DNA of 64,000 nt from Lentilactobacillus diolivorans DSM 14421 (GTDB lineage Bacteria > Bacillota > Bacilli > Lactobacillales > Lactobacillaceae). The notes under the pieces are model-generated. The model saw nothing but the letters and a program-made list of their open reading frames with translations, did no database searches and had not been told where the DNA came from. Made by a program: the position numbers and the translations under genes. Positions within the stretch are counted from its first letter, which is position 1, and every line of letters begins with the position of its first letter. Where the stretch lies: positions 27,407 to 91,406 of the forward strand of contig NZ_AZEY01000023.1 in the NCBI RefSeq assembly GCF_001434255.1, read 5' to 3'. Shown here piece after piece: positions 1 through 64,000 of this stretch.

Positions 1-1147
1 TGCTTCATCAGCAGCATCTTCAGCTAGCGCTTCAAGTGCTAACTCATCAGCTGCTTCATCAGCATCAGCTTCTGCTGCTGCTCAATCAGCTGCTGCTCAA
101 TTGAACGGTAAGTGGGTTAAGGCTTCGGCTTTGCAAGCTACTTCTGCTTCAAGCTCAGCTACTCCAAATCCAGCTCCAGCATTAAATGCTGATCAAGTTG
201 GTGTAAAGGTAACTGATACAACTGGTAAAGTTCTTGGATACGCAGTCGCAACTAAGAACGGTTCAGATACAACAGCCGCACAAACACTTGGTAATCATTA
301 TGGTGCAGCTTTACTAACACCTTCTGATCTACAAAATGACACGGTAAATCAGGCATATGCTAGATTATTAGCAGATGCTAAGGTTACTGGCTACGGTTCA
401 TCATCATTAACATTGTCACAACTACAAGCTAACCAATCAGCCCTTAATGGTTCTTCATATGGTAAGTTTGCGACTATCGTGGTAGCTCCTGTTGCATCTA
501 CATCATTGTTGGATTCAGCAACATTCAATCTTGATAACTTTGGTTCGGCTGGCAATGCTGCCGCTAAGGATACTTCTGCATTACCATCTAATGCAGTTGT
601 TCAATTGAGCAATGGTACTTACACTACTGCCGGTTCATTAAGCGCATTGGCCGTTAATGCTTTGAAAGGTGCTCGTGGGACAAGTGCTACAAATGCACAA
701 ATTCAGACTGCAGTGAAAGCTGCTGGTCTTGACACTATCACCTTTGTTTATGCAAATAATGTCCAAGACGCTTCAGCTCAAAAGAGTTTAACTAACCCTT
801 CAACTGCACAAAACGTTCCTGCTGGAAACGGATATTTGACATTTGACTCACTTAATGGAAACGGAAATAACGCAACTATTAAGAACAATGTTTATGGTGG
901 TGTTGGTAGTGTAACTCCTACTTTCCAAGCTATCCAAGCAACTATCACTGTATCAAATGACACCGCAACCTTCACTTCAACAAATACCACTAATGCTGCT
1001 GCTTTGAACACAGCAACATTTGGAAACGACAACAAAGCAACGTTTAAGTATGATAATACCAAGACTCAATACGCTAACTTTGCTCAAACTGCTGCTGGTT
1101 CAAACTTCAATACCTTCTATTCATTAGGCATCAAGAACTCAAAGTAA
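1..1147 (+). CDS. S-layer glycoprotein, 5' end outside window
   Basis: Open from base 2 to the stop at 1145-1147, giving 381 visible residues; the start lies off the left edge. The visible part begins with a Ser/Ala-rich tract (bases 2-100) followed by a segment with motifs [12 protein letters not shown] and [14 protein letters not shown], then a Thr/Ala/Asn-rich body without cysteines, as expected of lactobacillar S-layer proteins. S-A-S-S-A-S-type tracts are the O-glucosylation site of the Lentilactobacillus buchneri and kefiri S-layer proteins, so this tract is probably glycosylated. Bases 5-204 are repeated exactly, inverted, at 5882-6081 inside a second S-layer gene; beyond base 204 the two proteins differ but keep the same architecture (both have a VTGYGS...L motif and a YGK-TI-VAP motif). 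A hairpin terminator follows. S-layer assignment is from composition and motifs; no anchoring domain is visible in this part. Confidence 0.82.
   Translation, partial: ASSAASSASASSANSSAASSASASAAAQSAAAQLNGKWVKASALQATSASSSATPNPAPALNADQVGVKVTDTTGKVLGYAVATKNGSDTTAAQTLGNHYGAALLTPSDLQNDTVNQAYARLLADAKVTGYGSSSLTLSQLQANQSALNGSSYGKFATIVVAPVASTSLLDSATFNLDNFGSAGNAAAKDTSALPSNAVVQLSNGTYTTAGSLSALAVNALKGARGTSATNAQIQTAVKAAGLDTITFVYANNVQDASAQKSLTNPSTAQNVPAGNGYLTFDSLNGNGNNATIKNNVYGGVGSVTPTFQAIQATITVSNDTATFTSTNTTNAAALNTATFGNDNKATFKYDNTKTQYANFAQTAAGSNFNTFYSLGIKNSK
5..204. repeat. Left arm of perfect 200-bp inverted repeat
   Basis: Bases 5-204 match the reverse complement of 5882-6081 without a mismatch when read base by base. 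Identity ends sharply at 204/205 (left continues aaaggt, right cassette continues tcatat); bases 2-4 also differ. Both arms are coding in the same codon phase (Ser/Ala tract plus the start of the mature S-layer body). Identity may resume to the left of the window. Confidence 0.93.
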
Positions 1148-1194
1148 TTTTTAGTTGAAATTACTAAGTAACTTGATTCATTCTGAAATAAATT

Positions 1195-1249
1195 AAAGAG
1201 TCCTAAGATATTTAATGAGCAAGTCTCAGCAAGTATCTTGGGCTCTTTT
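1195..1249 (+). terminator. Terminator of the left S-layer gene
   Basis: Long stem with arms at 1195-1210 and 1234-1249, ending in gctcttttg, 47 bases after the S-layer stop codon. One or two mismatches in the stem; typical intrinsic terminator. Confidence 0.8.
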
Positions 1250-1280
1250 GTCGTTAATAGTGTTTTGAAATTTGATTTTA

Positions 1281-1329
1281 AAAAATGAGTTGATATTTCC
1301 AAAGATTGCGGAAATATCAACTCATTTTT
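1281..1329. terminator. Perfect 20-bp stem terminator between S-layer gene and glycosyltransferase operon
   Basis: Arms 1281-1300 and 1310-1329 are exactly complementary and flanked by A-runs on the left and T-runs on the right, so it can act in both directions. It lies 58 bases past the end of the minus-strand glycosyltransferase operon and probably ends that transcript. Confidence 0.85.
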
Positions 1330-1386
1330 AGCTATCAGTATTTATTGCTAATATTCAATAAAATCATTAAACAGAACTTGAAATCG

Positions 1387-2919
1387 TTATTTCACACCAA
1401 CAGCGCTTCGCCATTTCTTCCAAACTTTCGGATAGCTATAATTCTTGGCAGATTCATAAGCATTTTCGCTCATTCTTTGAAGCATAGCGTCATTAGTTAA
1501 CAATGTAATAATATGTTGCGCAAAGCCATACAGATCTCCCGGTTGAACCAAGAAACCATTAACTTTATCATCAATAATTTCAGCTGGACCAAAGTTGGTA
1601 TCAAATGCAACCAATGGTAATCCATGGCCTAACGCTTCAACCATTGCTAGTGGGAAAGCATCTTGGTGAGCTGCACCCGCAAAGATCTTAGATTGATCAT
1701 AAAGTGGATCAATTGGATTGGAATAACCAGAAATGTGAATGTTATTCTGCATACCTAACTGATTAATTAAGTCTTTAAGTGAGTTAACAAAGTCACCATC
1801 ACCGAAGCCACGAATATCAAGCACCGCATCGGGAACTTGTGGGACAACTAACGCAAATGCCCGGATCAGATTATCCACGCCCTTATCGACACCTAACCGA
1901 CCAGCATAGATAACTTGGTTACCCTGCTTATTTAATGGTGATAAATGTTCAGCTTTCAATTCTTTATTATCAATGGCGGCACCAGGAATCACACTGATTG
2001 GAATATTTCGGCCCTTACCCTTTAACCGCTTCAAACGAATTCGTAACTGACGGGCTTGATTATCCGTCATGACAATTAAACCATCTAATTTATCCAAGTG
2101 ATTAAACACTTCTTGATAGCTAGGTTCGAGTTCAGAATGAATCAGATCATCTGGATTAGCTGCGTGAAGAATCGGGAAGAAGACGTATTTCTTTGCCTTG
2201 CTCTTCATGCGAATCAATGGAATATCCGCAACACCTGGTCGATCAGCAATAAAGGTATTTTCTTCATGATTTTGTTCGTTAATTTCATCTAAGAAGAACG
2301 TAAACAGATCTTCTTCTGTATTGAAGTAATAATCTGAACCTTTGTAGTTGATCAAGTGAATATTGAAGATTACTTTACCCTTACCATCTTCAGTAATTTC
2401 CCAATATCGCTCCAAGGCACGGGTACCGTCTAAATGATAAAAGATTTCTGCCAATGGATCGCCATCGAAGTCTAAAAATTGGGTACATGATTTGAATCCC
2501 CGTGAATCCCAAATAACGCGATTAGCAATATTACTAAAGGCATCATAATGTTCAACGGAAGCAATTTCACCTACTCGAGTTGGTGTATGATGAATTGTTT
2601 CGGCCAATCGGCCACCTTGAAGGGCTTCGGAAACATTGCTGTTATAGTGCATTTGATAACTGATCGGAATGTTTAAGTCTGAAACACTGGATGATTTTTC
2701 CTTAACATCTGTGGTTCCTTGGAAATAATCATACATATTAAGAACATCATTTTGGTTTAAACCAAAGTTGGCTGCATTTAGATGAAGCATACTGTCGTAA
2801 TCACGAGTCACGATCTTTGAATGAACTCGCTCGTGTTTAAACAACGCTTGGCGTTTAAATTCAATATGTTCAACACTGGAATTTAATGCTTTAATATACT
2901 GATTTAAAAAGTAATACAT
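1387..2919 (-). CDS. GT4-type glycosyltransferase (GtfA/GtfB- or TagE-like), second gene of pair
   Basis: 510 residues. The N-terminal part (about 1-230, starting MYYFLNQY) resembles the extension of poly(glycerol-phosphate) alpha-glucosyltransferases and of the GtfA/GtfB protein O-glycosyltransferases of lactobacilli. The C-terminal half is a GT-B fold: a glycine-rich IYAGRLGVDKG near residue 335 and the E-x7-E donor-binding region (MVEALGHGLPLVAFDTNFGPAE) near 425-450. The start follows GAGGTG, which lies within the end of the upstream paralogue; the two genes are 2 bases apart and probably coupled. In Lactiplantibacillus plantarum two such paralogues are both needed to O-glycosylate secreted proteins. 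Position between two S-layer genes suggests S-layer glycosylation here; teichoic-acid glucosylation is the alternative. Confidence 0.82.
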   Translation of the reverse strand: MYYFLNQYIKALNSSVEHIEFKRQALFKHERVHSKIVTRDYDSMLHLNAANFGLNQNDVLNMYDYFQGTTDVKEKSSSVSDLNIPISYQMHYNSNVSEALQGGRLAETIHHTPTRVGEIASVEHYDAFSNIANRVIWDSRGFKSCTQFLDFDGDPLAEIFYHLDGTRALERYWEITEDGKGKVIFNIHLINYKGSDYYFNTEEDLFTFFLDEINEQNHEENTFIADRPGVADIPLIRMKSKAKKYVFFPILHAANPDDLIHSELEPSYQEVFNHLDKLDGLIVMTDNQARQLRIRLKRLKGKGRNIPISVIPGAAIDNKELKAEHLSPLNKQGNQVIYAGRLGVDKGVDNLIRAFALVVPQVPDAVLDIRGFGDGDFVNSLKDLINQLGMQNNIHISGYSNPIDPLYDQSKIFAGAAHQDAFPLAMVEALGHGLPLVAFDTNFGPAEIIDDKVNGFLVQPGDLYGFAQHIITLLTNDAMLQRMSENAYESAKNYSYPKVWKKWRSAVGVK

Positions 2920-2921
2920 GG

Positions 2922-4478
2922 TTACACCTCGAGACTTTCTGGAATTTTGGCATTCTTCTTAGCATCTTTGATCAGTGGTTGCCATTTTTGCCAAATTGCA
3001 TCGGATGAATAATTCCAACTATCTTTATAGGCATTTTCACTAAAGGTTTCCAATTTCTTCGGATCAGAAAGTAGCTCAATAATCCGATCAGCTAATTGAT
3101 CAACATTGCGGTTTTCAACTAAGTAGCCGTCTTTGCCATCATTGACAACATCACGAGGACCATACTTGATATCAGTTGCGACAATCGGCAAGCCATGAGC
3201 TTGGGCTTCAACTAATGTCAGTGGCAGTCCTTCCGCTCGGCTTGGCAAGATGAGTAATTGGGCTGAATCATAAACAGCTCCAATATCTTTTGTGTAGTCA
3301 TGGAAAGTAATATCATTATTCAAGCCCAACTGGTTAACTAAATTAGCCAGTGTTTTATCGTAATCACCATTACTGTAGCCCCAGAAATCAAGGGTTGCAT
3401 CCGGAACTGCTTTGATCACTTTAGGCCATGCTTGAATTAAAATATCCTGTTGCTTTTCGTCAGATAGCCGAGCAACCATAATAACTGATTTCGACTTTCG
3501 AGTCGTCCATTTAACGTGTGGCTTATCTAGAAGTTTCTGGTCGGTAACGGCACCAGGGATCATATAAACGTTAGGCTTCTCTTTGCCAAAGCGCTCAGTA
3601 AAGTCATCGTATTGCCATGGCGTAAGGGTTGCAATGCCATTCCAACGTTTCCGGTTTTCCAACATGTACTCATAATTATAGTTAAATGATGAATGCATGT
3701 GGTCAGTCCCAGAGTTAACGTGATTATTATGTAGGTACATAACAGAATAAATTGGTGTTTCCATTTTTTGAACAGAGTAAGCCAATTCATAAGCTCGATC
3801 ACAAATAATGGTATTGGCTTCGCCCGTTGAAAGATTTAGTTGGTCTAACCAGAAGGTTGTTAAGTCCTCAAATGTCGCAAAGTCATAGTCATGACCCTTA
3901 TAGTTAATTAACTGATGAAGGGAAGTTTCTGTTTCACCGTCACCACGTGGATGCGTGAACCTTTGAATAACGGGTTGGCCATCAGGATTAAGGATCTGCT
4001 CGGAAACCAACTTGGTTCCATATGAATAAAATTGTTCCAAAGCAGCGAAACCACGGGTGTCATAGCGAACCATGCGAACAGGTCGGCCGTTAAATCCAGA
4101 GTATTGAACCCAGTCGAGACGTTTGTCTTTCTCGGAACGAGTCCCAACGATCATAACCAGTTGGTCGCCTTGATAGACATCGGTCTTGGTTTTATCTTTT
4201 TCTGGTTTTAACGTATAGCCCTTAGGCATTGGTAAATCTTCAATGGTTAACTTACGTGGCTTAAAGCTCATCGTTCCTTGGAAAAAATCAAACAGATTTA
4301 CAAATTGATCTTCAGAAATTCCCGCATCGGCAATGACATCATGAATGTTCATTGAGAATATCCGGGTAATAATCTTGGCAGGAACATGTTTTTCATTAAA
4401 CAATCTTAGTCGTTTAATTTCAGCATGTTCAATACCAGACTTTTTGAAACTGATATTGTCATCGTAGAAAAAATACAT
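2922..4478 (-). CDS. GT4-type glycosyltransferase (GtfA/GtfB- or TagE-like), first gene of pair
   Basis: 518 residues, paralogue of the following gene with the same two-part layout. N-terminal extension about 1-240 (MYFFYDDNISFKKSG). C-terminal GT-B catalytic part contains IMVARLSDEKQQDILIQAW near 330-350, LLILPSRAEGLPLTLVEAQ near 420, and HGLPIVATDIKYGPRDVV after it. The start has AAGGAGAG nine bases upstream. The promoter should lie in 4500-4700. As it heads the pair and is divergent enough from its partner, they may form a heteromeric enzyme like GtfA-GtfB. No accessory SecA2/SecY2 genes are present, so this is not the Gram-positive accessory Sec glycosylation locus. Substrate (S-layer protein or teichoic acid) is inferred only from context. 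Confidence 0.82.
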   Translation of the reverse strand: MYFFYDDNISFKKSGIEHAEIKRLRLFNEKHVPAKIITRIFSMNIHDVIADAGISEDQFVNLFDFFQGTMSFKPRKLTIEDLPMPKGYTLKPEKDKTKTDVYQGDQLVMIVGTRSEKDKRLDWVQYSGFNGRPVRMVRYDTRGFAALEQFYSYGTKLVSEQILNPDGQPVIQRFTHPRGDGETETSLHQLINYKGHDYDFATFEDLTTFWLDQLNLSTGEANTIICDRAYELAYSVQKMETPIYSVMYLHNNHVNSGTDHMHSSFNYNYEYMLENRKRWNGIATLTPWQYDDFTERFGKEKPNVYMIPGAVTDQKLLDKPHVKWTTRKSKSVIMVARLSDEKQQDILIQAWPKVIKAVPDATLDFWGYSNGDYDKTLANLVNQLGLNNDITFHDYTKDIGAVYDSAQLLILPSRAEGLPLTLVEAQAHGLPIVATDIKYGPRDVVNDGKDGYLVENRNVDQLADRIIELLSDPKKLETFSENAYKDSWNYSSDAIWQKWQPLIKDAKKNAKIPESLEV

Positions 4479-4703
4479 TTATAACTCTCCTTATCATAAC
4501 TACAGAGTATATTCAGGTATAAAAGTGACTGAAATAATATTATAAGTGTATCATATTGAAGACGCTTGTAGGCCTTGGTGGGGGGTGATACGGAAAGATT
4601 TAAAGTAAAAGTAATATACGGTATTTAGAGAAGGCAACAATGATGAGGTAGGTCAATGTTTTTTGAGATTAAAATGGGTGACTTGCACGATTCTACGTTA
4701 TAT

Positions 4704-4829
4704 ATTATTGTATTGTTGACCAATGACGCCATGCTTCAGAGAATGAGCGAAAATGTTTATGAATCTGCTAAAGATTATGGTTATCCGAAAGTTTGGAAGA
4801 AGTGGCGCAACGCGATTGGTGTGAAATAG
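4704..4829 (+). pseudogene. 3' relic of a third glycosyltransferase gene
   Basis: The plus strand encodes IIVLLTNDAMLQRMSENVY followed by a segment ending VWKKWRNAIGVK and a TAG stop. This corresponds residue for residue to the C-terminus of the 510-aa glycosyltransferase at 1387-2919, with a few substitutions. Homology stops upstream of 4704, so only about 41 codons remain. It converges on the right-hand S-layer cassette just as the intact 510-aa gene converges on the left one, so the inner ends of the inverted segment are themselves an inverted repeat of glycosyltransferase tails. Confidence 0.85.
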
Positions 4830-4853
4830 AATTACTATTTCATATTCATAATA

Positions 4854-4889
4854 AAAAAACTTCCCTCAACAAATGAGCGGAAGTTTTTT
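4854..4889 (+). terminator. Terminator after the glycosyltransferase relic
   Basis: Arms aaaaaacttcc and ggaagtttttt around a 14-base loop, 25 bases after the relic stop codon. A- and T-runs on both sides mean it could also act on the minus strand. Confidence 0.75.
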
Positions 4890-4900
4890 GAAAATTTATG

Positions 4901-4948
4901 AAAATAAAACGGTGCCCCCTCTGTTCAAGAGAAGCACCATTTTATTTA
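4901..4948 (-). terminator. Terminator of the right S-layer cassette
   Basis: Arms at 4901-4915 and 4934-4948 (core GGTGC/GCACC with A/T-rich extension) lie about 40 bases past the minus-strand S-layer stop at 4990. On the minus strand the stem is followed by a T-rich run. Confidence 0.75.
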
Positions 4949-4989
4949 ATATTAAATACTAATATTTACTTCTTGCTTAATCAACTTTA

Positions 4990-6369
4990 TTACTTAATGT
5001 TTGCTGCATAAAGTTGTGCAAAGTTCATGCTTGATGCACTACCATTTTGAGTTATCTGGAATGAGTTAGACTTAGCAACATTATAGTTAAGTTGCAATGT
5101 TTGGTTAGTAACACCAAACTTGCTTCCTGCAGCTGGTCCAAATTCATTAGTGACGTTTCCGTTCTTATCAAGAGTCAATGCGTAGGCACTAACTTTAGTT
5201 GCAGAATTACTTGAAGCACTTGAAAGTGCATCGTCACGGCTCAGTGTTGACTTAACAACGAAGAATTGCTTACCATAAAGATCACTCTTAACAGTACCAT
5301 TGCTATTAAGATCAGCACTTGTCAAAAATGCACCATCAGTGTTGTTCCAAACTAGGTAAACCGTGTCTGCATTGACAGACTTCAGATCGGATGCTAATGA
5401 ATCAGCGGTCAAAGTGGTATCAACTGTTCCCTTTACTGCGCCTAATACAGAGTTCTTTAGACTTCCAAAGGTTGTGTTAGCTGTGCCAGCATAAATAGCG
5501 GCATTGTTACCTGGTTGTTGAGTTCCTGTATTGCTAGTTGTTCCAGCGGCACCAGGTGCGTCAACGTTAAGAGTCAATGAAGTTGCGAAAGCAGCTTGGT
5601 TAGCTGGTGCAACAGTGATTGTGGTATATTTACCATAAGTAGCACCTTGAACAGCAGAAGCATTAGCAGCTAATTGACTGTTAGTCAAAGCAGCTGAACC
5701 ATACCCAGTTACTGAAGCACGAGTTAATAATGATTGATAGTCATTAGCAGTAGCTGGTGTGTTAGTTAAGCTAACAAGTCCAGGATAAGCAGCTGTAATA
5801 GTTTGAGTACCGGATGTTTCATTGGAATTCTTGGTTAAGACAACATATTTATCAACTTTGTTATCAGTACTTACAATATGAACACCAACTTGATCAGCAT
5901 TTAATGCTGGAGCTGGATTTGGAGTAGCTGAGCTTGAAGCAGAAGTAGCTTGCAAAGCCGAAGCCTTAACCCACTTACCGTTCAATTGAGCAGCAGCTGA
6001 TTGAGCAGCAGCAGAAGCTGATGCTGATGAAGCAGCTGATGAGTTAGCACTTGAAGCGCTAGCTGAAGATGCTGCTGATGAGTTAGCACTTGAAGCACTA
6101 GCAGATGAAGCAGGAGTAGCTGAAAGTTGATACCAAGTGTCGCCTTCACGAGTAGTGGTCTTAGCGGCCGTTACAGTGAATGTGGCGCCAGAGAATGGTG
6201 TCGTAGTCGTGATAACCTTCTTGTCAGAAGTAGTAGCACGGCCAACCTTGTATTGTGACCAAGCAGGTTCGTTGTATGCCAAGTTGTCAGCATCTGAGCC
6301 TGGAGTCTTCAAAGTAAAGGTTGCTGATGAAGCAGGACTTCCAACAGTTGGATACTTTTTTTGAGGCAA
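4990..6369 (-). pseudogene. Silent S-layer cassette, 5'-truncated
   Basis: 459 residues from a weak TTG at 6369, but this is not a native start: the two codons directly upstream are TGA and TAA, there is no ribosome site and no signal peptide, and the frame opens at the border with an unrelated AT-rich gene near 6355-6370. The readable product has a mature-type N-terminal region (about residues 5-95, [11 protein letters not shown]), a Ser/Ala tract longer than that of the left copy, the shared [12 protein letters not shown] block, and a different C-terminal body (about residues 165-459). It can only be expressed if recombined with a full-length S-layer gene. The shared 200-bp block with the left gene would do this in frame. 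A frozen relic is the alternative. Confidence 0.8.
5882..6081. repeat. Right arm of perfect 200-bp inverted repeat
   Basis: Partner of the arm at 5-204. Recombination between the arms would invert about 5.7 kb (205-5881) and exchange the 3' coding parts of the two S-layer genes in frame. No recombinase gene is visible in the window. Confidence 0.93.
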
Positions 6370-6383
6370 TTATCAAGATTAAA

Positions 6384-7964
6384 ATGTTGGATAAGATAAC
6401 GGCTTCCCTTTTTCGCCAAATTCTTACCAAGCTTGGTTCACGAATACTTCCGATTGTGTCGACACTAGATCCAATAAAAAGTTTATATAAAAAACAGATT
6501 GCCAATGAATTTCTGAGGGATCCTATGAATGTTGAAATTATATTGAATTCAATAATTGATTCCAACAAGAAAGAGCAACGAATAAATATTAATAATTTTC
6601 TGGACAAAGATCAGCGCGATGAATTATTTCAACAATATATTGATTCTCCAAAAGCAAAACAGAGTTATATCCATCTCATTGCTATCGAACGATTTAAACC
6701 AGATGTTGATATATCTACAAAATATAATGCAAGTAAACGGGAAGCACAGATTATTACAAGGAGTATAAAGAATGATCCATTTACATTTACGACGACTGTC
6801 GAATCTAGTATAGTTTCGATGGATCGTATTGTAGAAGAAAATATATCTAATGATAACAAGGATAGTAGACTATTATTGCAATTTAACGAAAAGTGGCTTA
6901 ATAAATTTGTGGACTATTCAACAATTTTACAAAATCTTATTTATGTATTCGGTATCGTAGATAATAATTTAAAATTTACAGGTATTTCTAAAAATGAATC
7001 AGGAGGTTTTTTTGAGCGCTTTCTTACTTTATGGGGAAAAAATGAGTATCATAATGGTGAGGCTTTTAAGAACAGTGAAATGGTTCTGACATCAAAAATG
7101 CAACTATATATCAAATTTTTAAGACAACGAGGAATAAAGTTTGAAAGTGTAATTAAATGGTATTTTGATACGTATTTACCTAAATATCTTGGAATAAAAG
7201 GGTTTTACTTCGGGAGATTTAATTTTGAAGATTCGTTACGTAGCAGGATAATGATGCTTTGTGTCAACTTTCAAAGAATTTTGAAGGAATATCAACTTTA
7301 TTCAGAAAGTGGTGAGATTAATTCTGAAATTGTTGATCAAATGAAAGTTCCTCATCTCAATGAGCTAAAAAGTCTTTGTGATAAGAAGTATGTAATTTCT
7401 GGAGAAAAGATGCAATCGGCTATGCAACAAATATTTTCAGATCAATCTTCTTTTGGTCACATTAGTAATGGCTTATCATTCCAAAATGAATTATTAAAAG
7501 GAGTTCCAGTTTCGTGTTTCAAAAATTTTAACGTTAAGGAGTTGAATTGGTTAACACGGAATGGCTTTTTGACAATTTTGAAAGGTAAAGTTTACATCTT
7601 TTCAGAGGACTATTTAGTAATGAGAGATTTATTTTACAATGATGAAATAAACTATTTTTGGAAGGATTCAGATACTAGAGAATGCATTGATTCTAAGGTT
7701 AAGTTAGGACAATTGTCTTTTAGAAACAACTTATTCACAAGAAAGGAGTCTGATTACATTGATTATTACTATGGCAGTCGCTTTTCCAATGGATTGGGGA
7801 TTAGGAATAAATATTTACATGGATCGGCTGAAAACATTTCAAAGTCTCAAGACGAGCAAAACTATTGCGTGTTAATTTATTTATTCTGTTTGTTAATTAT
7901 AAAAATTAATGAGGAATTCGATCATTCTCAGACTTTAAATGAAAATTCGTTGATTATTATTTAA
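6384..7964 (+). CDS. HEPN-motif protein, probably 5'-truncated defence-type gene
   Basis: Open from inside the S-layer cassette (first in-frame codon 6321), but codons before about 6370 belong to the S-layer reverse strand. The first credible ATG is 6384 (MLDKITASLFRQ), without a ribosome site, so the native start is probably lost. The product (about 526 residues) is rich in Lys, Asn, Ile and Phe. Near the C-terminus it has GLGIRNKYLHGSAENIS, an R-x4-H motif of the HEPN ribonuclease/abortive-infection type (Apea-like or DUF4209-like), followed by a hydrophobic helix. Base composition is markedly more AT-rich than the neighbouring operons, which suggests acquisition. No partner nucleotidyltransferase or antitoxin is recognisable next to it. 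I do not recognise the N-terminal 480 residues. Confidence 0.5.
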   Translation: MLDKITASLFRQILTKLGSRILPIVSTLDPIKSLYKKQIANEFLRDPMNVEIILNSIIDSNKKEQRININNFLDKDQRDELFQQYIDSPKAKQSYIHLIAIERFKPDVDISTKYNASKREAQIITRSIKNDPFTFTTTVESSIVSMDRIVEENISNDNKDSRLLLQFNEKWLNKFVDYSTILQNLIYVFGIVDNNLKFTGISKNESGGFFERFLTLWGKNEYHNGEAFKNSEMVLTSKMQLYIKFLRQRGIKFESVIKWYFDTYLPKYLGIKGFYFGRFNFEDSLRSRIMMLCVNFQRILKEYQLYSESGEINSEIVDQMKVPHLNELKSLCDKKYVISGEKMQSAMQQIFSDQSSFGHISNGLSFQNELLKGVPVSCFKNFNVKELNWLTRNGFLTILKGKVYIFSEDYLVMRDLFYNDEINYFWKDSDTRECIDSKVKLGQLSFRNNLFTRKESDYIDYYYGSRFSNGLGIRNKYLHGSAENISKSQDEQNYCVLIYLFCLLIIKINEEFDHSQTLNENSLIII

Positions 7965-8129
7965 ACGTTGTTGCCAGTATTCATTCAAGGTGATAGGGAA
8001 TTTTGAATTGTAGTAAGGTGCCTTTCTAACTGTACTGATTTGCAATGTTTCGTTCTGGTGATTATTGTCGACGCGTCTTATTTATCGTAGATGATGGTCA
8101 GAACCATATGCCCAAACCACTGCCTAGGG

Positions 8130-8342
8130 CTAATAAAAAAATTTTTTGATCACCCAGGTCATGACGGCAATAATGACGCACACTATTATCATTGTACTAA
8201 GATCATAGCCACTTAAAGGATTATTACCTATGAGCCAATCAAATATTTTTCTCTTATTTGGATTCTTCTTAAAATAATCCTCTAAATTTTCGGCCCATTG
8301 TTTATACTTATCGAATATAAAATACGAAAAACGACGAAACAT
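8130..8342 (-). CDS. Small single-span membrane protein
   Basis: 70 residues. A basic, aromatic N-terminal half (MFRRFSYFIFDKYKQW) is followed by one strong transmembrane segment near the C-terminus (STMIIVCVIIAVMTWVIKKFF). A GGAG lies 14 bases upstream of the ATG, longer spacing than usual. Not recognised as a known family. It sits alone between the HEPN-motif gene and the AraC regulator, in AT-rich sequence. It could be a toxin-like small membrane peptide or simply a hypothetical protein. Confidence 0.4.
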   Translation of the reverse strand: MFRRFSYFIFDKYKQWAENLEDYFKKNPNKRKIFDWLIGNNPLSGYDLSTMIIVCVIIAVMTWVIKKFFY

Positions 8343-8763
8343 AATTATTTAGACTCCAATTCTATTCGGTGAATCGATTATCATTGTCTAGCTTAAATGC
8401 TGGCGAAGAAGGTAGGACTTTAAACCTTGCTCGATTGATAATCCAGTTACTATCGTATTTACGATAATGTCGAGAAATCCTTATTTTTAATAAGGGATGT
8501 ATTCATCTTTCCTTATCAAGTTTAACTCCAAGATTATGTTCTGCACAATGTTGTTACATCTTTGTTTCGAGCGTGTATTTAGTGATCTGGGTTATTTATC
8601 GATTAATGAGGATTGTCCTTCCTTCTTGATTTCTCGTGAACTGATTATTAAATGGAAAAAATAAAAAATATATCGAATAGAAGATTTCATTAAACCGCTT
8701 TCGTAAATCCCAGCGAAATCGCTTATACTAGAAACATAAAAGCGATTTCGAAAGGAACAAGCT
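8343..8763. other. Gap holding the AraC-gene promoter; rest unassigned
   Basis: About 420 AT-rich bases. The last 75 hold the promoter and repeat boxes of the AraC gene (separate entry). Nothing else could be assigned; no open frame with a ribosome site was found. Confidence 0.5.
8693..8750 (+). promoter_or_regulatory. Triple CGAAANCG box and promoter ahead of araC-type gene
   Basis: Three related boxes occur: 8693-8703 (reverse strand, CGAAAGCGGTT), 8714-8724 (CGAAATCGCTT) and 8740-8750 (AAGCGATTTCG). The last two form a perfect 11-bp inverted repeat around a 15-base spacer containing TATACT (8724-8729), a good -10 box. The arrangement suggests autoregulation or a CcpA-like (cre-related) input. 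The binding protein is inferred. Confidence 0.55.
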
Positions 8764-9648
8764 ATGGAAGACGAATACATCTCAATTTCCTGCATCCCGC
8801 TACCAACGTTTATCCAAGGCGGCTATGCGATTTTTGATCCCGGTGAAATGCATCCCAACCGGAATGATTTACAATACTTTGTCTTGATGTTCATTGTTAA
8901 AGGGACTTTGTTTATTGCGGAGGACGGTCAGAACTATACCCTTAAACCAGGGGATAATTTTATTCTATTACCGCAACATCACCACTATGCTTGGAGGCCG
9001 GTTGAAGCTCGAACCGAATATTACTGGGTCCATTTTTCAGTCAGCGGCCGGTGGGTTCAAGAACCCGAGCCAGTCGATGTTAGTTCAAAGATCAACATTC
9101 CCACATTGCACTATTTCACGCCGTCGGTCACTTTGTGCTTAAAAAAGCTGCAGCGAATTCCAGATTCAGAAGTGACTTTTAAGCTGATTAACCGGATTTT
9201 TAAAAATAGCGCGTTGCAGAACAACGTCGGCTTTTGGCAGGCACAACAACAGTTCATTGACTTGCTGCAAATTATTCAGGTCAAGGTAAAGGGCGAGTCA
9301 TCGTATGCGCAATTAGCGGAAAATATCGAACGTTATTTGCGTGACCACTTTGATGAGCGAATTACGAACGCCTCGTTGGGCAAACAATTCCATGTTCATC
9401 CTAATTCAATTGCGCTAAGTATGAAGAAGACATTCGGAATGACCCCTAATGCTTTTTTAACCAAGTACCGGCTTGAGGAAGCGGCCAAGCGCTTGTTAAT
9501 GACCACCGAATCAGTCAGCCAGATTGCCCTTGATGTTGGGTACAACAATATTTATTATTTTTCAACCGTCTTTAAGCGGTACTATGGCGCTTCGCCGATT
9601 GCGTATCGGGAGAAGTTCAAAAAACAGAGTGTGCCGCCAAGCGATTAG
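8764..9648 (+). CDS. AraC-family transcriptional regulator
   Basis: 294 residues. Residues about 20-100 form an AraC-type cupin (LKPGDNFILLPQHHHYAWRP with clustered His), the usual sugar-sensing domain. Residues about 195-290 hold two helix-turn-helix units (TNASLGKQFHVHPNSIALSM, then the family signature VSQIALDVGYNNIYYFSTVF). The ATG follows AAAGGAAC. It is transcribed towards, and convergent with, the arabinofuranosidase/GPH operon on the minus strand, so it probably activates that operon in response to arabinose or an arabino-oligosaccharide. A strong hairpin terminator closes the gene. Effector is inferred from context. Confidence 0.88.
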   Translation: MEDEYISISCIPLPTFIQGGYAIFDPGEMHPNRNDLQYFVLMFIVKGTLFIAEDGQNYTLKPGDNFILLPQHHHYAWRPVEARTEYYWVHFSVSGRWVQEPEPVDVSSKINIPTLHYFTPSVTLCLKKLQRIPDSEVTFKLINRIFKNSALQNNVGFWQAQQQFIDLLQIIQVKVKGESSYAQLAENIERYLRDHFDERITNASLGKQFHVHPNSIALSMKKTFGMTPNAFLTKYRLEEAAKRLLMTTESVSQIALDVGYNNIYYFSTVFKRYYGASPIAYREKFKKQSVPPSD

Positions 9649-9660
9649 ATTCCAGAATAT

Positions 9661-9711
9661 AAGCCCCCTAACGTGATATTCCTGAATTTGGAATATCACG
9701 TTAGGGGGCTT
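9661..9711. terminator. Perfect 22-bp stem terminator
   Basis: Arms 9661-9682 and 9690-9711 are exactly complementary (GCCCCCTAACGTGATATTCC core) around a 7-base loop, 12 bases after the AraC stop. GC-rich base of the stem makes it a strong, probably bidirectional structure between convergent genes. Confidence 0.85.
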
Positions 9712-9715
9712 ATAT

Positions 9716-9819
9716 GGCCGGGATCTGCTTGGTTGCACACGTTTTAGCTAGGTAGCAATAACCACAAGGCCGGGATCTGCTTGGCTGCACACGTTTCAGC
9801 AAAGTAACAATAACCACAA
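9716..9819. repeat. Two tandem 52-bp repeats
   Basis: Copies 9716-9767 and 9768-9819 both read ggccgggatctgcttgg...ataaccacaa, with six mismatches clustered in the middle. A degenerate ggccagtgattggctt start of a third copy follows. They lie between the convergent araC gene and the arabinofuranosidase gene and encode nothing obvious. Could be a decayed mobile repeat or an RNA-processing element. Confidence 0.85.
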
Positions 9820-9868
9820 GGCCAGTGATTGGCTTGATTTTAACTAAAACAAGTTGGCATTTAACCGA

Positions 9869-11368
9869 TTATTTAACCCGAACCCGGATCATATTCCAAG
9901 AAAGCGGCTGTAACTGCGCCTTAACTTCATGATCGTCAATCGTGGCGTTTAGTGGTTGAAGTTTCATCTTCCCATCCCGGTTGTCAGCTTTGACATCGTA
10001 ACCATAGAATTGGGTTGCTTCAATCACTTGTTCAACGTCTAAGTCTCTGAAGAGGGTTTTAAAGTCGATCTTCTCAGATTGATTCTTGTTCTCCGCAAAG
10101 ATGGTGATTGTTTTCTGTGATTTGTCATAAGTGGCAATGCTGTCAAGATACGGCACGGCATCGAACTCACGTGACTTGTAAGTTGGCACGTCAACTTTGG
10201 GGGTTAAAGCGATCCCCTTGCCATAATTTGAAACCTGCATGTAAGGATAGAAGATTGACTGGAACCAAACCTTCTGATCGTTAGTCATAATCGGGGCAAT
10301 CACGTTAACCAGTTGCGCAAGACAGGCAATTTTGACCCGGTCACTGTTTTTCAGCAAGGTGATTAATAAACTGCCGACTAATAACGCATCTTCAAAATTA
10401 TAAACGTCCTCCAAAAGGTGGGGCGCTTTTTGCCATGGGGCTGTCTTGGCATCTTGATCGTTGGAATGATACCAAACATTCCATTCATCCAGCGAAAGGT
10501 TGATGGTTTTCTTCGTTCGTTTGCGAGCCTTTACCGCGTCACAAATTGCGACAACGCCCTTGATAAAGTCATCCAAATCGATATTTTTACCCAAGTAATT
10601 ATCGAGTTCGTTGGGGTCGTCATCACCATAGAAGCCATAATAACGGTGAAGGGACAGGTAATCCACATTATCGTAACATTGATCCAAGACGGTCTTTTCC
10701 CAATCACCAAATGTGGGATTGTCCATTGAAGAACTGCCACAGGCAACCAGCTCGATGGAATCGTCAACCGCCCGCATGGCTTTGGCAGCTTCATTGGCTA
10801 AGTGGCCATATTCATAAGCGGTTTTTTGACCAATTTCCCAAGGACCGTCCATCTCGTTACCCAGACACCAAGTCTTGATATTGTACGGTTTTTCCTGACC
10901 GTTTTGGCGCCGCAAGTCACTCCAATAGGATCCCTTTGGAAAGTTACAGTATTCCACTAGGTTAGCGGCGGCCATGATCCCTCGGGTACCTAAGTTAACC
11001 GCCATGTTGGCTTTTGTGCCGACTTTATCTGCCCAATTCATGAATTCATGTAGGCCAAATTGATTGGTTTCAATTGACCGCCAAGCCAGATCTAAGCGAG
11101 TTGGCCGGTCTTCCTTGGGGCCAATGCCATCTTCCCACTTATACTGGGAGACAAAATTACCACCGGGATAACGGACAATCGGGACATTTAACTTTTTCAC
11201 CGCGTCGATGACATCCTGACGCAGACCGTCCTTATCGGCAGTTGCCTGACCAGGCTGGTAAATACCGTCGTAAACGGCCCGGCCTAATTGTTCGATGAAT
11301 GAGCCGTAAATGCGCTCATCAATGGTTGAAATTTGATTTGCCGGATCAACTTTTAAAAGAGCTTTCAT
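9869..11368 (-). CDS. abfA: Alpha-L-arabinofuranosidase, family GH51
   Basis: 499 residues, the usual length of bacterial GH51. It removes terminal alpha-L-arabinofuranosyl groups from arabinan and arabinoxylan oligosaccharides. RYPGGNFVSQYKWEDGIGP (residues 66-84), the acid/base Glu172 in WCLGNEMDG and the nucleophile Glu295 in LSLDEWNVWY are all present, so it should be active. No signal peptide, so it acts in the cytoplasm on imported oligosaccharides. The start has AGGAGGA seven bases upstream. It is the last gene of a three-gene operon after the GPH symporter. A second GH51 enzyme at 55990-57534 has the same catalytic residues. Confidence 0.95.
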   Translation of the reverse strand: MKALLKVDPANQISTIDERIYGSFIEQLGRAVYDGIYQPGQATADKDGLRQDVIDAVKKLNVPIVRYPGGNFVSQYKWEDGIGPKEDRPTRLDLAWRSIETNQFGLHEFMNWADKVGTKANMAVNLGTRGIMAAANLVEYCNFPKGSYWSDLRRQNGQEKPYNIKTWCLGNEMDGPWEIGQKTAYEYGHLANEAAKAMRAVDDSIELVACGSSSMDNPTFGDWEKTVLDQCYDNVDYLSLHRYYGFYGDDDPNELDNYLGKNIDLDDFIKGVVAICDAVKARKRTKKTINLSLDEWNVWYHSNDQDAKTAPWQKAPHLLEDVYNFEDALLVGSLLITLLKNSDRVKIACLAQLVNVIAPIMTNDQKVWFQSIFYPYMQVSNYGKGIALTPKVDVPTYKSREFDAVPYLDSIATYDKSQKTITIFAENKNQSEKIDFKTLFRDLDVEQVIEATQFYGYDVKADNRDGKMKLQPLNATIDDHEVKAQLQPLSWNMIRVRVK

Positions 11369-11457
11369 TTAATTTCCTCCTGATAGAGTTACTGATAACG
11401 GCTAATTGGTCGTTTAGTGACGACCTTAAACGTTAGCAGTAGTCATTTTCGATTTTA

Positions 11458-12828
11458 TTAGTCTTCGTTTAAGCTACCACGGCGTTCCAACAAGGTTGTT
11501 CGAATGCCGGTTTCCTGCTTTTCAAACTTGATGTAGAGCAGAATCAGCAGGCCACCGATGATAAAGAAGATTGCGGGTAAATAAGAAATACTGAATTTAA
11601 TGGCTGACAGAACCTGGCTGTTTTGAACGGCGCCGGCTTTATAACCAGCGTGTGCCAAAACAACGGATGGGGCATAGCCACCAAGGCCGGATCCCATTTT
11701 AATGGCGAAGGAACTTCCAATGGCGGTTAAGAAACCACTGGCTCGGATGCCGTTTTTCCATTCGCCGTAGTCAACGGTGTCGGCTAACATTGCGAATGGT
11801 AGGGTAACGGAAATCCCAGTTCCGATTGAAGCAATTGACCAGGCAACTGACAGGGCGATCAATGACTGACCGGTGAACGCAATTAGGATTTGACCGAAAG
11901 CAGCTAAGAACATGCCGGCCATTAACACATAGGTTTTTCTGAATTTCTTAACTAAGAATGGAATCGCAATCATTCCGACTAATTGGACCATTACCAACGC
12001 GTTTAGGATTGAGGCAAAGCCCTTTTGGCCTAAATTATATTGGGTATAGTAAACAACAACTGATGTTCGTGATGCGTTTCCCAACCAGTAGAAGATAAAG
12101 ACAATCACTAAAATGAACCAAGGCCAGTTTGATTTAGCTGCTTTAATTGAACTAAGAATTGAAACGGCCTTTTTCGGTTTATTAATTTCACGGGTGTCTG
12201 CGAAGGCAAACATTAATAGCGCAAATCCAATAATGCCAAGCACAATCGCGGTATTTCGCCAGCCGGATTGTGGGGTACTGCCAAAGAACGACACGAAGCT
12301 TAAGGTGAAGGTTGCCGTGATGAAGTAGCCGATCATGCCACCAATACTTCGGGTACTGTTCAATTTGATTCGTTGATCGGAATCGTTACTTAAGTTCGGC
12401 AAAATTGACGTAATCGGTGTTCCAATTCCAGTGTATGAGATCCCGAACAGCAGGTAGGTAATTAAGGCCCACCAGAACTTACCGGTCGTACTCAAATCCG
12501 GTGACCAGAACATTAAAACAAAGAAGATTGCGAATGGAAAGGCCATCCAAAGCCAATACGGTCGGCTTTGCCCCCATTTGGTATGGGTATGGTCAATAAT
12601 GAATCCCCAAATTGGCGCATCAAACGCATCTAAAATTCGGGCTGCCAGCAGGATGGTTCCGGCTGCGGCGATGGATAGGCCAAAAACATCGGTAAAGTAA
12701 TACAAAATAAAAGTCGTAACCGTTGTGTAAAGTAAGTTACCGGCTGCATCGGTACTTGCGTAGGCCAGCATTCTATGAAATGGAATTTTAACTTTGCTAT
12801 TGATTGCGTTTCCAACAGAACTTTTCAT
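11458..12828 (-). CDS. GPH-family sugar:cation symporter (MFS fold)
   Basis: 456 residues, about 12 membrane spans. The N-terminus (RMLAYASTDAAGNLLYTTVT...YYFTDVFGLS) and the cytoplasmic loop DAPIWGFIIDHTHTKWGQSRPYW are hallmarks of the glycoside-pentoside-hexuronide family (XynP, LacS-like). A late conserved segment is FAMLADTVDYGEWKNGIRASG. GGAGGG precedes the ATG. It starts 15 bases downstream of the 786-aa glycosidase gene and is followed by the arabinofuranosidase gene, so it probably imports arabinosyl oligosaccharides or arabinosides. A paralogue sits in the second arabinose module at 57563. Confidence 0.92.
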   Translation of the reverse strand: MKSSVGNAINSKVKIPFHRMLAYASTDAAGNLLYTTVTTFILYYFTDVFGLSIAAAGTILLAARILDAFDAPIWGFIIDHTHTKWGQSRPYWLWMAFPFAIFFVLMFWSPDLSTTGKFWWALITYLLFGISYTGIGTPITSILPNLSNDSDQRIKLNSTRSIGGMIGYFITATFTLSFVSFFGSTPQSGWRNTAIVLGIIGFALLMFAFADTREINKPKKAVSILSSIKAAKSNWPWFILVIVFIFYWLGNASRTSVVVYYTQYNLGQKGFASILNALVMVQLVGMIAIPFLVKKFRKTYVLMAGMFLAAFGQILIAFTGQSLIALSVAWSIASIGTGISVTLPFAMLADTVDYGEWKNGIRASGFLTAIGSSFAIKMGSGLGGYAPSVVLAHAGYKAGAVQNSQVLSAIKFSISYLPAIFFIIGGLLILLYIKFEKQETGIRTTLLERRGSLNED

Positions 12829-12843
12829 GTTAATCCCTCCAAA

Positions 12844-15204
12844 TTACAATTGACTAAATAATTGCTTGTTAGTATCGAAGTTAACAGTGAGACTCGTTGA
12901 ATTAAATTGCTTACCGGTATCTAAATCGATATAGCGATGAATATAAGGGGCAAAGCTGGTCACTTCATAATGGTTATCGGCATGCTTTTTAACAGCTCCG
13001 TTAATCGCTTGGTAGTTGCCGTTAACATCCGCGTATAGATAGGTCGTTTGACCAAAGCCGTTTAAGTAGGCCACGAGTTCTTCGCCCATGTCCCAATCAT
13101 CTTCGCCGGTGTAGCCGTCCGGAAATAGTCGGGCAAAGATACCGCCATCCGAAGCAAAGATGGATTGGCCAAACCGATTGCGGGATAAATCCGGGCGGTT
13201 CAGATTAGGGCCGGCAATGCTGTAAGTGGAAGCCGCCTCGCCGGGTTGAAGTTTCCGGTCGGTCGCGGTTGCATTGGCATCATACATATAAAGCACCGCG
13301 TTGGTTGCCCGGTAGGCGGCTTGAACCAAAGCCACATCGCCTAACTGTTCGCCGGTGATCTGAGCTGCCGCGGCAGTGACACCACCCCATAGTGAGTGAA
13401 TCATATAGGAGAGGGCTTCCCACCAGCGATCCGGGCTCTGAGATCTGAAATCATTGCTAAAGCCGATGTTGGCTTTCAATAATTCACCATAGATCTTGGC
13501 CCCGGATTGGTGATGGGTTAATGCCAATGCCGCCGCGGCGGGGCCAAAGCCGGCATTGTCAAAGAAGTGTTCGGTCATAGCAGCCAGCAGTTGGGGGCTG
13601 TTTTTTTCAACTCGTTCGGTAGCGGTTTGCCAAGCCTGGGAGATTTCAGAATATTCTTTGTCCAGACCGGCCATTTTAACGTCCTTCAAGAGGTCTTCAA
13701 TGTACATGAAGTAAACGCCCAACATTTGAGCCTCTTCTTTACCCCGTTGGTTATCATGCAAATCGGGGTTGACCCGAACATCGAAGACTTCAGCCGCCCA
13801 CGCGAGGTATTCTTTGGGGGTGTGAAGCTTTAGGGCATCTGCCGGACATTTAGATAATAGATAGAATAAATGGGCAATGTATTCCAGGTCCATGACGCGG
13901 TAAAAGTCACCATATAATTTGCGGGGATGTTTGAAGTCGCCATCGACGAACCATTTTGGCCGGACATAGTTAACCGCACTGGTTTCGACTTCTTGGATTT
14001 TTTGGGCTGAGTCTGAAATGCTGGCATCGAGTAGGCATTCCTGAAGAATGAACGTCATCTTGCCAATTGACTCACCTTGATTGGAAACGGGGCTAAAACT
14101 ATATGGGATTTTGCCAGATTTTCCAGTATAGGAATGATCACACAAGTAGTCAGCGCGGTCGCAAAGTAATTTTGAAATTGATGCCATGACGTTGAAGACG
14201 CCGATGTCGGTGGTGCCGTCAGTAAAGGTCACGATCAATTCATGTTCGCCGAGTCCTTTGGGTTGGTAGTTCAAACTGCCATTGGTGAAATCGGCTGTTA
14301 AGTCTTCTTCAAGCGTCTGTTGCGACCGAACTTTGATGGTGGCGACTTGCTGATTGGCGGCTGGTGAGATTCGAATGGTTTGTTTTTGATCGGCTTGGAC
14401 GAGTGGTTCAAATTGAATGTAGGGATGACCAAGCTGTTGGGCAACGTGATAGAAGTCTGCTTGATCTGTATATGATTGGAGCACGAAGTCCCATGAACGG
14501 GCTTGGTTAGCGGACAGGTTGATCGCGGTTTGGGGATAAATCCAATCGTGATGGGGGCGCTGATCATCTGAATAGCCGCCAGCCAGAACAAATTCATGAA
14601 AAAGCATGCCGTCTAATGAAGGGGAAACATTTTCAAAAAAGCGGTTCGTGTATTCGTTGTAGGTGCCGACAGAAAGGACTTCGCCGCCAATTTGATAAAC
14701 TCCCAGGTTGGGCGCGGTATTATCTCGTCTTACTGCGGCCAGCTTAGTATAGTTGGGCGAGATGCTTGGAAAGACGGCGGCTGATTGATTCGCGTTTCGA
14801 TACACATCTTTGTCCCGGAACATCACGTAGGCCAGGCTGATCCAAATGCCAAAGTCGTTGATCGTTATCGGATTTGAGCCGGTATTTTCAAGCTGAATCT
14901 GCCATTTTAGACGATCATTGACGAGTTCGAATGTTTCGGAAACTTTAACGTTATCAAAGGCAAAGGTGAGCTGACTTTGGTCGTTGGTTTTGTGAATGAT
15001 CGGTGTTTGGTCAATGCTTCGATAGGGATGGCCATTGACGGTGATGTGAAATTCACCAAATAGTTTGTCTTCATCCTGATAATTAAGTGACTTGAGATAG
15101 TTGGGATCAATGACCCAATTCATGTTGGTGGAGTCATCATTGAGCCTTAACCCGGTTATTGCACCCCGGCTATTTTGCTGGATAGTGAAATAATTGGATT
15201 TCAT
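12844..15204 (-). CDS. Putative glycoside hydrolase, uncharacterised (DUF5695-like)
   Basis: 786 residues when started at the ATG at 15204 (MKSNYFTIQQ), chosen because GAGGAGG lies ten bases upstream; a further in-frame ATG at 15222 overlaps that ribosome site. Residues about 1-340 look like a beta-sandwich (aromatic-rich, IQLENTGSNPITINDFGIW), residues about 370-780 are helical and resemble an (alpha/alpha)-barrel with HSLWGGVTAAAA and DWDMGEELVAYLNGFG. No signal peptide, so cytoplasmic. Its place as first gene before a GPH symporter and GH51 enzyme strongly suggests it cleaves the backbone or another linkage of an arabinose-containing oligosaccharide. I recall a similar fold in DUF5695 proteins but cannot confirm the family; catalytic residues are not assigned. 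Confidence 0.6.
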   Translation of the reverse strand: MKSNYFTIQQNSRGAITGLRLNDDSTNMNWVIDPNYLKSLNYQDEDKLFGEFHITVNGHPYRSIDQTPIIHKTNDQSQLTFAFDNVKVSETFELVNDRLKWQIQLENTGSNPITINDFGIWISLAYVMFRDKDVYRNANQSAAVFPSISPNYTKLAAVRRDNTAPNLGVYQIGGEVLSVGTYNEYTNRFFENVSPSLDGMLFHEFVLAGGYSDDQRPHHDWIYPQTAINLSANQARSWDFVLQSYTDQADFYHVAQQLGHPYIQFEPLVQADQKQTIRISPAANQQVATIKVRSQQTLEEDLTADFTNGSLNYQPKGLGEHELIVTFTDGTTDIGVFNVMASISKLLCDRADYLCDHSYTGKSGKIPYSFSPVSNQGESIGKMTFILQECLLDASISDSAQKIQEVETSAVNYVRPKWFVDGDFKHPRKLYGDFYRVMDLEYIAHLFYLLSKCPADALKLHTPKEYLAWAAEVFDVRVNPDLHDNQRGKEEAQMLGVYFMYIEDLLKDVKMAGLDKEYSEISQAWQTATERVEKNSPQLLAAMTEHFFDNAGFGPAAAALALTHHQSGAKIYGELLKANIGFSNDFRSQSPDRWWEALSYMIHSLWGGVTAAAAQITGEQLGDVALVQAAYRATNAVLYMYDANATATDRKLQPGEAASTYSIAGPNLNRPDLSRNRFGQSIFASDGGIFARLFPDGYTGEDDWDMGEELVAYLNGFGQTTYLYADVNGNYQAINGAVKKHADNHYEVTSFAPYIHRYIDLDTGKQFNSTSLTVNFDTNKQLFSQL

Positions 15205-15711
15205 TAGTGTGAACCTCCTCATTGATAATCGACGTTTTGATATTCTGTAATCGCTTACGTATACAGAATACCGGGCTTTAGGCGATTATGAAATGGGTTA
15301 AACACTAAAGCGTTTACAAAAAATCAACCAGAGTTTGTTTAAAAAAACACATTTGGTTTGTGTTATTTAACAAATTTGGGTGTGGGTATTTGGTCTGGCT
15401 TTGTGAAGGATGGGTGGTGCTTAGGTGTTATCGAGGTAATATTGGTTTTTGAAAGTTAACAAGACGTTTGTACTATTTCACAGAATTTGGGTGTTGAATT
15501 TTTTGAAATTAGGCGTTTTAAGTAACTTCTAAACGAAATTTTGTGTTGGAATGTTATTCAGGTTACTGCTAATCCGGAACAATTTGTATTGGTTGTCATC
15601 GGCGGGTGAAGTTAATTAAGGCTAACTGTACGATTTGATTATTACGTGGCGAAGTAATTCTCATGAAGTGTTAGGATTAATAATGGTTAATAATTAACGG
15701 AGGTATATAAA
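15205..15711. other. Divergent intergenic region
   Basis: About 500 bases between the minus-strand arabinose operon and the plus-strand surface protein gene. The right side of the arabinose operon carries the operator region described separately. Bases 15330-15700 are AT-rich and should contain the promoter of the surface protein gene; no convincing -35/-10 pair was singled out. Confidence 0.5.
15244..15318 (-). promoter_or_regulatory. Operator/cre-like region of the arabinose operon
   Basis: An inverted repeat ATTCTGTA/TACAGAAT spans 15244-15269 upstream of the 786-aa gene and encloses TGTAATCGCTTACG (15246-15259), one base off the cre consensus TGWAANCGNTNWCA. A second cre-like TGTAAACGCTTTAG lies on the minus strand at 15305-15318. 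This suggests catabolite repression by CcpA plus an arabinose-specific regulator. Binding is inferred. Confidence 0.55.
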
Positions 15712-17793
15712 TTGAAAAAAATTTTATTGAGTATCACAATAGTAATTTGCTTTTCATTGATTCCGTTTTTTAGTACTTATCAGAAAAGCGGCAGTTTGTT
15801 TATTCAAAGCGTATATGCTGATAGTAATGAGCAAGATGAAACACAGGATTCTCACAGCAATAACAGTGTTACCAATCCTGTTAATTGGAATAATTGGCAA
15901 AAAAATCCATTGCTTAATTTTAATTTTGACGACGACTTAAATATGGTAGAGGGAAACGAGAATATACAAGATATACTTTCGATAGATGCAGCGTGGGCTT
16001 CCACAGGTGACACTGAGGCAGAGGCGTCAATTAGTGATGATGTTACCTTCTATCATTACCTGGTTCTTGCATCAACAAAAGATATCGCTAGTCTGCCTGC
16101 CACTTTAGGCAATATTGCGATTGACGGCACACTTATTCCAAATAGTGACATTAAGTTAAATCAATTTTCAGCCGGAAAATCTTTGGGAACTTCGTTTTCT
16201 TTCCCTCTAAAAAAGTATATGGTTAATCCAGTGTCTATTAGCACAAAATCGGAAAATAAAGATAATCATATACAATCAACTATTCGAATTAGATATATAG
16301 ATCCGAATCATTTGAAGGCGTCATCTGGCACGCTAAACGAGAATTATTTAAATAATGACTATCTAAGTGTAACTGATCCACAAATAGTTCGAATTTTCTA
16401 CAAGGATTCGAAAACTGGTGATGACATAGCTAAACCGACTGTTTTGGGAGAAAACAAGTCATATCAATATGAGTTAGGGGATATTAAGGCCCCAGAAATT
16501 AAAGGGTACACTTTAAAAACAGCTAATAGTATTGAATACCAAACGGCAACAGTATCAAAAGAAAAAATTATTGATGCATTAAATTCAGCTATTAAGAACA
16601 TTCCCGGGGTAAATATTAATGACTCTGAAATTAAAACGATGAGTGAGGAATATGATCAACTGTTTGGAAAAATTCCAACAAGATCCCTATTAAATTATAT
16701 TGACCTTTCAAAGGCTTTTTCACTTGGAATTGGCACCAAAGATCCTAATGCTGGTCTGAATTTTTCTCTTGCTTTGTATGAACTTATTCAGTCTTCTGAC
16801 AAGCCGTTTAGCGTTTATAACTATCTGCAAAATGGTACTACAAAATATAGAAATGGAAATGTAATTAGAGATATCAAACTCGACACGATACCACAAGCGA
16901 TTACTTTTTGGTATAACAAGGATTCACCAACATCAACTACACCAGCAACTCCATCGACAACAAATACGTCAGCAGTGCCGAACGATTCAACCTCTAGTAC
17001 TACTTCAAATTCATCATCATCTTCAACTTCCAGTACTAGTCCAAGTACGCCAACTCCATCTTCATCGTCCAGTTCTTCAAACAATACCAGCTTGCCAAGT
17101 TATGCAGCTGCAAAGGGAACGGTAGTTTACCCCATCAACAAGATTGGCCTGTACAAGTCAACCAAGTTCTCAGCTACTAAGCGAAGTGCCTGGTATACGA
17201 AGAAGCCAAGAGTTTATCGGCCAATGTTTGTTGTTACCGGCTATAAGCGATCTGACAATGGGGCTTTGAAATACCGAGTTCAAGACGTTAATCACACTTC
17301 TAAGACGAATGGTAAGACGGGATACATTACCGCCAGTCAGAAGTATGTGTGTCCAGTTTATTATGCTGCCAAGCATTCAACCGTTACCGTGATTAATCCA
17401 CGGGGCGTGAACGCTTATCGTAAAGCTAACTTGACCAAGAAAGCTAGAAATTATCGACAGGGGACGGTCTTACATGTTAAACGAATTGTGTCGCATAATC
17501 TCACCACTCGATACGTTTTAACCAATGGCGACTATATTACCGCTAACCGGAAATTGGTTAATATGGGGCGTCACCAACAAGTGAAATCAGTTAAAACTAA
17601 ACGAACAGTTAATCGGTACAGCAATGCTAACTTCACCAAAAAGAATCATGCGATTGCAAAGAATCGGGCATTAAAAGTTTACGGATATGATTATTCTCAA
17701 AGTAATAATGTTACGAAGCACGGTGTTTTACGTTATCGAGTAGCTGGTGGGTATATTACTGCCAATACAAAATATGTTCGTGCTTATAAATAG
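15712..17793 (+). CDS. Secreted surface protein with two DUF5776 modules
   Basis: 693 residues from TTG, chosen because CGGAGG lies nine bases upstream. Signal peptide about 1-36 (hydrophobic core LLSITIVICFSLIPFF, cleavage likely near VYA-DSN). The body (about 40-400) carries a MucBP-like stretch (RIFYKDSKTGDDIAKPTV near residue 225). A Ser/Thr/Pro-rich linker (about 405-462) leads to two DUF5776 modules (about 465-575 and 576-693), each basic and Tyr-rich; typical motifs are RPMFVVTGYKRS and HNLTTRYVL. No LPxTG sorting signal is present, so the basic C-terminal modules probably hold the protein to the wall non-covalently. Function of the body is unknown. Paralogue of the DUF5776 part of the 38873 gene, which also has two modules. 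Confidence 0.8.
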   Translation: MKKILLSITIVICFSLIPFFSTYQKSGSLFIQSVYADSNEQDETQDSHSNNSVTNPVNWNNWQKNPLLNFNFDDDLNMVEGNENIQDILSIDAAWASTGDTEAEASISDDVTFYHYLVLASTKDIASLPATLGNIAIDGTLIPNSDIKLNQFSAGKSLGTSFSFPLKKYMVNPVSISTKSENKDNHIQSTIRIRYIDPNHLKASSGTLNENYLNNDYLSVTDPQIVRIFYKDSKTGDDIAKPTVLGENKSYQYELGDIKAPEIKGYTLKTANSIEYQTATVSKEKIIDALNSAIKNIPGVNINDSEIKTMSEEYDQLFGKIPTRSLLNYIDLSKAFSLGIGTKDPNAGLNFSLALYELIQSSDKPFSVYNYLQNGTTKYRNGNVIRDIKLDTIPQAITFWYNKDSPTSTTPATPSTTNTSAVPNDSTSSTTSNSSSSSTSSTSPSTPTPSSSSSSSNNTSLPSYAAAKGTVVYPINKIGLYKSTKFSATKRSAWYTKKPRVYRPMFVVTGYKRSDNGALKYRVQDVNHTSKTNGKTGYITASQKYVCPVYYAAKHSTVTVINPRGVNAYRKANLTKKARNYRQGTVLHVKRIVSHNLTTRYVLTNGDYITANRKLVNMGRHQQVKSVKTKRTVNRYSNANFTKKNHAIAKNRALKVYGYDYSQSNNVTKHGVLRYRVAGGYITANTKYVRAYK

Positions 17794-17801
17794 GAGCTAA
17801 A

Positions 17802-17838
17802 AATGATCTCATCAACTTAATGGTTGGTGGGATCGTTT
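17802..17838 (+). terminator. Terminator of the 15712 surface protein gene
   Basis: Stem with arms aatgatctcatcaac and gttggtgggatcgtt (one or two mismatches), nine bases after the stop and followed by tgtttt. Confidence 0.7.
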
Positions 17839-17982
17839 GTTTTAGAAATGGATAAAATCAAACCTTCATTTTATGAACACAACACTATGTTATCTAATTG
17901 CAAATTAAAGTGATACTATTAGTGCGATAGATTGTGAGACCTATTTATTGATAATCGGATTTCAGGGGGGAGAACTATATCG

Positions 17983-19638
17983 ATGAGAAACAATGTGAGA
18001 AAATTAAATTTAATAAAATCAGCTATGCTAGTTGGACTTGCCAGTGGTTTAATGCTTGGTGGAATGTATCTGGAAATTGGAGTTCCTATGCTTGATCAGT
18101 CTGTTACTGCTAAAGCGGCAACAACGTTTAATCTTAAAGATATTGATTGGATGTCAAGCTGGACGGCAGATGTGAATGGGATGCCAACGACAGCATCTTA
18201 TGGGCTTAATAATCCAACCTTGCCTTCTGGTTTGACACCATATGACAGTATCCTCTTGCCACAATCAAATTACGATAATAACAGTATAAAAAGTCCAATT
18301 AAAATACCACTGGGAACTCAGATGAATTTTTACGGGCAGATTGGTTCAGAATATGGGTTTATGCAAAAGTATGCAACAGGTATCCAAATGGGAATTGGTT
18401 CTAAAACAATAAATGCTCTTGAGGCCATTAAAGAAGGATTGGGTGTGGCTACTGATGCTGATCTCGGGAAATTATTTACCGTTAACGTATCAGAGATAAC
18501 ACCGACTGGAGTCACAGTTGCTAATGATAAATTACAAGACACCAAAAACCCCGTGGGGACGATTGTTGGGTTAGACCAATTGAAAGATCCAAACGATTTA
18601 GTAAAGGTAACAATTTCTCCAAAAGATACTACTTATTTAACAGGAGATCCTTTAACCTATTACTTTGGCGCTCCAGTAAATTATAGTTATAAATTTGACA
18701 ATGGAACCGAGCAAATTGTATCGGCTGATAATTCCGCTGCAATTACCGTTCCTAAAGGTACCAAGGTAGCCGTATTAAAAGCAGATGGCTATCAAACTTC
18801 TCAGTGGAGTTCAAGTGATTCATCTGTCAAAGTGGATAAAGACGGTAATGTAACTGGATTGGATAATCCATCTCTAAATGGTAAGACCGTTAAGGTTACG
18901 GTTAGTGATGCTGATAATCCAACGGGACGCACTTACACGTTTAACTTGGCAATTGGTACGCCAGCAGTTACACCAGGTGGTGGTTCAGGTAGTGGAACGG
19001 CTGTAACACCGGGAACAGATTCGTCGTCAACAAATATTTCTACAACAACGGGTTCCTCATCGGCTACCTTGCCAACAACTACAACCTCACAAAAGCAGGG
19101 CGCAACAACCTCTACTGATACTGTGCCAATGAATAATTCAGCAAACGTTCCATCAAATACTGCCGTTAAAGGTGAAGTGGTTTATTCTACTAAGAACATT
19201 GGATTATATAAGAGTACTGACTTCAAAAAATCTCAGCGACTTGCCTGGTATCCAAAGCAAATGCGAGCTAACCGGCCGATGTTTAGGGTAACGGGATATA
19301 AACGAGCGGCTAATGGGGTCTTGAGATATAAGGTCCGCGACGTTAACCATGGTCGCAAGACGGCGGGCAGGACTGGCTATATTACTGCTAGTCCCAAGTA
19401 CGTTGTATCCGTTTATTACGCAAGTGTTCCGAAGTCCAAAAAAGTGACAGTCATCTCGCCCAACGGTGTGACTGCTTATAAGACGGCTGGTTTGACTGGT
19501 AAGGTTAAGCATTACAAGAAGGGTGTTCGTTTAACCGTCAAAAAGTTGGTTAAACACAATTTGACCACTCGCTATCAGTTAAGCAATGGCCACTTTGTTA
19601 CCGCCAATAAGAAATTGGTTATTGCGGGTAATCATTAG
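17983..19638 (+). CDS. Secreted Ig-like surface protein with DUF5776 module
   Basis: 551 residues; ATG preceded by GGGGGGAG. Signal peptide about 1-46 (LVGLASGLMLGGMYL core, cleavage near AKA-ATT). Residues 47-265 are unassigned. A bacterial Ig-like (Big_2-type) fold lies about 265-325 (SQWSSSDSSVKVDKDGNVTG). A Gly/Ser/Thr linker (about 326-388) is followed by one DUF5776 module (about 393-551) ending KKLVIAGNH. No LPxTG motif. The module is nearly identical to those of the genes at 24656, 26929 and 30011, so it probably shares their wall-binding mode. The terminator downstream belongs to the same repeated family. Ligand of the variable N-terminal part is unknown. Confidence 0.8.
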   Translation: MRNNVRKLNLIKSAMLVGLASGLMLGGMYLEIGVPMLDQSVTAKAATTFNLKDIDWMSSWTADVNGMPTTASYGLNNPTLPSGLTPYDSILLPQSNYDNNSIKSPIKIPLGTQMNFYGQIGSEYGFMQKYATGIQMGIGSKTINALEAIKEGLGVATDADLGKLFTVNVSEITPTGVTVANDKLQDTKNPVGTIVGLDQLKDPNDLVKVTISPKDTTYLTGDPLTYYFGAPVNYSYKFDNGTEQIVSADNSAAITVPKGTKVAVLKADGYQTSQWSSSDSSVKVDKDGNVTGLDNPSLNGKTVKVTVSDADNPTGRTYTFNLAIGTPAVTPGGGSGSGTAVTPGTDSSSTNISTTTGSSSATLPTTTTSQKQGATTSTDTVPMNNSANVPSNTAVKGEVVYSTKNIGLYKSTDFKKSQRLAWYPKQMRANRPMFRVTGYKRAANGVLRYKVRDVNHGRKTAGRTGYITASPKYVVSVYYASVPKSKKVTVISPNGVTAYKTAGLTGKVKHYKKGVRLTVKKLVKHNLTTRYQLSNGHFVTANKKLVIAGNH

Positions 19639-19668
19639 ATTGAACAAGACATCTTTATAAATCAAATC

Positions 19669-19706
19669 AAAGAGGATTCTGACAAATATTGCCGGAATCC
19701 TCTTTG
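19669..19706 (+). terminator. Terminator of GGATTC...GGAATCC family
   Basis: Arms aaagaggattc and ggaatcctcttt around tgacaaatattgcc. The same sequence type follows the DUF5776 genes or relics at 26688, 32142 and 36325, so the terminator was duplicated with the gene ends. Confidence 0.85.
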
Positions 19707-19762
19707 GTTTGATTTATTTATGAAGTTGTTCTTTGGACTTGTTAAAAATGGTATCAGATTAA

Positions 19763-21118
19763 TTACTTTTTAACTGGTTTTTTAATAAATGCAAAAATGA
19801 CTAATGAAATAATGACCATAATCAGAAGTACCCAGTAAGTTAAATTAAAGTTTTGCGTTAAGACTGCGCCGTTAGAAAGAACGACCCTTTGAGGATTTAG
19901 AGGGTTACCGGAAGCCATCAAGAAGCCAACGATAATTGCGCCAATTCCAAATCCTTGATAGATCATAGAATAATTTCGTGACGTATTTTTTAGTCCAAAA
20001 TAATCGGAAACAAAAGTTGGGAATACCGTAATATTACCACCAAAACAAAAGGCCATTGCGATAACAACAACATACATCATTGCCATACTCATAGCGCCCG
20101 GTTTTGTCAGCAATAGTGCGATTAACGCGAGGAGTTGGATGGTGAAAGTGATGAGAAATACCGTCTTTCGACCTGTGATATCGGATAACCAACCCATGAT
20201 AAATCGGCCAATCGTATTAGCCAAGGCAACGATTGCCACAAAAGTTGCGGCAGCACTTGTACCACCCCAAACCGAGACTTCACTTGGAGCTTGAGTTCCG
20301 GCAGCGGCCATGTTAGTTACCGCGGCACCCAAGAGTCCCATAAACATAACAGCGGTTGTCAGGCAGAAAAACATCAGATAGGCTTGGGATGTGTGGAGCA
20401 TTTCAGAAGTTTTAAAGTTGGTTTTATCGACCTCGTTAGCGTTATCTGAACTTGATGGAACCGCCATATTATCCGGTGCATCCTTTAAGAAGAATGACCC
20501 GATGCCGGCCAGGATTAATGCCAGGATTCCCCACCAAAGCAAGACCCGATCAATGTTTTCGGCTGTAATGGCACCATTACCACCGGCAATTGCCATATCA
20601 ATATATTTAAAAATAAATGAACCAAGACCATAACTGGCAACACTAATCCCTGAAATTAACCCTTTTTTCTCTGGAAACCATTTAATCGCGTTCGTAAGCG
20701 TTGTTAAATAAAGCACACCGTTCATTGCGCCAAGTAAAACACCGCCAAATAACCACAGCATCCAAATTGATGACCCTTTACCAATCATCATTAAACCTAA
20801 GATAGCAAGACCATAAATAACAGAAGCACAAAGCGCAATAATTTTGATACCATACTTTTTAGCCAGTGGAATCCCGGCTAACGTTGCCAATGACAAACAA
20901 AGCATTCCTAAAGTAAATGTAAAACTGACTGATCCTGCCGGAAGCCCCCCGACAATCTTTTTAACCCCACCGACCGTTTGAACAACACCACCGGATTTTA
21001 ACATAAATCCATTGTTAAAGATTGACCAAGCATAGAATGAACCAGCGGACACTTGAATGAGAATTGTGCCGAAAATGATTAGCCAACGGTTGGTTGTTCT
21101 TTTAGAACTATTTTCCAT
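19763..21118 (-). CDS. MFS transporter, OFA (oxalate/formate antiporter-like) family
   Basis: 451 residues from the ATG at 21118 (MENSSKRTTNRW), chosen because GAAGGGA lies just upstream; an in-frame codon at 21178 has no such site. About 12 membrane spans. The opening RWLIIFGTILIQVSAGSFYAWSIF is the signature N-terminus of OFA-family monocarboxylate transporters, and IGRFIMGWLSDITGRKTVF matches the MFS loop 8-9 motif. Probable substrate is a small carboxylate, not determined from sequence. It stands alone on the minus strand among surface protein genes. Confidence 0.85.
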   Translation of the reverse strand: MENSSKRTTNRWLIIFGTILIQVSAGSFYAWSIFNNGFMLKSGGVVQTVGGVKKIVGGLPAGSVSFTFTLGMLCLSLATLAGIPLAKKYGIKIIALCASVIYGLAILGLMMIGKGSSIWMLWLFGGVLLGAMNGVLYLTTLTNAIKWFPEKKGLISGISVASYGLGSFIFKYIDMAIAGGNGAITAENIDRVLLWWGILALILAGIGSFFLKDAPDNMAVPSSSDNANEVDKTNFKTSEMLHTSQAYLMFFCLTTAVMFMGLLGAAVTNMAAAGTQAPSEVSVWGGTSAAATFVAIVALANTIGRFIMGWLSDITGRKTVFLITFTIQLLALIALLLTKPGAMSMAMMYVVVIAMAFCFGGNITVFPTFVSDYFGLKNTSRNYSMIYQGFGIGAIIVGFLMASGNPLNPQRVVLSNGAVLTQNFNLTYWVLLIMVIISLVIFAFIKKPVKK

Positions 21119-21366
21119 AATTTTTCCCTTCTTTCGAGTTGAAAGCAGCGATAACAAGCAGTAGACTAGAAGCGGCACTTCAATGAATCCGTTTTCATCT
21201 GTATTTTAACATCTTGCAAAAGAAGCAGGGCGTTTTTGGACTCCGATTATTAAGATAATCACAAATAATTGTGTTACGACAAAAACGTTGATTATAAAGA
21301 CGAAAATGGCGGAGTTGAATGTATTTCTAACTGATTGATTTTGATATTTAGTATAAGTCACTACCG

Positions 21367-21490
21367 GTGACAACGGGATATAAGTGTGTCGCAAATGGTG
21401 CTTTGAGATATAGAGTTCATGATATGAGCTATGGTTGAAGGATGCTGAGCAGGACTGAAAAAAATTATTGCTGGATCAGAGTATACTATG
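21367..21490 (+). pseudogene. Relic of a DUF5776 module
   Basis: Bases 21367-21438 read VTTGYKCVANGALRYRVHDM then a stop, matching VVTGYKRAANGALRYKVRDV of the intact modules. After a frameshift, traces of the GYITAS...VYY segment continue to about 21490. No start, signal peptide or linker remains. Confidence 0.7.
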
Positions 21491-21574
21491 TCTGCTAATT
21501 ATGGTTAATCTAAAATATATTCGCTTTCAGTAATGGATGTCAAAAAGCGTTTGGTGCAATTTCCTTTTTTCCAA

Positions 21575-21852
21575 AGAAAAAGGCTACCTCCAATTAGAAG
21601 TAGTCTTTACAAGCATGTAACTCCAATCTTGTAGCGGCAAGAAAGGAGATCATAAATCATGGACAAACATCTAGGTAACCAACCTAGCAGCAGGTAACCA
21701 ACCCACTATAAAACGACGGTTTTATCAGCCAAAGTTCTCGGTATGAAGCGCCATAAGTAACTAATCGGCATTGATAGTGAGCAACCTAACGCAATTAACT
21801 GAATATGCAGAGTCCTACCTTTCAACTAAGAGTATGACTCTTGGCTTTTTTC
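21575..21852. ncRNA. Possible small RNA / type I toxin-antitoxin relic
   Basis: On the minus strand, GACTACTTC...GGAGGTAGCC with a trailing TTTTTC (about 21603-21575) looks like an intrinsic terminator. On the plus strand AGAGTC (21809-21814) and GACTCT (21836-21841) precede tggctttttt. Between them a good ribosome site (AGAAAGGAG) stands before ATG 21659, which opens a 12-codon frame (MDKHLGNQPSSR). Overlapping opposite transcripts of this size resemble type I toxin-antitoxin loci of lactobacilli, but no intact toxin is visible. Confidence 0.25.
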
Positions 21853-22209
21853 TTCAAGTAAAATTAGTATTGAATTTTTGCCCGAAATTTTCTATTGAGC
21901 GGGAACGAAGAATTATTATTAACCAAATAACATCGTTTCAAAACTTTGAGAATATAAGAATAGGATCAATTAAGTCAATTATCAGTTGCTACGATTCTCT
22001 CGACTCATTCGTTAACCAAATCTGTAAAACAGCTCACTAGGTTAATGAACTAACTCTTTACATTTGAAATCTTGCCTAAAGAACTAAACCTTTTATGTTG
22101 ATTTTACACATTAATATCCCAATATTATCCCCAAATTTACACCAACCTAATATAATACCCCCTGTACAAAGTAATTATGACGTTATCTTTGACAGGAGGT
22201 ATTTGTTGA

Positions 22210-24348
22210 ATGTTACATAAATGGGAAAACAATCATGTTTTGAGGGTTCGACAAGCTAAACGACAATTTCTGGTTTTCGTCTCACTAACGGTTATCGGTG
22301 GATCATTACCATTAATCACAAATATTGGCACCTCACGAGCGGCAACAACATCAGCTACCACTTCAAGTGCCACTGATGAAGGCAATTCTGTCCCGTCATC
22401 TTCAAGCGATTCCGGTTCAGCCACCACCAACACAACTTATGAGCCGACACAGGTCACCATTCCCAGTGCCACAGATCCAACAAGCATCCCCAGCCACCAA
22501 TTGAGCATTGAGGCAGTTTCTTCAAAACCTAATACTATTAAAGCTATTCTTCAAGTGACTCGGCCACAGGCTTTATGGAATCAGTCTAAAACCAAAAAGA
22601 TTAGTACAGTCAAACCAGGGAACTATCATGTGAAAATCAATTCAGCAAGCCAAACAACTGATCGTCATTCACTGGTTTATTTGACGATTTCCAAAGGTAG
22701 TCGGCATGAAAGCGGCTGGTTATCAGTGAGTGCCTTACCAAATAATATTCGCAAATTACTGAAGAATACCCCTGAGTCGGATAGTCAACTTTCAAAAGTT
22801 AGCCAAGCATTTGACGAGTTACTTCAAAATGATTTAAAGACTAACAATGCTACTAATTCACAATCTGACTCCGCTATTTCGACTGCAGCCAAGAAAATGC
22901 TGGCAAGTTTCAAGCCTTATTACCAAAAGCCAACCGAGTCGAATTACCAAAACCTTGAGGATCATTATGACAGTTTGCTGGGAAACCAGTTATCACAGGA
23001 AGATTTGAAAAATAATGTCCAAACGATTGGCTACCATGCTGATTTATCAGGGGATCCCCAAGTTGTGGCTCAAAGGCTATTTAACGCGTTTTTGTCCCAA
23101 AAGAAAGCAATTAGCTCCTCATCAACTGGAAAAATCACGAAGTCTGGTAGTGATTTTCAATTAATCAATGGCCGAGTGGTTGGGCAAACAATACTGGAAA
23201 GTCAAAATCAAAGTCAGGAAGCTCCCAAGACGGTCACTGTTCAGACTCCGGTGAAAACCGTTACAGTTAATTAGCCAGTTGTTCAATCGACGAGTTCAAG
23301 TACTTCAACCAGCCAGTCGGCAGGGTCTTCTTCCGGCCAACCGGGTGATAAGTGGGCAGCCATCGACAGTAAGGTGACTCCACTTTTGCAAGGACAACAC
23401 ATTTCAGGCCGAGTGGCTATCGTTAAGAACGGGCAGTCACATTCGATTAATGTCGGCAATGCAACAAGTGCCGTAAAAAATGCCGATGAGAATGTTGTTT
23501 TCCCGTTGGCTTCGTTGCAGAAGGTGATTACCGGGGCGATTTTTACCCAGTTAGTGAATGAAACTCATTCAAAGTTAAATCAGAAAGAAATGCTGAGTGA
23601 TTATTTCCCAAAGATTCCGAATGCCGATAAAATTACCATGCGTGATTTATTGGATCACGTTTCAGGAATTGATATGGATGAATTAACACCGCCAAATGTC
23701 TTGAGTGAAGATGACGCCATTCAATATACGATTGATAATCTGAAATCAGGGCAGCCGGAACAGAAATTTGATTATACCAATGCCAACTATACAATTTTGG
23801 CAGGTATTTTAAAGAAAATTGCCAATCAGAGCTACGAGCAACTGGTGAACACTCGGATCATCCAAAAATTGGGCCTGAAGCATACATTCTTCTGGGATCA
23901 GAAGCCCAATAACGCGGTTGTGGCTGAAAGTGCTCATTCAGATGGCAAACAGGATAATCAAGATCCGGCATTTCCATCCCAGGCCTTGTTATCATCGGTG
24001 GTTGGCGCAGGCAATCTATACAGCACCCCTGAAGACTATCTAAAAATTCAGCAGGGACTTGAAGACGGCCAAATTCTGATTAAGGATGATTACAACTATT
24101 TAGCCTATTCAGGGCACACATCACTTGGTAATAATGGTTATCATGGTGGCTTGTATCATGAGGATGATAATCAAAAGTGGGTTCGGGGAACACTTTCAAA
24201 TACGAGTTATGAAAATGGCATGGACATGGATGAGGATAATCAAAACGGGGTCATTCTGTTTACCAATCAGCATGTTAAACCCGAACCGACGAACACATTG
24301 AAGGGATTGGCGGAACAGATTAAGGAGATTGTTAAGACGACTGATTGA
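22210..24348 (+). pseudogene. Secreted beta-lactamase-like serine hydrolase split by an in-frame TAG
   Basis: One reading frame of 713 codons interrupted only by TAG at 23272-23274. The first part (354 residues; ATG after AGGAGG) has a signal peptide (VFVSLTVIGGSLPLITN, cleavage near SRA-ATT), a Ser/Thr linker and a region with a GW/SH3-like feel (residues 105-180, ending SGWLSVSALP). The second part continues a Ser/Thr linker and holds a class C beta-lactamase/esterase-type domain: SLQK (Ser435, Lys438) and Y-T-N (Tyr522). Such secreted proteins act as D-Ala-D-Ala peptidases or esterases at the wall. The second half has no ribosome site or start of its own. So either the gene is inactivated, or some readthrough gives the full enzyme; the catalytic residues are intact. 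Confidence 0.8.
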
Positions 24349-24379
24349 AGGGTAACGAAAATAATAAATAATTATTAAC

Positions 24380-24414
24380 AATGGCATGCCTACTTTCCAG
24401 AAAGGCATGCCATT
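24380..24414. terminator. Terminator after the serine hydrolase
   Basis: Perfect arms AATGGCATGCCT and AGGCATGCCATT at 24380-24391 and 24403-24414, 31 bases after the stop. The trailing run is T-rich but mixed. Confidence 0.7.
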
Positions 24415-24655
24415 ATTGTTCGGTGAATCTAATTTACGAGAAATTGATAATCTTCGTAATTGAAAAGATCAATTGCGAGTAGGGTAAACGCATAAGTTAA
24501 TTACAGCTAAGTAGACCGTGACTATAAACTGTTATTGTTTAGATGTAAACAATTACCTTTAATGTATTGATGCATTGATATATATATATGCTATTATGAA
24601 ATTGTAATAGTACTGTAGTTATAAAGTGCTAAATTTTATTGGGGGAGTGGTTTAT
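24415..24655 (+). promoter_or_regulatory. Upstream region duplicated at 29810-30010
   Basis: Shares with 29810-30010 a recognisable framework (GATAA..TT.GTAATTGA.AAGAT.AATTGC near the start, the exact CATTGATATATATATATGC element at 24572-24590, then GGGGGAGTG). It therefore carries the promoter of the 24656 gene and was duplicated together with it. Confidence 0.6.
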
Positions 24656-26656
24656 TTGAGTATAGATACGCATCGCGGATTAAAGCATTTATTTAAAATT
24701 GCTTTGTTATCCGCAACTTTTTTTATGTTTGGAGCGACATCCCTGGCGACAACTGCTAGTGCAGATGACCCGGCTATATATACTAATAAGGGATTTGATA
24801 CTAGTCAGACTTGGCCAACGACTGACAATGTTTCGTATACAACGTGGTTAGAGGTAAATGGGCAATCAGGTCCCTTTGCAGTTTCAAATTCGCATCAGCC
24901 TAATAGTAATGCGATTATTGATACTAAACAGATAAATTCGGCAACGGTCAGTCAAGGTGTTGAGCTGATTAATCATCAGAGCACATCTCAACATGTAAAC
25001 TTTTCAATCATGTTGCCAACAGCGTTTAGCGATACATTTGTTTTGGGTGCAAACTGGAAAGAACAGTTTGCGGAGCAAGGGATAACAGAAGCTCCGAATG
25101 AAGATAGTCCTGATCAAGGGATAGCATTTTTCCCTAAGGAAAACAGCTCTCGGGAAATAACAAGTTTTCACGTACAAGGAGACTTGAAGGCACATCAGGA
25201 TTTGAAACTTAAGTTACCACTTGCCATTTCAGAGGCAGCTACAATTAATATTAATACACCATCTATAGAAATGGACATGTATTTTTACGATAGTACTGGT
25301 TCTTATGATGCATACACGTACGCTAGATTCGGCAATGTTGTTCGGGACAGTGATGGCACAAGCCCATTGGATAGCACTGGTCGTTATGTTGCGTACAGCA
25401 GGGATTCAACAAAGCGAGCAATATTACTTCCTAATGATATTCAGCAACTAATGCCACAAATGAACAAGAATGACATTAAAATCAATAATTTTCTTTCAGG
25501 CAATGACCCAACTGATTATCAGAATGCCAGCGATAGTCAGTGGTACACGGGTGGTAAATATTTTCTTCAACTAGATCGAATTCAGGAGGCTGTCCGTAAT
25601 AGTGGGTATTCAGTACTACCGTCAAATGAGAATTTATCCAAATATTATGCCTATTTTAACGTTGGAAGTGCAGCAAAAGACGTTTATTATCCGTCTACAA
25701 ATAATGAATTTAAAGAGTTTGATCTTTACGGAAAAGATGGTTACGGCACAATTCCTGTTGAATTACGACAGGTTATCAAAGCCAATCATGATAATGTTAC
25801 ACTGCCGATTGGCGCAAAATGGAATCCTTATTCTGATGTAACTGTTTATGCTCATGATGGCAGCCAAATCAGTTTGCCAAACGCCGATGTGACAGTGGCA
25901 GGTGCCCCGACAGATATGACTAAAGATGGTACTTACCAAGTGACCTATACTTATACGCCAGATAAAGTTTCAAAGACCATTACCGTTGTTGTTGGTAAAG
26001 GCAGTGCAACTGGTGGCAATACAGGTGGAACGACCGGCTCAACCACATCAAACACCACAAATAATGGTTCGACAGGTGACGTCAATAATAATTCGAATAA
26101 TTCAACAAATACTGGCTCGACTTCAACAACTACAACCACTAAGCCTTCAACATCTGTTTCTAATGGAGGCAGTAACATTGCTGTAAAAGGTGAAGCGGTT
26201 TATGCCACCAAGAAGATTGGCTTGTATAAGAATATCAAGTTTACCAAAGCTAATCGAATCGCTTGGTATCCTAAGCAAAAGCGGGTTAACCGTCCAATGT
26301 TTGTGGTCACTGGTTACAAACGTGCTGCTAATGGTGCTTTGAGATATAAGGTCCGCGATGTGAACCATGGTCGCAAGACGGCTGGTAAGACAGGCTATAT
26401 CACCGCTAGTCGGAAGTATGTGGTTCCTGTTTACTATGCAAGTGTTCCAAAATCTAAGAAGATCACGGTCATCTCTCCTAAAGGTGTCAATACTTACAAG
26501 TCAGCTAATTTAACTGGCAAAGCCAAGCATTATAAGAAGGGGGTTCGTTTAACTGTTAAGAAGTTGGTTAAGCATAATTTGACCACTCGTTATCAATTAA
26601 GCAATGGCCACTTTGTTACCACCAATAAGAAATTAGTTATTGCTGGTAATTATTAA
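24656..26656 (+). CDS. Secreted surface protein with DUF5776 module (paralogue of 30011)
   Basis: 666 residues from TTG at 24656 (LSIDTHRGLKHLFKI), chosen because GGGGGAGTGG ends just upstream and the same arrangement occurs in the 30011 paralogue. Signal peptide about 1-36 (LFKIALLSATFFMFGATSLA, cleavage near ASA-DDP). The body (about 37-390) matches the 30011 protein in plan. Residues about 385-445 look like an Ig-like (Big_3) fold (VTVAGAPTDMTKDGTYQVTY). An Asn/Thr/Ser linker (about 448-505) precedes one DUF5776 module (about 508-666) ending KKLVIAGNY. No LPxTG. Probable adhesin or wall-associated protein; ligand unknown. Confidence 0.8.
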   Translation: MSIDTHRGLKHLFKIALLSATFFMFGATSLATTASADDPAIYTNKGFDTSQTWPTTDNVSYTTWLEVNGQSGPFAVSNSHQPNSNAIIDTKQINSATVSQGVELINHQSTSQHVNFSIMLPTAFSDTFVLGANWKEQFAEQGITEAPNEDSPDQGIAFFPKENSSREITSFHVQGDLKAHQDLKLKLPLAISEAATININTPSIEMDMYFYDSTGSYDAYTYARFGNVVRDSDGTSPLDSTGRYVAYSRDSTKRAILLPNDIQQLMPQMNKNDIKINNFLSGNDPTDYQNASDSQWYTGGKYFLQLDRIQEAVRNSGYSVLPSNENLSKYYAYFNVGSAAKDVYYPSTNNEFKEFDLYGKDGYGTIPVELRQVIKANHDNVTLPIGAKWNPYSDVTVYAHDGSQISLPNADVTVAGAPTDMTKDGTYQVTYTYTPDKVSKTITVVVGKGSATGGNTGGTTGSTTSNTTNNGSTGDVNNNSNNSTNTGSTSTTTTTKPSTSVSNGGSNIAVKGEAVYATKKIGLYKNIKFTKANRIAWYPKQKRVNRPMFVVTGYKRAANGALRYKVRDVNHGRKTAGKTGYITASRKYVVPVYYASVPKSKKITVISPKGVNTYKSANLTGKAKHYKKGVRLTVKKLVKHNLTTRYQLSNGHFVTTNKKLVIAGNY

Positions 26657-26687
26657 GCGTCACAAAGCTTCATTAATAGGTTAACCT

Positions 26688-26726
26688 AAAAAGGATTCTG
26701 ACAAAAAATTGTTGGAATACTTTTTG
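26688..26726 (+). terminator. Terminator of GGATTC family (degenerate)
   Basis: aaaaaggattctgacaaa...ttggaatacttttt: same family as 19669, 32142 and 36325, with one stem mismatch. Confidence 0.75.
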
Positions 26727-26781
26727 CGTTGAGAATGAGTTTGCTCCTTACAATATTGACATTTTTTCAAGTTAAACAAGT

Positions 26782-26814
26782 TTGACAAGAATATGCTTAA
26801 ACGCATAATCTTGT
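26782..26814 (+). promoter_or_regulatory. Promoter with overlapping inverted repeat
   Basis: TTGACA (26782-26787) and TAATCT (26806-26811) are separated by 18 bases. The same stretch forms ACAAGAATATGC/GCATAATCTTGT, a near-perfect inverted repeat (26785-26814). It either regulates the gene at 26929 (long leader of about 115 bases) or is a second terminator, since tagaattttt follows. Confidence 0.45.
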
Positions 26815-26928
26815 TAGAATTTTTATTAAAAAGTCATTGAACAGCAGCGTTATGTTTTTTTAGAAGATGGGTTAATCAGAGCTTACGTTACTGTGCCAAC
26901 GCAAATAATTTAGTAGGGGGATAATATT

Positions 26929-29607
26929 GTGTGTTTAAAAAGGAAAAACACGACGTTGATTATCAGGGTATTGATGACTTTCATTATCAGCATTAGTTTT
27001 ATGAGTTTATCAGCACATGCTGCTGGTTATAATGGACCGTTTTACAATAACGGTGATCAATTTGTCGTTAATTCAGGTATAAAAGCGACTGTAACACTGG
27101 CTAGCGAGGATGCCGCTGGTAATCAGACGGGGGAAGGTTTTCCAACGTCTTCGATGGGGACGACTAATTTACCCATTGATTATAATCGGTGGGAGAGTAC
27201 CAATAGCAAGAAGTTTTCAGCCAATTTGGTGATTCACAATGATTCCGGTTCTCCACAAACGGTTAATCAAATGATTGGTTTGTCCAATTTGTCAGCTACT
27301 AATGGTGTTTATATCAATGATGCGGATAAAAAAGCAGTCATTTCGGATGCCAAAACATTGACCGGTAAAGTGGGAACGGTTCGAATTAGGGTTGGCGGTA
27401 ATTTATATACATTTCATTCGTCAACTGATGACGATTGGAATAAACTAGAAAGTGATAACTGGAATAGTGGTTTTTCTATCCAAATCAATACACCCGATGG
27501 CTCTCACGGAAGCGATCTTGCAAACAATGATTCCATTTCGCTTAAGATTCCATTGACTGTAACGGATCCTAACAATAAGGACTTTACTAATGTTACAGTG
27601 TCACAATTTAGTTATAATGGCGATTATGCAAATCCTGTTCTGCAACCGACCTTCGTTAAAGATATTAGGAATACGGTGGCCAATAAGCCATACTTAGTAA
27701 CTAAAATGTTGTCATCAGATCCGCAACATCGAATATATCAAGTGTTACCTGACGATGCTCAGTCACTAGTCCCAACGTCAACGGATAATCCAATCATTTT
27801 TGATCCGTTTAATGTTGGTTATGAGAAAGCGGCAGCCAATCAAGCAACAATTCCAGCTTTTAACACTGGTGTGTTTTACATTAATAATCGACCGATTTTT
27901 AAAACCGTTTCTCAATTTGGTTGGTCAATGGAATATGTGAATAATAATCCAACCGATAACGTCATGCTTCCGTACTATACTTATAGTCGGCCGAATAATT
28001 CAAGTGATAACCCAACATCGTTTATTGACGAGCAGGGAAATCCACTGCCTTTAATTCCGAATAATTACGCGAGTTATGTCTCTCTAAGAAAGGTCCTTGA
28101 TGCTAAGAATTGGACCATTCATGTTGGAGATAAATTTGATCCTAGCATAGGGTTTGAAAAATGGACAACTAAATCTTCAACAATCACCGATTTTGATACA
28201 GCTGTCGCTCACAAATTACAGGTCATTCAAAGTGACAGTAATCCAGTTAATACAAATAAGGCTGGTGTTTATCCAGTTACCTTTAAAGTCCCTGATGCAA
28301 CATTCCGGGGTAGTAATGAGACCCAGTACGTTTCCAAGACGGTTAATCTGACAGTATTAACGCCAAATTCCTATGTACTAAAGGGAAGCACAACTGGTTT
28401 TTCCTTAAACCCAGCTGAATACTATGTCAATGTGATGTATCGGGATAGTGCCAATAATCCGCATACGTTTACGGTTAATAATTTGTCCGCAGCTGATTTA
28501 GATATTGAAGATAATAATGGTAATCTTAATCCCGATCAAATGCGACCTGGTCAGGTCTATAAAGTTATTTTAAACAATTCAGGGAAAGCTAAAGTTGAAC
28601 AAGCTATTCGAAATGTGGCCGGGAATGTAACGATTGATTCCGCCATCAATGATGCTTACTTTACTTATGTAGCACCTGCTAAAAATACAGTTGTTGCTAG
28701 TTTAACGGGTTCGTCAAATAATAAAAACGCGTTAGATCCTAGTGATTATAAAGTTACCTTCACTGGTGACCCTACTCATGCTGCGTATACGCCAGTTAAC
28801 GGTGACCTTCAGCTAGAGGATGATGATGGTAATGCTGTCACTAAACCTGTGGCTGGAGAGCAATATAATGTGGCACTGACAACTGCTGGAAAGAATCGAA
28901 TTGCGACTTTCTTTGATAAATCAGTTCATCTGATTTTTAGTGGTAAAGGTGTATTTATTAAACCAGTACCAGGCGTTACACCAACGCCAACACCATCCAC
29001 AAATGACGGTAGCTCAACTAATGGTAGCCCATCTACGCCGATTGGTCCTGCCACACCTTCAAAACCAAACAGTGGCAACAATTCAACGACAACTACAACC
29101 AAGCCTTCCACTTCAGTAGGTCCTAATATTGCCGTTAAAGGTGAAGCCGTTTATGCTACCAAGAAGATTGGCTTGTATAAGAATACCAAGTTTACTAAAG
29201 CTAATCGAATTGCTTGGTATCCTAAGCAAAAGCGGGTTAACCGGCCAATGTTCGTGGTCACTGGTTATAAGCGTGCTGCTAATGGCGCTTTGAAATATAA
29301 AGTTCGCGATGTCAACCATGGTCGCAAGACCGCTGGTAAGAAAGGCTATATCACTGCTAGTCGGAAGTACGTGGTTCCTGTTTACTATGCGAGTGTTCCA
29401 AAATCTAAGAAGATTACGGTCATCTCTCCTAAAGGCATCAACACTTACAAGTCAGCTAACTTAACTGGCAAAGCTAAGCACTATAAGAAGGGGGTTCGTT
29501 TGACTGTTAAGAAGTTGGTTAAACATAATTTAACCACTCGCTATCAATTAAGCAATGGTTATTACGTTACTGCAAACAAGAAACTGATCATTCAAGGGAA
29601 TTATTAA
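26929..29607 (+). CDS. Large secreted surface protein with MBG/Ig-like repeats and DUF5776
   Basis: 892 residues from GTG, with GGGGGA eight to ten bases upstream. Signal peptide about 1-31 (VLMTFIISISFMSLSAHA-AGY). Residues 32-400 are unassigned beta-rich sequence like that of the 24656 and 30011 proteins. An Ig-like segment lies about 405-480 (NKAGVYPVTFKVPD). Two related repeats follow (about 485-585 and 590-670), each with an L-P-x-Y-V-x-F/Y opening and an IEDNNGN or LEDDDGN turn, reminiscent of MBG domains. A Pro/Thr/Ser linker (about 679-732) leads to a DUF5776 module (733-892). No LPxTG anchor. Likely a stalk-like adhesin held by the basic C-terminal module; ligand unknown. Confidence 0.8.
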   Translation: MCLKRKNTTLIIRVLMTFIISISFMSLSAHAAGYNGPFYNNGDQFVVNSGIKATVTLASEDAAGNQTGEGFPTSSMGTTNLPIDYNRWESTNSKKFSANLVIHNDSGSPQTVNQMIGLSNLSATNGVYINDADKKAVISDAKTLTGKVGTVRIRVGGNLYTFHSSTDDDWNKLESDNWNSGFSIQINTPDGSHGSDLANNDSISLKIPLTVTDPNNKDFTNVTVSQFSYNGDYANPVLQPTFVKDIRNTVANKPYLVTKMLSSDPQHRIYQVLPDDAQSLVPTSTDNPIIFDPFNVGYEKAAANQATIPAFNTGVFYINNRPIFKTVSQFGWSMEYVNNNPTDNVMLPYYTYSRPNNSSDNPTSFIDEQGNPLPLIPNNYASYVSLRKVLDAKNWTIHVGDKFDPSIGFEKWTTKSSTITDFDTAVAHKLQVIQSDSNPVNTNKAGVYPVTFKVPDATFRGSNETQYVSKTVNLTVLTPNSYVLKGSTTGFSLNPAEYYVNVMYRDSANNPHTFTVNNLSAADLDIEDNNGNLNPDQMRPGQVYKVILNNSGKAKVEQAIRNVAGNVTIDSAINDAYFTYVAPAKNTVVASLTGSSNNKNALDPSDYKVTFTGDPTHAAYTPVNGDLQLEDDDGNAVTKPVAGEQYNVALTTAGKNRIATFFDKSVHLIFSGKGVFIKPVPGVTPTPTPSTNDGSSTNGSPSTPIGPATPSKPNSGNNSTTTTTKPSTSVGPNIAVKGEAVYATKKIGLYKNTKFTKANRIAWYPKQKRVNRPMFVVTGYKRAANGALKYKVRDVNHGRKTAGKKGYITASRKYVVPVYYASVPKSKKITVISPKGINTYKSANLTGKAKHYKKGVRLTVKKLVKHNLTTRYQLSNGYYVTANKKLIIQGNY

Positions 29608-30010
29608 ACCGAGATAAACTTGATTATCTTGTTGATTCAATAGATAAAATGGTATTCAAAAATATCGTGGAGAGTTTTAAAATTGCTTTGTTGAGAAATA
29701 ATCAGCAACCAATATATTTTTAATTTAAACAGGCACCACATCTTAGACTGAAGATAAGTCGGATGTGGTGCCTGTTTATTACTAAGTCCATTTCACGAGA
29801 ACATGATAACTTTTGTAATTGAGAAGATTAATTGCCGCTAAAATAACGCATATTTGATGACATGCTTTATCAGATTGTAGCGATCAGACATTGTTATTTA
29901 AATGATTATCCTTGTTGTATTTATACATTGATATATATATATGCTATTCTTGTACTGTAATGGCACGTCAGTATAAGGGGTGCTAAAAATTATTCGGGGG
30001 AGTGATTTAT
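29608..30010 (+). promoter_or_regulatory. Intergenic region with terminator and duplicated promoter region
   Basis: Holds the terminator 29728-29777 and, from about 29810, the copy of the upstream region of the 24656 gene, including the CATTGATATATATATATGC element (29927-29945) and the GGGGGAGTG ribosome site. Confidence 0.6.
29728..29777 (+). terminator. Terminator after the 26929 gene
   Basis: Arms AACAGGCACCACATC and GATGTGGTGCCTGTT are perfectly complementary and followed by tatt; about 120 bases after the stop codon. Confidence 0.8.
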
Positions 30011-32113
30011 TTGAGTACAGATACACATCGCGGATTAAAGCATTTATTTAAAATTGCTTTATTGTCCGCGACTTTTTTTACGTTTGGAGCGACTGCGGTA
30101 GCAACAACTGCTAGTGCAGACGACACATCGGGTGTACCAGCTGTTTACAATGGGAAAAATCCGCAAAGAGATATGGTGACAAATGTTTCGAGTGATGGAC
30201 AGACTCAGCCACAACAGTATTTTACATCTTGGTTTAGTTTGGCTGGTCAGGATTCTAATTATACTGGACCAACGACTGGGAGTAATCCTAATTCGATTTT
30301 GAACCTTGACGATTATACAAAGGATCCAAGTTCTTTGTATGAACATCTATTAATTAAAAATGATTCTAACAAACCAATGAAATTTTCTATTGATTTATGT
30401 TTACCGCAATTTTGGCGCGGTAAACCTACGGTAAATACAAACTGGCCGGTTTATGGTAGCGACAAAATTGCTACTCCCACTGCTGGTAGCACTACTCAGG
30501 GATTAGACGTAAAATATTCTTCGTTTACTAAATATTATATTCCGCAAGAAAATGTTACTGCTGCAGATTTACAAGATCTTGGTAAAATCAGTGTTGGTGG
30601 TACTTTACAAAGTCAGGAACATTATCAATTAGACGTTCCTTTAAAGTTGATAGATCCTGAAAATATTGAATTGGATGATTTGCTTAATGGCGCAAAATTT
30701 AACTCAGTCACCATTAATAATCAATCTAATGGGTATTATGTCGATCATGTGAGATTTGCACGTGGTGTCAATGCTTACAAGCAACTTGGCATTAACGGTA
30801 CCAATAAATATGTGGTTACTTATCGAACTAATGATAAGCCTGCAAAATATTATCATGCAGCCGATATTCAAAACTTAATGCCGGTTATCAAACCAGATGA
30901 TACTGTTGTTAATGACTTTGGCGGATACGATCCAAAAAACAATGATTTTCCGTATATATATACCGGTGGTGGTAATTTCTTCCTTAATTACCAAACAATA
31001 AAAGATATCAATGGTAATAATTTGGTTCAGACATTTCAAAATAATGGTTATGCGGCACCCTACAATGATAAGCTTGGAACGATCTTTCCATACTATGCTT
31101 GGAGCTATATGAATAAGATCAATGATTCCGGTTCAACTAGTGAGGGTGACTGGGGAAATATGGATGGCATTAGCAACTATGGCATGCAAATTGTTAAAGT
31201 TATTGATGTCAATGGAATTAACGATCAGGATCAACTATTTCTTAATCCTGGTGCAAAGTGGAATCCAATGGATAATGTCAAAATCTGGAATCCACAACAA
31301 ACGTACCAAGAGCTATTGCCTAACGCAAAACCAACTGTTACAAGCACTCGACCATTGAATGCCGATGGAACATTGAATACTAATCAAACCGGCTCATTCG
31401 ATATCACTTATAACTATCCGTTTACATATACAAACGGTAATAAAGTGACATTTAAGAAGACGATTCATGTTATTGTTGGAAATAACTCTGGTGGTGGTAC
31501 AACTACAACTCCATCAGATACTACTGGTTCCTCTAGCAGTAGTACAACTACCGGTTCTTCTTCATCAACATCTAGTTCAAGCAGTTCTACACCAACCACG
31601 ACAACGAAGCCATCTACTTCAGTAGGTCCTAATATTGCTGTTAAAGGTGAAGCCGTTTATGCTACCAAGAAGATCGGTTTGTATAAGAGTACCAACTTTA
31701 CCAAGAGCAAGCGAATTGCTTGGTATCCAAAACAAAAGCGAGTCAATCGACCAATGTTTGTGGTCACTGGTTATAAGCGTGCTGCTAATGGTGCTTTAAG
31801 ATACAAAGTACGTGATGTTAACCATGGTCGTAAAACAGCTGGCAAGAAGGGTTATATCACCGCTAGTCGGAAGTATGTGGTACCTGTTTATTACGCAAGT
31901 GTACCAAAGTCGAAGAAGATTACGGTCATTTCTCGTAAAGGCATCAATACTTACAAGTCAGCTAACTTAACTGGTAAAGCTAAGCACTACAAGAAGGGGG
32001 TTCGTTTAACCGTTAAGAAGTTGGTTAAGCATAATTTAACTACTCGTTATCAGTTAAGCAATGGCCACTTTGTTACCGCCAATAAGAAGTTAGTTATTGC
32101 GGGTAACTATTAG
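30011..32113 (+). CDS. Secreted surface protein with DUF5776 module (paralogue of 24656)
   Basis: 700 residues from TTG at 30011 (LSTDTHRGLKHLFKI), chosen by the GGGGGAGTG site as in its paralogue. Signal peptide about 1-37, nearly identical to that of the 24656 protein. The body (about 38-480) shares only scattered motifs with the paralogue (YYHAADIQNLMPVIKPDD against LLPNDIQQLMPQMNKNDI; GAKWNP). Thus N-terminus and C-terminus are conserved while the middle has diverged. A Ser/Thr linker (about 491-537) precedes the DUF5776 module (538-700). No LPxTG. The pattern fits diversification of exposed regions; ligand unknown. Confidence 0.8.
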   Translation: MSTDTHRGLKHLFKIALLSATFFTFGATAVATTASADDTSGVPAVYNGKNPQRDMVTNVSSDGQTQPQQYFTSWFSLAGQDSNYTGPTTGSNPNSILNLDDYTKDPSSLYEHLLIKNDSNKPMKFSIDLCLPQFWRGKPTVNTNWPVYGSDKIATPTAGSTTQGLDVKYSSFTKYYIPQENVTAADLQDLGKISVGGTLQSQEHYQLDVPLKLIDPENIELDDLLNGAKFNSVTINNQSNGYYVDHVRFARGVNAYKQLGINGTNKYVVTYRTNDKPAKYYHAADIQNLMPVIKPDDTVVNDFGGYDPKNNDFPYIYTGGGNFFLNYQTIKDINGNNLVQTFQNNGYAAPYNDKLGTIFPYYAWSYMNKINDSGSTSEGDWGNMDGISNYGMQIVKVIDVNGINDQDQLFLNPGAKWNPMDNVKIWNPQQTYQELLPNAKPTVTSTRPLNADGTLNTNQTGSFDITYNYPFTYTNGNKVTFKKTIHVIVGNNSGGGTTTTPSDTTGSSSSSTTTGSSSSTSSSSSSTPTTTTKPSTSVGPNIAVKGEAVYATKKIGLYKSTNFTKSKRIAWYPKQKRVNRPMFVVTGYKRAANGALRYKVRDVNHGRKTAGKKGYITASRKYVVPVYYASVPKSKKITVISRKGINTYKSANLTGKAKHYKKGVRLTVKKLVKHNLTTRYQLSNGHFVTANKKLVIAGNY

Positions 32114-32141
32114 AATTTTCACAACTCTTCGAATGAATATC

Positions 32142-32183
32142 AAAAGAAGGATTTCGACAAAAATTGCCGGAATCCTTCTTTTT
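32142..32183 (+). terminator. Terminator of GGATTC family
   Basis: aaaagaaggatttcgac...ccggaatccttcttttt; perfect outer stem and a T-run, 29 bases after the 30011 gene. Confidence 0.85.
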
Positions 32184-32271
32184 GAATTTTGAGATTTAAA
32201 TTGATTGATCAAGGAATTTAAAAACTTAGTCGGAAAGGTCGCAAATGTGCTGCTAGTGATAATCGCTGCTG

Positions 32272-32907
32272 TTACGAGTTCTTATCGCTTAGCCCAATTG
32301 TAATAAAATGTTGGAAAATCCGATTTTTAGTAATCTTGCCAACAACCTTTTTGTGGTCATTTTTAGCAACAACCGGTAGCGAATCAACTTTTCGATCTAA
32401 TAATAATTTGCCTGCATCGATGATTGGCATATCTGGTGTTACGGTAAAAATATTGGGCATACGTGTCATCACCGTGCTTGCAAGCGTTAATGAGGCGTTT
32501 GTATTGTTTAATGTTGCTCGCAACAAATCTTTGCGGGAAATCAATCCCACTAGATGAAGATGATTATCGACCACGTAAAGTGACCCAACATCTTCAATAA
32601 AGAGCGTGTTAACAGCTTCAGTTAACGTAGCGGCTTCTTCAATTTCAGTTGGTTTTTGGAGAATCTCTGAAATGGGTGTTTCAAACAATTGCTGGTAGTT
32701 CAAAACTTTCTTGGGTGATTCATCATATGTGTAACCAATTTTAGGCTTGGCATCCAGAATTCCAAACGCCGTTAAAAGTCTTAAATCTGTTCGAATTGTC
32801 GGCATACTGAGCTGAAGTTTGTCGGCAATCTTTTTGCTGGTGATTGGCTGAGCTGTTTTAACAATACTAATAATTTGTTCCTGTCGCGGGGTTAATTCCA
32901 ACGTCAT
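32272..32907 (-). CDS. ccpN: CcpN-family transcriptional repressor (HTH plus two CBS domains)
   Basis: 211 residues. Residues about 1-60 form a winged helix (TPRQEQIISIVKTAQPITSKKIADKLQL), and two CBS domains follow (about 80-135 with GSLYVVDNHLHLVGLISRKD, and 145-205 with DSLPVVAKNDHKKVVGKIT). This is the layout of CcpN/YqzB, which represses gluconeogenic genes in Bacillus and senses the adenine-nucleotide state through the CBS pair. GGAG precedes the ATG. It is divergent from ppdK, a natural target because PpdK makes phosphoenolpyruvate from pyruvate. Direct control of ppdK is inference from position. Confidence 0.88.
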   Translation of the reverse strand: MTLELTPRQEQIISIVKTAQPITSKKIADKLQLSMPTIRTDLRLLTAFGILDAKPKIGYTYDESPKKVLNYQQLFETPISEILQKPTEIEEAATLTEAVNTLFIEDVGSLYVVDNHLHLVGLISRKDLLRATLNNTNASLTLASTVMTRMPNIFTVTPDMPIIDAGKLLLDRKVDSLPVVAKNDHKKVVGKITKNRIFQHFITIGLSDKNS

Positions 32908-33171
32908 CGCTCCATATTTTAGATTAAATTATCCATAATAGGATAAATCACAAATTCATCATACCATAAAATGATTTAAGTAAAACGTCTTATTGGTTTT
33001 AGATAAGTTAATTAAAATATTTTTTTGTGGCAGCAAAATGGTATTGGAAAAGTATTTAGCGCTCACAGAGAGAAACGTTCTTTTAAAACGTCCTTGCATT
33101 ATTAATACGTCTCATATATGATTATGGTGCTTAATAAAATGTTTCAATAAGCTAAGAAAGGGCGTAATAGA
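32908..33171. promoter_or_regulatory. Shared promoter region of ccpN and ppdK
   Basis: 264 AT-rich bases between divergent genes. Near-repeats such as taccataaaatgat, gcattattaatacg and atatgattatggtg could be CcpN sites, but I cannot fix a consensus by eye. AGAAAGGGCG before ppdK is its ribosome site. Confidence 0.45.
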
Positions 33172-35829
33172 ATGCAATATATTTACACATTCAAAGAAGG
33201 CAATAAAGACATGCGACGCTTATTAGGAGGAAAAGGGGCTAATTTAGCGCAAATGACTAATTTAGGTCTCCCTGTTCCGAGCGGTTTTACAATTTCAACC
33301 GAGGCTTGCAATGCTTTTTATAAGAATCATAATCAGTTGAATAATGAAACTTTAGCCCAATTAAAAACGGCTTTGGATCAGTTAAGCCAAAATGTTGGTA
33401 AAAGCTTCAATAGCCTAAGTAAGCCATTACTGGTATCGGTTCGCTCAGGGGCTGCAATTTCAATGCCAGGGATGATGGATACAATTTTAAACATTGGTTT
33501 AAATGATCAGACAGTGGTCGCACTTGCCAAAATAACGGCTAATGAACGGTTTGCGTATGACAGTTATCGCCGTTTATTGGCCATGTACGGCAATGTGGTT
33601 GAAGGCATTTCTGAAGCAACCTTTGATACTGTGATCGAAGATATGAAACATCAAAATCATTATCAATCTGACTTGGATTTGACAACAAATGATTTAAAAC
33701 AAATTGTAAGCGAATTCAAAAAAGTTTATATTAATAAGTTGCATCATGAATTCCCACAAAATCCCACTGAGCAGTTATTAGCCGCCATTAACTCGGTTTT
33801 TGAATCATGGAATAATCACCGGGCAGAAGTTTATCGCCGTGAAAATAATATTCCCAGTGATTTGGGCACAGCTGTTAATGTTCAAATGATGGTCTTTGGC
33901 AATGCAGGTAAAGATTCTGGCACCGGGGTTGCTTTTACCAGAGATCCAGCGACCGGTAAAAAGCATTTATTTGGTGAATATTTACTGAACGCTCAGGGAG
34001 AAGACGTGGTTGCTGGAATTCGAACCCCACAGCCGATTAGTACATTAAAAGAAGCAATGCCACACCTTTATGCACAATTTGAAGCAATTGCGGCTAAGCT
34101 TGAGTTCTATTACCGAGACATGCAAGACTTGGAATTTACGATTGAAAACGGGAAGCTGTACATGCTACAAGCCAGAGATGGTAAGCGGACGCCAACCGCC
34201 GCTGTTAAGATTGCGGTGGACATGGTTTATGAAGATTTGATTTCTAAGCAAGAAGCGCTCATGCGAATTAAGCCGGAATCTGTTCAATCAATCTTGTATC
34301 CCGAGTTTGATGAGAAGGATCTTGCTAATCATGACTTTGTTGCTAGTGGCTTACCAGCTTCTCCGGGTGCTGCAACTGGGCAAATCTATTTTACCGCCGA
34401 GGCGGCTAAGGCTGCCCATGATGAGAAGCAACAGACCGTTATCCTTGTTCGCCAGGATACTTCTCCGGAGGATATTGAAGGAATGGTGGTTAGTGAAGGC
34501 ATTGTCACTTCACGTGGCGGCATGACTTCTCATGCGGCTGTCGTTGCTCGTGGAATGGGAACGCCAGCCATTGTTGGCGTTAACGAACTGCAAGTTGATT
34601 ATCAAAAAAGAAGTGCAACGATTTCAGGCCATCAGCTACATGAAGGAGACTGGCTTTCAGTTGATGGCACTCAGGGTCATATTTATATTGGTCAGATTAA
34701 AACTGCTGATACGGTTGTTAATGAGAACCTCTCAACGTTGTTAGGATGGGCAAAACAGGAAAGCCATCTTGGGGTTTATGCTAACGCTGATACTCCGGCA
34801 GACTTCTCCCAAGCTCTGAGGTTTGGCGCCGATGGAATTGGATTGACCCGAACTGAGCATATGTTTTTTAAGCCGGAGCGACTGCTTGAGATGCGACGGC
34901 TAATCATCGCTGAAAATGCTGAAGCAAGGCAGTTGCCATTAAAGCGATTATTGAAAATGCAGCAGGGAGACTTTTATGAGCTATACAAATTATCAGCCGG
35001 CCGGTCGGTAACAATTCGATTGCTTGATCCGCCACTTCACGAATTTTTGCCGCATGATGAGAAAGAAATTCGCAAAGTGGCGAAACAACTGGATGTTACG
35101 CCAACGTATTTGGAGCAGCGGGTTGATTCTTTGAAAGAATTGAATCCGATGTTGGGTCATCGCGGAGATCGATTAGCAGTAACTTTTCCAGACATTTATC
35201 AAATGCAGGTTGATGCCATTATTGGTGCTGCACTGCAATTGTTGGATGAGAATGTGATCATTGAACCGCATATTATGATTCCATTAACGGCTTTGAAGTC
35301 TGAAATGAGCTGGGTTAAGGATCTGGTTGTGAACCGGATTGAACAACTTCTGGTGAATAAAAATGTTCGTCTTGAATACACGGTTGGAACAATGATGGAG
35401 ATGCCACGGGCTTGTTTAACTGCCGATGAGATTGCGGAAGTTTCAGATTTCTTTAGTTTTGGTACCAATGACCTGACCCAATTAACATTTGGATATTCAC
35501 GGGACGATGTTGGGTCATTTATGCCAGAGTATATTAAACAAGGCATTTTACCAGCTGATCCATTCCAAACTGTTGATGTTGATGGCGTTGGTCAGCTTAT
35601 GAAGATGGCTGTCGAAAAGGGGAGATCCATTAAGCCACAATTACCAATTGGTGTTTGTGGTGAAATTGGTGGCGATCCTAAGTCAATTGAATTCTTTGAG
35701 CAAATTGATGTTTCGTACGTTTCGTGTTCACCGTTTCGAGTACCGATTGCCCGGCTGGCGGCCGCTCAAGCATCTCTGAGAAATAATCGGGTTGTTTCTC
35801 AAACAGTGAGTGTCAAATCAGTTAACTAA
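33172..35829 (+). CDS. ppdK: Pyruvate, phosphate dikinase
   Basis: 885 residues, full length. It interconverts pyruvate, ATP and phosphate with phosphoenolpyruvate, AMP and diphosphate. N-terminal ATP-grasp part opens with GGKGANLAQMTNLGLPVPSGFT (about 19-40) and contains VSVRSGAAISMPGMMDTILN. The phosphohistidine domain carries the catalytic His454 in GGMTSHAAVVARG. The C-terminal TIM-barrel holds IGLTRTEHMFF and Cys829 in GVCGEIGGD, the pyruvate-side acid. All hallmarks are present. Divergent from ccpN, so expression is probably lifted when glycolytic sugar is scarce. No PDRP-type regulatory kinase is adjacent. In a heterofermentative lactobacillus it would supply PEP from lactate or pyruvate. 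Confidence 0.97.
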   Translation: MQYIYTFKEGNKDMRRLLGGKGANLAQMTNLGLPVPSGFTISTEACNAFYKNHNQLNNETLAQLKTALDQLSQNVGKSFNSLSKPLLVSVRSGAAISMPGMMDTILNIGLNDQTVVALAKITANERFAYDSYRRLLAMYGNVVEGISEATFDTVIEDMKHQNHYQSDLDLTTNDLKQIVSEFKKVYINKLHHEFPQNPTEQLLAAINSVFESWNNHRAEVYRRENNIPSDLGTAVNVQMMVFGNAGKDSGTGVAFTRDPATGKKHLFGEYLLNAQGEDVVAGIRTPQPISTLKEAMPHLYAQFEAIAAKLEFYYRDMQDLEFTIENGKLYMLQARDGKRTPTAAVKIAVDMVYEDLISKQEALMRIKPESVQSILYPEFDEKDLANHDFVASGLPASPGAATGQIYFTAEAAKAAHDEKQQTVILVRQDTSPEDIEGMVVSEGIVTSRGGMTSHAAVVARGMGTPAIVGVNELQVDYQKRSATISGHQLHEGDWLSVDGTQGHIYIGQIKTADTVVNENLSTLLGWAKQESHLGVYANADTPADFSQALRFGADGIGLTRTEHMFFKPERLLEMRRLIIAENAEARQLPLKRLLKMQQGDFYELYKLSAGRSVTIRLLDPPLHEFLPHDEKEIRKVAKQLDVTPTYLEQRVDSLKELNPMLGHRGDRLAVTFPDIYQMQVDAIIGAALQLLDENVIIEPHIMIPLTALKSEMSWVKDLVVNRIEQLLVNKNVRLEYTVGTMMEMPRACLTADEIAEVSDFFSFGTNDLTQLTFGYSRDDVGSFMPEYIKQGILPADPFQTVDVDGVGQLMKMAVEKGRSIKPQLPIGVCGEIGGDPKSIEFFEQIDVSYVSCSPFRVPIARLAAAQASLRNNRVVSQTVSVKSVN

Positions 35830-36027
35830 TCTGATGATAGTGGTTGTCCTTTAAAGAGGATGATGAATGATACGTGCAATCAAATATACGGTTACCTTAA
35901 ATGGTGGACTGGTTTTTGGTTTAAAGACGGTTCGCAAAAATAACCAGTTCAAGTATTAAATGTCATCCTCAGAATTTATTGGACGTAGATGTCGGCTGTG
36001 GTGTAATTGGTTTCTACGCTGAGGTAA

Positions 36028-36294
36028 CAATATGGTAGAGACAAAATAAGATATCAGGTTCGCGATGTCAATCATGGTTGCAAGACAACTGGCAAGACCG
36101 GTTACATTACTGCCAGCCGGAAGTATGTGGTACCGGTTTATTATGCTAGTGTTCCAAAACCGAAGAAGATTACGATTATTTCTCGTAAGGGTGTGAATAC
36201 TTACAAGTCAGCTAGTTTAACTGGCAAAGCTAAGCACTATAAGAAGGGCGCTCGGTTGACCGTTAAGAAGTTGGTTATTGTTGGTAATTATTAG
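36028..36294 (+). pseudogene. Truncated DUF5776 relic with internal deletion
   Basis: Open from after a stop at 36025-36027 to TAG at 36292. From RYQVRDVNHG it follows the intact modules (GYITASRKYVVPVYYASVP, then the SRKGVNTYKSA segment) up to LTVKKLV, then jumps to VIVGNY. The missing piece (KHNLTTRYQLSNG to TANKK) lies between two KKLV-encoding repeats (aagaagttggtta type), so a deletion by recombination between them explains the form. The usual terminator follows at 36325. Confidence 0.85.
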
Positions 36295-36324
36295 AGCTTT
36301 CGTGGGTTGCGTGTGAATAAAAAT

Positions 36325-36361
36325 AAAAGGATTCTGACAAAAATTTGTCGGAATCCTTTTT
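36325..36361 (+). terminator. Terminator of GGATTC family, after the relic
   Basis: aaaaggattctgacaaa...tcggaatccttttt, perfect stem; retained although its gene is a fragment. Confidence 0.8.
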
Positions 36362-36608
36362 GTGTTAGGAACACGTAACCATTAACGGAGAGATAAATAT
36401 TTCATTTTGTTAATTTTTCGTAGCACCTTATCCAGTTTATCCACGGTATCAATCCGCAAATGAGGTTATTCTGCAATTGACCATTTGTTATAAAAGCCAT
36501 TGTTTTTGCCATACATCCTAATTGTAGTTTGGTCGGTGGCTTTGGTACTTTAAGAATTTTTTGTTTTCGATAGGTCACACAATTCATTAAAATTCAGCAT
36601 AAACAATT

Positions 36609-37598
36609 TTACCCATTAAGAATCGACAACTCAGTGGCATATTCATATGAAATTAATTGCCCAGTCTCATTTTCCAACCATGCTTTTTCTTCATGTGAAA
36701 TTTCGGAAACGGATTTAGTTGACAAATTACCGAATTTCTCAGCAACAGCGTTTAAAGTAGCCAGCTCATCCTCGTTAAAAAGGGAATGATCAGTATCTTT
36801 ATTGGCTTGGTAATAATTCCATTGATACTGCTGAAAACTGGTTACGTCTTCATCAATTAAATTGGCGCTTTCCATGGAAGCATACAATAAACTGTACTGA
36901 TTAGGAACTGGACCATGCGGTAATTTAGCATACGAAGCACCGCTTATAGAGACAGTATGATCGTTAAAGTATTTAAAATCCGAATAAAACATTAATTTGT
37001 TTAGCTTAGTTTTAGTTAACTTCGGTACCTTGTTCACAAAGAAAAGAACCATGCTGGTAAATTTTTTTAAATCAAACTTGCTAAAGCCTGAATACTCAGT
37101 AAAATTTGTATCAGCAAAATATTCGTTAATCCCCTTGTCAATAAGGTCTGAAGCCTTATTTGGGTTTGATTTCCTGATGCTTTGTTCGAAGGCTTTTCTG
37201 CCTCGTTCAGTCATCTTGCTTTTAGTGTTTTCATACAAACGATTAACGAAACTTGAATCATCCGACTCTAGGCTTTTTAGGAATTGATCGTTAGCCGTTG
37301 ATGGCAATGCGCCCGTTTCATAAGTTGCAATGGTCGTTGGACTCCATGCTAGAAGGGATGCAAAGTCCCGCTGATTAAGACCAAATTTATGTCTCAAAGC
37401 TTTAATCCGGCTGGGACTAATCACGTTATGATTGGCACGGTAAACATCTAAAGCCTGATTTACAGCCCGATTGTCCAGTTCTTCATCAAAAACTTGTTCA
37501 TTGGTTTTGCTATTAAATCGTGTTGGGGCATTAACTATAATCTTTTCACCCCGAATTGTATAAATTTCATCAATTGACTTTACATAAGTTGTTTCCAT
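36609..37598 (-). CDS. Panacea (SocA/DUF4065) antitoxin with HTH domain
   Basis: 329 residues from the ATG at 37598 (METTYVKSIDE), chosen because GGGGAG lies nine bases upstream; the in-frame ATG at 37607 touches the ribosome site. Residues about 55-110 form an MqsA-type HTH (RIKALRHKFGLNQRDFASLL...WSPTTIATYETG). Residues about 180-300 are the Panacea domain (KLTKTKLNKLMFYSDFKYF, GASYAKLPHGPVPNQYS). Panacea antitoxins neutralise many unrelated toxins. Here it follows an MqsR-type toxin gene by 18 bases, so the pair is a type II toxin-antitoxin operon. The HTH probably represses the operon at the palindrome upstream of the toxin. Confidence 0.88.
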   Translation of the reverse strand: METTYVKSIDEIYTIRGEKIIVNAPTRFNSKTNEQVFDEELDNRAVNQALDVYRANHNVISPSRIKALRHKFGLNQRDFASLLAWSPTTIATYETGALPSTANDQFLKSLESDDSSFVNRLYENTKSKMTERGRKAFEQSIRKSNPNKASDLIDKGINEYFADTNFTEYSGFSKFDLKKFTSMVLFFVNKVPKLTKTKLNKLMFYSDFKYFNDHTVSISGASYAKLPHGPVPNQYSLLYASMESANLIDEDVTSFQQYQWNYYQANKDTDHSLFNEDELATLNAVAEKFGNLSTKSVSEISHEEKAWLENETGQLISYEYATELSILNG

Positions 37599-37616
37599 AA
37601 AAATCATCTCCCCTGC

Positions 37617-37940
37617 TTAGTCATATAACGACTCATGGAAAGAAAGAACTTTCGCGTGACCGTTGATTAATTTTAATTTTATGTACAACTTGCGTTCAAT
37701 AACGCCATTTTTTAAAAACACCCAAACATATTCACCCGAACCATTGCGGTCAGCTTCCGGTCCCCGCACATAATCCTTTGGTGTTAGCCCCAGCAAAACA
37801 ATTTTAATGGCTTTTGCGGGCATTTCGGTCATCTGTGCGTAATCTGCTCGGCGTTCAACGATTTCCCAATCACCATGCGACAAAGCTTTTTTGAAATCAA
37901 TTAAGAAGCGGGTGATGGTTTGAGTACTTGCTTTTACCAT
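37617..37940 (-). CDS. MqsR-family toxin
   Basis: 107 residues, usual toxin length. GEYVWVFLKNGVIERKLYIKLKL and AKVLSFHESLYD at the C-terminus match the MqsR (RelE-like mRNA interferase) core; the N-terminal half has a long helix (TITRFLIDFKKALSHGDWEI). MqsR toxins cleave mRNA, mostly at GC-containing sites, and are normally paired with a zinc-binding MqsA antitoxin. Here the partner is a Panacea-domain protein instead. GGAGG precedes the ATG. Toxin first, antitoxin second, as in mqsRA. Toxicity is inferred. Confidence 0.82.
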   Translation of the reverse strand: MVKASTQTITRFLIDFKKALSHGDWEIVERRADYAQMTEMPAKAIKIVLLGLTPKDYVRGPEADRNGSGEYVWVFLKNGVIERKLYIKLKLINGHAKVLSFHESLYD

Positions 37941-37959
37941 TCGATTCCTCCGGCTATTT

Positions 37960-38000
37960 ATATATATAGAATATCATTGCTACAAAATTGTAGCAATGAT
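37960..38000 (-). promoter_or_regulatory. Palindromic operator/promoter of the toxin-antitoxin operon
   Basis: 13-bp perfect arms ATCATTGCTACAA/TTGTAGCAATGAT (37973-38000) with a 2-base centre lie directly upstream of the toxin gene. On the minus strand a TATATATA stretch (about 37959-37968) can serve as -10, putting the palindrome over the -35 region. Fits autoregulation by the HTH antitoxin. Confidence 0.7.
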
Positions 38001-38236
38001 TTTGGCCTTAATATTGAATTAATTTCCATTAGTGATAGTAATTTATTAATCATTGGACTGAAAAATTGGGGGGGTAGCCGTTACAGGGCGGATGATCACA
38101 CGCAACGTAATGATCAGGACTTTTGCGGCTTTGAAAATTACTAATTTTTTTCGAATAAGAACGATCATCCTTCAATCGTTATACTATACTTGAATCGTAA
38201 TTAAAGAATCAATTGGAGAAAGTAAGGGATAATACT

Positions 38237-38590
38237 GTGAAAAAACATTTAATATTACTGACAACGTTGGCGTTGGGGCTGCTGTTCTTTGCAATGCCCA
38301 TTGGGACAAATGCTGCGTATTTGAATGGAAACGGCTATGCCCGTGAGGCGACTCATTTAGTTCGGGCAAGAAAGACAGTCCGGGTTTACCGGGTAACAAC
38401 CGGAAACAGTGAAGCCAGCAATCGATTTCATTTTGCCGGCTATTTGCATAAAGGATCAAAAGTCTTTGCTTCGGGATATTTGATGAGTACCGGGGGTGGC
38501 CGGGTGATTAAATCCAAGTACCGCTATTATCATAATTACCGAACATTCTTTTTCGTCTTTGGCAATCATTGGTTGACTTCAGTTCGGTAA
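38237..38590 (+). CDS. Small secreted protein of unknown function
   Basis: 117 residues from GTG at 38237 (VKKHLILLTT), chosen because AAGGGAT lies eight bases upstream; a TTG at 38213 has a poorer site. Signal peptide about 1-27 (LALGLLFFAMPIGTNA-AYL), so a mature protein of about 90 residues, basic and Tyr/Arg/Gly-rich (SKYRYYHNYRTFFFVFGNHW). No cysteines and no anchor. Not recognised. Followed by a terminator. Confidence 0.7.
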   Translation: MKKHLILLTTLALGLLFFAMPIGTNAAYLNGNGYAREATHLVRARKTVRVYRVTTGNSEASNRFHFAGYLHKGSKVFASGYLMSTGGGRVIKSKYRYYHNYRTFFFVFGNHWLTSVR

Positions 38591-38630
38591 ACCGGATATG
38601 AACCATTACAAGAGAATATTGATATTTGAA

Positions 38631-38670
38631 GACCAAGGAGATTGCGTCAATCAATTTCTTGGCCCTTTTT
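38631..38670 (+). terminator. Terminator of the small secreted protein gene
   Basis: Stem CCAAGGAGATTG/CAATTTCTTGG (one mismatch) followed by cccttttt, about 40 bases after the stop. Confidence 0.7.
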
Positions 38671-38872
38671 ATTGCTCATTAAGTGGATTCACTGTGAGAA
38701 TAGTAAAAAGTGAAAACGCCATCATAGTTAGTTTAAAAGGAGATATAAAACTGTTACACTAAATGTAAAGGGGTTAACTTTTATTAATCAACTTTATTTA
38801 TAATTAGCATTAATGATTACAATTGTTGAATGTGGTTTCAAAGTTGTAATTATTTTTTGGGGGGCTATGATA

Positions 38873-41218
38873 GTGCATATGGTAAATTGTCAAATTACTA
38901 AAAGTTACAAATGGTTATTTGTTTGTGTTGGCGTATTAGCAATTAGTGGCGGGATGGCTGTACCATCAGTGAATGTTAGTGCCAGTCAAGTTGACAATCC
39001 CGTTGTCAGGTCGACCAAGGCCAGTCCTGACGATGAAGCAACTTTTGATTGGGGAAGCAGTACATGTACCGTCTCTGGTGATACGTTAACGATTGGCCCT
39101 GGAACGTTGACACCTGCTGATCCAGCGAAGGGGGGACAGTCACCGATCGCTGATCATCCTGAGGCTTATAATGTTACCAAGATTATTGTTGAAAAGGGTG
39201 CTCAATTACCACAAGATTCTTCCTTCCTTTTTGCAACCTTGATTAACATTAAATCGATCGAGTTTCAGAACATTGATACAGCAACTGTAACGAACATGGC
39301 TAATCTCTTTTCGAACGATACCAACTTAAATGAAATCAAGGGATTAAATCATCTTAATACTGAAAATGTCACAACAATGGCTAATATGTTTGATTCTGAT
39401 AGTGGTCTAACGGCACTTGATCTTGGTAATTTTAATACTGCAAAGGTCAAAGATATGTCGGGCATGTTTACCTATAATTCTGGACTCAAGACGTTGGATG
39501 TTTCTAAATTTGATACTGAAAATGTTACGAATATGAAAGACATGTTTGTTGGAACTCAATCGCTCACAGGGCTGGACGTTTCTAACTTTAATACCAAGAA
39601 TGTCACAAATATGGGTGGCATGTTTATGGCAATGAAGAATCTGGAAAGTTCAAAATTTAAAGGTTATGAAAATTTTGATACATCTAAAGTTACCAATCTG
39701 AATTCGATGTTCAGTAATAGTATTAAGCTGACAAAGATAGATTTATCAAAGTACGATACAAGCCAAGTCACAACTATGTATGGGTTATTCTTTATGCCAG
39801 GTTATGACGGTGCGTTACAGAAGATTGACCTTTCCGGAAATTTTAATACCAAGAATGTGACGAACTTTGATGGGATGCTCCAGGGCCTGCCGAATTTATG
39901 GGAATTGAAGCTAAGTCCGAACACACTGCTTCATCCGGATGTTTATTTAACAGATCCGACTGGAACCAGCAGTAATCCTAAACCATTTTATGATGTTGAC
40001 ACTCCAGGCTTTACATTTCAAAATACTGGTCAGAATTGGCGGGGAATTGGTAATGGCGGTGTCCATCATCCAACCGGCAACAAATATCAAGCAGCCGACT
40101 TGGTTAATTTGTATACAATGGCGAATCCTAGCAAACCAACGACCGATAAGACATATGTTTGGGAGCAAAACGGCATTGAAGCTGGTAAGATAACAGTTAA
40201 GTACGTTGATCAGAATGGTCAGCAAATTCATGATCCGCAAACTGTAACTGGTTTTGTTGATGATGTTTTTGACGTGAATAATCCAACGTACAAATTAAGT
40301 ATTAATGGGTATACGCTGGATGAAACCAAATTACCTAAAAACATAATTTTTGGTAGAGACGTTCAAGTCGTTACGTTTGTCTATACTGAAAATAGTGGGT
40401 CTGGTTCCACTGGTAGCTCAGGTTCAACGATAGGAACTACCACACCTGCAACGCCAATTGGACCAAGTACGCCAGTGAGGCCTGAAACGCCATCAACCGA
40501 ACCTGACAAGCCAACAACACCAACTTATGTGGCGACTAAAGGAACAGTTATTTACGCAATCAAAAAGATTGGTTTATACAAGTCAACCGGTTTTTCAACG
40601 GCTAATCGACTCACATGGTATGCCAAGAAACCGCGGATTGACCGGCCAATGTTTGTTGTCACTGGTTATAAGCGATCAGCGGACGGCGTTTTAAGATATC
40701 AGGTTCGTGATGTTAATCATTTGGCCAAGGCTGCTGGTAAGACCGGATACGTTACTGCAAGTCAGAAGTATGTAAAGCCGGTTTACTATGCAAACAAGTA
40801 TTCAACAATCACGGTCATTAATCCGCGTGGCGTTAATGCATACCGCAATGCCAATTTGACAAATAAAGTTAAAAATTATCGTCAAGGAATTGTTTTGCGA
40901 GTTAAGCGAATTGTTAAACATAACTTGACGACTCGATATGTGTTAGCAAATGGCAACTATGTTACCGCTAATCGTAAATTGGTTAATATGGGCCGTCATC
41001 AGCAAGTGAAGTCGGTTAAGACGAAGCGGTCAATTAATCGTTATCGAAATGTTAATTTGACGAAGAAAAGCCGGGCAATTGCCAAAAATAAGATCCTCAA
41101 AGTTTATGGGTATGATTATTCGAACGCAAACAATCATACAAAACGTGGTGTGTTGCGTTACCGGGTTGCCGGTGGTTTCATTACGGCTAATCCTAAATAT
41201 GTTCATGTTTATAAATAA
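38873..41218 (+). CDS. BspA-like (DUF285) surface protein with MucBP and two DUF5776 modules
   Basis: 781 residues from GTG at 38873, chosen because GGGGGG ends eight bases upstream; ATGs at 38867 and 38879 are too near or too far. Signal peptide about 1-40 (WLFVCVGVLAISGGMAVPS). Residues about 138-342 consist of BspA/DUF285 repeats (motifs FDTENVTNMKDMF, FNTKNVTNMGGMF). A MucBP domain lies about 436-508 (KITVKYVDQNGQQIHDPQTV). A Pro/Thr linker (about 508-552) leads to two DUF5776 modules (about 554-781). BspA repeats and MucBP domains occur in adhesins binding host or plant glycoproteins; ligand not known. No LPxTG. Paralogue of the protein at 59207. Confidence 0.88.
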   Translation: MHMVNCQITKSYKWLFVCVGVLAISGGMAVPSVNVSASQVDNPVVRSTKASPDDEATFDWGSSTCTVSGDTLTIGPGTLTPADPAKGGQSPIADHPEAYNVTKIIVEKGAQLPQDSSFLFATLINIKSIEFQNIDTATVTNMANLFSNDTNLNEIKGLNHLNTENVTTMANMFDSDSGLTALDLGNFNTAKVKDMSGMFTYNSGLKTLDVSKFDTENVTNMKDMFVGTQSLTGLDVSNFNTKNVTNMGGMFMAMKNLESSKFKGYENFDTSKVTNLNSMFSNSIKLTKIDLSKYDTSQVTTMYGLFFMPGYDGALQKIDLSGNFNTKNVTNFDGMLQGLPNLWELKLSPNTLLHPDVYLTDPTGTSSNPKPFYDVDTPGFTFQNTGQNWRGIGNGGVHHPTGNKYQAADLVNLYTMANPSKPTTDKTYVWEQNGIEAGKITVKYVDQNGQQIHDPQTVTGFVDDVFDVNNPTYKLSINGYTLDETKLPKNIIFGRDVQVVTFVYTENSGSGSTGSSGSTIGTTTPATPIGPSTPVRPETPSTEPDKPTTPTYVATKGTVIYAIKKIGLYKSTGFSTANRLTWYAKKPRIDRPMFVVTGYKRSADGVLRYQVRDVNHLAKAAGKTGYVTASQKYVKPVYYANKYSTITVINPRGVNAYRNANLTNKVKNYRQGIVLRVKRIVKHNLTTRYVLANGNYVTANRKLVNMGRHQQVKSVKTKRSINRYRNVNLTKKSRAIAKNKILKVYGYDYSNANNHTKRGVLRYRVAGGFITANPKYVHVYK

Positions 41219-41230
41219 CTTTAACTTGAG

Positions 41231-41262
41231 AAGCTTGCCGATATGAAGTTGGCAGGCTTTTT
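41231..41262 (+). terminator. Terminator of the BspA-like gene
   Basis: Arms aagcttgcc and ggcaggctt (one mismatch) followed by ttt, 12 bases after the stop. The remaining bases to 41493 hold nothing I could assign. Confidence 0.65.
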
Positions 41263-41493
41263 AGTCTTGGTAAGTAGATAAAATGATGCCCAACACTAAA
41301 GCGATTAATAATTGTTAGGTAATGAAATCTTCTGAATAGCTTTCATTGATAGCGCCTGCTTTCCTGTATGTCGTGGATTTAATTAGCAATCACACGAGGG
41401 ACATGGCAGTATCCACCAGTGATTTTCCACGCCAGAGGGATAGCCAGCGGATCACTTTCTGAGATCGTTTTCGATTCATGGACATTGGCCTCC

Positions 41494-41997
41494 CTAGAAA
41501 AGCTGTGAGACAGGAATTAGGCCATCATCAAAGTAAGACCGGTTGTTGGTGATGATGGTTGGAACACTTGTGATATTGTTCTGATTAACTTCTACTAAGA
41601 TTTGTTTAGCAACTTTATCCGCTAATTCATATGGTTGAACATTAAAAGTATCTTGTAAATATAACTCAACATTTTCAAGCGCTTGATTGCGTAGCTGTTC
41701 TTGATGTTGAAAGAGACGGGTTATAAAATCAAGGGCTTGATTGGGATGGCCATAATCGACGTACTCATTGGCAACGTTGCCGTTAAGTAACGACGGTTTA
41801 GGCTTGTTCCAAAATTTTAAATGGAGTAGTAGCTGTCTGGTACCGACACTATTTAGTAAAACCGATTTGTTTTCCAGAAACCATTTTTGGCTGTCGGGAC
41901 ATGCCAAATTTAAAATGGCGATTAGTTCATGATCCGCATCCGCTTCCCCAAAATTTAATGTAGATTGATCTGAAAAATTAAAGTTAAATTCGCTCAT
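41494..41997 (-). CDS. DsbA-like thioredoxin-fold protein without CxxC
   Basis: 167 residues. The sequence follows the helical insert and end of DsbA/FrnE-like proteins: LNLACPDSQKWFLEN at the expected active-site position, a long helical region, and the cis-proline element SVPTIITNNRSYFDDGLIP near the C-terminus. The active site reads C-P-D-S, so only one cysteine remains and a disulfide-exchange reaction is unlikely; binding or a glutaredoxin-type single-Cys role is possible. No signal peptide. GAGGGACGG precedes the ATG. Directly preceded by a T-box leader on the same strand, so expression responds to an uncharged tRNA. Confidence 0.7.
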   Translation of the reverse strand: MSEFNFNFSDQSTLNFGEADADHELIAILNLACPDSQKWFLENKSVLLNSVGTRQLLLHLKFWNKPKPSLLNGNVANEYVDYGHPNQALDFITRLFQHQEQLRNQALENVELYLQDTFNVQPYELADKVAKQILVEVNQNNITSVPTIITNNRSYFDDGLIPVSQLF

Positions 41998-42026
41998 AAC
42001 CGTCCCTCACTTTCATAGTTGTAAAA

Positions 42027-42300
42027 CAAAAACCGTCCCCGCATATCAAATATGCAGGGACGGTTTCCCGTGGTACCACCCAAGTTTATAGTTAGCGCAC
42101 TAACTATCTCAAAGGCACAAAATATGCCTGGGGCTTTATCGGACCCTCACGTGTTACCAGCTTGCACTGGCAACAAAGCTCCGGACTCATCTTCAATCAC
42201 ATGTTCAGCCTGCTCTTTCACTAACAGCAGTCGCTTTGAATTTACTAATGTGGTTTACTCTTTCCATCAACACCATGTTGTATCATATTGTTTTAATCAT
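42027..42300 (-). promoter_or_regulatory. T-box riboswitch ahead of the DsbA-like gene
   Basis: On the minus strand the T-box sequence GGGTGGTACCACGGG (42081-42067) is followed by a strong terminator (stem AACCGTCCC..GGGACGGTT, 42066-42027) with a T-run. Upstream, leader sequence with AGAG-type stem I elements runs to about 42300. The specifier region reads GCTGAACATGTGATTGAAG; ATG (Met) or CAT (His) are candidates. The leader ends 29 bases before the gene. Amino-acid assignment is tentative. Confidence 0.85.
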
Positions 42301-42350
42301 CTTAGAGGCCAAACTTCTGATTGTCAACCCTAAATTATTGGAATTATTTC

Positions 42351-42379
42351 CGGCATCTTTTATCCGATGCAGGATGCCG
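42351..42379. other. Hairpin in the region between the two T-box leaders
   Basis: Arms cggcatc/gatgccg at 42351-42379, sequence otherwise unassigned. The region 42300-42600 should hold the minus-strand T-box promoter and, at its right end, TTGACA near 42600 as part of the plus-strand promoter. Confidence 0.4.
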
Positions 42380-42639
42380 TTTACTGAAATGGAATAATGG
42401 TGGGGGAGTTTTGATCGATAATTATTTAAGACCCCGTACCAAATATCAGTTAGAGACTAAGAATCTTGCGAACTAAATTTTGACTTGGTGGTTATGCTTG
42501 TTTTATCAGCGAGGTTATTTTAAGAAAAATGATATAAGAAAGAACCAGAAAAAATGTCAAATGTCAGCAGCAAAAATTAAAAGTAATTTAAAAAATATCT
42601 TGACATTCACATTAAATGAGTGTTAGTTTAATGCATACA

Positions 42640-42900
42640 AATTAAAGCACGTTGATTGACTGAGTAGATTAATGCGGATTGTTCAAGAGAGCTGTGTCAG
42701 GTGAGAGTCAGCCTTTCCAAATAATCGAATATGGGTCATGAGTGTTTCGCGTTAAAGGCTAAATTAATTTTAGACGGTTCGCTTCGTTATCAGCATGTGT
42801 AGTTGGTTTTCCGGAAAGCCAACTCTAAGGAACAGTAATGTTCAAAACAAGGTGGTACCACGTGAAAAGCGTCCTCGTAAATATACGAGGGCGCTTTTTA
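42640..42900 (+). promoter_or_regulatory. T-box riboswitch ahead of the ECF transporter operon
   Basis: GGTGGTACCACG (42851-42862) precedes a terminator with arms AAAAGCGTCCTCGT/ACGAGGGCGCTTTTT (42865-42900). Stem I features (CAAGAGAGCTGTG...GGTGAGAGTCAGC) are at 42683-42712. The specifier stretch reads ATCGAATATGGGTCATGAG; ATG (Met) followed by a purine is the best fit with the downstream methionine-type genes, TAT (Tyr) the alternative. The leader ends about 50 bases before the first gene. Confidence 0.88.
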
Positions 42901-42952
42901 ATTTGCGAAAGTTGGCTATTATTTATTTGAAATTCAGAATGGAGAGATTGAT

Positions 42953-43540
42953 ATGTTAATTGAAAAGAAAGAAAGCTATTCAAAAAAGTTACTTGGCAGT
43001 TGGGATACAAAAACCGTTGTGTCAGTGGCAATTGGGGCTGCATTGTTTGGTGTATTGCTTGATTTCGTGAGCATCCCTGTTTTTACCAACACTAAGTTAT
43101 CGGTAGCGTATTTGATTCCAGTATTTGTTGGGGCACTATTTGGCCCACTTCCAGCTGGGCTGGTTGGATTATTTGGAAATATCTTTGCGGACCTACTTGC
43201 CGGTTCCGGATTTTGGCCGGATTGGTGGATTGGCAACTTTATCGCAAGTTTTGTAATTGGATTACTTCCGCTCTACGGGGCAAGAATTAAGGACGGCATT
43301 TTTAACGTTAAGCATGCAACCATTTTCACCATTACGACGATTATTGGCCTATTAATCTCCTTTGGATTCATTTCACCATTTCTTAACACTGTCTTTTATG
43401 GGGGTGAAAAGGCAATTAACTTTGCTCAAGGATGGATCGCCGTTGTTTCCGACGGTATTGTTGCGGTTGTTGCCGGCTTACCATTACTCTACGCATTGAC
43501 ACGAAGGTATAAGAAAAATTCAAATTTAACTAAGGAATAA
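42953..43540 (+). CDS. ECF transporter substrate-binding (S) component
   Basis: 195 residues, about six membrane helices; GGAGAG precedes the ATG. An Ala/Gly-rich helix 1 (SVAIGAALFGVLLDF) with the A-x3-A-like pattern used to contact the T component, then YLIPVFVGALFGPLPAGLVGLFGNIFADLLAG, place it among riboflavin-type/MtsT-like S components. Followed at once by its ATPase and T component. Rodionov and colleagues predicted T-box(Met)-regulated ECF transporters (MtsTUV) for methionine precursors in Lactobacillales; the mmuM gene downstream and the T-box fit that idea, with S-methylmethionine or a related compound as possible substrate. Confidence 0.85.
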   Translation: MLIEKKESYSKKLLGSWDTKTVVSVAIGAALFGVLLDFVSIPVFTNTKLSVAYLIPVFVGALFGPLPAGLVGLFGNIFADLLAGSGFWPDWWIGNFIASFVIGLLPLYGARIKDGIFNVKHATIFTITTIIGLLISFGFISPFLNTVFYGGEKAINFAQGWIAVVSDGIVAVVAGLPLLYALTRRYKKNSNLTKE

Positions 43541-43564
43541 GGTAACGAGGGGGAGTGGAGATCT

Positions 43565-45265
43565 ATGAGCCAAAGTCAGCCGATCATTTCATTTAAAGAT
43601 TTTTCGTTCAAGTATAAAACTCAGCAGGAAGCCACTTTAAAACATCTTGATTTAGACCTTTTCCCCGGCGAAAAGGTATTGATCTTGGGGCCGAGTGGGA
43701 GTGGAAAAACCACGTTGGTTAAATGCATTAATGGGTTAATTCCCAACCAGGATAAGGGAATGATTTCTGGAAAATGTGTCATTAACGGCAAAGAGATCAA
43801 CCACACCAGTATTTTTCAACGAGGCAACGATGTTGGGACTGTTTTGCAGGACTCGGATGCCCAGTTTGTTGGCTTGAGTGTGGGAGAAGACATTGCATTT
43901 TATTTGGAAAATAAGAATGTGCCGCTTCATGATATGCAGGCAAAGGTAACGAAAGCTGCTGAGGTCGTTGGGTTGGATTCTTTCTTGAGTAGTTTGCCGT
44001 TTGATTTATCAGGTGGTCAAAAGCAGCGGACGTCAATTGCCGGAATCCTGCATGGCAACGCGCCAATTCTCTTGTTCGATGAGCCCTTGGCTGCTTTAAA
44101 CCCCAGTATGAGCGAAAGCATTGTGGATTTGATTGATCGACTCAACCATCAGGAACATAAAACGGTTGTGATCGTTGAACATCGGTTTGAAGAAGTGCTT
44201 CACAAAGAAATTGATAAAATCGTTCTGTTGAATGAAGGCCAAATTGTTAAGATTGGAAAACCTGATGATTTTTTGAAGGATGACATTTTAGAGAAATACG
44301 GAATTAGAAATCCATTGTATCTTGACGCCCTAAGAAAGGTTTCTGGGAACCTCAAACAGGACCATGACCTGTGGAATGTTGACTTAATCAACCCGAGTGA
44401 TTATCAAAGTGACTTTCAAAAGTTCTTGAATAACCGATCCAGTCAACCTGATAAACTCACTCAAAAAGATGCTAAAGGCATCATTGACGTGGCTGACCTT
44501 CGATACAGTTATGATGGCCAGCATCAAGTGATCAATATGGTTCATTTACACATCAAACGGGGTGAAAAAATAAGTATTATTGGTAAGAATGGCTCTGGTA
44601 AATCAACGTTTGCCAAGTTGCTTACCGGGATTTTGCGGCCAACAACCGGTGACATTTTGGAATTGGGAAAATCGATTAAACACCAAACTATTCAACAAAT
44701 TGGCCAGCAGATGGCTTATATCATGCAGGATCCAAACAAAATGATCGTGAAGGATACTGTCGAGGATGAGGTGGGACTAGCGTTACAACTGCGTGGCATT
44801 TCAGGCAGGGAACTTGGTGACAGGGTCGCTGAAGCTTTGAATGTAACTGATTTATACGCAATGCGTCACTGGCCGGTTAACGCCTTGAGCTATGGTCAAA
44901 AGAAACGTTTGACGGTTGCGTCATTATTGGTATTAAATCCGGCATGTTTAATCATGGATGAACCAACGGCTGGGCAGGACTTTGAGCATTATCAGCGAAT
45001 GATGGCGTTTGTTGATCATGTTATCCAACAGAAACAGATGACGTTAATTGTGATTACTCATGATATGCAGTTAGCCTTGGAGCATACTAATCGGGCGATC
45101 GTTATTGATCAAGGCGCCGTTATTGCGGATGATGATCCGTTTAAAGTGTTAAACGATAAGTGGATTGTTCGTCAGGCCGGCCTAAGGCAGACTTCGATCT
45201 ATCGACTGGCTGAAAGAATTGGGGTTAACGGTGAAAACCTTGCTCGTGCAAGTATTAACGTCTGA
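43565..45265 (+). CDS. ECF transporter ATPase with two fused ABC domains
   Basis: 566 residues with two nucleotide-binding domains. Domain 1: Walker A GPSGSGKTT (42-50), signature LSGGQKQR, Walker B ILLFDEP. Domain 2: Walker A GKNGSGKST (about 342-350), signature LSYGQKKR (the GGQ changed to YGQ), Walker B CLIMDEP. Fusion in one chain replaces the usual EcfA1/EcfA2 pair, so this operon carries a dedicated rather than shared energising module. GGGGGAGTGG precedes the ATG; 24 bases after the S component. Confidence 0.95.
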   Translation: MSQSQPIISFKDFSFKYKTQQEATLKHLDLDLFPGEKVLILGPSGSGKTTLVKCINGLIPNQDKGMISGKCVINGKEINHTSIFQRGNDVGTVLQDSDAQFVGLSVGEDIAFYLENKNVPLHDMQAKVTKAAEVVGLDSFLSSLPFDLSGGQKQRTSIAGILHGNAPILLFDEPLAALNPSMSESIVDLIDRLNHQEHKTVVIVEHRFEEVLHKEIDKIVLLNEGQIVKIGKPDDFLKDDILEKYGIRNPLYLDALRKVSGNLKQDHDLWNVDLINPSDYQSDFQKFLNNRSSQPDKLTQKDAKGIIDVADLRYSYDGQHQVINMVHLHIKRGEKISIIGKNGSGKSTFAKLLTGILRPTTGDILELGKSIKHQTIQQIGQQMAYIMQDPNKMIVKDTVEDEVGLALQLRGISGRELGDRVAEALNVTDLYAMRHWPVNALSYGQKKRLTVASLLVLNPACLIMDEPTAGQDFEHYQRMMAFVDHVIQQKQMTLIVITHDMQLALEHTNRAIVIDQGAVIADDDPFKVLNDKWIVRQAGLRQTSIYRLAERIGVNGENLARASINV

Positions 45266-45285
45266 AGGTAATCGAGGGAAATAAA

Positions 45286-46140
45286 ATGGAAAATTCATTT
45301 GTAATTAGTTATTTACCAGGCCAACATTTGATTCAAAAACTGAATGGCACGACCAAACTGTTGCTTTTGGTTTCATCGCTTTCTTTAATAATGATTTCGT
45401 TTGATATCAGAATTTTGATCCCCACTTTTGCACTGAATATCATTTTTTTAATTTCAGTAAAGCCTAAATGGCGGCAGATTCGCGGGATTACCTATTTCAT
45501 TGTTTTCATGAACTTATTTAATATCCTTTTGATGTACCTGGTTTCACCAACAATCGGAGTTAGTGAAATTGGCCATAGTGATGTCTGGTTTTCGATTATC
45601 GGCCGGTATGTGGTGACTCCTGAAACCCTGTTTTATCTAAGCGTCAGGTTGCTCAAAATATTCAGCATGTTTATTGCCAGTCTCTGGTTTGTCTTAAGTA
45701 TCACCCCCAGTGAGCTTGGCGTTGGGCTTTATCGGCTCCACGTCCCTTATAAGATTTGTACGGTGGTTTCATTGGGTTTACGATCAATTCCGGACATTTC
45801 CAGAAACTATCGTGAAATTAAGAATTCGCTTCAGATGCGTGGCTTGGAACTGGATAAAAAGAGAGTGTCGGTGTTTAAACGTTTAAAACAAAGTGTCACA
45901 ATTTTGATTCCGCTTTTACTGTCAACGTTTGAACGAGTTGATGTGATTGCCAGTGCAATGGATTTACGATTGTACGGAATTGGTAAGAAACGTTCCTATT
46001 ATTCTTACAAGAAGCCCACTAGAAATGATCAGTTCTTCAGGTTGATTGTGATCATTCAATTGATTGTTTTTGCGATCTATTTAGTAGTCGTTGTTTTCCT
46101 AAGACCCGCTGGTGCAGGAAGGGTGTGGTATCCATGGTAA
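45286..46140 (+). CDS. ECF transporter T component
   Basis: 284 residues. Four to five hydrophobic helices in the N-terminal half (TTKLLLLVSSLSLIMISF; GITYFIVFMNLFNILLMY) and the coupling-helix motif MRGLEL near residue 182 (the Ala-Arg-Gly type signature appears as M-R-G), with a second basic segment MDLRLYGIGKKRSYY. It couples the ATPase to the S component in the membrane. CGAGGG precedes the ATG, 20 bases after the ATPase. Its last codons overlap the next gene (ATGGTAA). Confidence 0.9.
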   Translation: MENSFVISYLPGQHLIQKLNGTTKLLLLVSSLSLIMISFDIRILIPTFALNIIFLISVKPKWRQIRGITYFIVFMNLFNILLMYLVSPTIGVSEIGHSDVWFSIIGRYVVTPETLFYLSVRLLKIFSMFIASLWFVLSITPSELGVGLYRLHVPYKICTVVSLGLRSIPDISRNYREIKNSLQMRGLELDKKRVSVFKRLKQSVTILIPLLLSTFERVDVIASAMDLRLYGIGKKRSYYSYKKPTRNDQFFRLIVIIQLIVFAIYLVVVVFLRPAGAGRVWYPW

Positions 46141-47498
46141 TTAAACCAACTGATTGGGATAAAATCGTTCAACCGTATACCGGTGATATTAGTTTGCTGG
46201 TAAATCTTATCAAGTGGCCGACGGTATACGACAAACAAACGGTATCGAAAAGATCCCCTCATGGTAAGGCGTTGAAAGACGTTTTGCTCTGGTTAAAAAA
46301 GATTGCTGAAAAATGGGGATTGAAAACCCATTTGTATCGAAATGAAGTCTTGGGGATTCAACTTGATGGCAAAAGTTCAAATCGGATTGAATCAGTTTGC
46401 CATGTCGACGTTGTATCTGTATCGGGGAAATGGCGTTTCGCTCCCTTCAGCGCAGAAGTTAGCGAGGGCAATTTGTATGGCAGAGGGACACAAGACATGA
46501 AGTTTCAACTATGGAGTAATTTGCTATCGTTAAAAATTATCAAAGATCAGGGTATTATTCCAGATAGGACGCTTCGATTGGTGATTGGAACTGATGAAGA
46601 AAGAACAATGACCGATATTAAACGCTATATCGATGAAGCCGGACTGCCGGAATTTGCGTATACTCCCGATGGGTCATTTCCACTTTGCCTTGGGGAAAAG
46701 GGCGTTTGGACAGCGAAGGTTTTTCAGAGAGTTCAAACGCGGGTTAGTCAGATTAGAACCTATCAAAGTAGTAACGCAATCTGCGATCGGGTTGATGTTT
46801 GGATACCCGAGAATGATAATAAAAGGGCAATTGAATTTTTGGTGGCCAAACAAGTGGCTTTCACTTTAGGTGAAGATAAGCGGATTATCTTCTTAGGCAA
46901 GTCTGCGCACAGCTCATTGCCCAAAGATGGCGAAAATGCGATTATTCCGGCATTAAAGTTTATTGATGTGTTTTATCAAGAAGATTGGGCAAAAACATAC
47001 GTTAAAGTGTTTACCGATTATTATGGTACTGAGATTGGAATTGGGGATGGGCAATCCCGAATGGGGAAAACCACCCTTTGTTTGAATCGAATCCGGTTGG
47101 ACAACTCTCAGTTAACTTTGATTTTGGATGCTCGGTACAACGACGATACTGACGATCGGGAACTTGAAGAATTAACGGCTAAGTCTTTACCGGATGCATT
47201 GGTCACCACGGTTTACGTTGATCCGGTTACCAAGACGGATATGAATAATCGCTTTGTTGATAAGTTGTTGAAAGTTTATTATCAAGAGAATCCCGATGAT
47301 TCAAGAGAACCGTATTATTCGGGTGGTGTCAGTTATTCGAAAGCCTATTCAGGTCGGTGTGTGGCTTTTGGTATTGAAGGAATTGATTCATCGATTCCGA
47401 AATTGGCTCACCAAACTGATGAACATGTGCCATTATCGATAATTCCTAAAACACTATCAATTTACACACGGGCACTTTACGAGTTATCGGTTATTTGA
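46134..47498 (+). CDS. M20-family metallopeptidase/amidohydrolase
   Basis: 454 residues from ATG 46134, chosen because AGGAAGG lies ten bases upstream; a GTG at 46125 is too near. It overlaps the stop of the T-component gene, showing translational coupling. Zinc ligands and catalytic residues of the PepV/ArgE-like family are visible: CHVDVV (His and Asp), LYGRGTQDMK (bridging Asp), GTDEERT (catalytic Glu and ligand Glu), and a late AHQTDEHV His. No signal peptide. In this operon it probably releases an amino acid or sulphur compound from a peptide or acyl derivative brought in by the ECF transporter. The exact substrate is unknown. Confidence 0.85.
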   Translation: MVIKPTDWDKIVQPYTGDISLLVNLIKWPTVYDKQTVSKRSPHGKALKDVLLWLKKIAEKWGLKTHLYRNEVLGIQLDGKSSNRIESVCHVDVVSVSGKWRFAPFSAEVSEGNLYGRGTQDMKFQLWSNLLSLKIIKDQGIIPDRTLRLVIGTDEERTMTDIKRYIDEAGLPEFAYTPDGSFPLCLGEKGVWTAKVFQRVQTRVSQIRTYQSSNAICDRVDVWIPENDNKRAIEFLVAKQVAFTLGEDKRIIFLGKSAHSSLPKDGENAIIPALKFIDVFYQEDWAKTYVKVFTDYYGTEIGIGDGQSRMGKTTLCLNRIRLDNSQLTLILDARYNDDTDDRELEELTAKSLPDALVTTVYVDPVTKTDMNNRFVDKLLKVYYQENPDDSREPYYSGGVSYSKAYSGRCVAFGIEGIDSSIPKLAHQTDEHVPLSIIPKTLSIYTRALYELSVI

Positions 47499-47513
47499 AA
47501 GAAGGTGTGATGA

Positions 47514-48461
47514 TTGACTTGCGATCTTTTAGAAGAGAAATTGAATCAAAAGCAAATTCTAATTTCCGACGGTGGCATGGGAACAGAATTAGAAAAACTG
47601 GGCGTCATCAATGATTCTGGCTTATGGTCATCAGATGCTTTATTGCACCATCCCGATGCGGTATACGATATTGATAGGGCTTATTTGGAAGCGGGGGCTG
47701 ATATCATTACGACGGCGACTTATCAGGCTAACCCGCTATTCTTAAAAAAACGATTGTCGACATCGACTGATAAGCCACTGATCACAAAAGCAGTTGAGAT
47801 CGCTAGACGGGCAAAAAGTGATTTCGGTAGGGATCATCCGAAGGCGCAAATGCCTTTGATTGCAGGGAGTGTCGGGCCTTATGGGGCTTATTTAAATGAT
47901 GGCAGCGAATATACCGGGAACTATCACTTATCGAAAAATGAGTTCAAAGCCTTTCACCTGCCGCATTTGCGATTACTAAAGCAGGCAGGTGTTGATTTCT
48001 TTGCCTTTGAAACCATTCCTAATTTTACCGAGGTTCAGGCTCTGGTTGAACTGTTAAGGGATAACTTTAAAGGGATTAGTGCGTGGGTATCATTTAGCGT
48101 TAATCACGTGTTTGATTTATGCGATGGGACTAACCTTGAGCAAGCAATTACTTATCTGAATCAGGTTCCTCAAATTTCGGCAGTTGGCGTTAATTGTACT
48201 GATATCGAAAATATCACGCCGATTTTGGACCGAGTAAATCTGATCTCTGAGAAGCCAATCGTTGTTTATCCTAACAATGGGGATGATTATGATTCAAATT
48301 TGGGCAAATGGGTGTCTTCACCCAATAAACCTAAATTCGCTGATATCACCTCAAACTGGATCGATAAGGGTGCCCGAATTATTGGTGGTTGTTGCAGGAC
48401 CACGCCTGATGATATTCATAACATATTTACCGTCGTTCATTCTGATCGCGTTTTTGCATAA
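47514..48461 (+). CDS. mmuM: Homocysteine S-methyltransferase
   Basis: 315 residues from TTG after AGAAGGTG. Transfers a methyl group, typically from S-methylmethionine, to homocysteine to give methionine. Evidence: GGMGTELEK near the N-terminus, DIITTATYQAN, first zinc Cys in VGVNCTDIEN, and the GGCCRTTPDDI zinc site near the C-terminus. Typical length of MmuM/YagD. Last gene of the T-box operon, ending in a long hairpin terminator. Substrate context makes S-methylmethionine uptake and use attractive; this is inference. Confidence 0.95.
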   Translation: MTCDLLEEKLNQKQILISDGGMGTELEKLGVINDSGLWSSDALLHHPDAVYDIDRAYLEAGADIITTATYQANPLFLKKRLSTSTDKPLITKAVEIARRAKSDFGRDHPKAQMPLIAGSVGPYGAYLNDGSEYTGNYHLSKNEFKAFHLPHLRLLKQAGVDFFAFETIPNFTEVQALVELLRDNFKGISAWVSFSVNHVFDLCDGTNLEQAITYLNQVPQISAVGVNCTDIENITPILDRVNLISEKPIVVYPNNGDDYDSNLGKWVSSPNKPKFADITSNWIDKGARIIGGCCRTTPDDIHNIFTVVHSDRVFA

Positions 48462-48463
48462 AC

Positions 48464-48538
48464 AAAGAGCCATTAAAATAAATCACATAATTAGGCCCGA
48501 AGCCTGACTTGCCGGATTTATCTTGATGACTCTTTTTC
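48464..48538. terminator. Long terminator between convergent operons
   Basis: Imperfect long stem: AAAGAG/CTCTTT outer arms and AAATAAATC/GATTTAT inner arms with a central GCCCGAAGCC loop region, ending in tctttttc. Serves mmuM and possibly the acetyltransferase gene on the other strand. Confidence 0.7.
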
Positions 48539-48578
48539 GTATTTATAATAGTTTAACTTAAACTTGTTATTACGAAAA

Positions 48579-49019
48579 TTACCCCGCCAACGGTTCATGA
48601 ATCATTTGAATGTGAGGAGTCGATTCAAAAATAAATGGTTGGCCATGGCTAATAAAGCCGAACTTCGTGTATAATTTTTGAACTTGGGTCTGGGCTTCAA
48701 TCTCGATTGGCATCCCAGCAAAGTCGTTTTTGATAGTGGTCATGACTTGGTCAAGTAGGTCCTTCCCATATCCTTGGCCTCGATATTCCGGGGCTGTGAC
48801 AACTCGACCAAATGTCACGTGGTCTGCTTCTTTAAAAATTCTGGCATAAGCGATCACTTTACCGTCAACCATTTTAAAAACATGAATCGCTTTAGGATCG
48901 TTCAGATCGACTTCCTGATAGATTCGTTTTTGGGCGACCACAAAGATTCTGGTTCTTAAATACAGAATGCCAAATAGTTCATTGGTTGTTAATTCATTGA
49001 ATGGTTTGATTATCCACAT
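48579..49019 (-). CDS. GNAT-family N-acetyltransferase (ElaA-like)
   Basis: 146 residues. Acetyl-CoA-binding motif A is APEYRGQGYGKDLLDQVM, with FGRVV strand before it and the C-terminal YTKFGFISHGQPF typical of ElaA-like acetyltransferases. Nine bases downstream of a marR gene on the same strand, so co-transcribed. Substrate unknown. Confidence 0.88.
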   Translation of the reverse strand: MWIIKPFNELTTNELFGILYLRTRIFVVAQKRIYQEVDLNDPKAIHVFKMVDGKVIAYARIFKEADHVTFGRVVTAPEYRGQGYGKDLLDQVMTTIKNDFAGMPIEIEAQTQVQKLYTKFGFISHGQPFIFESTPHIQMIHEPLAG

Positions 49020-49028
49020 AATAACGGC

Positions 49029-49463
49029 CTACTTTCCAGGGAATAATAGTTGATTGATTGTTTCGACGGCTTGGTAAAATTGAGCTTGCTGCTCGGCTGA
49101 TAAGTTGGCGACCAGTTGCTCAACCTGGTCGTCTGACTTACGATCCAGATCATTGGCCATTGCCTCACCGGAAGATGTTAATTTGAGTTGCACTGAACGC
49201 GAATCGGTTGGGGAGGGGATCTTTTGTAAGAAGCCCTGTTTGGTAAGTCGATTGATAATCCGGCTGGTGTAGCTCTTATCGATTTTGAGTGTGGTTGCGA
49301 TCTCCTTAGGATTGATCAAGTGATTGAGCTTAATTTCTAGTAAAATCCGGCCTTCCTGCCAGCTGATGTTGGTATCGAAGACCTTTTTATTTAGTAAGCC
49401 AAGGAGTTCGGTGTATGAGCGATTGAACTCACGGACTTTTGAAACTTTATCTAAAGGTAGCAA
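49029..49463 (-). CDS. MarR-family transcriptional regulator
   Basis: 144 residues from TTG, with AGGAG nine bases upstream. Winged-helix core: LINPKEIATTLKIDKSYTSRIINRL (recognition helix) and the wing GFLQKIPSPTDSRSVQLKLT with the conserved D-x-R. C-terminal dimerisation helix follows. Forms an operon with the acetyltransferase; likely represses itself at the inverted repeat at 49513-49543. Confidence 0.92.
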   Translation of the reverse strand: MLPLDKVSKVREFNRSYTELLGLLNKKVFDTNISWQEGRILLEIKLNHLINPKEIATTLKIDKSYTSRIINRLTKQGFLQKIPSPTDSRSVQLKLTSSGEAMANDLDRKSDDQVEQLVANLSAEQQAQFYQAVETINQLLFPGK

Positions 49464-49965
49464 GGCGTGTCTCCTTATGGTTGGGATTGGGTTAGATTAT
49501 TTTTAATTATAGATAAAGTAGTGGCTTTTGTCCACTACTTTATTGGCTGAAATAATATATTTTCGTGAATTGAGTTAGGTGAACTGTGAAGATTAAATAA
49601 TAATTTCTTGAGGATCACAGTATGGTTTTATCACCAGATCTTTTAATCAACTTTGAAAATAATGAAGTTTTATCAGACAAAATTTTGATTTTAGTAAAAT
49701 TAGTTTTTCACATCGTTATTAGGTATATAATACAAATATTAGTTAATACATATAAGACAGATTGGTTTCTTAAGAGTGCAAAATTGACGTTTCTTGGAAC
49801 ATTTTCTAATCATGAAAAAAGAGTTGGTTACTGCAGGTAGCCAACATTTTATTAACTGAAAATATAATGAGCGAGGTTGTGAAATAGAAGATTAATCATT
49901 ATAAATAACTAAGCATAGGATGAGACTTTATCTGAGACCATTTTATTGCTAAGAGAAAGAGAAGA
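49464..49965. other. Gap upstream of the McrBC-like operon
   Basis: Contains the MarR operator and, further right, AT-rich sequence that should hold the promoter of the McrBC-like operon. A 72-codon frame at 49622-49840 has a GAGG eight bases before its ATG but no recognisable product and no conserved feature; left uncalled. Confidence 0.4.
49513..49543 (-). promoter_or_regulatory. MarR operator candidate
   Basis: Perfect 12-bp arms ATAAAGTAGTGG/CCACTACTTTAT with a 7-base centre, 50-80 bases upstream of the marR start. Confidence 0.65.
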
Positions 49966-51159
49966 GTGGTGTATATTTTGGAAGAGCAAAAGTTAACTAA
50001 ATGGATTTTGGAGCATATACCAACAAAAATTTTTATGAAGATAATTCAGTTATATAAAAAAGCGGGTCCAGTTCCACATAAGATGAACAATCTAACAAGA
50101 CGAGTTTATATCACTAGAATGATGAATAGTAAGAATTACCATCAAGTTCATCGATTATTAGTCAAGGTTTTCCAAGAGGATGAACCGACAATAAAAGACG
50201 GACAACAATTGTCTGACCTTTCCAATGAAGATATTTTCAATCAAATATTGTCAGATTTTTCTCAGGAGAAAGTAGACAAAGCAACTTTATTAATTGAAGA
50301 ATTTGAAAAACGAAAACAGGTAGAGAAAAATACTAAAAGCAATGATCGAATAATTAAACTAAATAAGCAAAGAGAAGATCGCGTGTCGAAAAATAAAAAG
50401 CCCGTTGAAGAAAGGGAAAATACATTAATTCAAAACGAAGCTTTGAGGAAGCAAAACGCTAAATTATCAGATCAAGTAACATCTTTAAAAAAGCAGTTGG
50501 AAGTTAAAAAAAAGCAAAAGAAGCCAAAAAAGCAAGATCAAAATAATGAAAATGAAATTGCCAAATTAAAAGAAGAGTTAACAAAAGTTCGAAGTACCAA
50601 TGAAGATAAGATGAAAAAAAAGCAGGAAGGAAATGATAAATATTATGAAAAGTTAACGAAAAGGATTAATAAGCTAATCAGTGATAATAAGAAGTTTCAA
50701 GATAAGGTGGCAAACTTAGAGTCACATAACGACCAATTAGTTGATGAAATCACGAAATTAAAGACATCCGTTCCATTAAGTCATCCTAAGAAGAAGGAAA
50801 GTGAATCAGAAGCCACTTCCACTGTCTCTTCGAAAGAAAATGTTGCTAGGAGTCGGCATCCATTTTTACAAATTGGTGCCCCAGAGACAATAAATACAGC
50901 AAAGTTTAAAGCTCAATATCCGCAAGCAGACATACTTATTCCAGCTATATTCTATAAGCCCGAAATGCAAGCAAAAAAATATAATTCGGTAAATGAAATT
51001 CCGTTAGTGACTGGACATGAATGGCAATTTTATGATTATGTTTCGTTATACACTGAAATTCTCACAGCGGGGGATCGTTATGCGTTAAAAAACAATCCAG
51101 ATATTGAATCGGTAATTGAAATTAAAAATAAAGAAGACTTTTGGAGGCAAAAAATATAA
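49966..51159 (+). CDS. Coiled-coil accessory protein of McrBC-like system
   Basis: 397 residues from GTG (start uncertain: GTG 49969 and TTG 49978 also possible, no strong ribosome site). N-terminal basic globular part (about 1-95) is followed by a long, charged coiled coil (about 100-280; heptad-rich stretches such as EALRKQNAKLSDQVTSLKKQ and KFQDKVANLESHNDQLVDE). A C-terminal domain (about 300-397, HPFLQIGAPETINTAKFKAQ...TGHEWQFYDYVSLYTEIL) is not recognised. The stop overlaps the next start (TAATG), so it is translationally coupled to the McrB-like ATPase. It may be a target-sensing or scaffolding subunit, as coiled coils are in CoCoNuT-type relatives of McrBC. AT-rich like its partners. 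Confidence 0.75.
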   Translation: MVYILEEQKLTKWILEHIPTKIFMKIIQLYKKAGPVPHKMNNLTRRVYITRMMNSKNYHQVHRLLVKVFQEDEPTIKDGQQLSDLSNEDIFNQILSDFSQEKVDKATLLIEEFEKRKQVEKNTKSNDRIIKLNKQREDRVSKNKKPVEERENTLIQNEALRKQNAKLSDQVTSLKKQLEVKKKQKKPKKQDQNNENEIAKLKEELTKVRSTNEDKMKKKQEGNDKYYEKLTKRINKLISDNKKFQDKVANLESHNDQLVDEITKLKTSVPLSHPKKKESESEATSTVSSKENVARSRHPFLQIGAPETINTAKFKAQYPQADILIPAIFYKPEMQAKKYNSVNEIPLVTGHEWQFYDYVSLYTEILTAGDRYALKNNPDIESVIEIKNKEDFWRQKI

Positions 51160-53066
51160 TGCAAAATAAACAATTGTTTATCGGAATTTGGGATCAGCGG
51201 GATGAATATGGTTCTATAAGGGATACAGGGGGTATTATTAGGGAAAAAAGCGGCAAGCTTTTATTTAATGTGAAGATTTTAAATGAACTAAGCAATAATC
51301 AGTATCATGACATGGAAATTCATGTGTATCCCCAAGAACTTGAGAAAATAGGATTTGATAAAATTTTGACGACTAATGAAATGGCAGAAGAACTTCCAAA
51401 GTGGGTTTTTACATTTAATTTGGAAATTAAAAAAGAGCCTAGAGATAATGTGTTTGCGACTAACGTTAAACGGCTACCTAGAAATAATGATTTTCAAGAT
51501 ATGGATAAATTTGAATTAGTACCTGTTTTCCACAAGACCGAAGACATTCTTGATTTTAAAGCATTTAATCATGCTCTTTTGAATGGTAGTGCAGTTGAGT
51601 TTAATGACGCTCAATTATTAAACGATGATGAATCTTTTGCTATTTTTCAATCGGATGGTGAAGTTGATAATTCAGATACTGACCGAATATATGAGAATTT
51701 GATTATTCATGATATCCAGAATCAATACATTACTTATGATGTTCCTAGCGAGAACACTGCCATCACAGAACGTGATTGGAATAAACGTGATTGGATCGAT
51801 GCCATTTATGAAGTTGAGGACTTAAACTTAGCATTTATTCCCAGTCGTTACTTAATGGCAAAAAAGTTGGAAAAGATAGCCCCTAAAACTGAGGAACTTG
51901 TTAATACGGTTTCTGATAGTGAAAATGTGGTTAAATCAAAGCCTGAAGGTGATCGAGCCTTAGAATATAGGCTCATTGACCGATTTATCAAAATAACAAA
52001 ATCACCCGATTATGATTTAACATTTAATCTCTTGGATTTACTTAACTTCCATAATTCAATTAAGAGCAATACATTTACGATTCTCGCAGGCTTGAGTGGT
52101 ACGGGGAAGTCAAAAATCGCTTCTGCATATGCGGAAGCAATTGGAATCTTGTCAAATAATGATTCTAATAGTGATCAATTTAATCTAGTCTCAGTTCGTC
52201 CCTTTTGGCAAGATGATGCAGATCTATTAGGGTACGTTGACACATTGAGTAATAATTATCATCCAGGGGATTCTGGATTAGTTGATACATTAATAGCTGC
52301 GAATAAGAATCCAGATAAAATTTATATGGTTTTATTAGACGAAATGAATTTAGCTAAAGTTGAACATTATTTTTCACAGTTTCTTTCGGTGTTGGAAATG
52401 AAACAAGGCAGGGAACGAAACATCAAATTATATGATAAGTCACTTGAACGTCGACTTTATAATTCGGATAAATATCCATCCCAAATTAATATTGGCTCTA
52501 ATGTTAAATTTGTGGGGACAATGAATACTGATGAATCCACCTTCCAGCTATCTGATAAGCTACTAGATCGTGCAAGCATAATCAGTCTAGAAATCATTCC
52601 ATTTATGGACAAACAACCTGCCTTACAAGTTGACTCTAGTAGCTTTTCTGAAATCACTTTGGATCAGTACAATAATATGAAGGCCGATCACTCTGAGCTT
52701 AGCAAAGAAGAACTCACTTTCTTTTGGAAATTTGATCAATTGATAGAAAAACATTTACCTAACGTTGGATTGGGGTGGCGTGTTTTAAACAGTATTAAAG
52801 TCTTTTTGGCTAATGTGCCAAATTACAAAGAATTTGATCGAAAGGTGGCTCTTGATTATCAGGTAGCACAACGAATCCTGCCAAAAGTTAGGGGAACGGA
52901 ATCCATGCTCAAGGATTTGTTGACTCTCAATACTTCTTCTGATGACAAAAAGGGTCAAATTGTACAGTTATTGGATACATATTCAGAGATGTCTAATTTT
53001 GAATTATCGAAGCGTATCCTGAGTAAGAAAGAATTAGAACTGAAGGTGAATGGATTTGTTAGATAA
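51159..53066 (+). CDS. McrB-like AAA+ ATPase
   Basis: 635 residues from ATG 51159, which overlaps the stop of the preceding gene and follows GGAGG by 11 bases. N-terminal about 270 residues are unassigned and may recognise the target. AAA+ core: Walker A GLSGTGKSK (311-319), VRPFWQDDADLLGY, Walker B YMVLLDEMNLAKVEHY (about 389-404), and MNTDES (455-460), which stands at the McrB signature MNTxD/R position. McrB is a GTPase; nucleotide here is not predictable by eye. Partner of the downstream nuclease in DNA or RNA restriction. Overlaps the next gene by 17 bases. Confidence 0.88.
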   Translation: MQNKQLFIGIWDQRDEYGSIRDTGGIIREKSGKLLFNVKILNELSNNQYHDMEIHVYPQELEKIGFDKILTTNEMAEELPKWVFTFNLEIKKEPRDNVFATNVKRLPRNNDFQDMDKFELVPVFHKTEDILDFKAFNHALLNGSAVEFNDAQLLNDDESFAIFQSDGEVDNSDTDRIYENLIIHDIQNQYITYDVPSENTAITERDWNKRDWIDAIYEVEDLNLAFIPSRYLMAKKLEKIAPKTEELVNTVSDSENVVKSKPEGDRALEYRLIDRFIKITKSPDYDLTFNLLDLLNFHNSIKSNTFTILAGLSGTGKSKIASAYAEAIGILSNNDSNSDQFNLVSVRPFWQDDADLLGYVDTLSNNYHPGDSGLVDTLIAANKNPDKIYMVLLDEMNLAKVEHYFSQFLSVLEMKQGRERNIKLYDKSLERRLYNSDKYPSQINIGSNVKFVGTMNTDESTFQLSDKLLDRASIISLEIIPFMDKQPALQVDSSSFSEITLDQYNNMKADHSELSKEELTFFWKFDQLIEKHLPNVGLGWRVLNSIKVFLANVPNYKEFDRKVALDYQVAQRILPKVRGTESMLKDLLTLNTSSDDKKGQIVQLLDTYSEMSNFELSKRILSKKELELKVNGFVR

Positions 53067-54807
53067 GGTTAACCTTGTAAATAACAGGAATGAGCCTTCA
53101 CAAACTTTTACGTTTAGTGAAGATGAGTTTGCATTCAATACGCTCAACGCTAAGGAGAATTGTTTATATTCAATTATATTTGAAGGAGATGCTGAGGATA
53201 AGCTTTATATTGATGGGCTAGATTTGATTAGTGATAGTCGCATCAAACGAGATGAAAATAATAAGATGTATGTCTCACCTAGTAAAGTAGCGTTACATCT
53301 TTATAACAATGAAAAGAATAATCAGTCCAACTATTTACCTGGAATTTATCGGTTAAAAATGGTTCGAACAGGAAAGGAACCGCTTTATTCATGGATTAAG
53401 ATTGATCCAAAATTTCTAAGCAATAGCGAGTTGCATCAACTCCGTCTTGATGTTGAAAACACTATTCGTGGATTAGCAAGATCGTTCGATGCTAACGTAA
53501 ATGGAACGTTAACCAGCTATAATGACGATTTAACTAGTGAAGATTATGAGCTGCTTGCAATATTTCACCGAGAGGAACAAAATTTTCGACAAACTCTGTA
53601 TGGAATTCGTACTTTCCCAAAATTTAACATTGCGGCTCAATATAGATGGACGGTGAAATCAATTTCTCCGCTTGACAACCGGTCTGTTCAAAAAATGGCA
53701 AGCCATCCAGCAAAAAATAAGCAAAATTTTGCCAAGACACGCTTGATCAATTTTAACATTCCACAAAATAAATTATTGAAAGAGCAACTTGTTTATGTTC
53801 TGAAAAGAGTGAATTACTTAATTCAAAAGATAGAGAATTCTTCAGGATTACTTCATAGAAAAGTAAATTCTCAACATAATAGTTTTCGAGATGATCTATC
53901 CAGGCTCAAGTCCTATAAGGATGAAATCTTAGATTTCTTGAATTGTTCGTGGATGCGGAACACGTCTCTTAAAAACACACATGAAGTCAACTTATTAGGA
54001 AATATGAACTATAAATATATCTTTATGACAAAATTTGTTAAGAAGTTAAAATTAGCAGCTTCAAAGCAGACAGATTTTCATCGCCAGTATGAATATTACT
54101 GGCATCGAACAGATCTTTTGTATGAAATATGGGGATACATTCAAGTCATAAAGTCCTTAGAAAACATAGGGTTCAAGCCAATTGACGGCTGGATTTTCAA
54201 TAAAGGCCGTGAGTGCTTTGATGAGCTTAAAGATGGGACAGCCGTCACGATGGTTGGTGATCGTGTTTTAAGTTCAGAAGATCACCACTTGAAAATTAGA
54301 ATTATTTATAATCAGAGAATTTCGGCTAACAAAAATGTTACTGTTTGGACAAATGGAAGCCATAACTGGCCTGATATTAGGGTTGATTTATATGATGCAA
54401 GTGATGTAGATGGCAGCAAAACCTTAATTGGAATGCTGGTTTTAGACACAAAATATCGTAGATTAAAAGATGTTGAACGTGATGCGTGGGACCAACTTGC
54501 GTCATATTTAGATCAAATAAAGACAAGTGAGAAGTATGCTTTTACCTTGAAACGTTATGAGAGGGCAAAGAATCATAGCATAATTGACTTCTCCAAATCA
54601 ATTGTGTCAGCTGTTGGCATTCTTTACCCTAGAATCGTTTCTGATCAAGATGATGATTTAGTTCAAAGATTTTCAGGAAAAGATATCATACCAATAGGAT
54701 TGATTCCGGGAAATGGTACGGTCGATCTGAACCATTTTTTTGATAAACAAATAGGCAAACTTATCGATAAAGTAGTTTATTTAACTCGTTTTAATAATTT
54801 GTTTTAG
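53050..54807 (+). CDS. McrC-like PD-(D/E)xK nuclease (DUF2357-type)
   Basis: 585 residues; ATG after AAGGTG, inside the end of the mcrB-like gene. N-terminal part (about 1-270) looks like the DUF2357 region that contacts the ATPase (PGIYRLKMVRTGKEPLYSWI). A helical linker follows (about 245-375, HRTDLLYEIWGYIQVIKSLE). The nuclease core is at the C-terminus: Pro441-Asp442 in NWPDIRVDLYD and Asp466-x-Lys468 in LVLDTKYRRL, with a later Trp-Asp-Gln helix. All core residues are present, so it should be an active nuclease. Last gene of the three-gene operon; a type IV restriction role is likely, target modification unknown. Confidence 0.85.
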   Translation: MDLLDKVNLVNNRNEPSQTFTFSEDEFAFNTLNAKENCLYSIIFEGDAEDKLYIDGLDLISDSRIKRDENNKMYVSPSKVALHLYNNEKNNQSNYLPGIYRLKMVRTGKEPLYSWIKIDPKFLSNSELHQLRLDVENTIRGLARSFDANVNGTLTSYNDDLTSEDYELLAIFHREEQNFRQTLYGIRTFPKFNIAAQYRWTVKSISPLDNRSVQKMASHPAKNKQNFAKTRLINFNIPQNKLLKEQLVYVLKRVNYLIQKIENSSGLLHRKVNSQHNSFRDDLSRLKSYKDEILDFLNCSWMRNTSLKNTHEVNLLGNMNYKYIFMTKFVKKLKLAASKQTDFHRQYEYYWHRTDLLYEIWGYIQVIKSLENIGFKPIDGWIFNKGRECFDELKDGTAVTMVGDRVLSSEDHHLKIRIIYNQRISANKNVTVWTNGSHNWPDIRVDLYDASDVDGSKTLIGMLVLDTKYRRLKDVERDAWDQLASYLDQIKTSEKYAFTLKRYERAKNHSIIDFSKSIVSAVGILYPRIVSDQDDDLVQRFSGKDIIPIGLIPGNGTVDLNHFFDKQIGKLIDKVVYLTRFNNLF

Positions 54808-54855
54808 ATCATACACTTTAATGAGATCACAAAAGTATTCGATTAGAAATCTGTT

Positions 54856-55749
54856 TCACGAGCAATACAACGTCAAACACATCTCTTGATCATAGTTTCC
54901 AAATCCTTTACCAAAAATTGTACAGCCACCTTGATTTTTCGCATCCTGAGCGACACCAATTCTCAATTTCATCCGACTAGGTAGTGGGGTGAGATCGTCA
55001 ATCGTGGTGCCGCTAATTTTTTGCCCAGAAATCCAAGTTCCTTCGTGCGAGACAATTAGCGTGACTTGGGTACCATACTGATTGAATTTTGCTGGTGTCC
55101 ATAATGGTGTGAACTTACCACGGATGTCCGCAAAGTCGCCGGGACTGGTCCAAGTGCCCAGCTCTTTACCATCCAACGTAAATGTGATATCTGAGGGCCA
55201 ATCTTCATTTGACATTGGAATTTCGCTACCCATTTCCGCTGATAATGTCAGCATTTGCACCTGTTCACCGGGTTCGAGAAAGTTACCAACTTCGTATTCA
55301 ACATAACCTTTGGCAAACCAGATAATTCTGGCGTTTCGGCGTTCTGGGGCCATCCAGTATTTGGGCTCGTCGACTTTACCAATGAAGCCGTTTAAGTCAG
55401 CTAACCCACAGGTTGGTTCAATCTGGAAATCGGTATGTAGGCCAACGGGGATGTCTACCTTATGCGAACTTAACGAAGATGCCTGGACTTGGCTTGGAAA
55501 CTGGATCTTAATATCATCGACCGTTAAATGCGAAATCTTACTTTTTCCTTCTTTAGTGAATTTAAGCAGACCCGCGGCCTTTAGTTGATTGACGTGTCGG
55601 AGAGTGATCGTCTGGCTGATTCCCAACTTTGCCGATAATTCTTTAATACTGTATGGTCTGGCTGCCAACAGACGAATGATTTTTAATCTTGCTGGACTCG
55701 AAAGGGCTTTATAAACGGGTAAGGAATGATCATTCATATCTAATAACAT
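54856..55749 (-). CDS. ArsR-type transcriptional regulator of the second arabinose module
   Basis: 297 residues from ATG 55749 (MLLDMNDHSLPVYKAL), chosen because AGGTGA lies just upstream; the in-frame ATG at 55815 has no such site. Residues about 8-75 form an ArsR winged helix (LSSPARLKIIRLLAARPYSI; ELSAKLGISQTITLRHVNQL). The remaining about 220 residues are a beta-rich domain (EVGNFLEPGEQVQMLTLSAE, WPSDITFTLDGKELGTW) instead of the short metal-binding end of ArsR proteins. This layout is seen in regulators beside GH51 genes. It is divergent from the GH51/GPH operon and probably binds the CTAATTAG boxes in between; effector (arabinose or oligosaccharide) is inferred. Confidence 0.8.
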   Translation of the reverse strand: MLLDMNDHSLPVYKALSSPARLKIIRLLAARPYSIKELSAKLGISQTITLRHVNQLKAAGLLKFTKEGKSKISHLTVDDIKIQFPSQVQASSLSSHKVDIPVGLHTDFQIEPTCGLADLNGFIGKVDEPKYWMAPERRNARIIWFAKGYVEYEVGNFLEPGEQVQMLTLSAEMGSEIPMSNEDWPSDITFTLDGKELGTWTSPGDFADIRGKFTPLWTPAKFNQYGTQVTLIVSHEGTWISGQKISGTTIDDLTPLPSRMKLRIGVAQDAKNQGGCTIFGKGFGNYDQEMCLTLYCS

Positions 55750-55816
55750 AGAAATATCACCTAACCTTTTAGTTGTTTTAGTAACATCATATAACTTAAA
55801 GGTGTAAATATGCAAC

Positions 55817-55896
55817 CTAATTAGTTTTTATCTCTCTTTAAAACAAACTGTTTAGTTTTCTAAAAGCCGATATTTCTAAAATAATACACTAATTAG
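55817..55896. promoter_or_regulatory. Two CTAATTAG operator boxes
   Basis: Palindrome CTAATTAG occurs at 55817-55824 and again, within the 10-bp palindrome ACTAATTAGT, at 55888-55897, in the intergenic region of the divergent regulator and GH51 genes. Likely regulator binding sites. Confidence 0.55.
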
Positions 55897-55899
55897 TAT

Positions 55900-55913
55900 T
55901 GAAAGCGTTATCA
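55900..55913 (+). promoter_or_regulatory. Consensus cre site
   Basis: TGAAAGCGTTATCA fits TGWAANCGNTNWCA at every position. It lies 77 bases upstream of the GH51 start, so CcpA repression of this module by preferred sugars is expected. Confidence 0.8.
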
Positions 55914-55989
55914 GCACCCCATATAATAAAAATGTGCACAGGATATAAGACCTTATAAAATATAATTTATCTAAGGAGACTGATTAGTG

Positions 55990-57534
55990 ATGAAATCAAC
56001 TTACAGTTACGATACGCTTTTTCCGATTGGCAATATTGATCCAAAAGTTTGGAGCTCGTTTACTGAACATTTAGGCCGTTCAATTTACGGTGGCATTTAT
56101 GATCCGGACAAGCCGTTTTCGGATAAAAATGGCTTTCGCAACGATGTTAAAACAGCCGTTAAAGATTTAAACCTTGGGGTCATCCGCTATCCTGGCGGCA
56201 ACTTTGTTTCCAATTATGACTGGAAAGATGGTATTGGCCCTAAGAAGGATCGCAAGAAGCGGATGGACTTCGCTTGGTCGACCGTTGAACCCAATCAATT
56301 TGGTATCGATGACTTCTGCGCCTGGGCAAAGGAAGTTGGTGTTGAGCCAATGATCGCGGTTAACTTGGGTACCGGTTCGATTAAGAGTGCCGCCGAACTA
56401 GTTGAATACTGTAATCATGATTCTGGAACTTACTGGAGTGATCTGCGAATTAAAAATGGCCATCGAGAACCATACAACATTAAGTATTGGTGTTTAGGTA
56501 ACGAAATGGAAGGCGATTGGCAAGCCGGGCATATGAGCGCTGCCCAATATGCTGACAAAGCCCGTGAAGCCGCCAAAATGATGAAGTGGGTCGATTCCGA
56601 TATTAAACTGGTGGCCTGTGGGAGTAGTTATGAAATGTTACCAACCTATCTCAAATGGGATGAGACCATTATGAAGCAGCTATACCCATACGTTGATTAC
56701 ATCTCAACTCATAATTACAATATGAATTCCGGCCAAGGCGCTCAAAATTTCTTGGCTTCTTGGAAACAGCTGGATGACCACATTCAAAATACGAAGAACG
56801 TGTTGAACTATTCGAAGTCACTGCAACCGAAGTTCAAGGATAAAGATATTAAGATTTGTCTTGATGAGTGGAATGTTTGGAACATGCAGGATATCAAGAT
56901 GGATAGCTTGGATGATTTGAATGGGATGACCACCTTTGAATTAACTGATGCTAAGAAATGGGAAGAGCATCCAGCAATTTTACAGGAAAAGTACTCCTTA
57001 CTTGATGCCTTGGTTGTGGGTGGCTTAGGAATTACGATTTTGAATAATGTGGATGCGGTTGAAATTGCTTGTTTAGCGCAGTTACTTAACGTTATTTCGC
57101 CCATTACAACGGATGAAGATGGTCATTTACTCAAGCAAACCATTTATTATCCATTCCAGTTATTAACGGAATACGGGCGTGGTGAAGTTTTGAAGCCACA
57201 CATTGAAAGTGACACGCAATCAACCGACTATGGTGACATTCCGGTAGTTGAAACCGCTACGGTGTATGACAAAGCCAACCAACAGTTACATGTATTTGCC
57301 TTAAATTCAGATACTAAGCAGTCATCTACGCTAGCCCTTCATTTGACCGGATTTAAATCAATCAACTTAACTGAACACATTACCTTTACCGGTGACGATT
57401 TGAAAGCAATTAATACGTTTGAAAATCCTAATAATGTCATACCAACTAAACTATCAACGGAAAATGAAAGCCTTGATAACCTAACCTTACCAAAAGCTTC
57501 CTGGAACGTTTTGACATTTGATGTTGCTGAATAA
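55990..57534 (+). CDS. abfA: Alpha-L-arabinofuranosidase, family GH51 (second copy)
   Basis: 514 residues from ATG 55990, ten bases after AAGGAGA; a GTG directly before it (55987) is nearly as good. Same fold and catalytic residues as the 9869 enzyme: RYPGGNFVSNYDWKDGIGP (66-84), acid/base Glu172 in WCLGNEMEG, nucleophile Glu293 in ICLDEWNVW. Cytoplasmic, no signal peptide. About half of the residues differ from the first copy, so substrate preference (chain length, arabinan versus arabinoxylan) may differ. First gene of a two-gene operon with a GPH symporter, under a local regulator and a cre site. Confidence 0.95.
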   Translation: MKSTYSYDTLFPIGNIDPKVWSSFTEHLGRSIYGGIYDPDKPFSDKNGFRNDVKTAVKDLNLGVIRYPGGNFVSNYDWKDGIGPKKDRKKRMDFAWSTVEPNQFGIDDFCAWAKEVGVEPMIAVNLGTGSIKSAAELVEYCNHDSGTYWSDLRIKNGHREPYNIKYWCLGNEMEGDWQAGHMSAAQYADKAREAAKMMKWVDSDIKLVACGSSYEMLPTYLKWDETIMKQLYPYVDYISTHNYNMNSGQGAQNFLASWKQLDDHIQNTKNVLNYSKSLQPKFKDKDIKICLDEWNVWNMQDIKMDSLDDLNGMTTFELTDAKKWEEHPAILQEKYSLLDALVVGGLGITILNNVDAVEIACLAQLLNVISPITTDEDGHLLKQTIYYPFQLLTEYGRGEVLKPHIESDTQSTDYGDIPVVETATVYDKANQQLHVFALNSDTKQSSTLALHLTGFKSINLTEHITFTGDDLKAINTFENPNNVIPTKLSTENESLDNLTLPKASWNVLTFDVAE

Positions 57535-57562
57535 GCCGGTCACTAGAAAGGTGATGTAATGA

Positions 57563-58930
57563 ATGGACGCTACACATCAAAAAGCAGTTTCATTTAAAGA
57601 AAATCTTGGCTTTAAAGATTATGTTGGCTTTGGATTTGGCGATATGGCGATTAATTTCACCTTTGCTTCGTTAGGCATGTTCGTTGTCTTTTTCTACACT
57701 GATGTGATTGGAATTTCGGCAGGAATTATTGGAACTTTAATGTTATTTTCCCGTTCGTTTGACGGGATTATCGATGTAGTTGTCGGCGGTTTAGTCGATA
57801 AAACGCATAGCCGTTGGGGCAAAACCCGACCCTGGTTACTATTTGGGGCCTTACCCTTTGCGATTCTGACAATTTCAATTTTTGCTGTGCCAGCCGGCTG
57901 GTCGGAAGTTGCCAAAATCGTTTATATCTTCCTATCCTATAATTTGTTGATGATTGCCTTCTCGTCAATTGCAATTCCTTATGGGACGTTGAATTCATTG
58001 GTGACGCGGGATCAACATCAGCGTGAGAAATTTAACCTGTTTCGGATGTTCATGGCCCAAGTGGGAGTTCTAATTGTGACTAACGCGACGATGCCAATGG
58101 TTGATTTCTTTGGTAACAAGCAGTTAAGTTGGGTAATCACTTACACGATTCTATCAGCAATTTCAGTGCTATTGTTTATGGTCGTTTTTAAATCACAAAA
58201 GGAACGGGTTCAAGTTGTTGCAGCTAAGAAGATTCCACTCAAAGTGAGTCTCAATGCGATTTTCAAGAATAAGTATTGGTGGATCGCAACAGTTTTCTTC
58301 ATTATATATAGTATTGGCTATGCTTTAAATCAGGGGAGTACGATTTATTATGCAAAGTATGTACTGCATAACGATTCCTTGGTTGGTGTGTTAACGATTG
58401 GTTACTTGGCACCAGTCCTAATCGGCTTTATCTTCGTTTCCCATCTGTTTGTTAGATATGGGAAGACTAAAGTGATGCTTTGGGGATCCATCTTAAGTAT
58501 CTTTGGTTATCTGTTCACATTGATCTCACCTGATAATTTTGCGGTTGTTATGACTTCCCAAATTATTAAAGGGGTTGGCCAAGTCCCAATCCTCGGTGGG
58601 GTTTGGGCAATGTTCCCAGATACGATTGAATATGGTGAGTGGAAGACTCACGTTCGAGTTGAAGGCTTGCTGTACAGTGGTGGCAGCCTTGGTCAAAAGG
58701 TTGGTGTTGGTCTTGGAACTGCTTTAACCGGCTGGGTTCTAGCCTGGGGTCGTTATAATGGCGCTTTATCAGCCCAACCATCCAGTGCCATGAACTCGAT
58801 CTACCAACTCTTTATCTATATTCCAATTGTCATTTACATTTTACAAATTGTGTTATTGCTCATGTACAATCTTGATAAAAAATATCCGGCAATCATGCGG
58901 GACCTTGCCGCTCGCAAAGATAATGACTAA
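57563..58930 (+). CDS. GPH-family sugar:cation symporter (second copy)
   Basis: 455 residues, about 12 spans, AAAGGTGATG upstream of the ATG, 28 bases after the GH51 gene. GPH hallmarks: GFGDMAINFTFASLGMFVVFFYTDVIG, the VVGGLVDKTHSRWGKTRPWL loop and FPDTIEYGEWKTHVRVEG. Homologous to the 11458 transporter but in its own module; presumably imports a different arabinoside. A stem-loop terminator follows. Confidence 0.92.
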   Translation: MDATHQKAVSFKENLGFKDYVGFGFGDMAINFTFASLGMFVVFFYTDVIGISAGIIGTLMLFSRSFDGIIDVVVGGLVDKTHSRWGKTRPWLLFGALPFAILTISIFAVPAGWSEVAKIVYIFLSYNLLMIAFSSIAIPYGTLNSLVTRDQHQREKFNLFRMFMAQVGVLIVTNATMPMVDFFGNKQLSWVITYTILSAISVLLFMVVFKSQKERVQVVAAKKIPLKVSLNAIFKNKYWWIATVFFIIYSIGYALNQGSTIYYAKYVLHNDSLVGVLTIGYLAPVLIGFIFVSHLFVRYGKTKVMLWGSILSIFGYLFTLISPDNFAVVMTSQIIKGVGQVPILGGVWAMFPDTIEYGEWKTHVRVEGLLYSGGSLGQKVGVGLGTALTGWVLAWGRYNGALSAQPSSAMNSIYQLFIYIPIVIYILQIVLLLMYNLDKKYPAIMRDLAARKDND

Positions 58931-58977
58931 TTATTTTTGCACCCCAATGTGAGTGGCAGGAAAACGGGTACACGATT

Positions 58978-59030
58978 AAGATCCCATGGAATTAACAGTT
59001 AGTTCTAGTTAATTTCATGGGATCTTTTAG
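58978..59030 (+). terminator. Terminator of the second arabinose operon
   Basis: Arms AAGATCCCATGGAATTAAC and GTTAATTTCATGGGATCTT (one mismatch) followed by tt; about 48 bases after the symporter stop. Confidence 0.8.
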
Positions 59031-59206
59031 GCTTAAAAACCAATGTTAATGGTGTCAGTCAGGCATAAAAATAGTAATTGCGCTCTTAGTATTTCATAAT
59101 GAAAATTAGTTGACCAGGTTGAAGTTTAAGCATGTGAACGCTACGATTGTTAATAGAAGGTTAACTATTTAGCGAGTTCTTATCAATTAGAATTGGAGGG
59201 GTTTAG

Positions 59207-61021
59207 TTGAGAATCAACCACTTATTCATTCTTAAAAGGTGTGCAAAAGGTTGGCGTGTTGGTTTACTAACGGCAGTCGTGGGGGTAACGATTACGATGG
59301 GTGCTGGATTAACCGCATTCGCTGATTCAAATTCAACCGTTGTGGGATCCTCAATCAAACAGGATCAGACCATAAGTCCCAGTTCCAAGGTTGATGGAGA
59401 TCTAGGCTATCAATGGGGAAATTGTTCTTTGAACCTAAACAATGGGTTGCTAACCATTAAGGCAGGTCAATTAACCGGCACGCAACCGGATGGCCTTAAA
59501 ACGCTATTTTCCGAGGGGAAGATTACAGCAATTCACGTTGAAAAGGGTGTTAAATTGCCTGAAGACTCAACGAACCTTTTTGCGGGGATGACCAGTGTAA
59601 CAGCGATCACCTTTGAGAAGGGAATTGATACATCAAATGTGACTAATATGACCGCGATGTTTATGAATGATACGGCACTAACTTCATTGAATCTGTCCAG
59701 CTTTAACACCAAAAATGTGACTGATATGACTTCGATGTTTATGGGAGATGCCGCATTGAAGTCGTTAAATGTATCCAGCTTTGATACCGAAAATGTTGTT
59801 TCGATGAAGGGAATGTTTGCCGGTGCGACTCAATTAGAATCACTTGATTTATCAAGCTTTGACACTCGAAATGCAGTTAAAAATATTGATAATAATGAAT
59901 CTGGAACTACTTATATGCTGGGAATGGCGGGAGGAGAAATCGACTTTCTTCTTAAGAATCTTTGGAAAATAACGTTAGGGCCTGATACAGTAATTACTGA
60001 CCCATCTGAAAATGAAAATTTGAAGGTCGCTGGATTGCCGGATGCTCCGGGTACCGCCGCAAATCCGGTGTCATTTACCGATTCGAACTTTCCCGGTGCT
60101 ATCTTTCAAAATAATGGTTCAAATTGGGTTGAGACTGGAACAAGTGTCGATGGTCATAATCCAACTGGAACTGTTTTAAAAAGTCGTCAGGCATTAAAAG
60201 ATTATTTAGCTAAGCCTCGTAGTAAAACCGAAACCTTGGTTTGGCAACAAGTTCCCGCTCCCAAGCAAACCATTACGTTGGCATACATTGATCAATCTGG
60301 TAATCAAATTGCCAACCCGCAAATATTTAGTGGCTATCCGGGAACAAGCTATAACGTTTCCAACTATCAACTAGTAATTAACGGGTATGCGTTTAATCGA
60401 GTGGTCGGGTCTTTAACTGGGACATATTCTAAAGTACCGATGACGATTACTTTTGAATATGTGAATAATCAAATCGGATCAACAATCCCTGCCACACCAT
60501 TAACACCAGCAATGCCGGTTCCCGATACTTCAACGCCAACTCCCACAACGCCAGGTCAACCAGTTGAGGTCAAATACGCCTTTCCATTTAAAGTTTATGC
60601 TAAAACGACGGTTTATAAGTATCGAACGGTCAACTTTAAAAAGTCTCAGCGAATTCGAAAATACGTCAAACAACCGCGTTACAAAGTATCGGTCTTTACA
60701 GTTAACAAAGCAATCAAAAATGCGCAAGGCCGTTGGCGTTACAAAGTTGCCGGTGGCTATATTACGACTAATGAGAAAAATATCGGCTTACTGTATTGGC
60801 AGTCAGGTAAGTATCGTAAGTTGACAGTCATTAACCCTAAAGGTGTTTATGAATCTCAAAGTCGACTACTTGCCAAACATAATCGAGTTCAACACTTGAA
60901 ACGAGGAACATCAGTCCGCGTTAAAGCAGTTGTTCATGATGGCATGGCAACTCGGTATGTGTTGAATAATGGACATTATATTACTGGTAATAAGAAGTTT
61001 GTTTCGTTGAAGACCTCGTAA
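59207..61021 (+). CDS. BspA-like (DUF285) surface protein with MucBP and DUF5776-like end
   Basis: 604 residues from TTG after TTGGAGGGG. Signal peptide about 1-38 (VGLLTAVVGVTITMGAGLTAFA-DSN). BspA/DUF285 repeats lie about 131-225 (FDTENVVSMKGMFAG, FNTKNVTDMTSMF). MucBP domain about 351-420 (TLAYIDQSGNQIANPQIFSG). Pro/Thr linker about 420-455, then a diverged DUF5776-like region (about 456-604; KVYAKTTVYKYRTVNFKKSQ, ATRYVLNNGHYITGNKKFV). Shorter than its paralogue at 38873 (fewer BspA repeats, one C-terminal module pair that is less alike). No LPxTG. Likely adhesin; ligand unknown. Confidence 0.85.
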   Translation: MRINHLFILKRCAKGWRVGLLTAVVGVTITMGAGLTAFADSNSTVVGSSIKQDQTISPSSKVDGDLGYQWGNCSLNLNNGLLTIKAGQLTGTQPDGLKTLFSEGKITAIHVEKGVKLPEDSTNLFAGMTSVTAITFEKGIDTSNVTNMTAMFMNDTALTSLNLSSFNTKNVTDMTSMFMGDAALKSLNVSSFDTENVVSMKGMFAGATQLESLDLSSFDTRNAVKNIDNNESGTTYMLGMAGGEIDFLLKNLWKITLGPDTVITDPSENENLKVAGLPDAPGTAANPVSFTDSNFPGAIFQNNGSNWVETGTSVDGHNPTGTVLKSRQALKDYLAKPRSKTETLVWQQVPAPKQTITLAYIDQSGNQIANPQIFSGYPGTSYNVSNYQLVINGYAFNRVVGSLTGTYSKVPMTITFEYVNNQIGSTIPATPLTPAMPVPDTSTPTPTTPGQPVEVKYAFPFKVYAKTTVYKYRTVNFKKSQRIRKYVKQPRYKVSVFTVNKAIKNAQGRWRYKVAGGYITTNEKNIGLLYWQSGKYRKLTVINPKGVYESQSRLLAKHNRVQHLKRGTSVRVKAVVHDGMATRYVLNNGHYITGNKKFVSLKTS

Positions 61022-61070
61022 GCTGATTTAACTTTGACGATCATTTAGCGAGCTTATATTTATCGTATAC

Positions 61071-61112
61071 AAAGGCTGAATTTACTTGCTTTATTGTGAT
61101 TCAGTCTTTTTT
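61071..61112 (+). terminator. Terminator of the 59207 gene
   Basis: Arms aaaggctgaat and attcagtcttt (one G-T pair) followed by ttt, 50 bases after the stop. Confidence 0.75.
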
Positions 61113-61874
61113 GAGCGGTGAAAGACTTGAGTAAGAAATCTATGAGCGATAAAAAATCGTAAAGATTATCATATTATACTGAAGCGTGGGGATGGGTATT
61201 CTTCAATAGATAAATTATTAACGATCTTGAAACTGTTTGAGTAATAGACGATAAATGGAAAAAATATAAATTCAAAATTTCCTGTTCATTTTTTAGACTA
61301 TAATTGAATTATGTTTAAATTGTTATCGGAGGAGGGGTTAACTTGACGAGGACTGAGAAGCTACTTCTTGGAATATTATTGGAAACATTTTTAAGCCTGA
61401 GCTTTTTCGTAGGTTCGGCAGAGACTGCAATGCCCATTGCTTAACATAAAGGTAGTCCATCATTTTTGCACGGAACTTGAAAGAAAAAATGTAGCGAAAT
61501 ACGCAGCATATAAGGATTAGTTGGTATTATCTACGAACATATTTCACAATTGGTGATAGAAGTACTAATGGGCTGTGTGTGGGATATACTCGTCAGAAGA
61601 AATACAAAGATTCAGGATGTGGCTGGTGCTACTTATGATTTGCATTACGAATATTTAGGGAACTGTAATTATGAACTTCTTTTCTCATGTTGGGTTTGAA
61701 TATACTAATATGAAGTAAGCCACAATAAGAAAATAGCGTATATTCCAAGAGGTGACCGGCATCATTTGTTTTATAAAGTGTCTGACCGCGTTGGCCGCTT
61801 TTGATAGGTGTACTTATAATATTTTGTCAGATTAGAAAGTATTTCATTGAAAATAAAACTAGGAAGGGTTAGTT
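61113..61874. other. Gap with the decayed gene
   Basis: Other than the pseudogene, nothing definite. Bases 61760-61874 hold the ribosome site GGAAGGG of the next gene and presumably its promoter. Confidence 0.4.
61344..61760 (+). pseudogene. Decayed small secreted protein gene
   Basis: AGGAGGGG precedes TTG 61344, which opens MTRTEKLLLGIL and then hits a stop at once. Shifting frame by one base continues a signal-peptide-like ETFLSLSFFVGSAETAMPIA, followed by fragments such as HKGSPSFLHGT with further stops. So a short secreted protein gene has been lost by several frameshifts. The right border is approximate. Confidence 0.6.
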
Positions 61875-62855
61875 ATGAAAATAGTTAGATGGATAATGAT
61901 TGAAATGATGGTATTGATGGTAGGGATCTCAATAGCCACAATAAAAGAAGAGATTCATCCTCAATCAGTTTATGCTTCAATAAAGAAATTAGGTGGCCAC
62001 CGGATTGATAAACCGCGTCTACGATTTAAATATTCGACTATCAACGAAAATACACGGTTTGATCCATATAAAGGCATGATCTATTACTATACAAAGCCTG
62101 ACAAAGTTAAATTTTCTGTGAAAGATTACGTTAACACTGAAAAGCCGGGTAGGTATGTTGTTGTTTACCACGTTAAGGATAAAGCAGGGTATAATTTTAC
62201 CATTACACATTACATAAGGGTTAGGAAGATTTTTGTTAGGAATATTTATAATCCTAATGCGATCACTTCATCGAGCAACTCGATTTATCATACTTCCCCA
62301 ATCGGGACAAGTTTTAAGCTTGTTCCTGAATTTAATGTGAAGAATGTTAGTTACAAAGGAATTAAGTGGTCGTCCTCTGATTCAAATGTAGCTTCAGTAT
62401 CTTCTGATGGGAAGGTGGTACCTAAAAGAGATGGTGTTACCCTTATAATTGTCACGTTTAATAGGCAGTCATTTAGTACTCCTGTGTTGGTCAGTGAGGG
62501 AGAACTTAGCAAATTATCGAATTCTGATAATGTATGGAGTCGTGTTAACTATGATAAAGATTTGATCATTAAATATTATGAAACGGGAACATTAAAACAA
62601 TTACTTAACCAGATATGGATTACCAATGGATCTAAATTTGCCTATGCTAAAAACATATTTGCAAATTATGCACAACAGAATAAAACGGGATTGGATTATA
62701 ACAATGGTGAACATTTAATTGATGCTAAATACAATGACTCCAATTTAGATGGGATAAGTAAATCATTTTTCAAAAGTGGGGATCAGATTGTCTTGCAAAC
62801 CCAAGATGAGTTGGGAAAGGGTCATACTTATATTGGCAGTTACAGAACAAATTGA
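61875..62855 (+). CDS. Secreted protein with DUF5011-like and Big_2 Ig-like domains
   Basis: 326 residues; ATG after GGAAGGG. Signal peptide about 1-37 (MIEMMVLMVGISIATI core, cleavage near VYA-SIK). Residues about 75-115 resemble a DUF5011/HYR-type fold (NTEKPGRYVVVYHVKDKAG). Residues about 150-205 are a Big_2 Ig-like domain (IKWSSSDSNVASVSSDGKVV). The C-terminal about 120 residues are unassigned. No DUF5776 module and no LPxTG, unlike the other surface proteins here, so it may be freely secreted. Function unknown. Confidence 0.78.
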   Translation: MKIVRWIMIEMMVLMVGISIATIKEEIHPQSVYASIKKLGGHRIDKPRLRFKYSTINENTRFDPYKGMIYYYTKPDKVKFSVKDYVNTEKPGRYVVVYHVKDKAGYNFTITHYIRVRKIFVRNIYNPNAITSSSNSIYHTSPIGTSFKLVPEFNVKNVSYKGIKWSSSDSNVASVSSDGKVVPKRDGVTLIIVTFNRQSFSTPVLVSEGELSKLSNSDNVWSRVNYDKDLIIKYYETGTLKQLLNQIWITNGSKFAYAKNIFANYAQQNKTGLDYNNGEHLIDAKYNDSNLDGISKSFFKSGDQIVLQTQDELGKGHTYIGSYRTN

Positions 62856-62943
62856 TTAACACTAATTTTGCCTGATGTTGTTTAAGTGAATAAAGGCCTG
62901 TATAAATCTGTAAGGATAAATTACAACTTATTAATTTAATTAA

Positions 62944-62989
62944 GTCAAAAAATGGAAGCTCATTGATTATTGGACTTCCATTTTTTGAC
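62944..62989. terminator. Terminator after the 61875 gene
   Basis: Perfect 15-bp arms GTCAAAAAATGGAAG/CTTCCATTTTTTGAC, about 90 bases after the stop; symmetrical, so possibly bidirectional. Confidence 0.8.
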
Positions 62990-63067
62990 TGTGGTAAACA
63001 GGAACCGGATTCTTCACAGCTGAATAATGACATTGCAATCTTCCTTTCACCCACTTTCATAAATGGA

Positions 63068-63215
63068 TTGACAAAATATTAACAAACAACAATAATAATA
63101 TTGTACTAATATTTTGATATCTTAGGAGGTTATGAGAAAAGGCGTTAAAACTGTCTTTGACACGTATCAACTGGTCCGTTGAATTTGTTTAGCTGGTCAA
63201 TCTTTTTTGTATTAA
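63068..63215 (+). promoter_or_regulatory. Promoter and possible short leader RNA
   Basis: TTGACA at about 63068 is followed about 17 bases later by an AT-rich -10 region. Downstream, TAGGAGG with a too-close ATG (16-codon frame MRKGVKTVFDTYQLVR) and then tcttttttg suggest a short RNA or leader before the 63382 gene. The hairpin is not convincing. Confidence 0.3.
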
Positions 63216-63381
63216 TAAGTTATGGGAATACTTTCCGGTTGCATAGAGCGCTACTTTAATGGTTGGTTCTTGTGAGAAATACATATTAGAACATATTTAG
63301 GCGTAAATCATGGTTGATATTGGAAAGTTGTTTTTTACAAAGTGGGAATTTATTTAAGAAAATGACATTGGAGGGGTATTC

Positions 63382-64000
63382 ATGGATCAAGCAACTAAAT
63401 TTTGCCCAAATTGTGGCAGTCAGATGCCGAGGTCGTCAAAATTTTGTCCAAAGTGTGGTTTTAAACAGCCACCTTTGTCGGATGAAAAAGTTCAACCACA
63501 GGCAAATGATCGGGGTCAAATCAATCAAAAAGATACTACTGGTGAGGGATTAGCTAGTGATCCTGGTCCAGCTCAAGGAATGTTTACAAGTCAAACTGCG
63601 TCTGCTGGCAGTAACCAGAGTCAAGTTACGCCCCAAGACCAGTACAGTCGGGCTAATGCCAACAAAAATCAGCTTGCACCAGGTTTTATTAATTCATTCA
63701 AACTTTTACTGAGGGATGCATTTACGATTAATCACCGAATGAGTCGGGCTGATTTTTGGTGGGCAATGCTATCGACTGCGTTGATCTTTACAGTACTTGA
63801 AATCCTGATATGTACCATTGCTGTAGATAAGCCGTTGGCACTTTATTCACTTAATGACGATGTTCAACGGCCAATCTTATTTGGCATTATTCTTGTTAGT
63901 TCAGCAATTTTTTCGCTTTTATGGGTTGCATGTTTTACAGCTAATATCAGACGACTTCATGATACCAATCGGAGCGGTTGGAATTACTGCTGGTCTTTTT
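63382..64000 (+). CDS. Zinc-ribbon DUF805 membrane protein, 3' end outside window
   Basis: 206 codons visible from ATG 63382, with GGAGGGG eight bases upstream. N-terminal double zinc ribbon: FCPNCGSQMPRSSKFCPKCG (about 8-27). A Gln/Ser/Gly-rich low-complexity stretch (about 30-85) leads to a DUF805 membrane domain beginning FKLLLRDAFTINHRMSRADF, with helices ALIFTVLEILICTIAV and IILVSSAIFSLLWVACF and the family's RRLHDTNRSGW motif at the window edge. DUF805 proteins are inner-membrane proteins of unknown role. Complete to the window end with no stop. Confidence 0.85.
   Translation, partial: MDQATKFCPNCGSQMPRSSKFCPKCGFKQPPLSDEKVQPQANDRGQINQKDTTGEGLASDPGPAQGMFTSQTASAGSNQSQVTPQDQYSRANANKNQLAPGFINSFKLLLRDAFTINHRMSRADFWWAMLSTALIFTVLEILICTIAVDKPLALYSLNDDVQRPILFGIILVSSAIFSLLWVACFTANIRRLHDTNRSGWNYCWSF

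Follow-up and report, generated by a model that had tools for sequence, protein, structure and literature searches.

Many lactobacilli are covered by an S-layer, and the left end of the DNA stretch analysed here raises the question whether one S-layer gene can change its C-terminal end by inversion of a neighbouring segment. The stretch, called the window, comprises 64,000 nucleotides of Lentilactobacillus diolivorans DSM 14421 (contig NZ_AZEY01000023.1, C67 below). A first-pass annotation, made from the letters alone, had proposed that two convergent S-layer genes form an invertible cassette there. We examined the anatomy and the reading frames of this cassette, searched for the same layout in other genomes of the genus, and weighed inversion by homologous recombination against other readings.

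Two convergent S-layer genes share in-frame inverted arms

The N-terminus of the left gene (C67:26793-28553) is complete and lies outside the window, where the first-pass annotation had placed it. The ATG of this gene is at position 9387 of the fetched locus L003 (window position = L003 position - 10000), the start resembles a signal peptide as judged by eye, and 164 amino acids are read before a run of 121 N interrupts the gene; the window begins exactly at the end of this run. The right-hand gene had been described as lacking a start, and codons 1-145 are indeed absent: against a 247-position N-terminal profile, for which 40 S-layer genes of the genus were used, it aligns at positions 144-224 only. 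Promoter-like sites in the region of this headless gene were no more frequent than in shuffled sequences. No Pfam or NCBIfam match was found at E 0.01 for the N-terminus, the C1 part or the C2 part (C1 and C2 are the two C-terminal domains, see Table 1).

The repeat search within the window returned positions 5-204 and 5882-6081 as 200 nt of 100% complementary inverted arms, both coding in the same phase, exactly as annotated. A BLAST comparison of the window with itself, in which hits of at least 60 nt and at least 75% were kept, gave three inverted pairs, the S-layer arms at 100% and two others at 86.6% and 82.4%. The loss of identity on the inner side was as abrupt as claimed, ungapped identity dropping to 47% over the first 60 nt and 38% over 300 nt. 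The 200-bp length given for the repeat holds for its inner part only. To the left of the N run, 56 nt (L003 9824-9879) are an exact inverted match of window 6282-6337, and the right arm extends over 456 nt, up to 6337. In the left arm, 256 nt were verified as identical to the right arm, and about 200 nt belong in the gap drawn as 121 N. The four bases at the inner edge of this gap read TGCT, where the right arm predicts TAAC. The Ser/Ala tracts of the two arms may differ in repeat number, or else the gap edge may be misassembled. In the rejoined gene the arm occupies codons 146-298, with the Ser/Ala-rich tract included. This tract may be glycosylated, by analogy with the S-layers of L. buchneri and L. 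kefiri as treated in an excerpt of PMC5893755.

Table 1. Features of the cassette and its right flank (window coordinates).
Feature	Position	Strand	Remarks
Left arm, inner 200 nt	5..204	+	in full S-layer gene; remainder left of window: L003 9824-9879 exact, then 121-N gap
C1, C-terminal domain on intact N-terminus in assembled orientation	206..1147	+	ATG off-window at C67:26793
Terminator-like hairpin and T run after C1	1195..1248	+	-25.0 kcal/mol, z -4.5 for 1165-1255
Long terminator-like hairpin downstream of 510-aa glycosyltransferase	1281..1329	-	-32.9 kcal/mol, z -6.2 for 1270-1385
Glycosyltransferase, 510 aa, group 1 family	1387..2919	-	resembles SdgA/SdgB/GtfA, under curated cut-offs
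Glycosyltransferase, 518 aa, same type as 510-aa one	2922..4478	-	relatives 82-85% identical in G004, G014, G016
Remnant of second 510-aa glycosyltransferase copy, inverted	4662..4828	+	last 55 codons, 71% aa identity
Hairpin between remnant and C2, T runs on both strands	4854..4889	.	z -5.8 (+), -4.4 (-) for 4845-4935
C2, alternative C-terminal domain of headless S-layer gene	4990..5881	-	open for 296 codons
Right arm, 456 nt	5882..6337	-	codons 146-298, Ser/Ala-rich tract; 5882-6081 and 6282-6337 exact left-arm copies
Candidate phage-defence gene PDC-S56 (PADLOC), apparently 5'-truncated	6338..7964	+	profile match from position 97-101 of 649

Inversion of the 5.7-kb segment had been predicted to fuse the expressed N-terminus in frame to the other C-terminus. 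When the gap was replaced by the right arm in silico, N-terminus, arm and C1 gave an open product of 611 aa; with the segment inverted, N-terminus, arm and C2 were open over 594 aa, in agreement with the prediction. The two ends are only distantly alike, C1 and C2 being 35% identical over 233 aligned residues. Since the verified arms are exact, either the arms were homogenised once the C-termini had diverged, or the ends themselves were exchanged. The genome holds 13 matches to the N-terminal domain, of which 12 are places with an N-terminus (the window gene counted) while the remaining one covers 20 residues of the headless copy. Among the 11 other paralogues protein identity is 77% at best, so that exact identity is special to the arms.

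Compared with a relative in L. parabuchneri, C2 differs by 0.36, 0.30 and 0.55 at the first, second and third codon positions. The excess at third positions hints at a reading-frame constraint on C2, and most of the divergence may predate its silencing. AlphaFold models, each computed from a 5-sequence alignment, had pLDDT values of 68.8 (C2) and 66.6 (C1); the order of elements is similar over roughly the first 180 residues, a likeness that we do not count as evidence. The C2 model matched no PDB fold (best Foldseek E 3.7; 0 of 165 chains with Z of at least 2), and no PDB sequence relative of the headless protein was found at E 0.1.

Genes between the arms and at the outer flank

Two glycosyltransferases of the same type lie between the S-layer ends. 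Their best score with the SdgA/SdgB/GtfA models was 244 bits against a curated cut-off of 800, and by this test they appear to be relatives of that group and not members of it. The inverted remnant of a second copy is the trace of an older inverted duplication. A simple terminator scan did not list the hairpins after the S-layer ends, and the sites that it did list were no more numerous than in shuffles.

A polar effect of the switch on the glycosyltransferases is not claimed, as hairpins with T runs follow both S-layer ends. In the opposite orientation, with C2 expressed, the glycosyltransferases would follow C2 on the same strand, and co-transcription might result.

On the outer side, the PDC-S56 gene directly abuts the right arm, and this border is likely a rearrangement junction. 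The whole-genome search for PDC-S56 had this gene as its sole match, and its missing 5' part was not found elsewhere. The gene may also be a naturally shorter member of its family instead of a truncated one.

The same layout in a single-contig genome

A second cassette was found in G002, a genome assembled as one contig of 2,095,860 bases. In locus L105, a full S-layer gene (14364-15878, minus strand) is convergent with a headless ORF (12879-14177, plus strand) that keeps an intact alternative end of about 270 codons. The arms are identical at 467 of 468 nt (one mismatch), in frame, and correspond to codons 88-244. Products are open in both orientations, with 504 and 514 aa. The segment measures 1.8 kb and carries no cargo genes, and its arm and that of the window agree at only 43% of 67 aligned residues.

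The first-pass annotation had put the recombination point in the Ser/Ala tract. The tract does lie in the window arm; it is absent from the G002 arm, and is therefore not essential to the layout.

Contig ends suggest two further cassettes

In L. kisonensis (G008), the contig carrying the N-terminus stops at codon 76, and the 31 nt before this break recur, inverted, as the start of contig C52, whose further sequence is unrelated. A headless C-terminus lies at either end of contig C73 (5412 bp), and these two ends have a 31-nt terminus in common. In L. raoultii (G016), 127 nt are exactly the same in the N-terminal contig and at a place beside an N run in contig C5, and both break off at the same base. 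Another contig, C20 (7409 bp), carries two headless C-termini, one per end, together with a glycosyltransferase pair, and would be the segment between the arms; its two ends have no shared terminus. Both patterns are what a collapsed inverted repeat would leave in a short-read assembly, with the contigs linked as we propose. When the arm interiors of these two species were sought with the G002 arm protein, the matches listed were other S-layer genes, and no collapsed-arm contig was recognised among them.

Contig breaks of this kind point to a repeat and do not by themselves reveal inversion. The shared ends in L. kisonensis are just 31 nt long, the size of an assembly overlap.

These genomes also bear on the reading that the window cassette is an assembly artefact, in which a repeat of S-layer sequence was collapsed or made chimeric and joined the wrong way round. 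An assembly error of this sort would account for the 121-N gap lying exactly in the left arm and for the four disagreeing bases at its edge. Against it, G002 has the same architecture within a single contig, and the contig ends imply the same layout in two other assemblies; on the right side of the window cassette, moreover, the junction with the PDC-S56 gene is continuous sequence. We find such an artefact scarcely credible.

Survey of the genus

The survey covered 24 genomes of Lentilactobacillus, one per species. S-layer N-termini are present in all 24. One hundred regions around S-layer and glycosyltransferase matches were fetched, and 4 more added, among the matches listed (to about E 6e-35). 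The layout was seen directly in the window and in G002 and is implied by contig ends in L. kisonensis and L. raoultii, which makes 4 genomes of 24. No cassette was found in the fetched regions of the other 20, most of which are fragmented drafts.

Inverted pairs of at least 60 nt and at least 80% occurred in 11 of the 100 genus regions. Only two of these, L105 (G002) and L176 (G018), have both arms inside S-layer genes; L111 has one arm there, and neither arm is in an S-layer gene in L184, L188, L192, L198, L199, L209, L220 and L223. L176 resembles the cassette in its two facing S-layer genes with 759 nt of 82% inverted similarity, but both genes have an N-terminus and the arms have diverged; it looks like two genes, not a headless cassette. 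In a set of 51 loci, 49 showed no inverted pair that reached 60 nt and 85%; L017 and L051 have one each (73 and 92 nt, 87-88%).

A scan for headless genes found 16 ORFs without the profile start among 196 S-layer ORFs in 105 fetched stretches. A convergent full gene together with near-identical arms was found only for those of L003 and L105; from the listing, the others look like frameshifts, split genes or cut ends. The scan is blind to the contig-end cases, in which the N-terminal part is missing altogether. In G023, an inverted arm of 139 nt and 99.3% identity is followed by an immediate stop, and is thus an arm with no alternative end.

L. rapi (G017) and L. farraginis (G004) were not counted. 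Their contigs end inside the orthologous S-layer gene, at codons 24-26, and the 29-nt pattern near the contig end occurs once per genome. Contig C54 of L. farraginis (L160) carries one headless C-terminus and a glycosyltransferase pair, with no second S-layer end; it is a possible fifth case, likewise left out of the count.

Comparison of the four cassettes, two of them proposed from contig ends

The window, L. kisonensis and L. raoultii have upstream neighbours in common (a YbaK-like gene, a sigma-factor-like gene and one or two small genes), and the same neighbours stand beside cassette-free S-layer genes in several other species. None of these neighbours was found in the G002 region. Beyond this the cassettes differ. 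The arm starts at codon 36 in L. raoultii, 67 in L. kisonensis, 88 in G002 and 146 in the window; the outer flank is different in all four; and the cargo consists of glycosyltransferases in the window and L. raoultii, of a MACPF-domain protein and a WHH nuclease in L. kisonensis, and is absent from G002.

The C-terminal ends (the two headless ones of each contig-end case being called Ca and Cb) resemble each other across cassettes. The expressed C-terminus of G002 is like Ca of L. raoultii (51% of 270 residues), Ca of L. kisonensis is like Cb of L. raoultii (44% of 324), and Cb of L. kisonensis is like C1 and C2 (32% of 201 and 209, respectively). Judged from these similarities, the C-terminal types are reassorted, the pairs differing among cassettes. 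Either the cassettes have several origins, or a single ancestral inverted pair has since been eroded and filled anew. We tentatively suggest that headless inverted cassettes may have arisen, or been rebuilt, repeatedly in Lentilactobacillus, as a convergent domain swap that would use recombination only and be fed by a large reserve of S-layer paralogues.

How the ends may be exchanged

The reading that we favour, and hold to be probable, is a two-state surface switch, in which recombination between the arms inverts the segment and swaps the C-terminal domain under a single promoter. One S-layer gene would provide the start, the signal peptide and an N-terminal domain of wall-binding type, and two alternative C-terminal domains lie tail to tail on the 5.7-kb segment, flanked by arms that measure up to 456 nt and share one reading phase. 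If the arms cross over, most probably by ordinary RecA-type homologous recombination, the segment would be inverted and the C-terminal domain exchanged, with promoter and anchor left untouched. Homologous recombination is favoured because the arms are long and different in each species. We infer that inversion does occur, that RecA carries it out and that C2 is silent at present; the exchanged domain would be the exposed, lattice-forming part.

Several observations count against a switch: the gap in the left arm, with four disagreeing bases at its edge; the fact that two of the four cases are based on contig ends, with no shared terminus on the L. raoultii segment and short shared ends in L. 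kisonensis; the 20 genomes in whose fetched regions no cassette was found; and the G023 arm with no alternative end.

Site-specific invertases are a common mechanism of bacterial inversion switches, and such an enzyme could act at a short site within the arms. Candidates in the genome would be five tyrosine-recombinase matches (PF00589), all of them on other contigs; contig C67 has no PF00239 or PF00589 match near the element or elsewhere. The serine-recombinase matches (PF00239) amount to three fragments on contig C60, two of them with stops, and the PF00239 search found no full-length serine recombinase in the genome. Nor do the arms offer a convincing dyad: the longest in the window arm has 7-bp half-sites, equalled in 58 of 200 shuffles, and the G002 arm has none of at least 7 bp. 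A fixed site is hardly to be expected, either, where the arms are hundreds of bases long and vary from species to species, and an invertase seems to us highly improbable.

The headless copy could also be a silent donor, whose arms are kept identical by gene conversion while the C-terminus changes rarely or never, with no regular inversion. Conversion would homogenise the arms equally well without inverting anything, the 12 places with an S-layer N-terminus in the genome could trade sequence, and the arm fragment of G023 has no alternative end behind it. However, the partners in the window and in G002 are inverted, adjacent and provided with an intact end (296 and about 270 codons), none of which is needed for conversion limited to the arms. 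Crossing-over between inverted repeats, furthermore, also inverts the intervening DNA. We regard a purely donor role as unlikely, and retain the two-state switch.

Significance and relation to known switches

The S-layer is the outermost surface of food and gut-associated lactobacilli, and a plausible target of phages and host lectins. If the switch is real, the anchor is kept while the other domain is swapped, giving a mixed coat identity within one culture. Such a switch would also account for the breaks inside this S-layer gene in several short-read assemblies of the genus, and would offer a simple, testable system in which recombination drives variation and no dedicated invertase is needed. 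Anyone who types strains of the genus, or studies one of its S-layer proteins singly, should then reckon with two forms.

The first-pass annotation regarded such a switch as undescribed for the buchneri group. We likewise found no earlier report of one in Lentilactobacillus in the open-access literature, subscription journals being mostly outside the scope of the search. In the excerpts of two papers where the word occurs, "inversion" refers to sugar configuration (PMC2943079) and to a genome rearrangement of L. kefiranofaciens (PMC5634458).

The proposed switch resembles that of Campylobacter fetus sapA, in which S-layer antigens are switched by inversion between repeated coding sequence. The sapA inversion is RecA-dependent and moves a promoter-bearing segment among several cassettes; the S-layer proteins of that species are not known to be related to those described here. 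In contrast with sapA, there is here one pair only, and the alternative ends lie inside the segment. S-layer switching in Campylobacter is mentioned in the excerpt of PMC7858073.

For the domain layout, the closest comparison is SlpA of L. brevis, whose N-terminal part binds the wall and whose C-terminal part self-assembles, according to the excerpt of PMC2571106. This two-domain likeness supports the view that the exchanged part may be the outer lattice domain; unlike here, the same excerpt describes no invertible cassette.

In L. acidophilus, chromosomal inversion switches the expressed S-layer gene between slpA and slpB (Boot et al. 1996 as cited in an excerpt of PMC7858073; also the excerpts of PMC5893755 and PMC6176008). 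One S-layer gene is active there and one silent, as the headless gene is proposed to be here, and inversion changes, or in our case is proposed to change, which one is expressed. As with slpA/slpB, the S-layer genes of the present cassettes face opposite ways within one segment, and they have in-frame sequence in common (codons 146-298 in the window, 88-244 in G002). Unlike in L. acidophilus, only the C-terminal part would be exchanged, the arms lying inside the coding region. The wall-binding part of the L. acidophilus protein is C-terminal (PMC5893755, excerpt), so that the ends are reversed with respect to those described here. The window cassette would thus be a variant of the Lactobacillus slpA/slpB switch, with inversion exchanging one end of the protein under the same promoter and anchor.

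Repeats and genes of the window outside the S-layer cassette

Several large, secreted-looking proteins of the window share a C-terminal repeat region, the direct repeats of which are 76-92% identical (see table), and a DUF5776 protein encoded upstream resembles them. A perfect hairpin was also found, with a 26 bp stem and a loop of 7 nt, adjoining a 52-nt tandem duplication (90%). At the cassette junction lies a candidate phage-defence gene matching PADLOC PDC-S56 (E 8e-101), whose first ~100 profile positions are apparently missing; its G+C content is 0.30, versus 0.39 for the whole window.

S-layer arrangements at other loci of the genus

In genome G018 (contig C8), two convergent full-length S-layer genes flank a glycosyltransferase, and their inverted repeat measures 759 nt (82%). 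In G023, an S-layer N-terminal region is present in inverted copy (139 nt, 99.3%) with a stop codon directly after it: this copy is an arm without an alternative end. The L. kisonensis segment (G008:C73) carries other cargo in place of the glycosyltransferases.

Two species each have a short contig on which a tyrosine integrase with an Arm-DNA-binding domain and an S-layer gene are divergently oriented; the S-layer gene is carried by a mobile element or adjoins one. In four species, the contig ends 1.57-1.71 kb away from an S-layer gene (contigs G007:C33, G012:C14, G013:C16 and G022:C1), which suggests a further repeat upstream of the gene.

Positions of the features in the window and in fetched sequence stretches (L)
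Sequence	Position	Feature
Window	6338-7964	PDC-S56 candidate
Window	9657-9819	Hairpin, tandem duplication
Window	15712-41218	C-terminal repeats
L003	48-1850	DUF5776 protein
L176 (G018:C8)	5786-14793	Convergent S-layer pair
L111 (G023)	13800-13938 / 15499-15637	Inverted N-terminal copies
L112 (G008:C73)	1565-3846	MACPF/perforin-domain and WHH-nuclease proteins
L123 (G000:C103)	1794-5039	Integrase, S-layer gene
L161 (G004:C49)	138-2901	Integrase, S-layer gene
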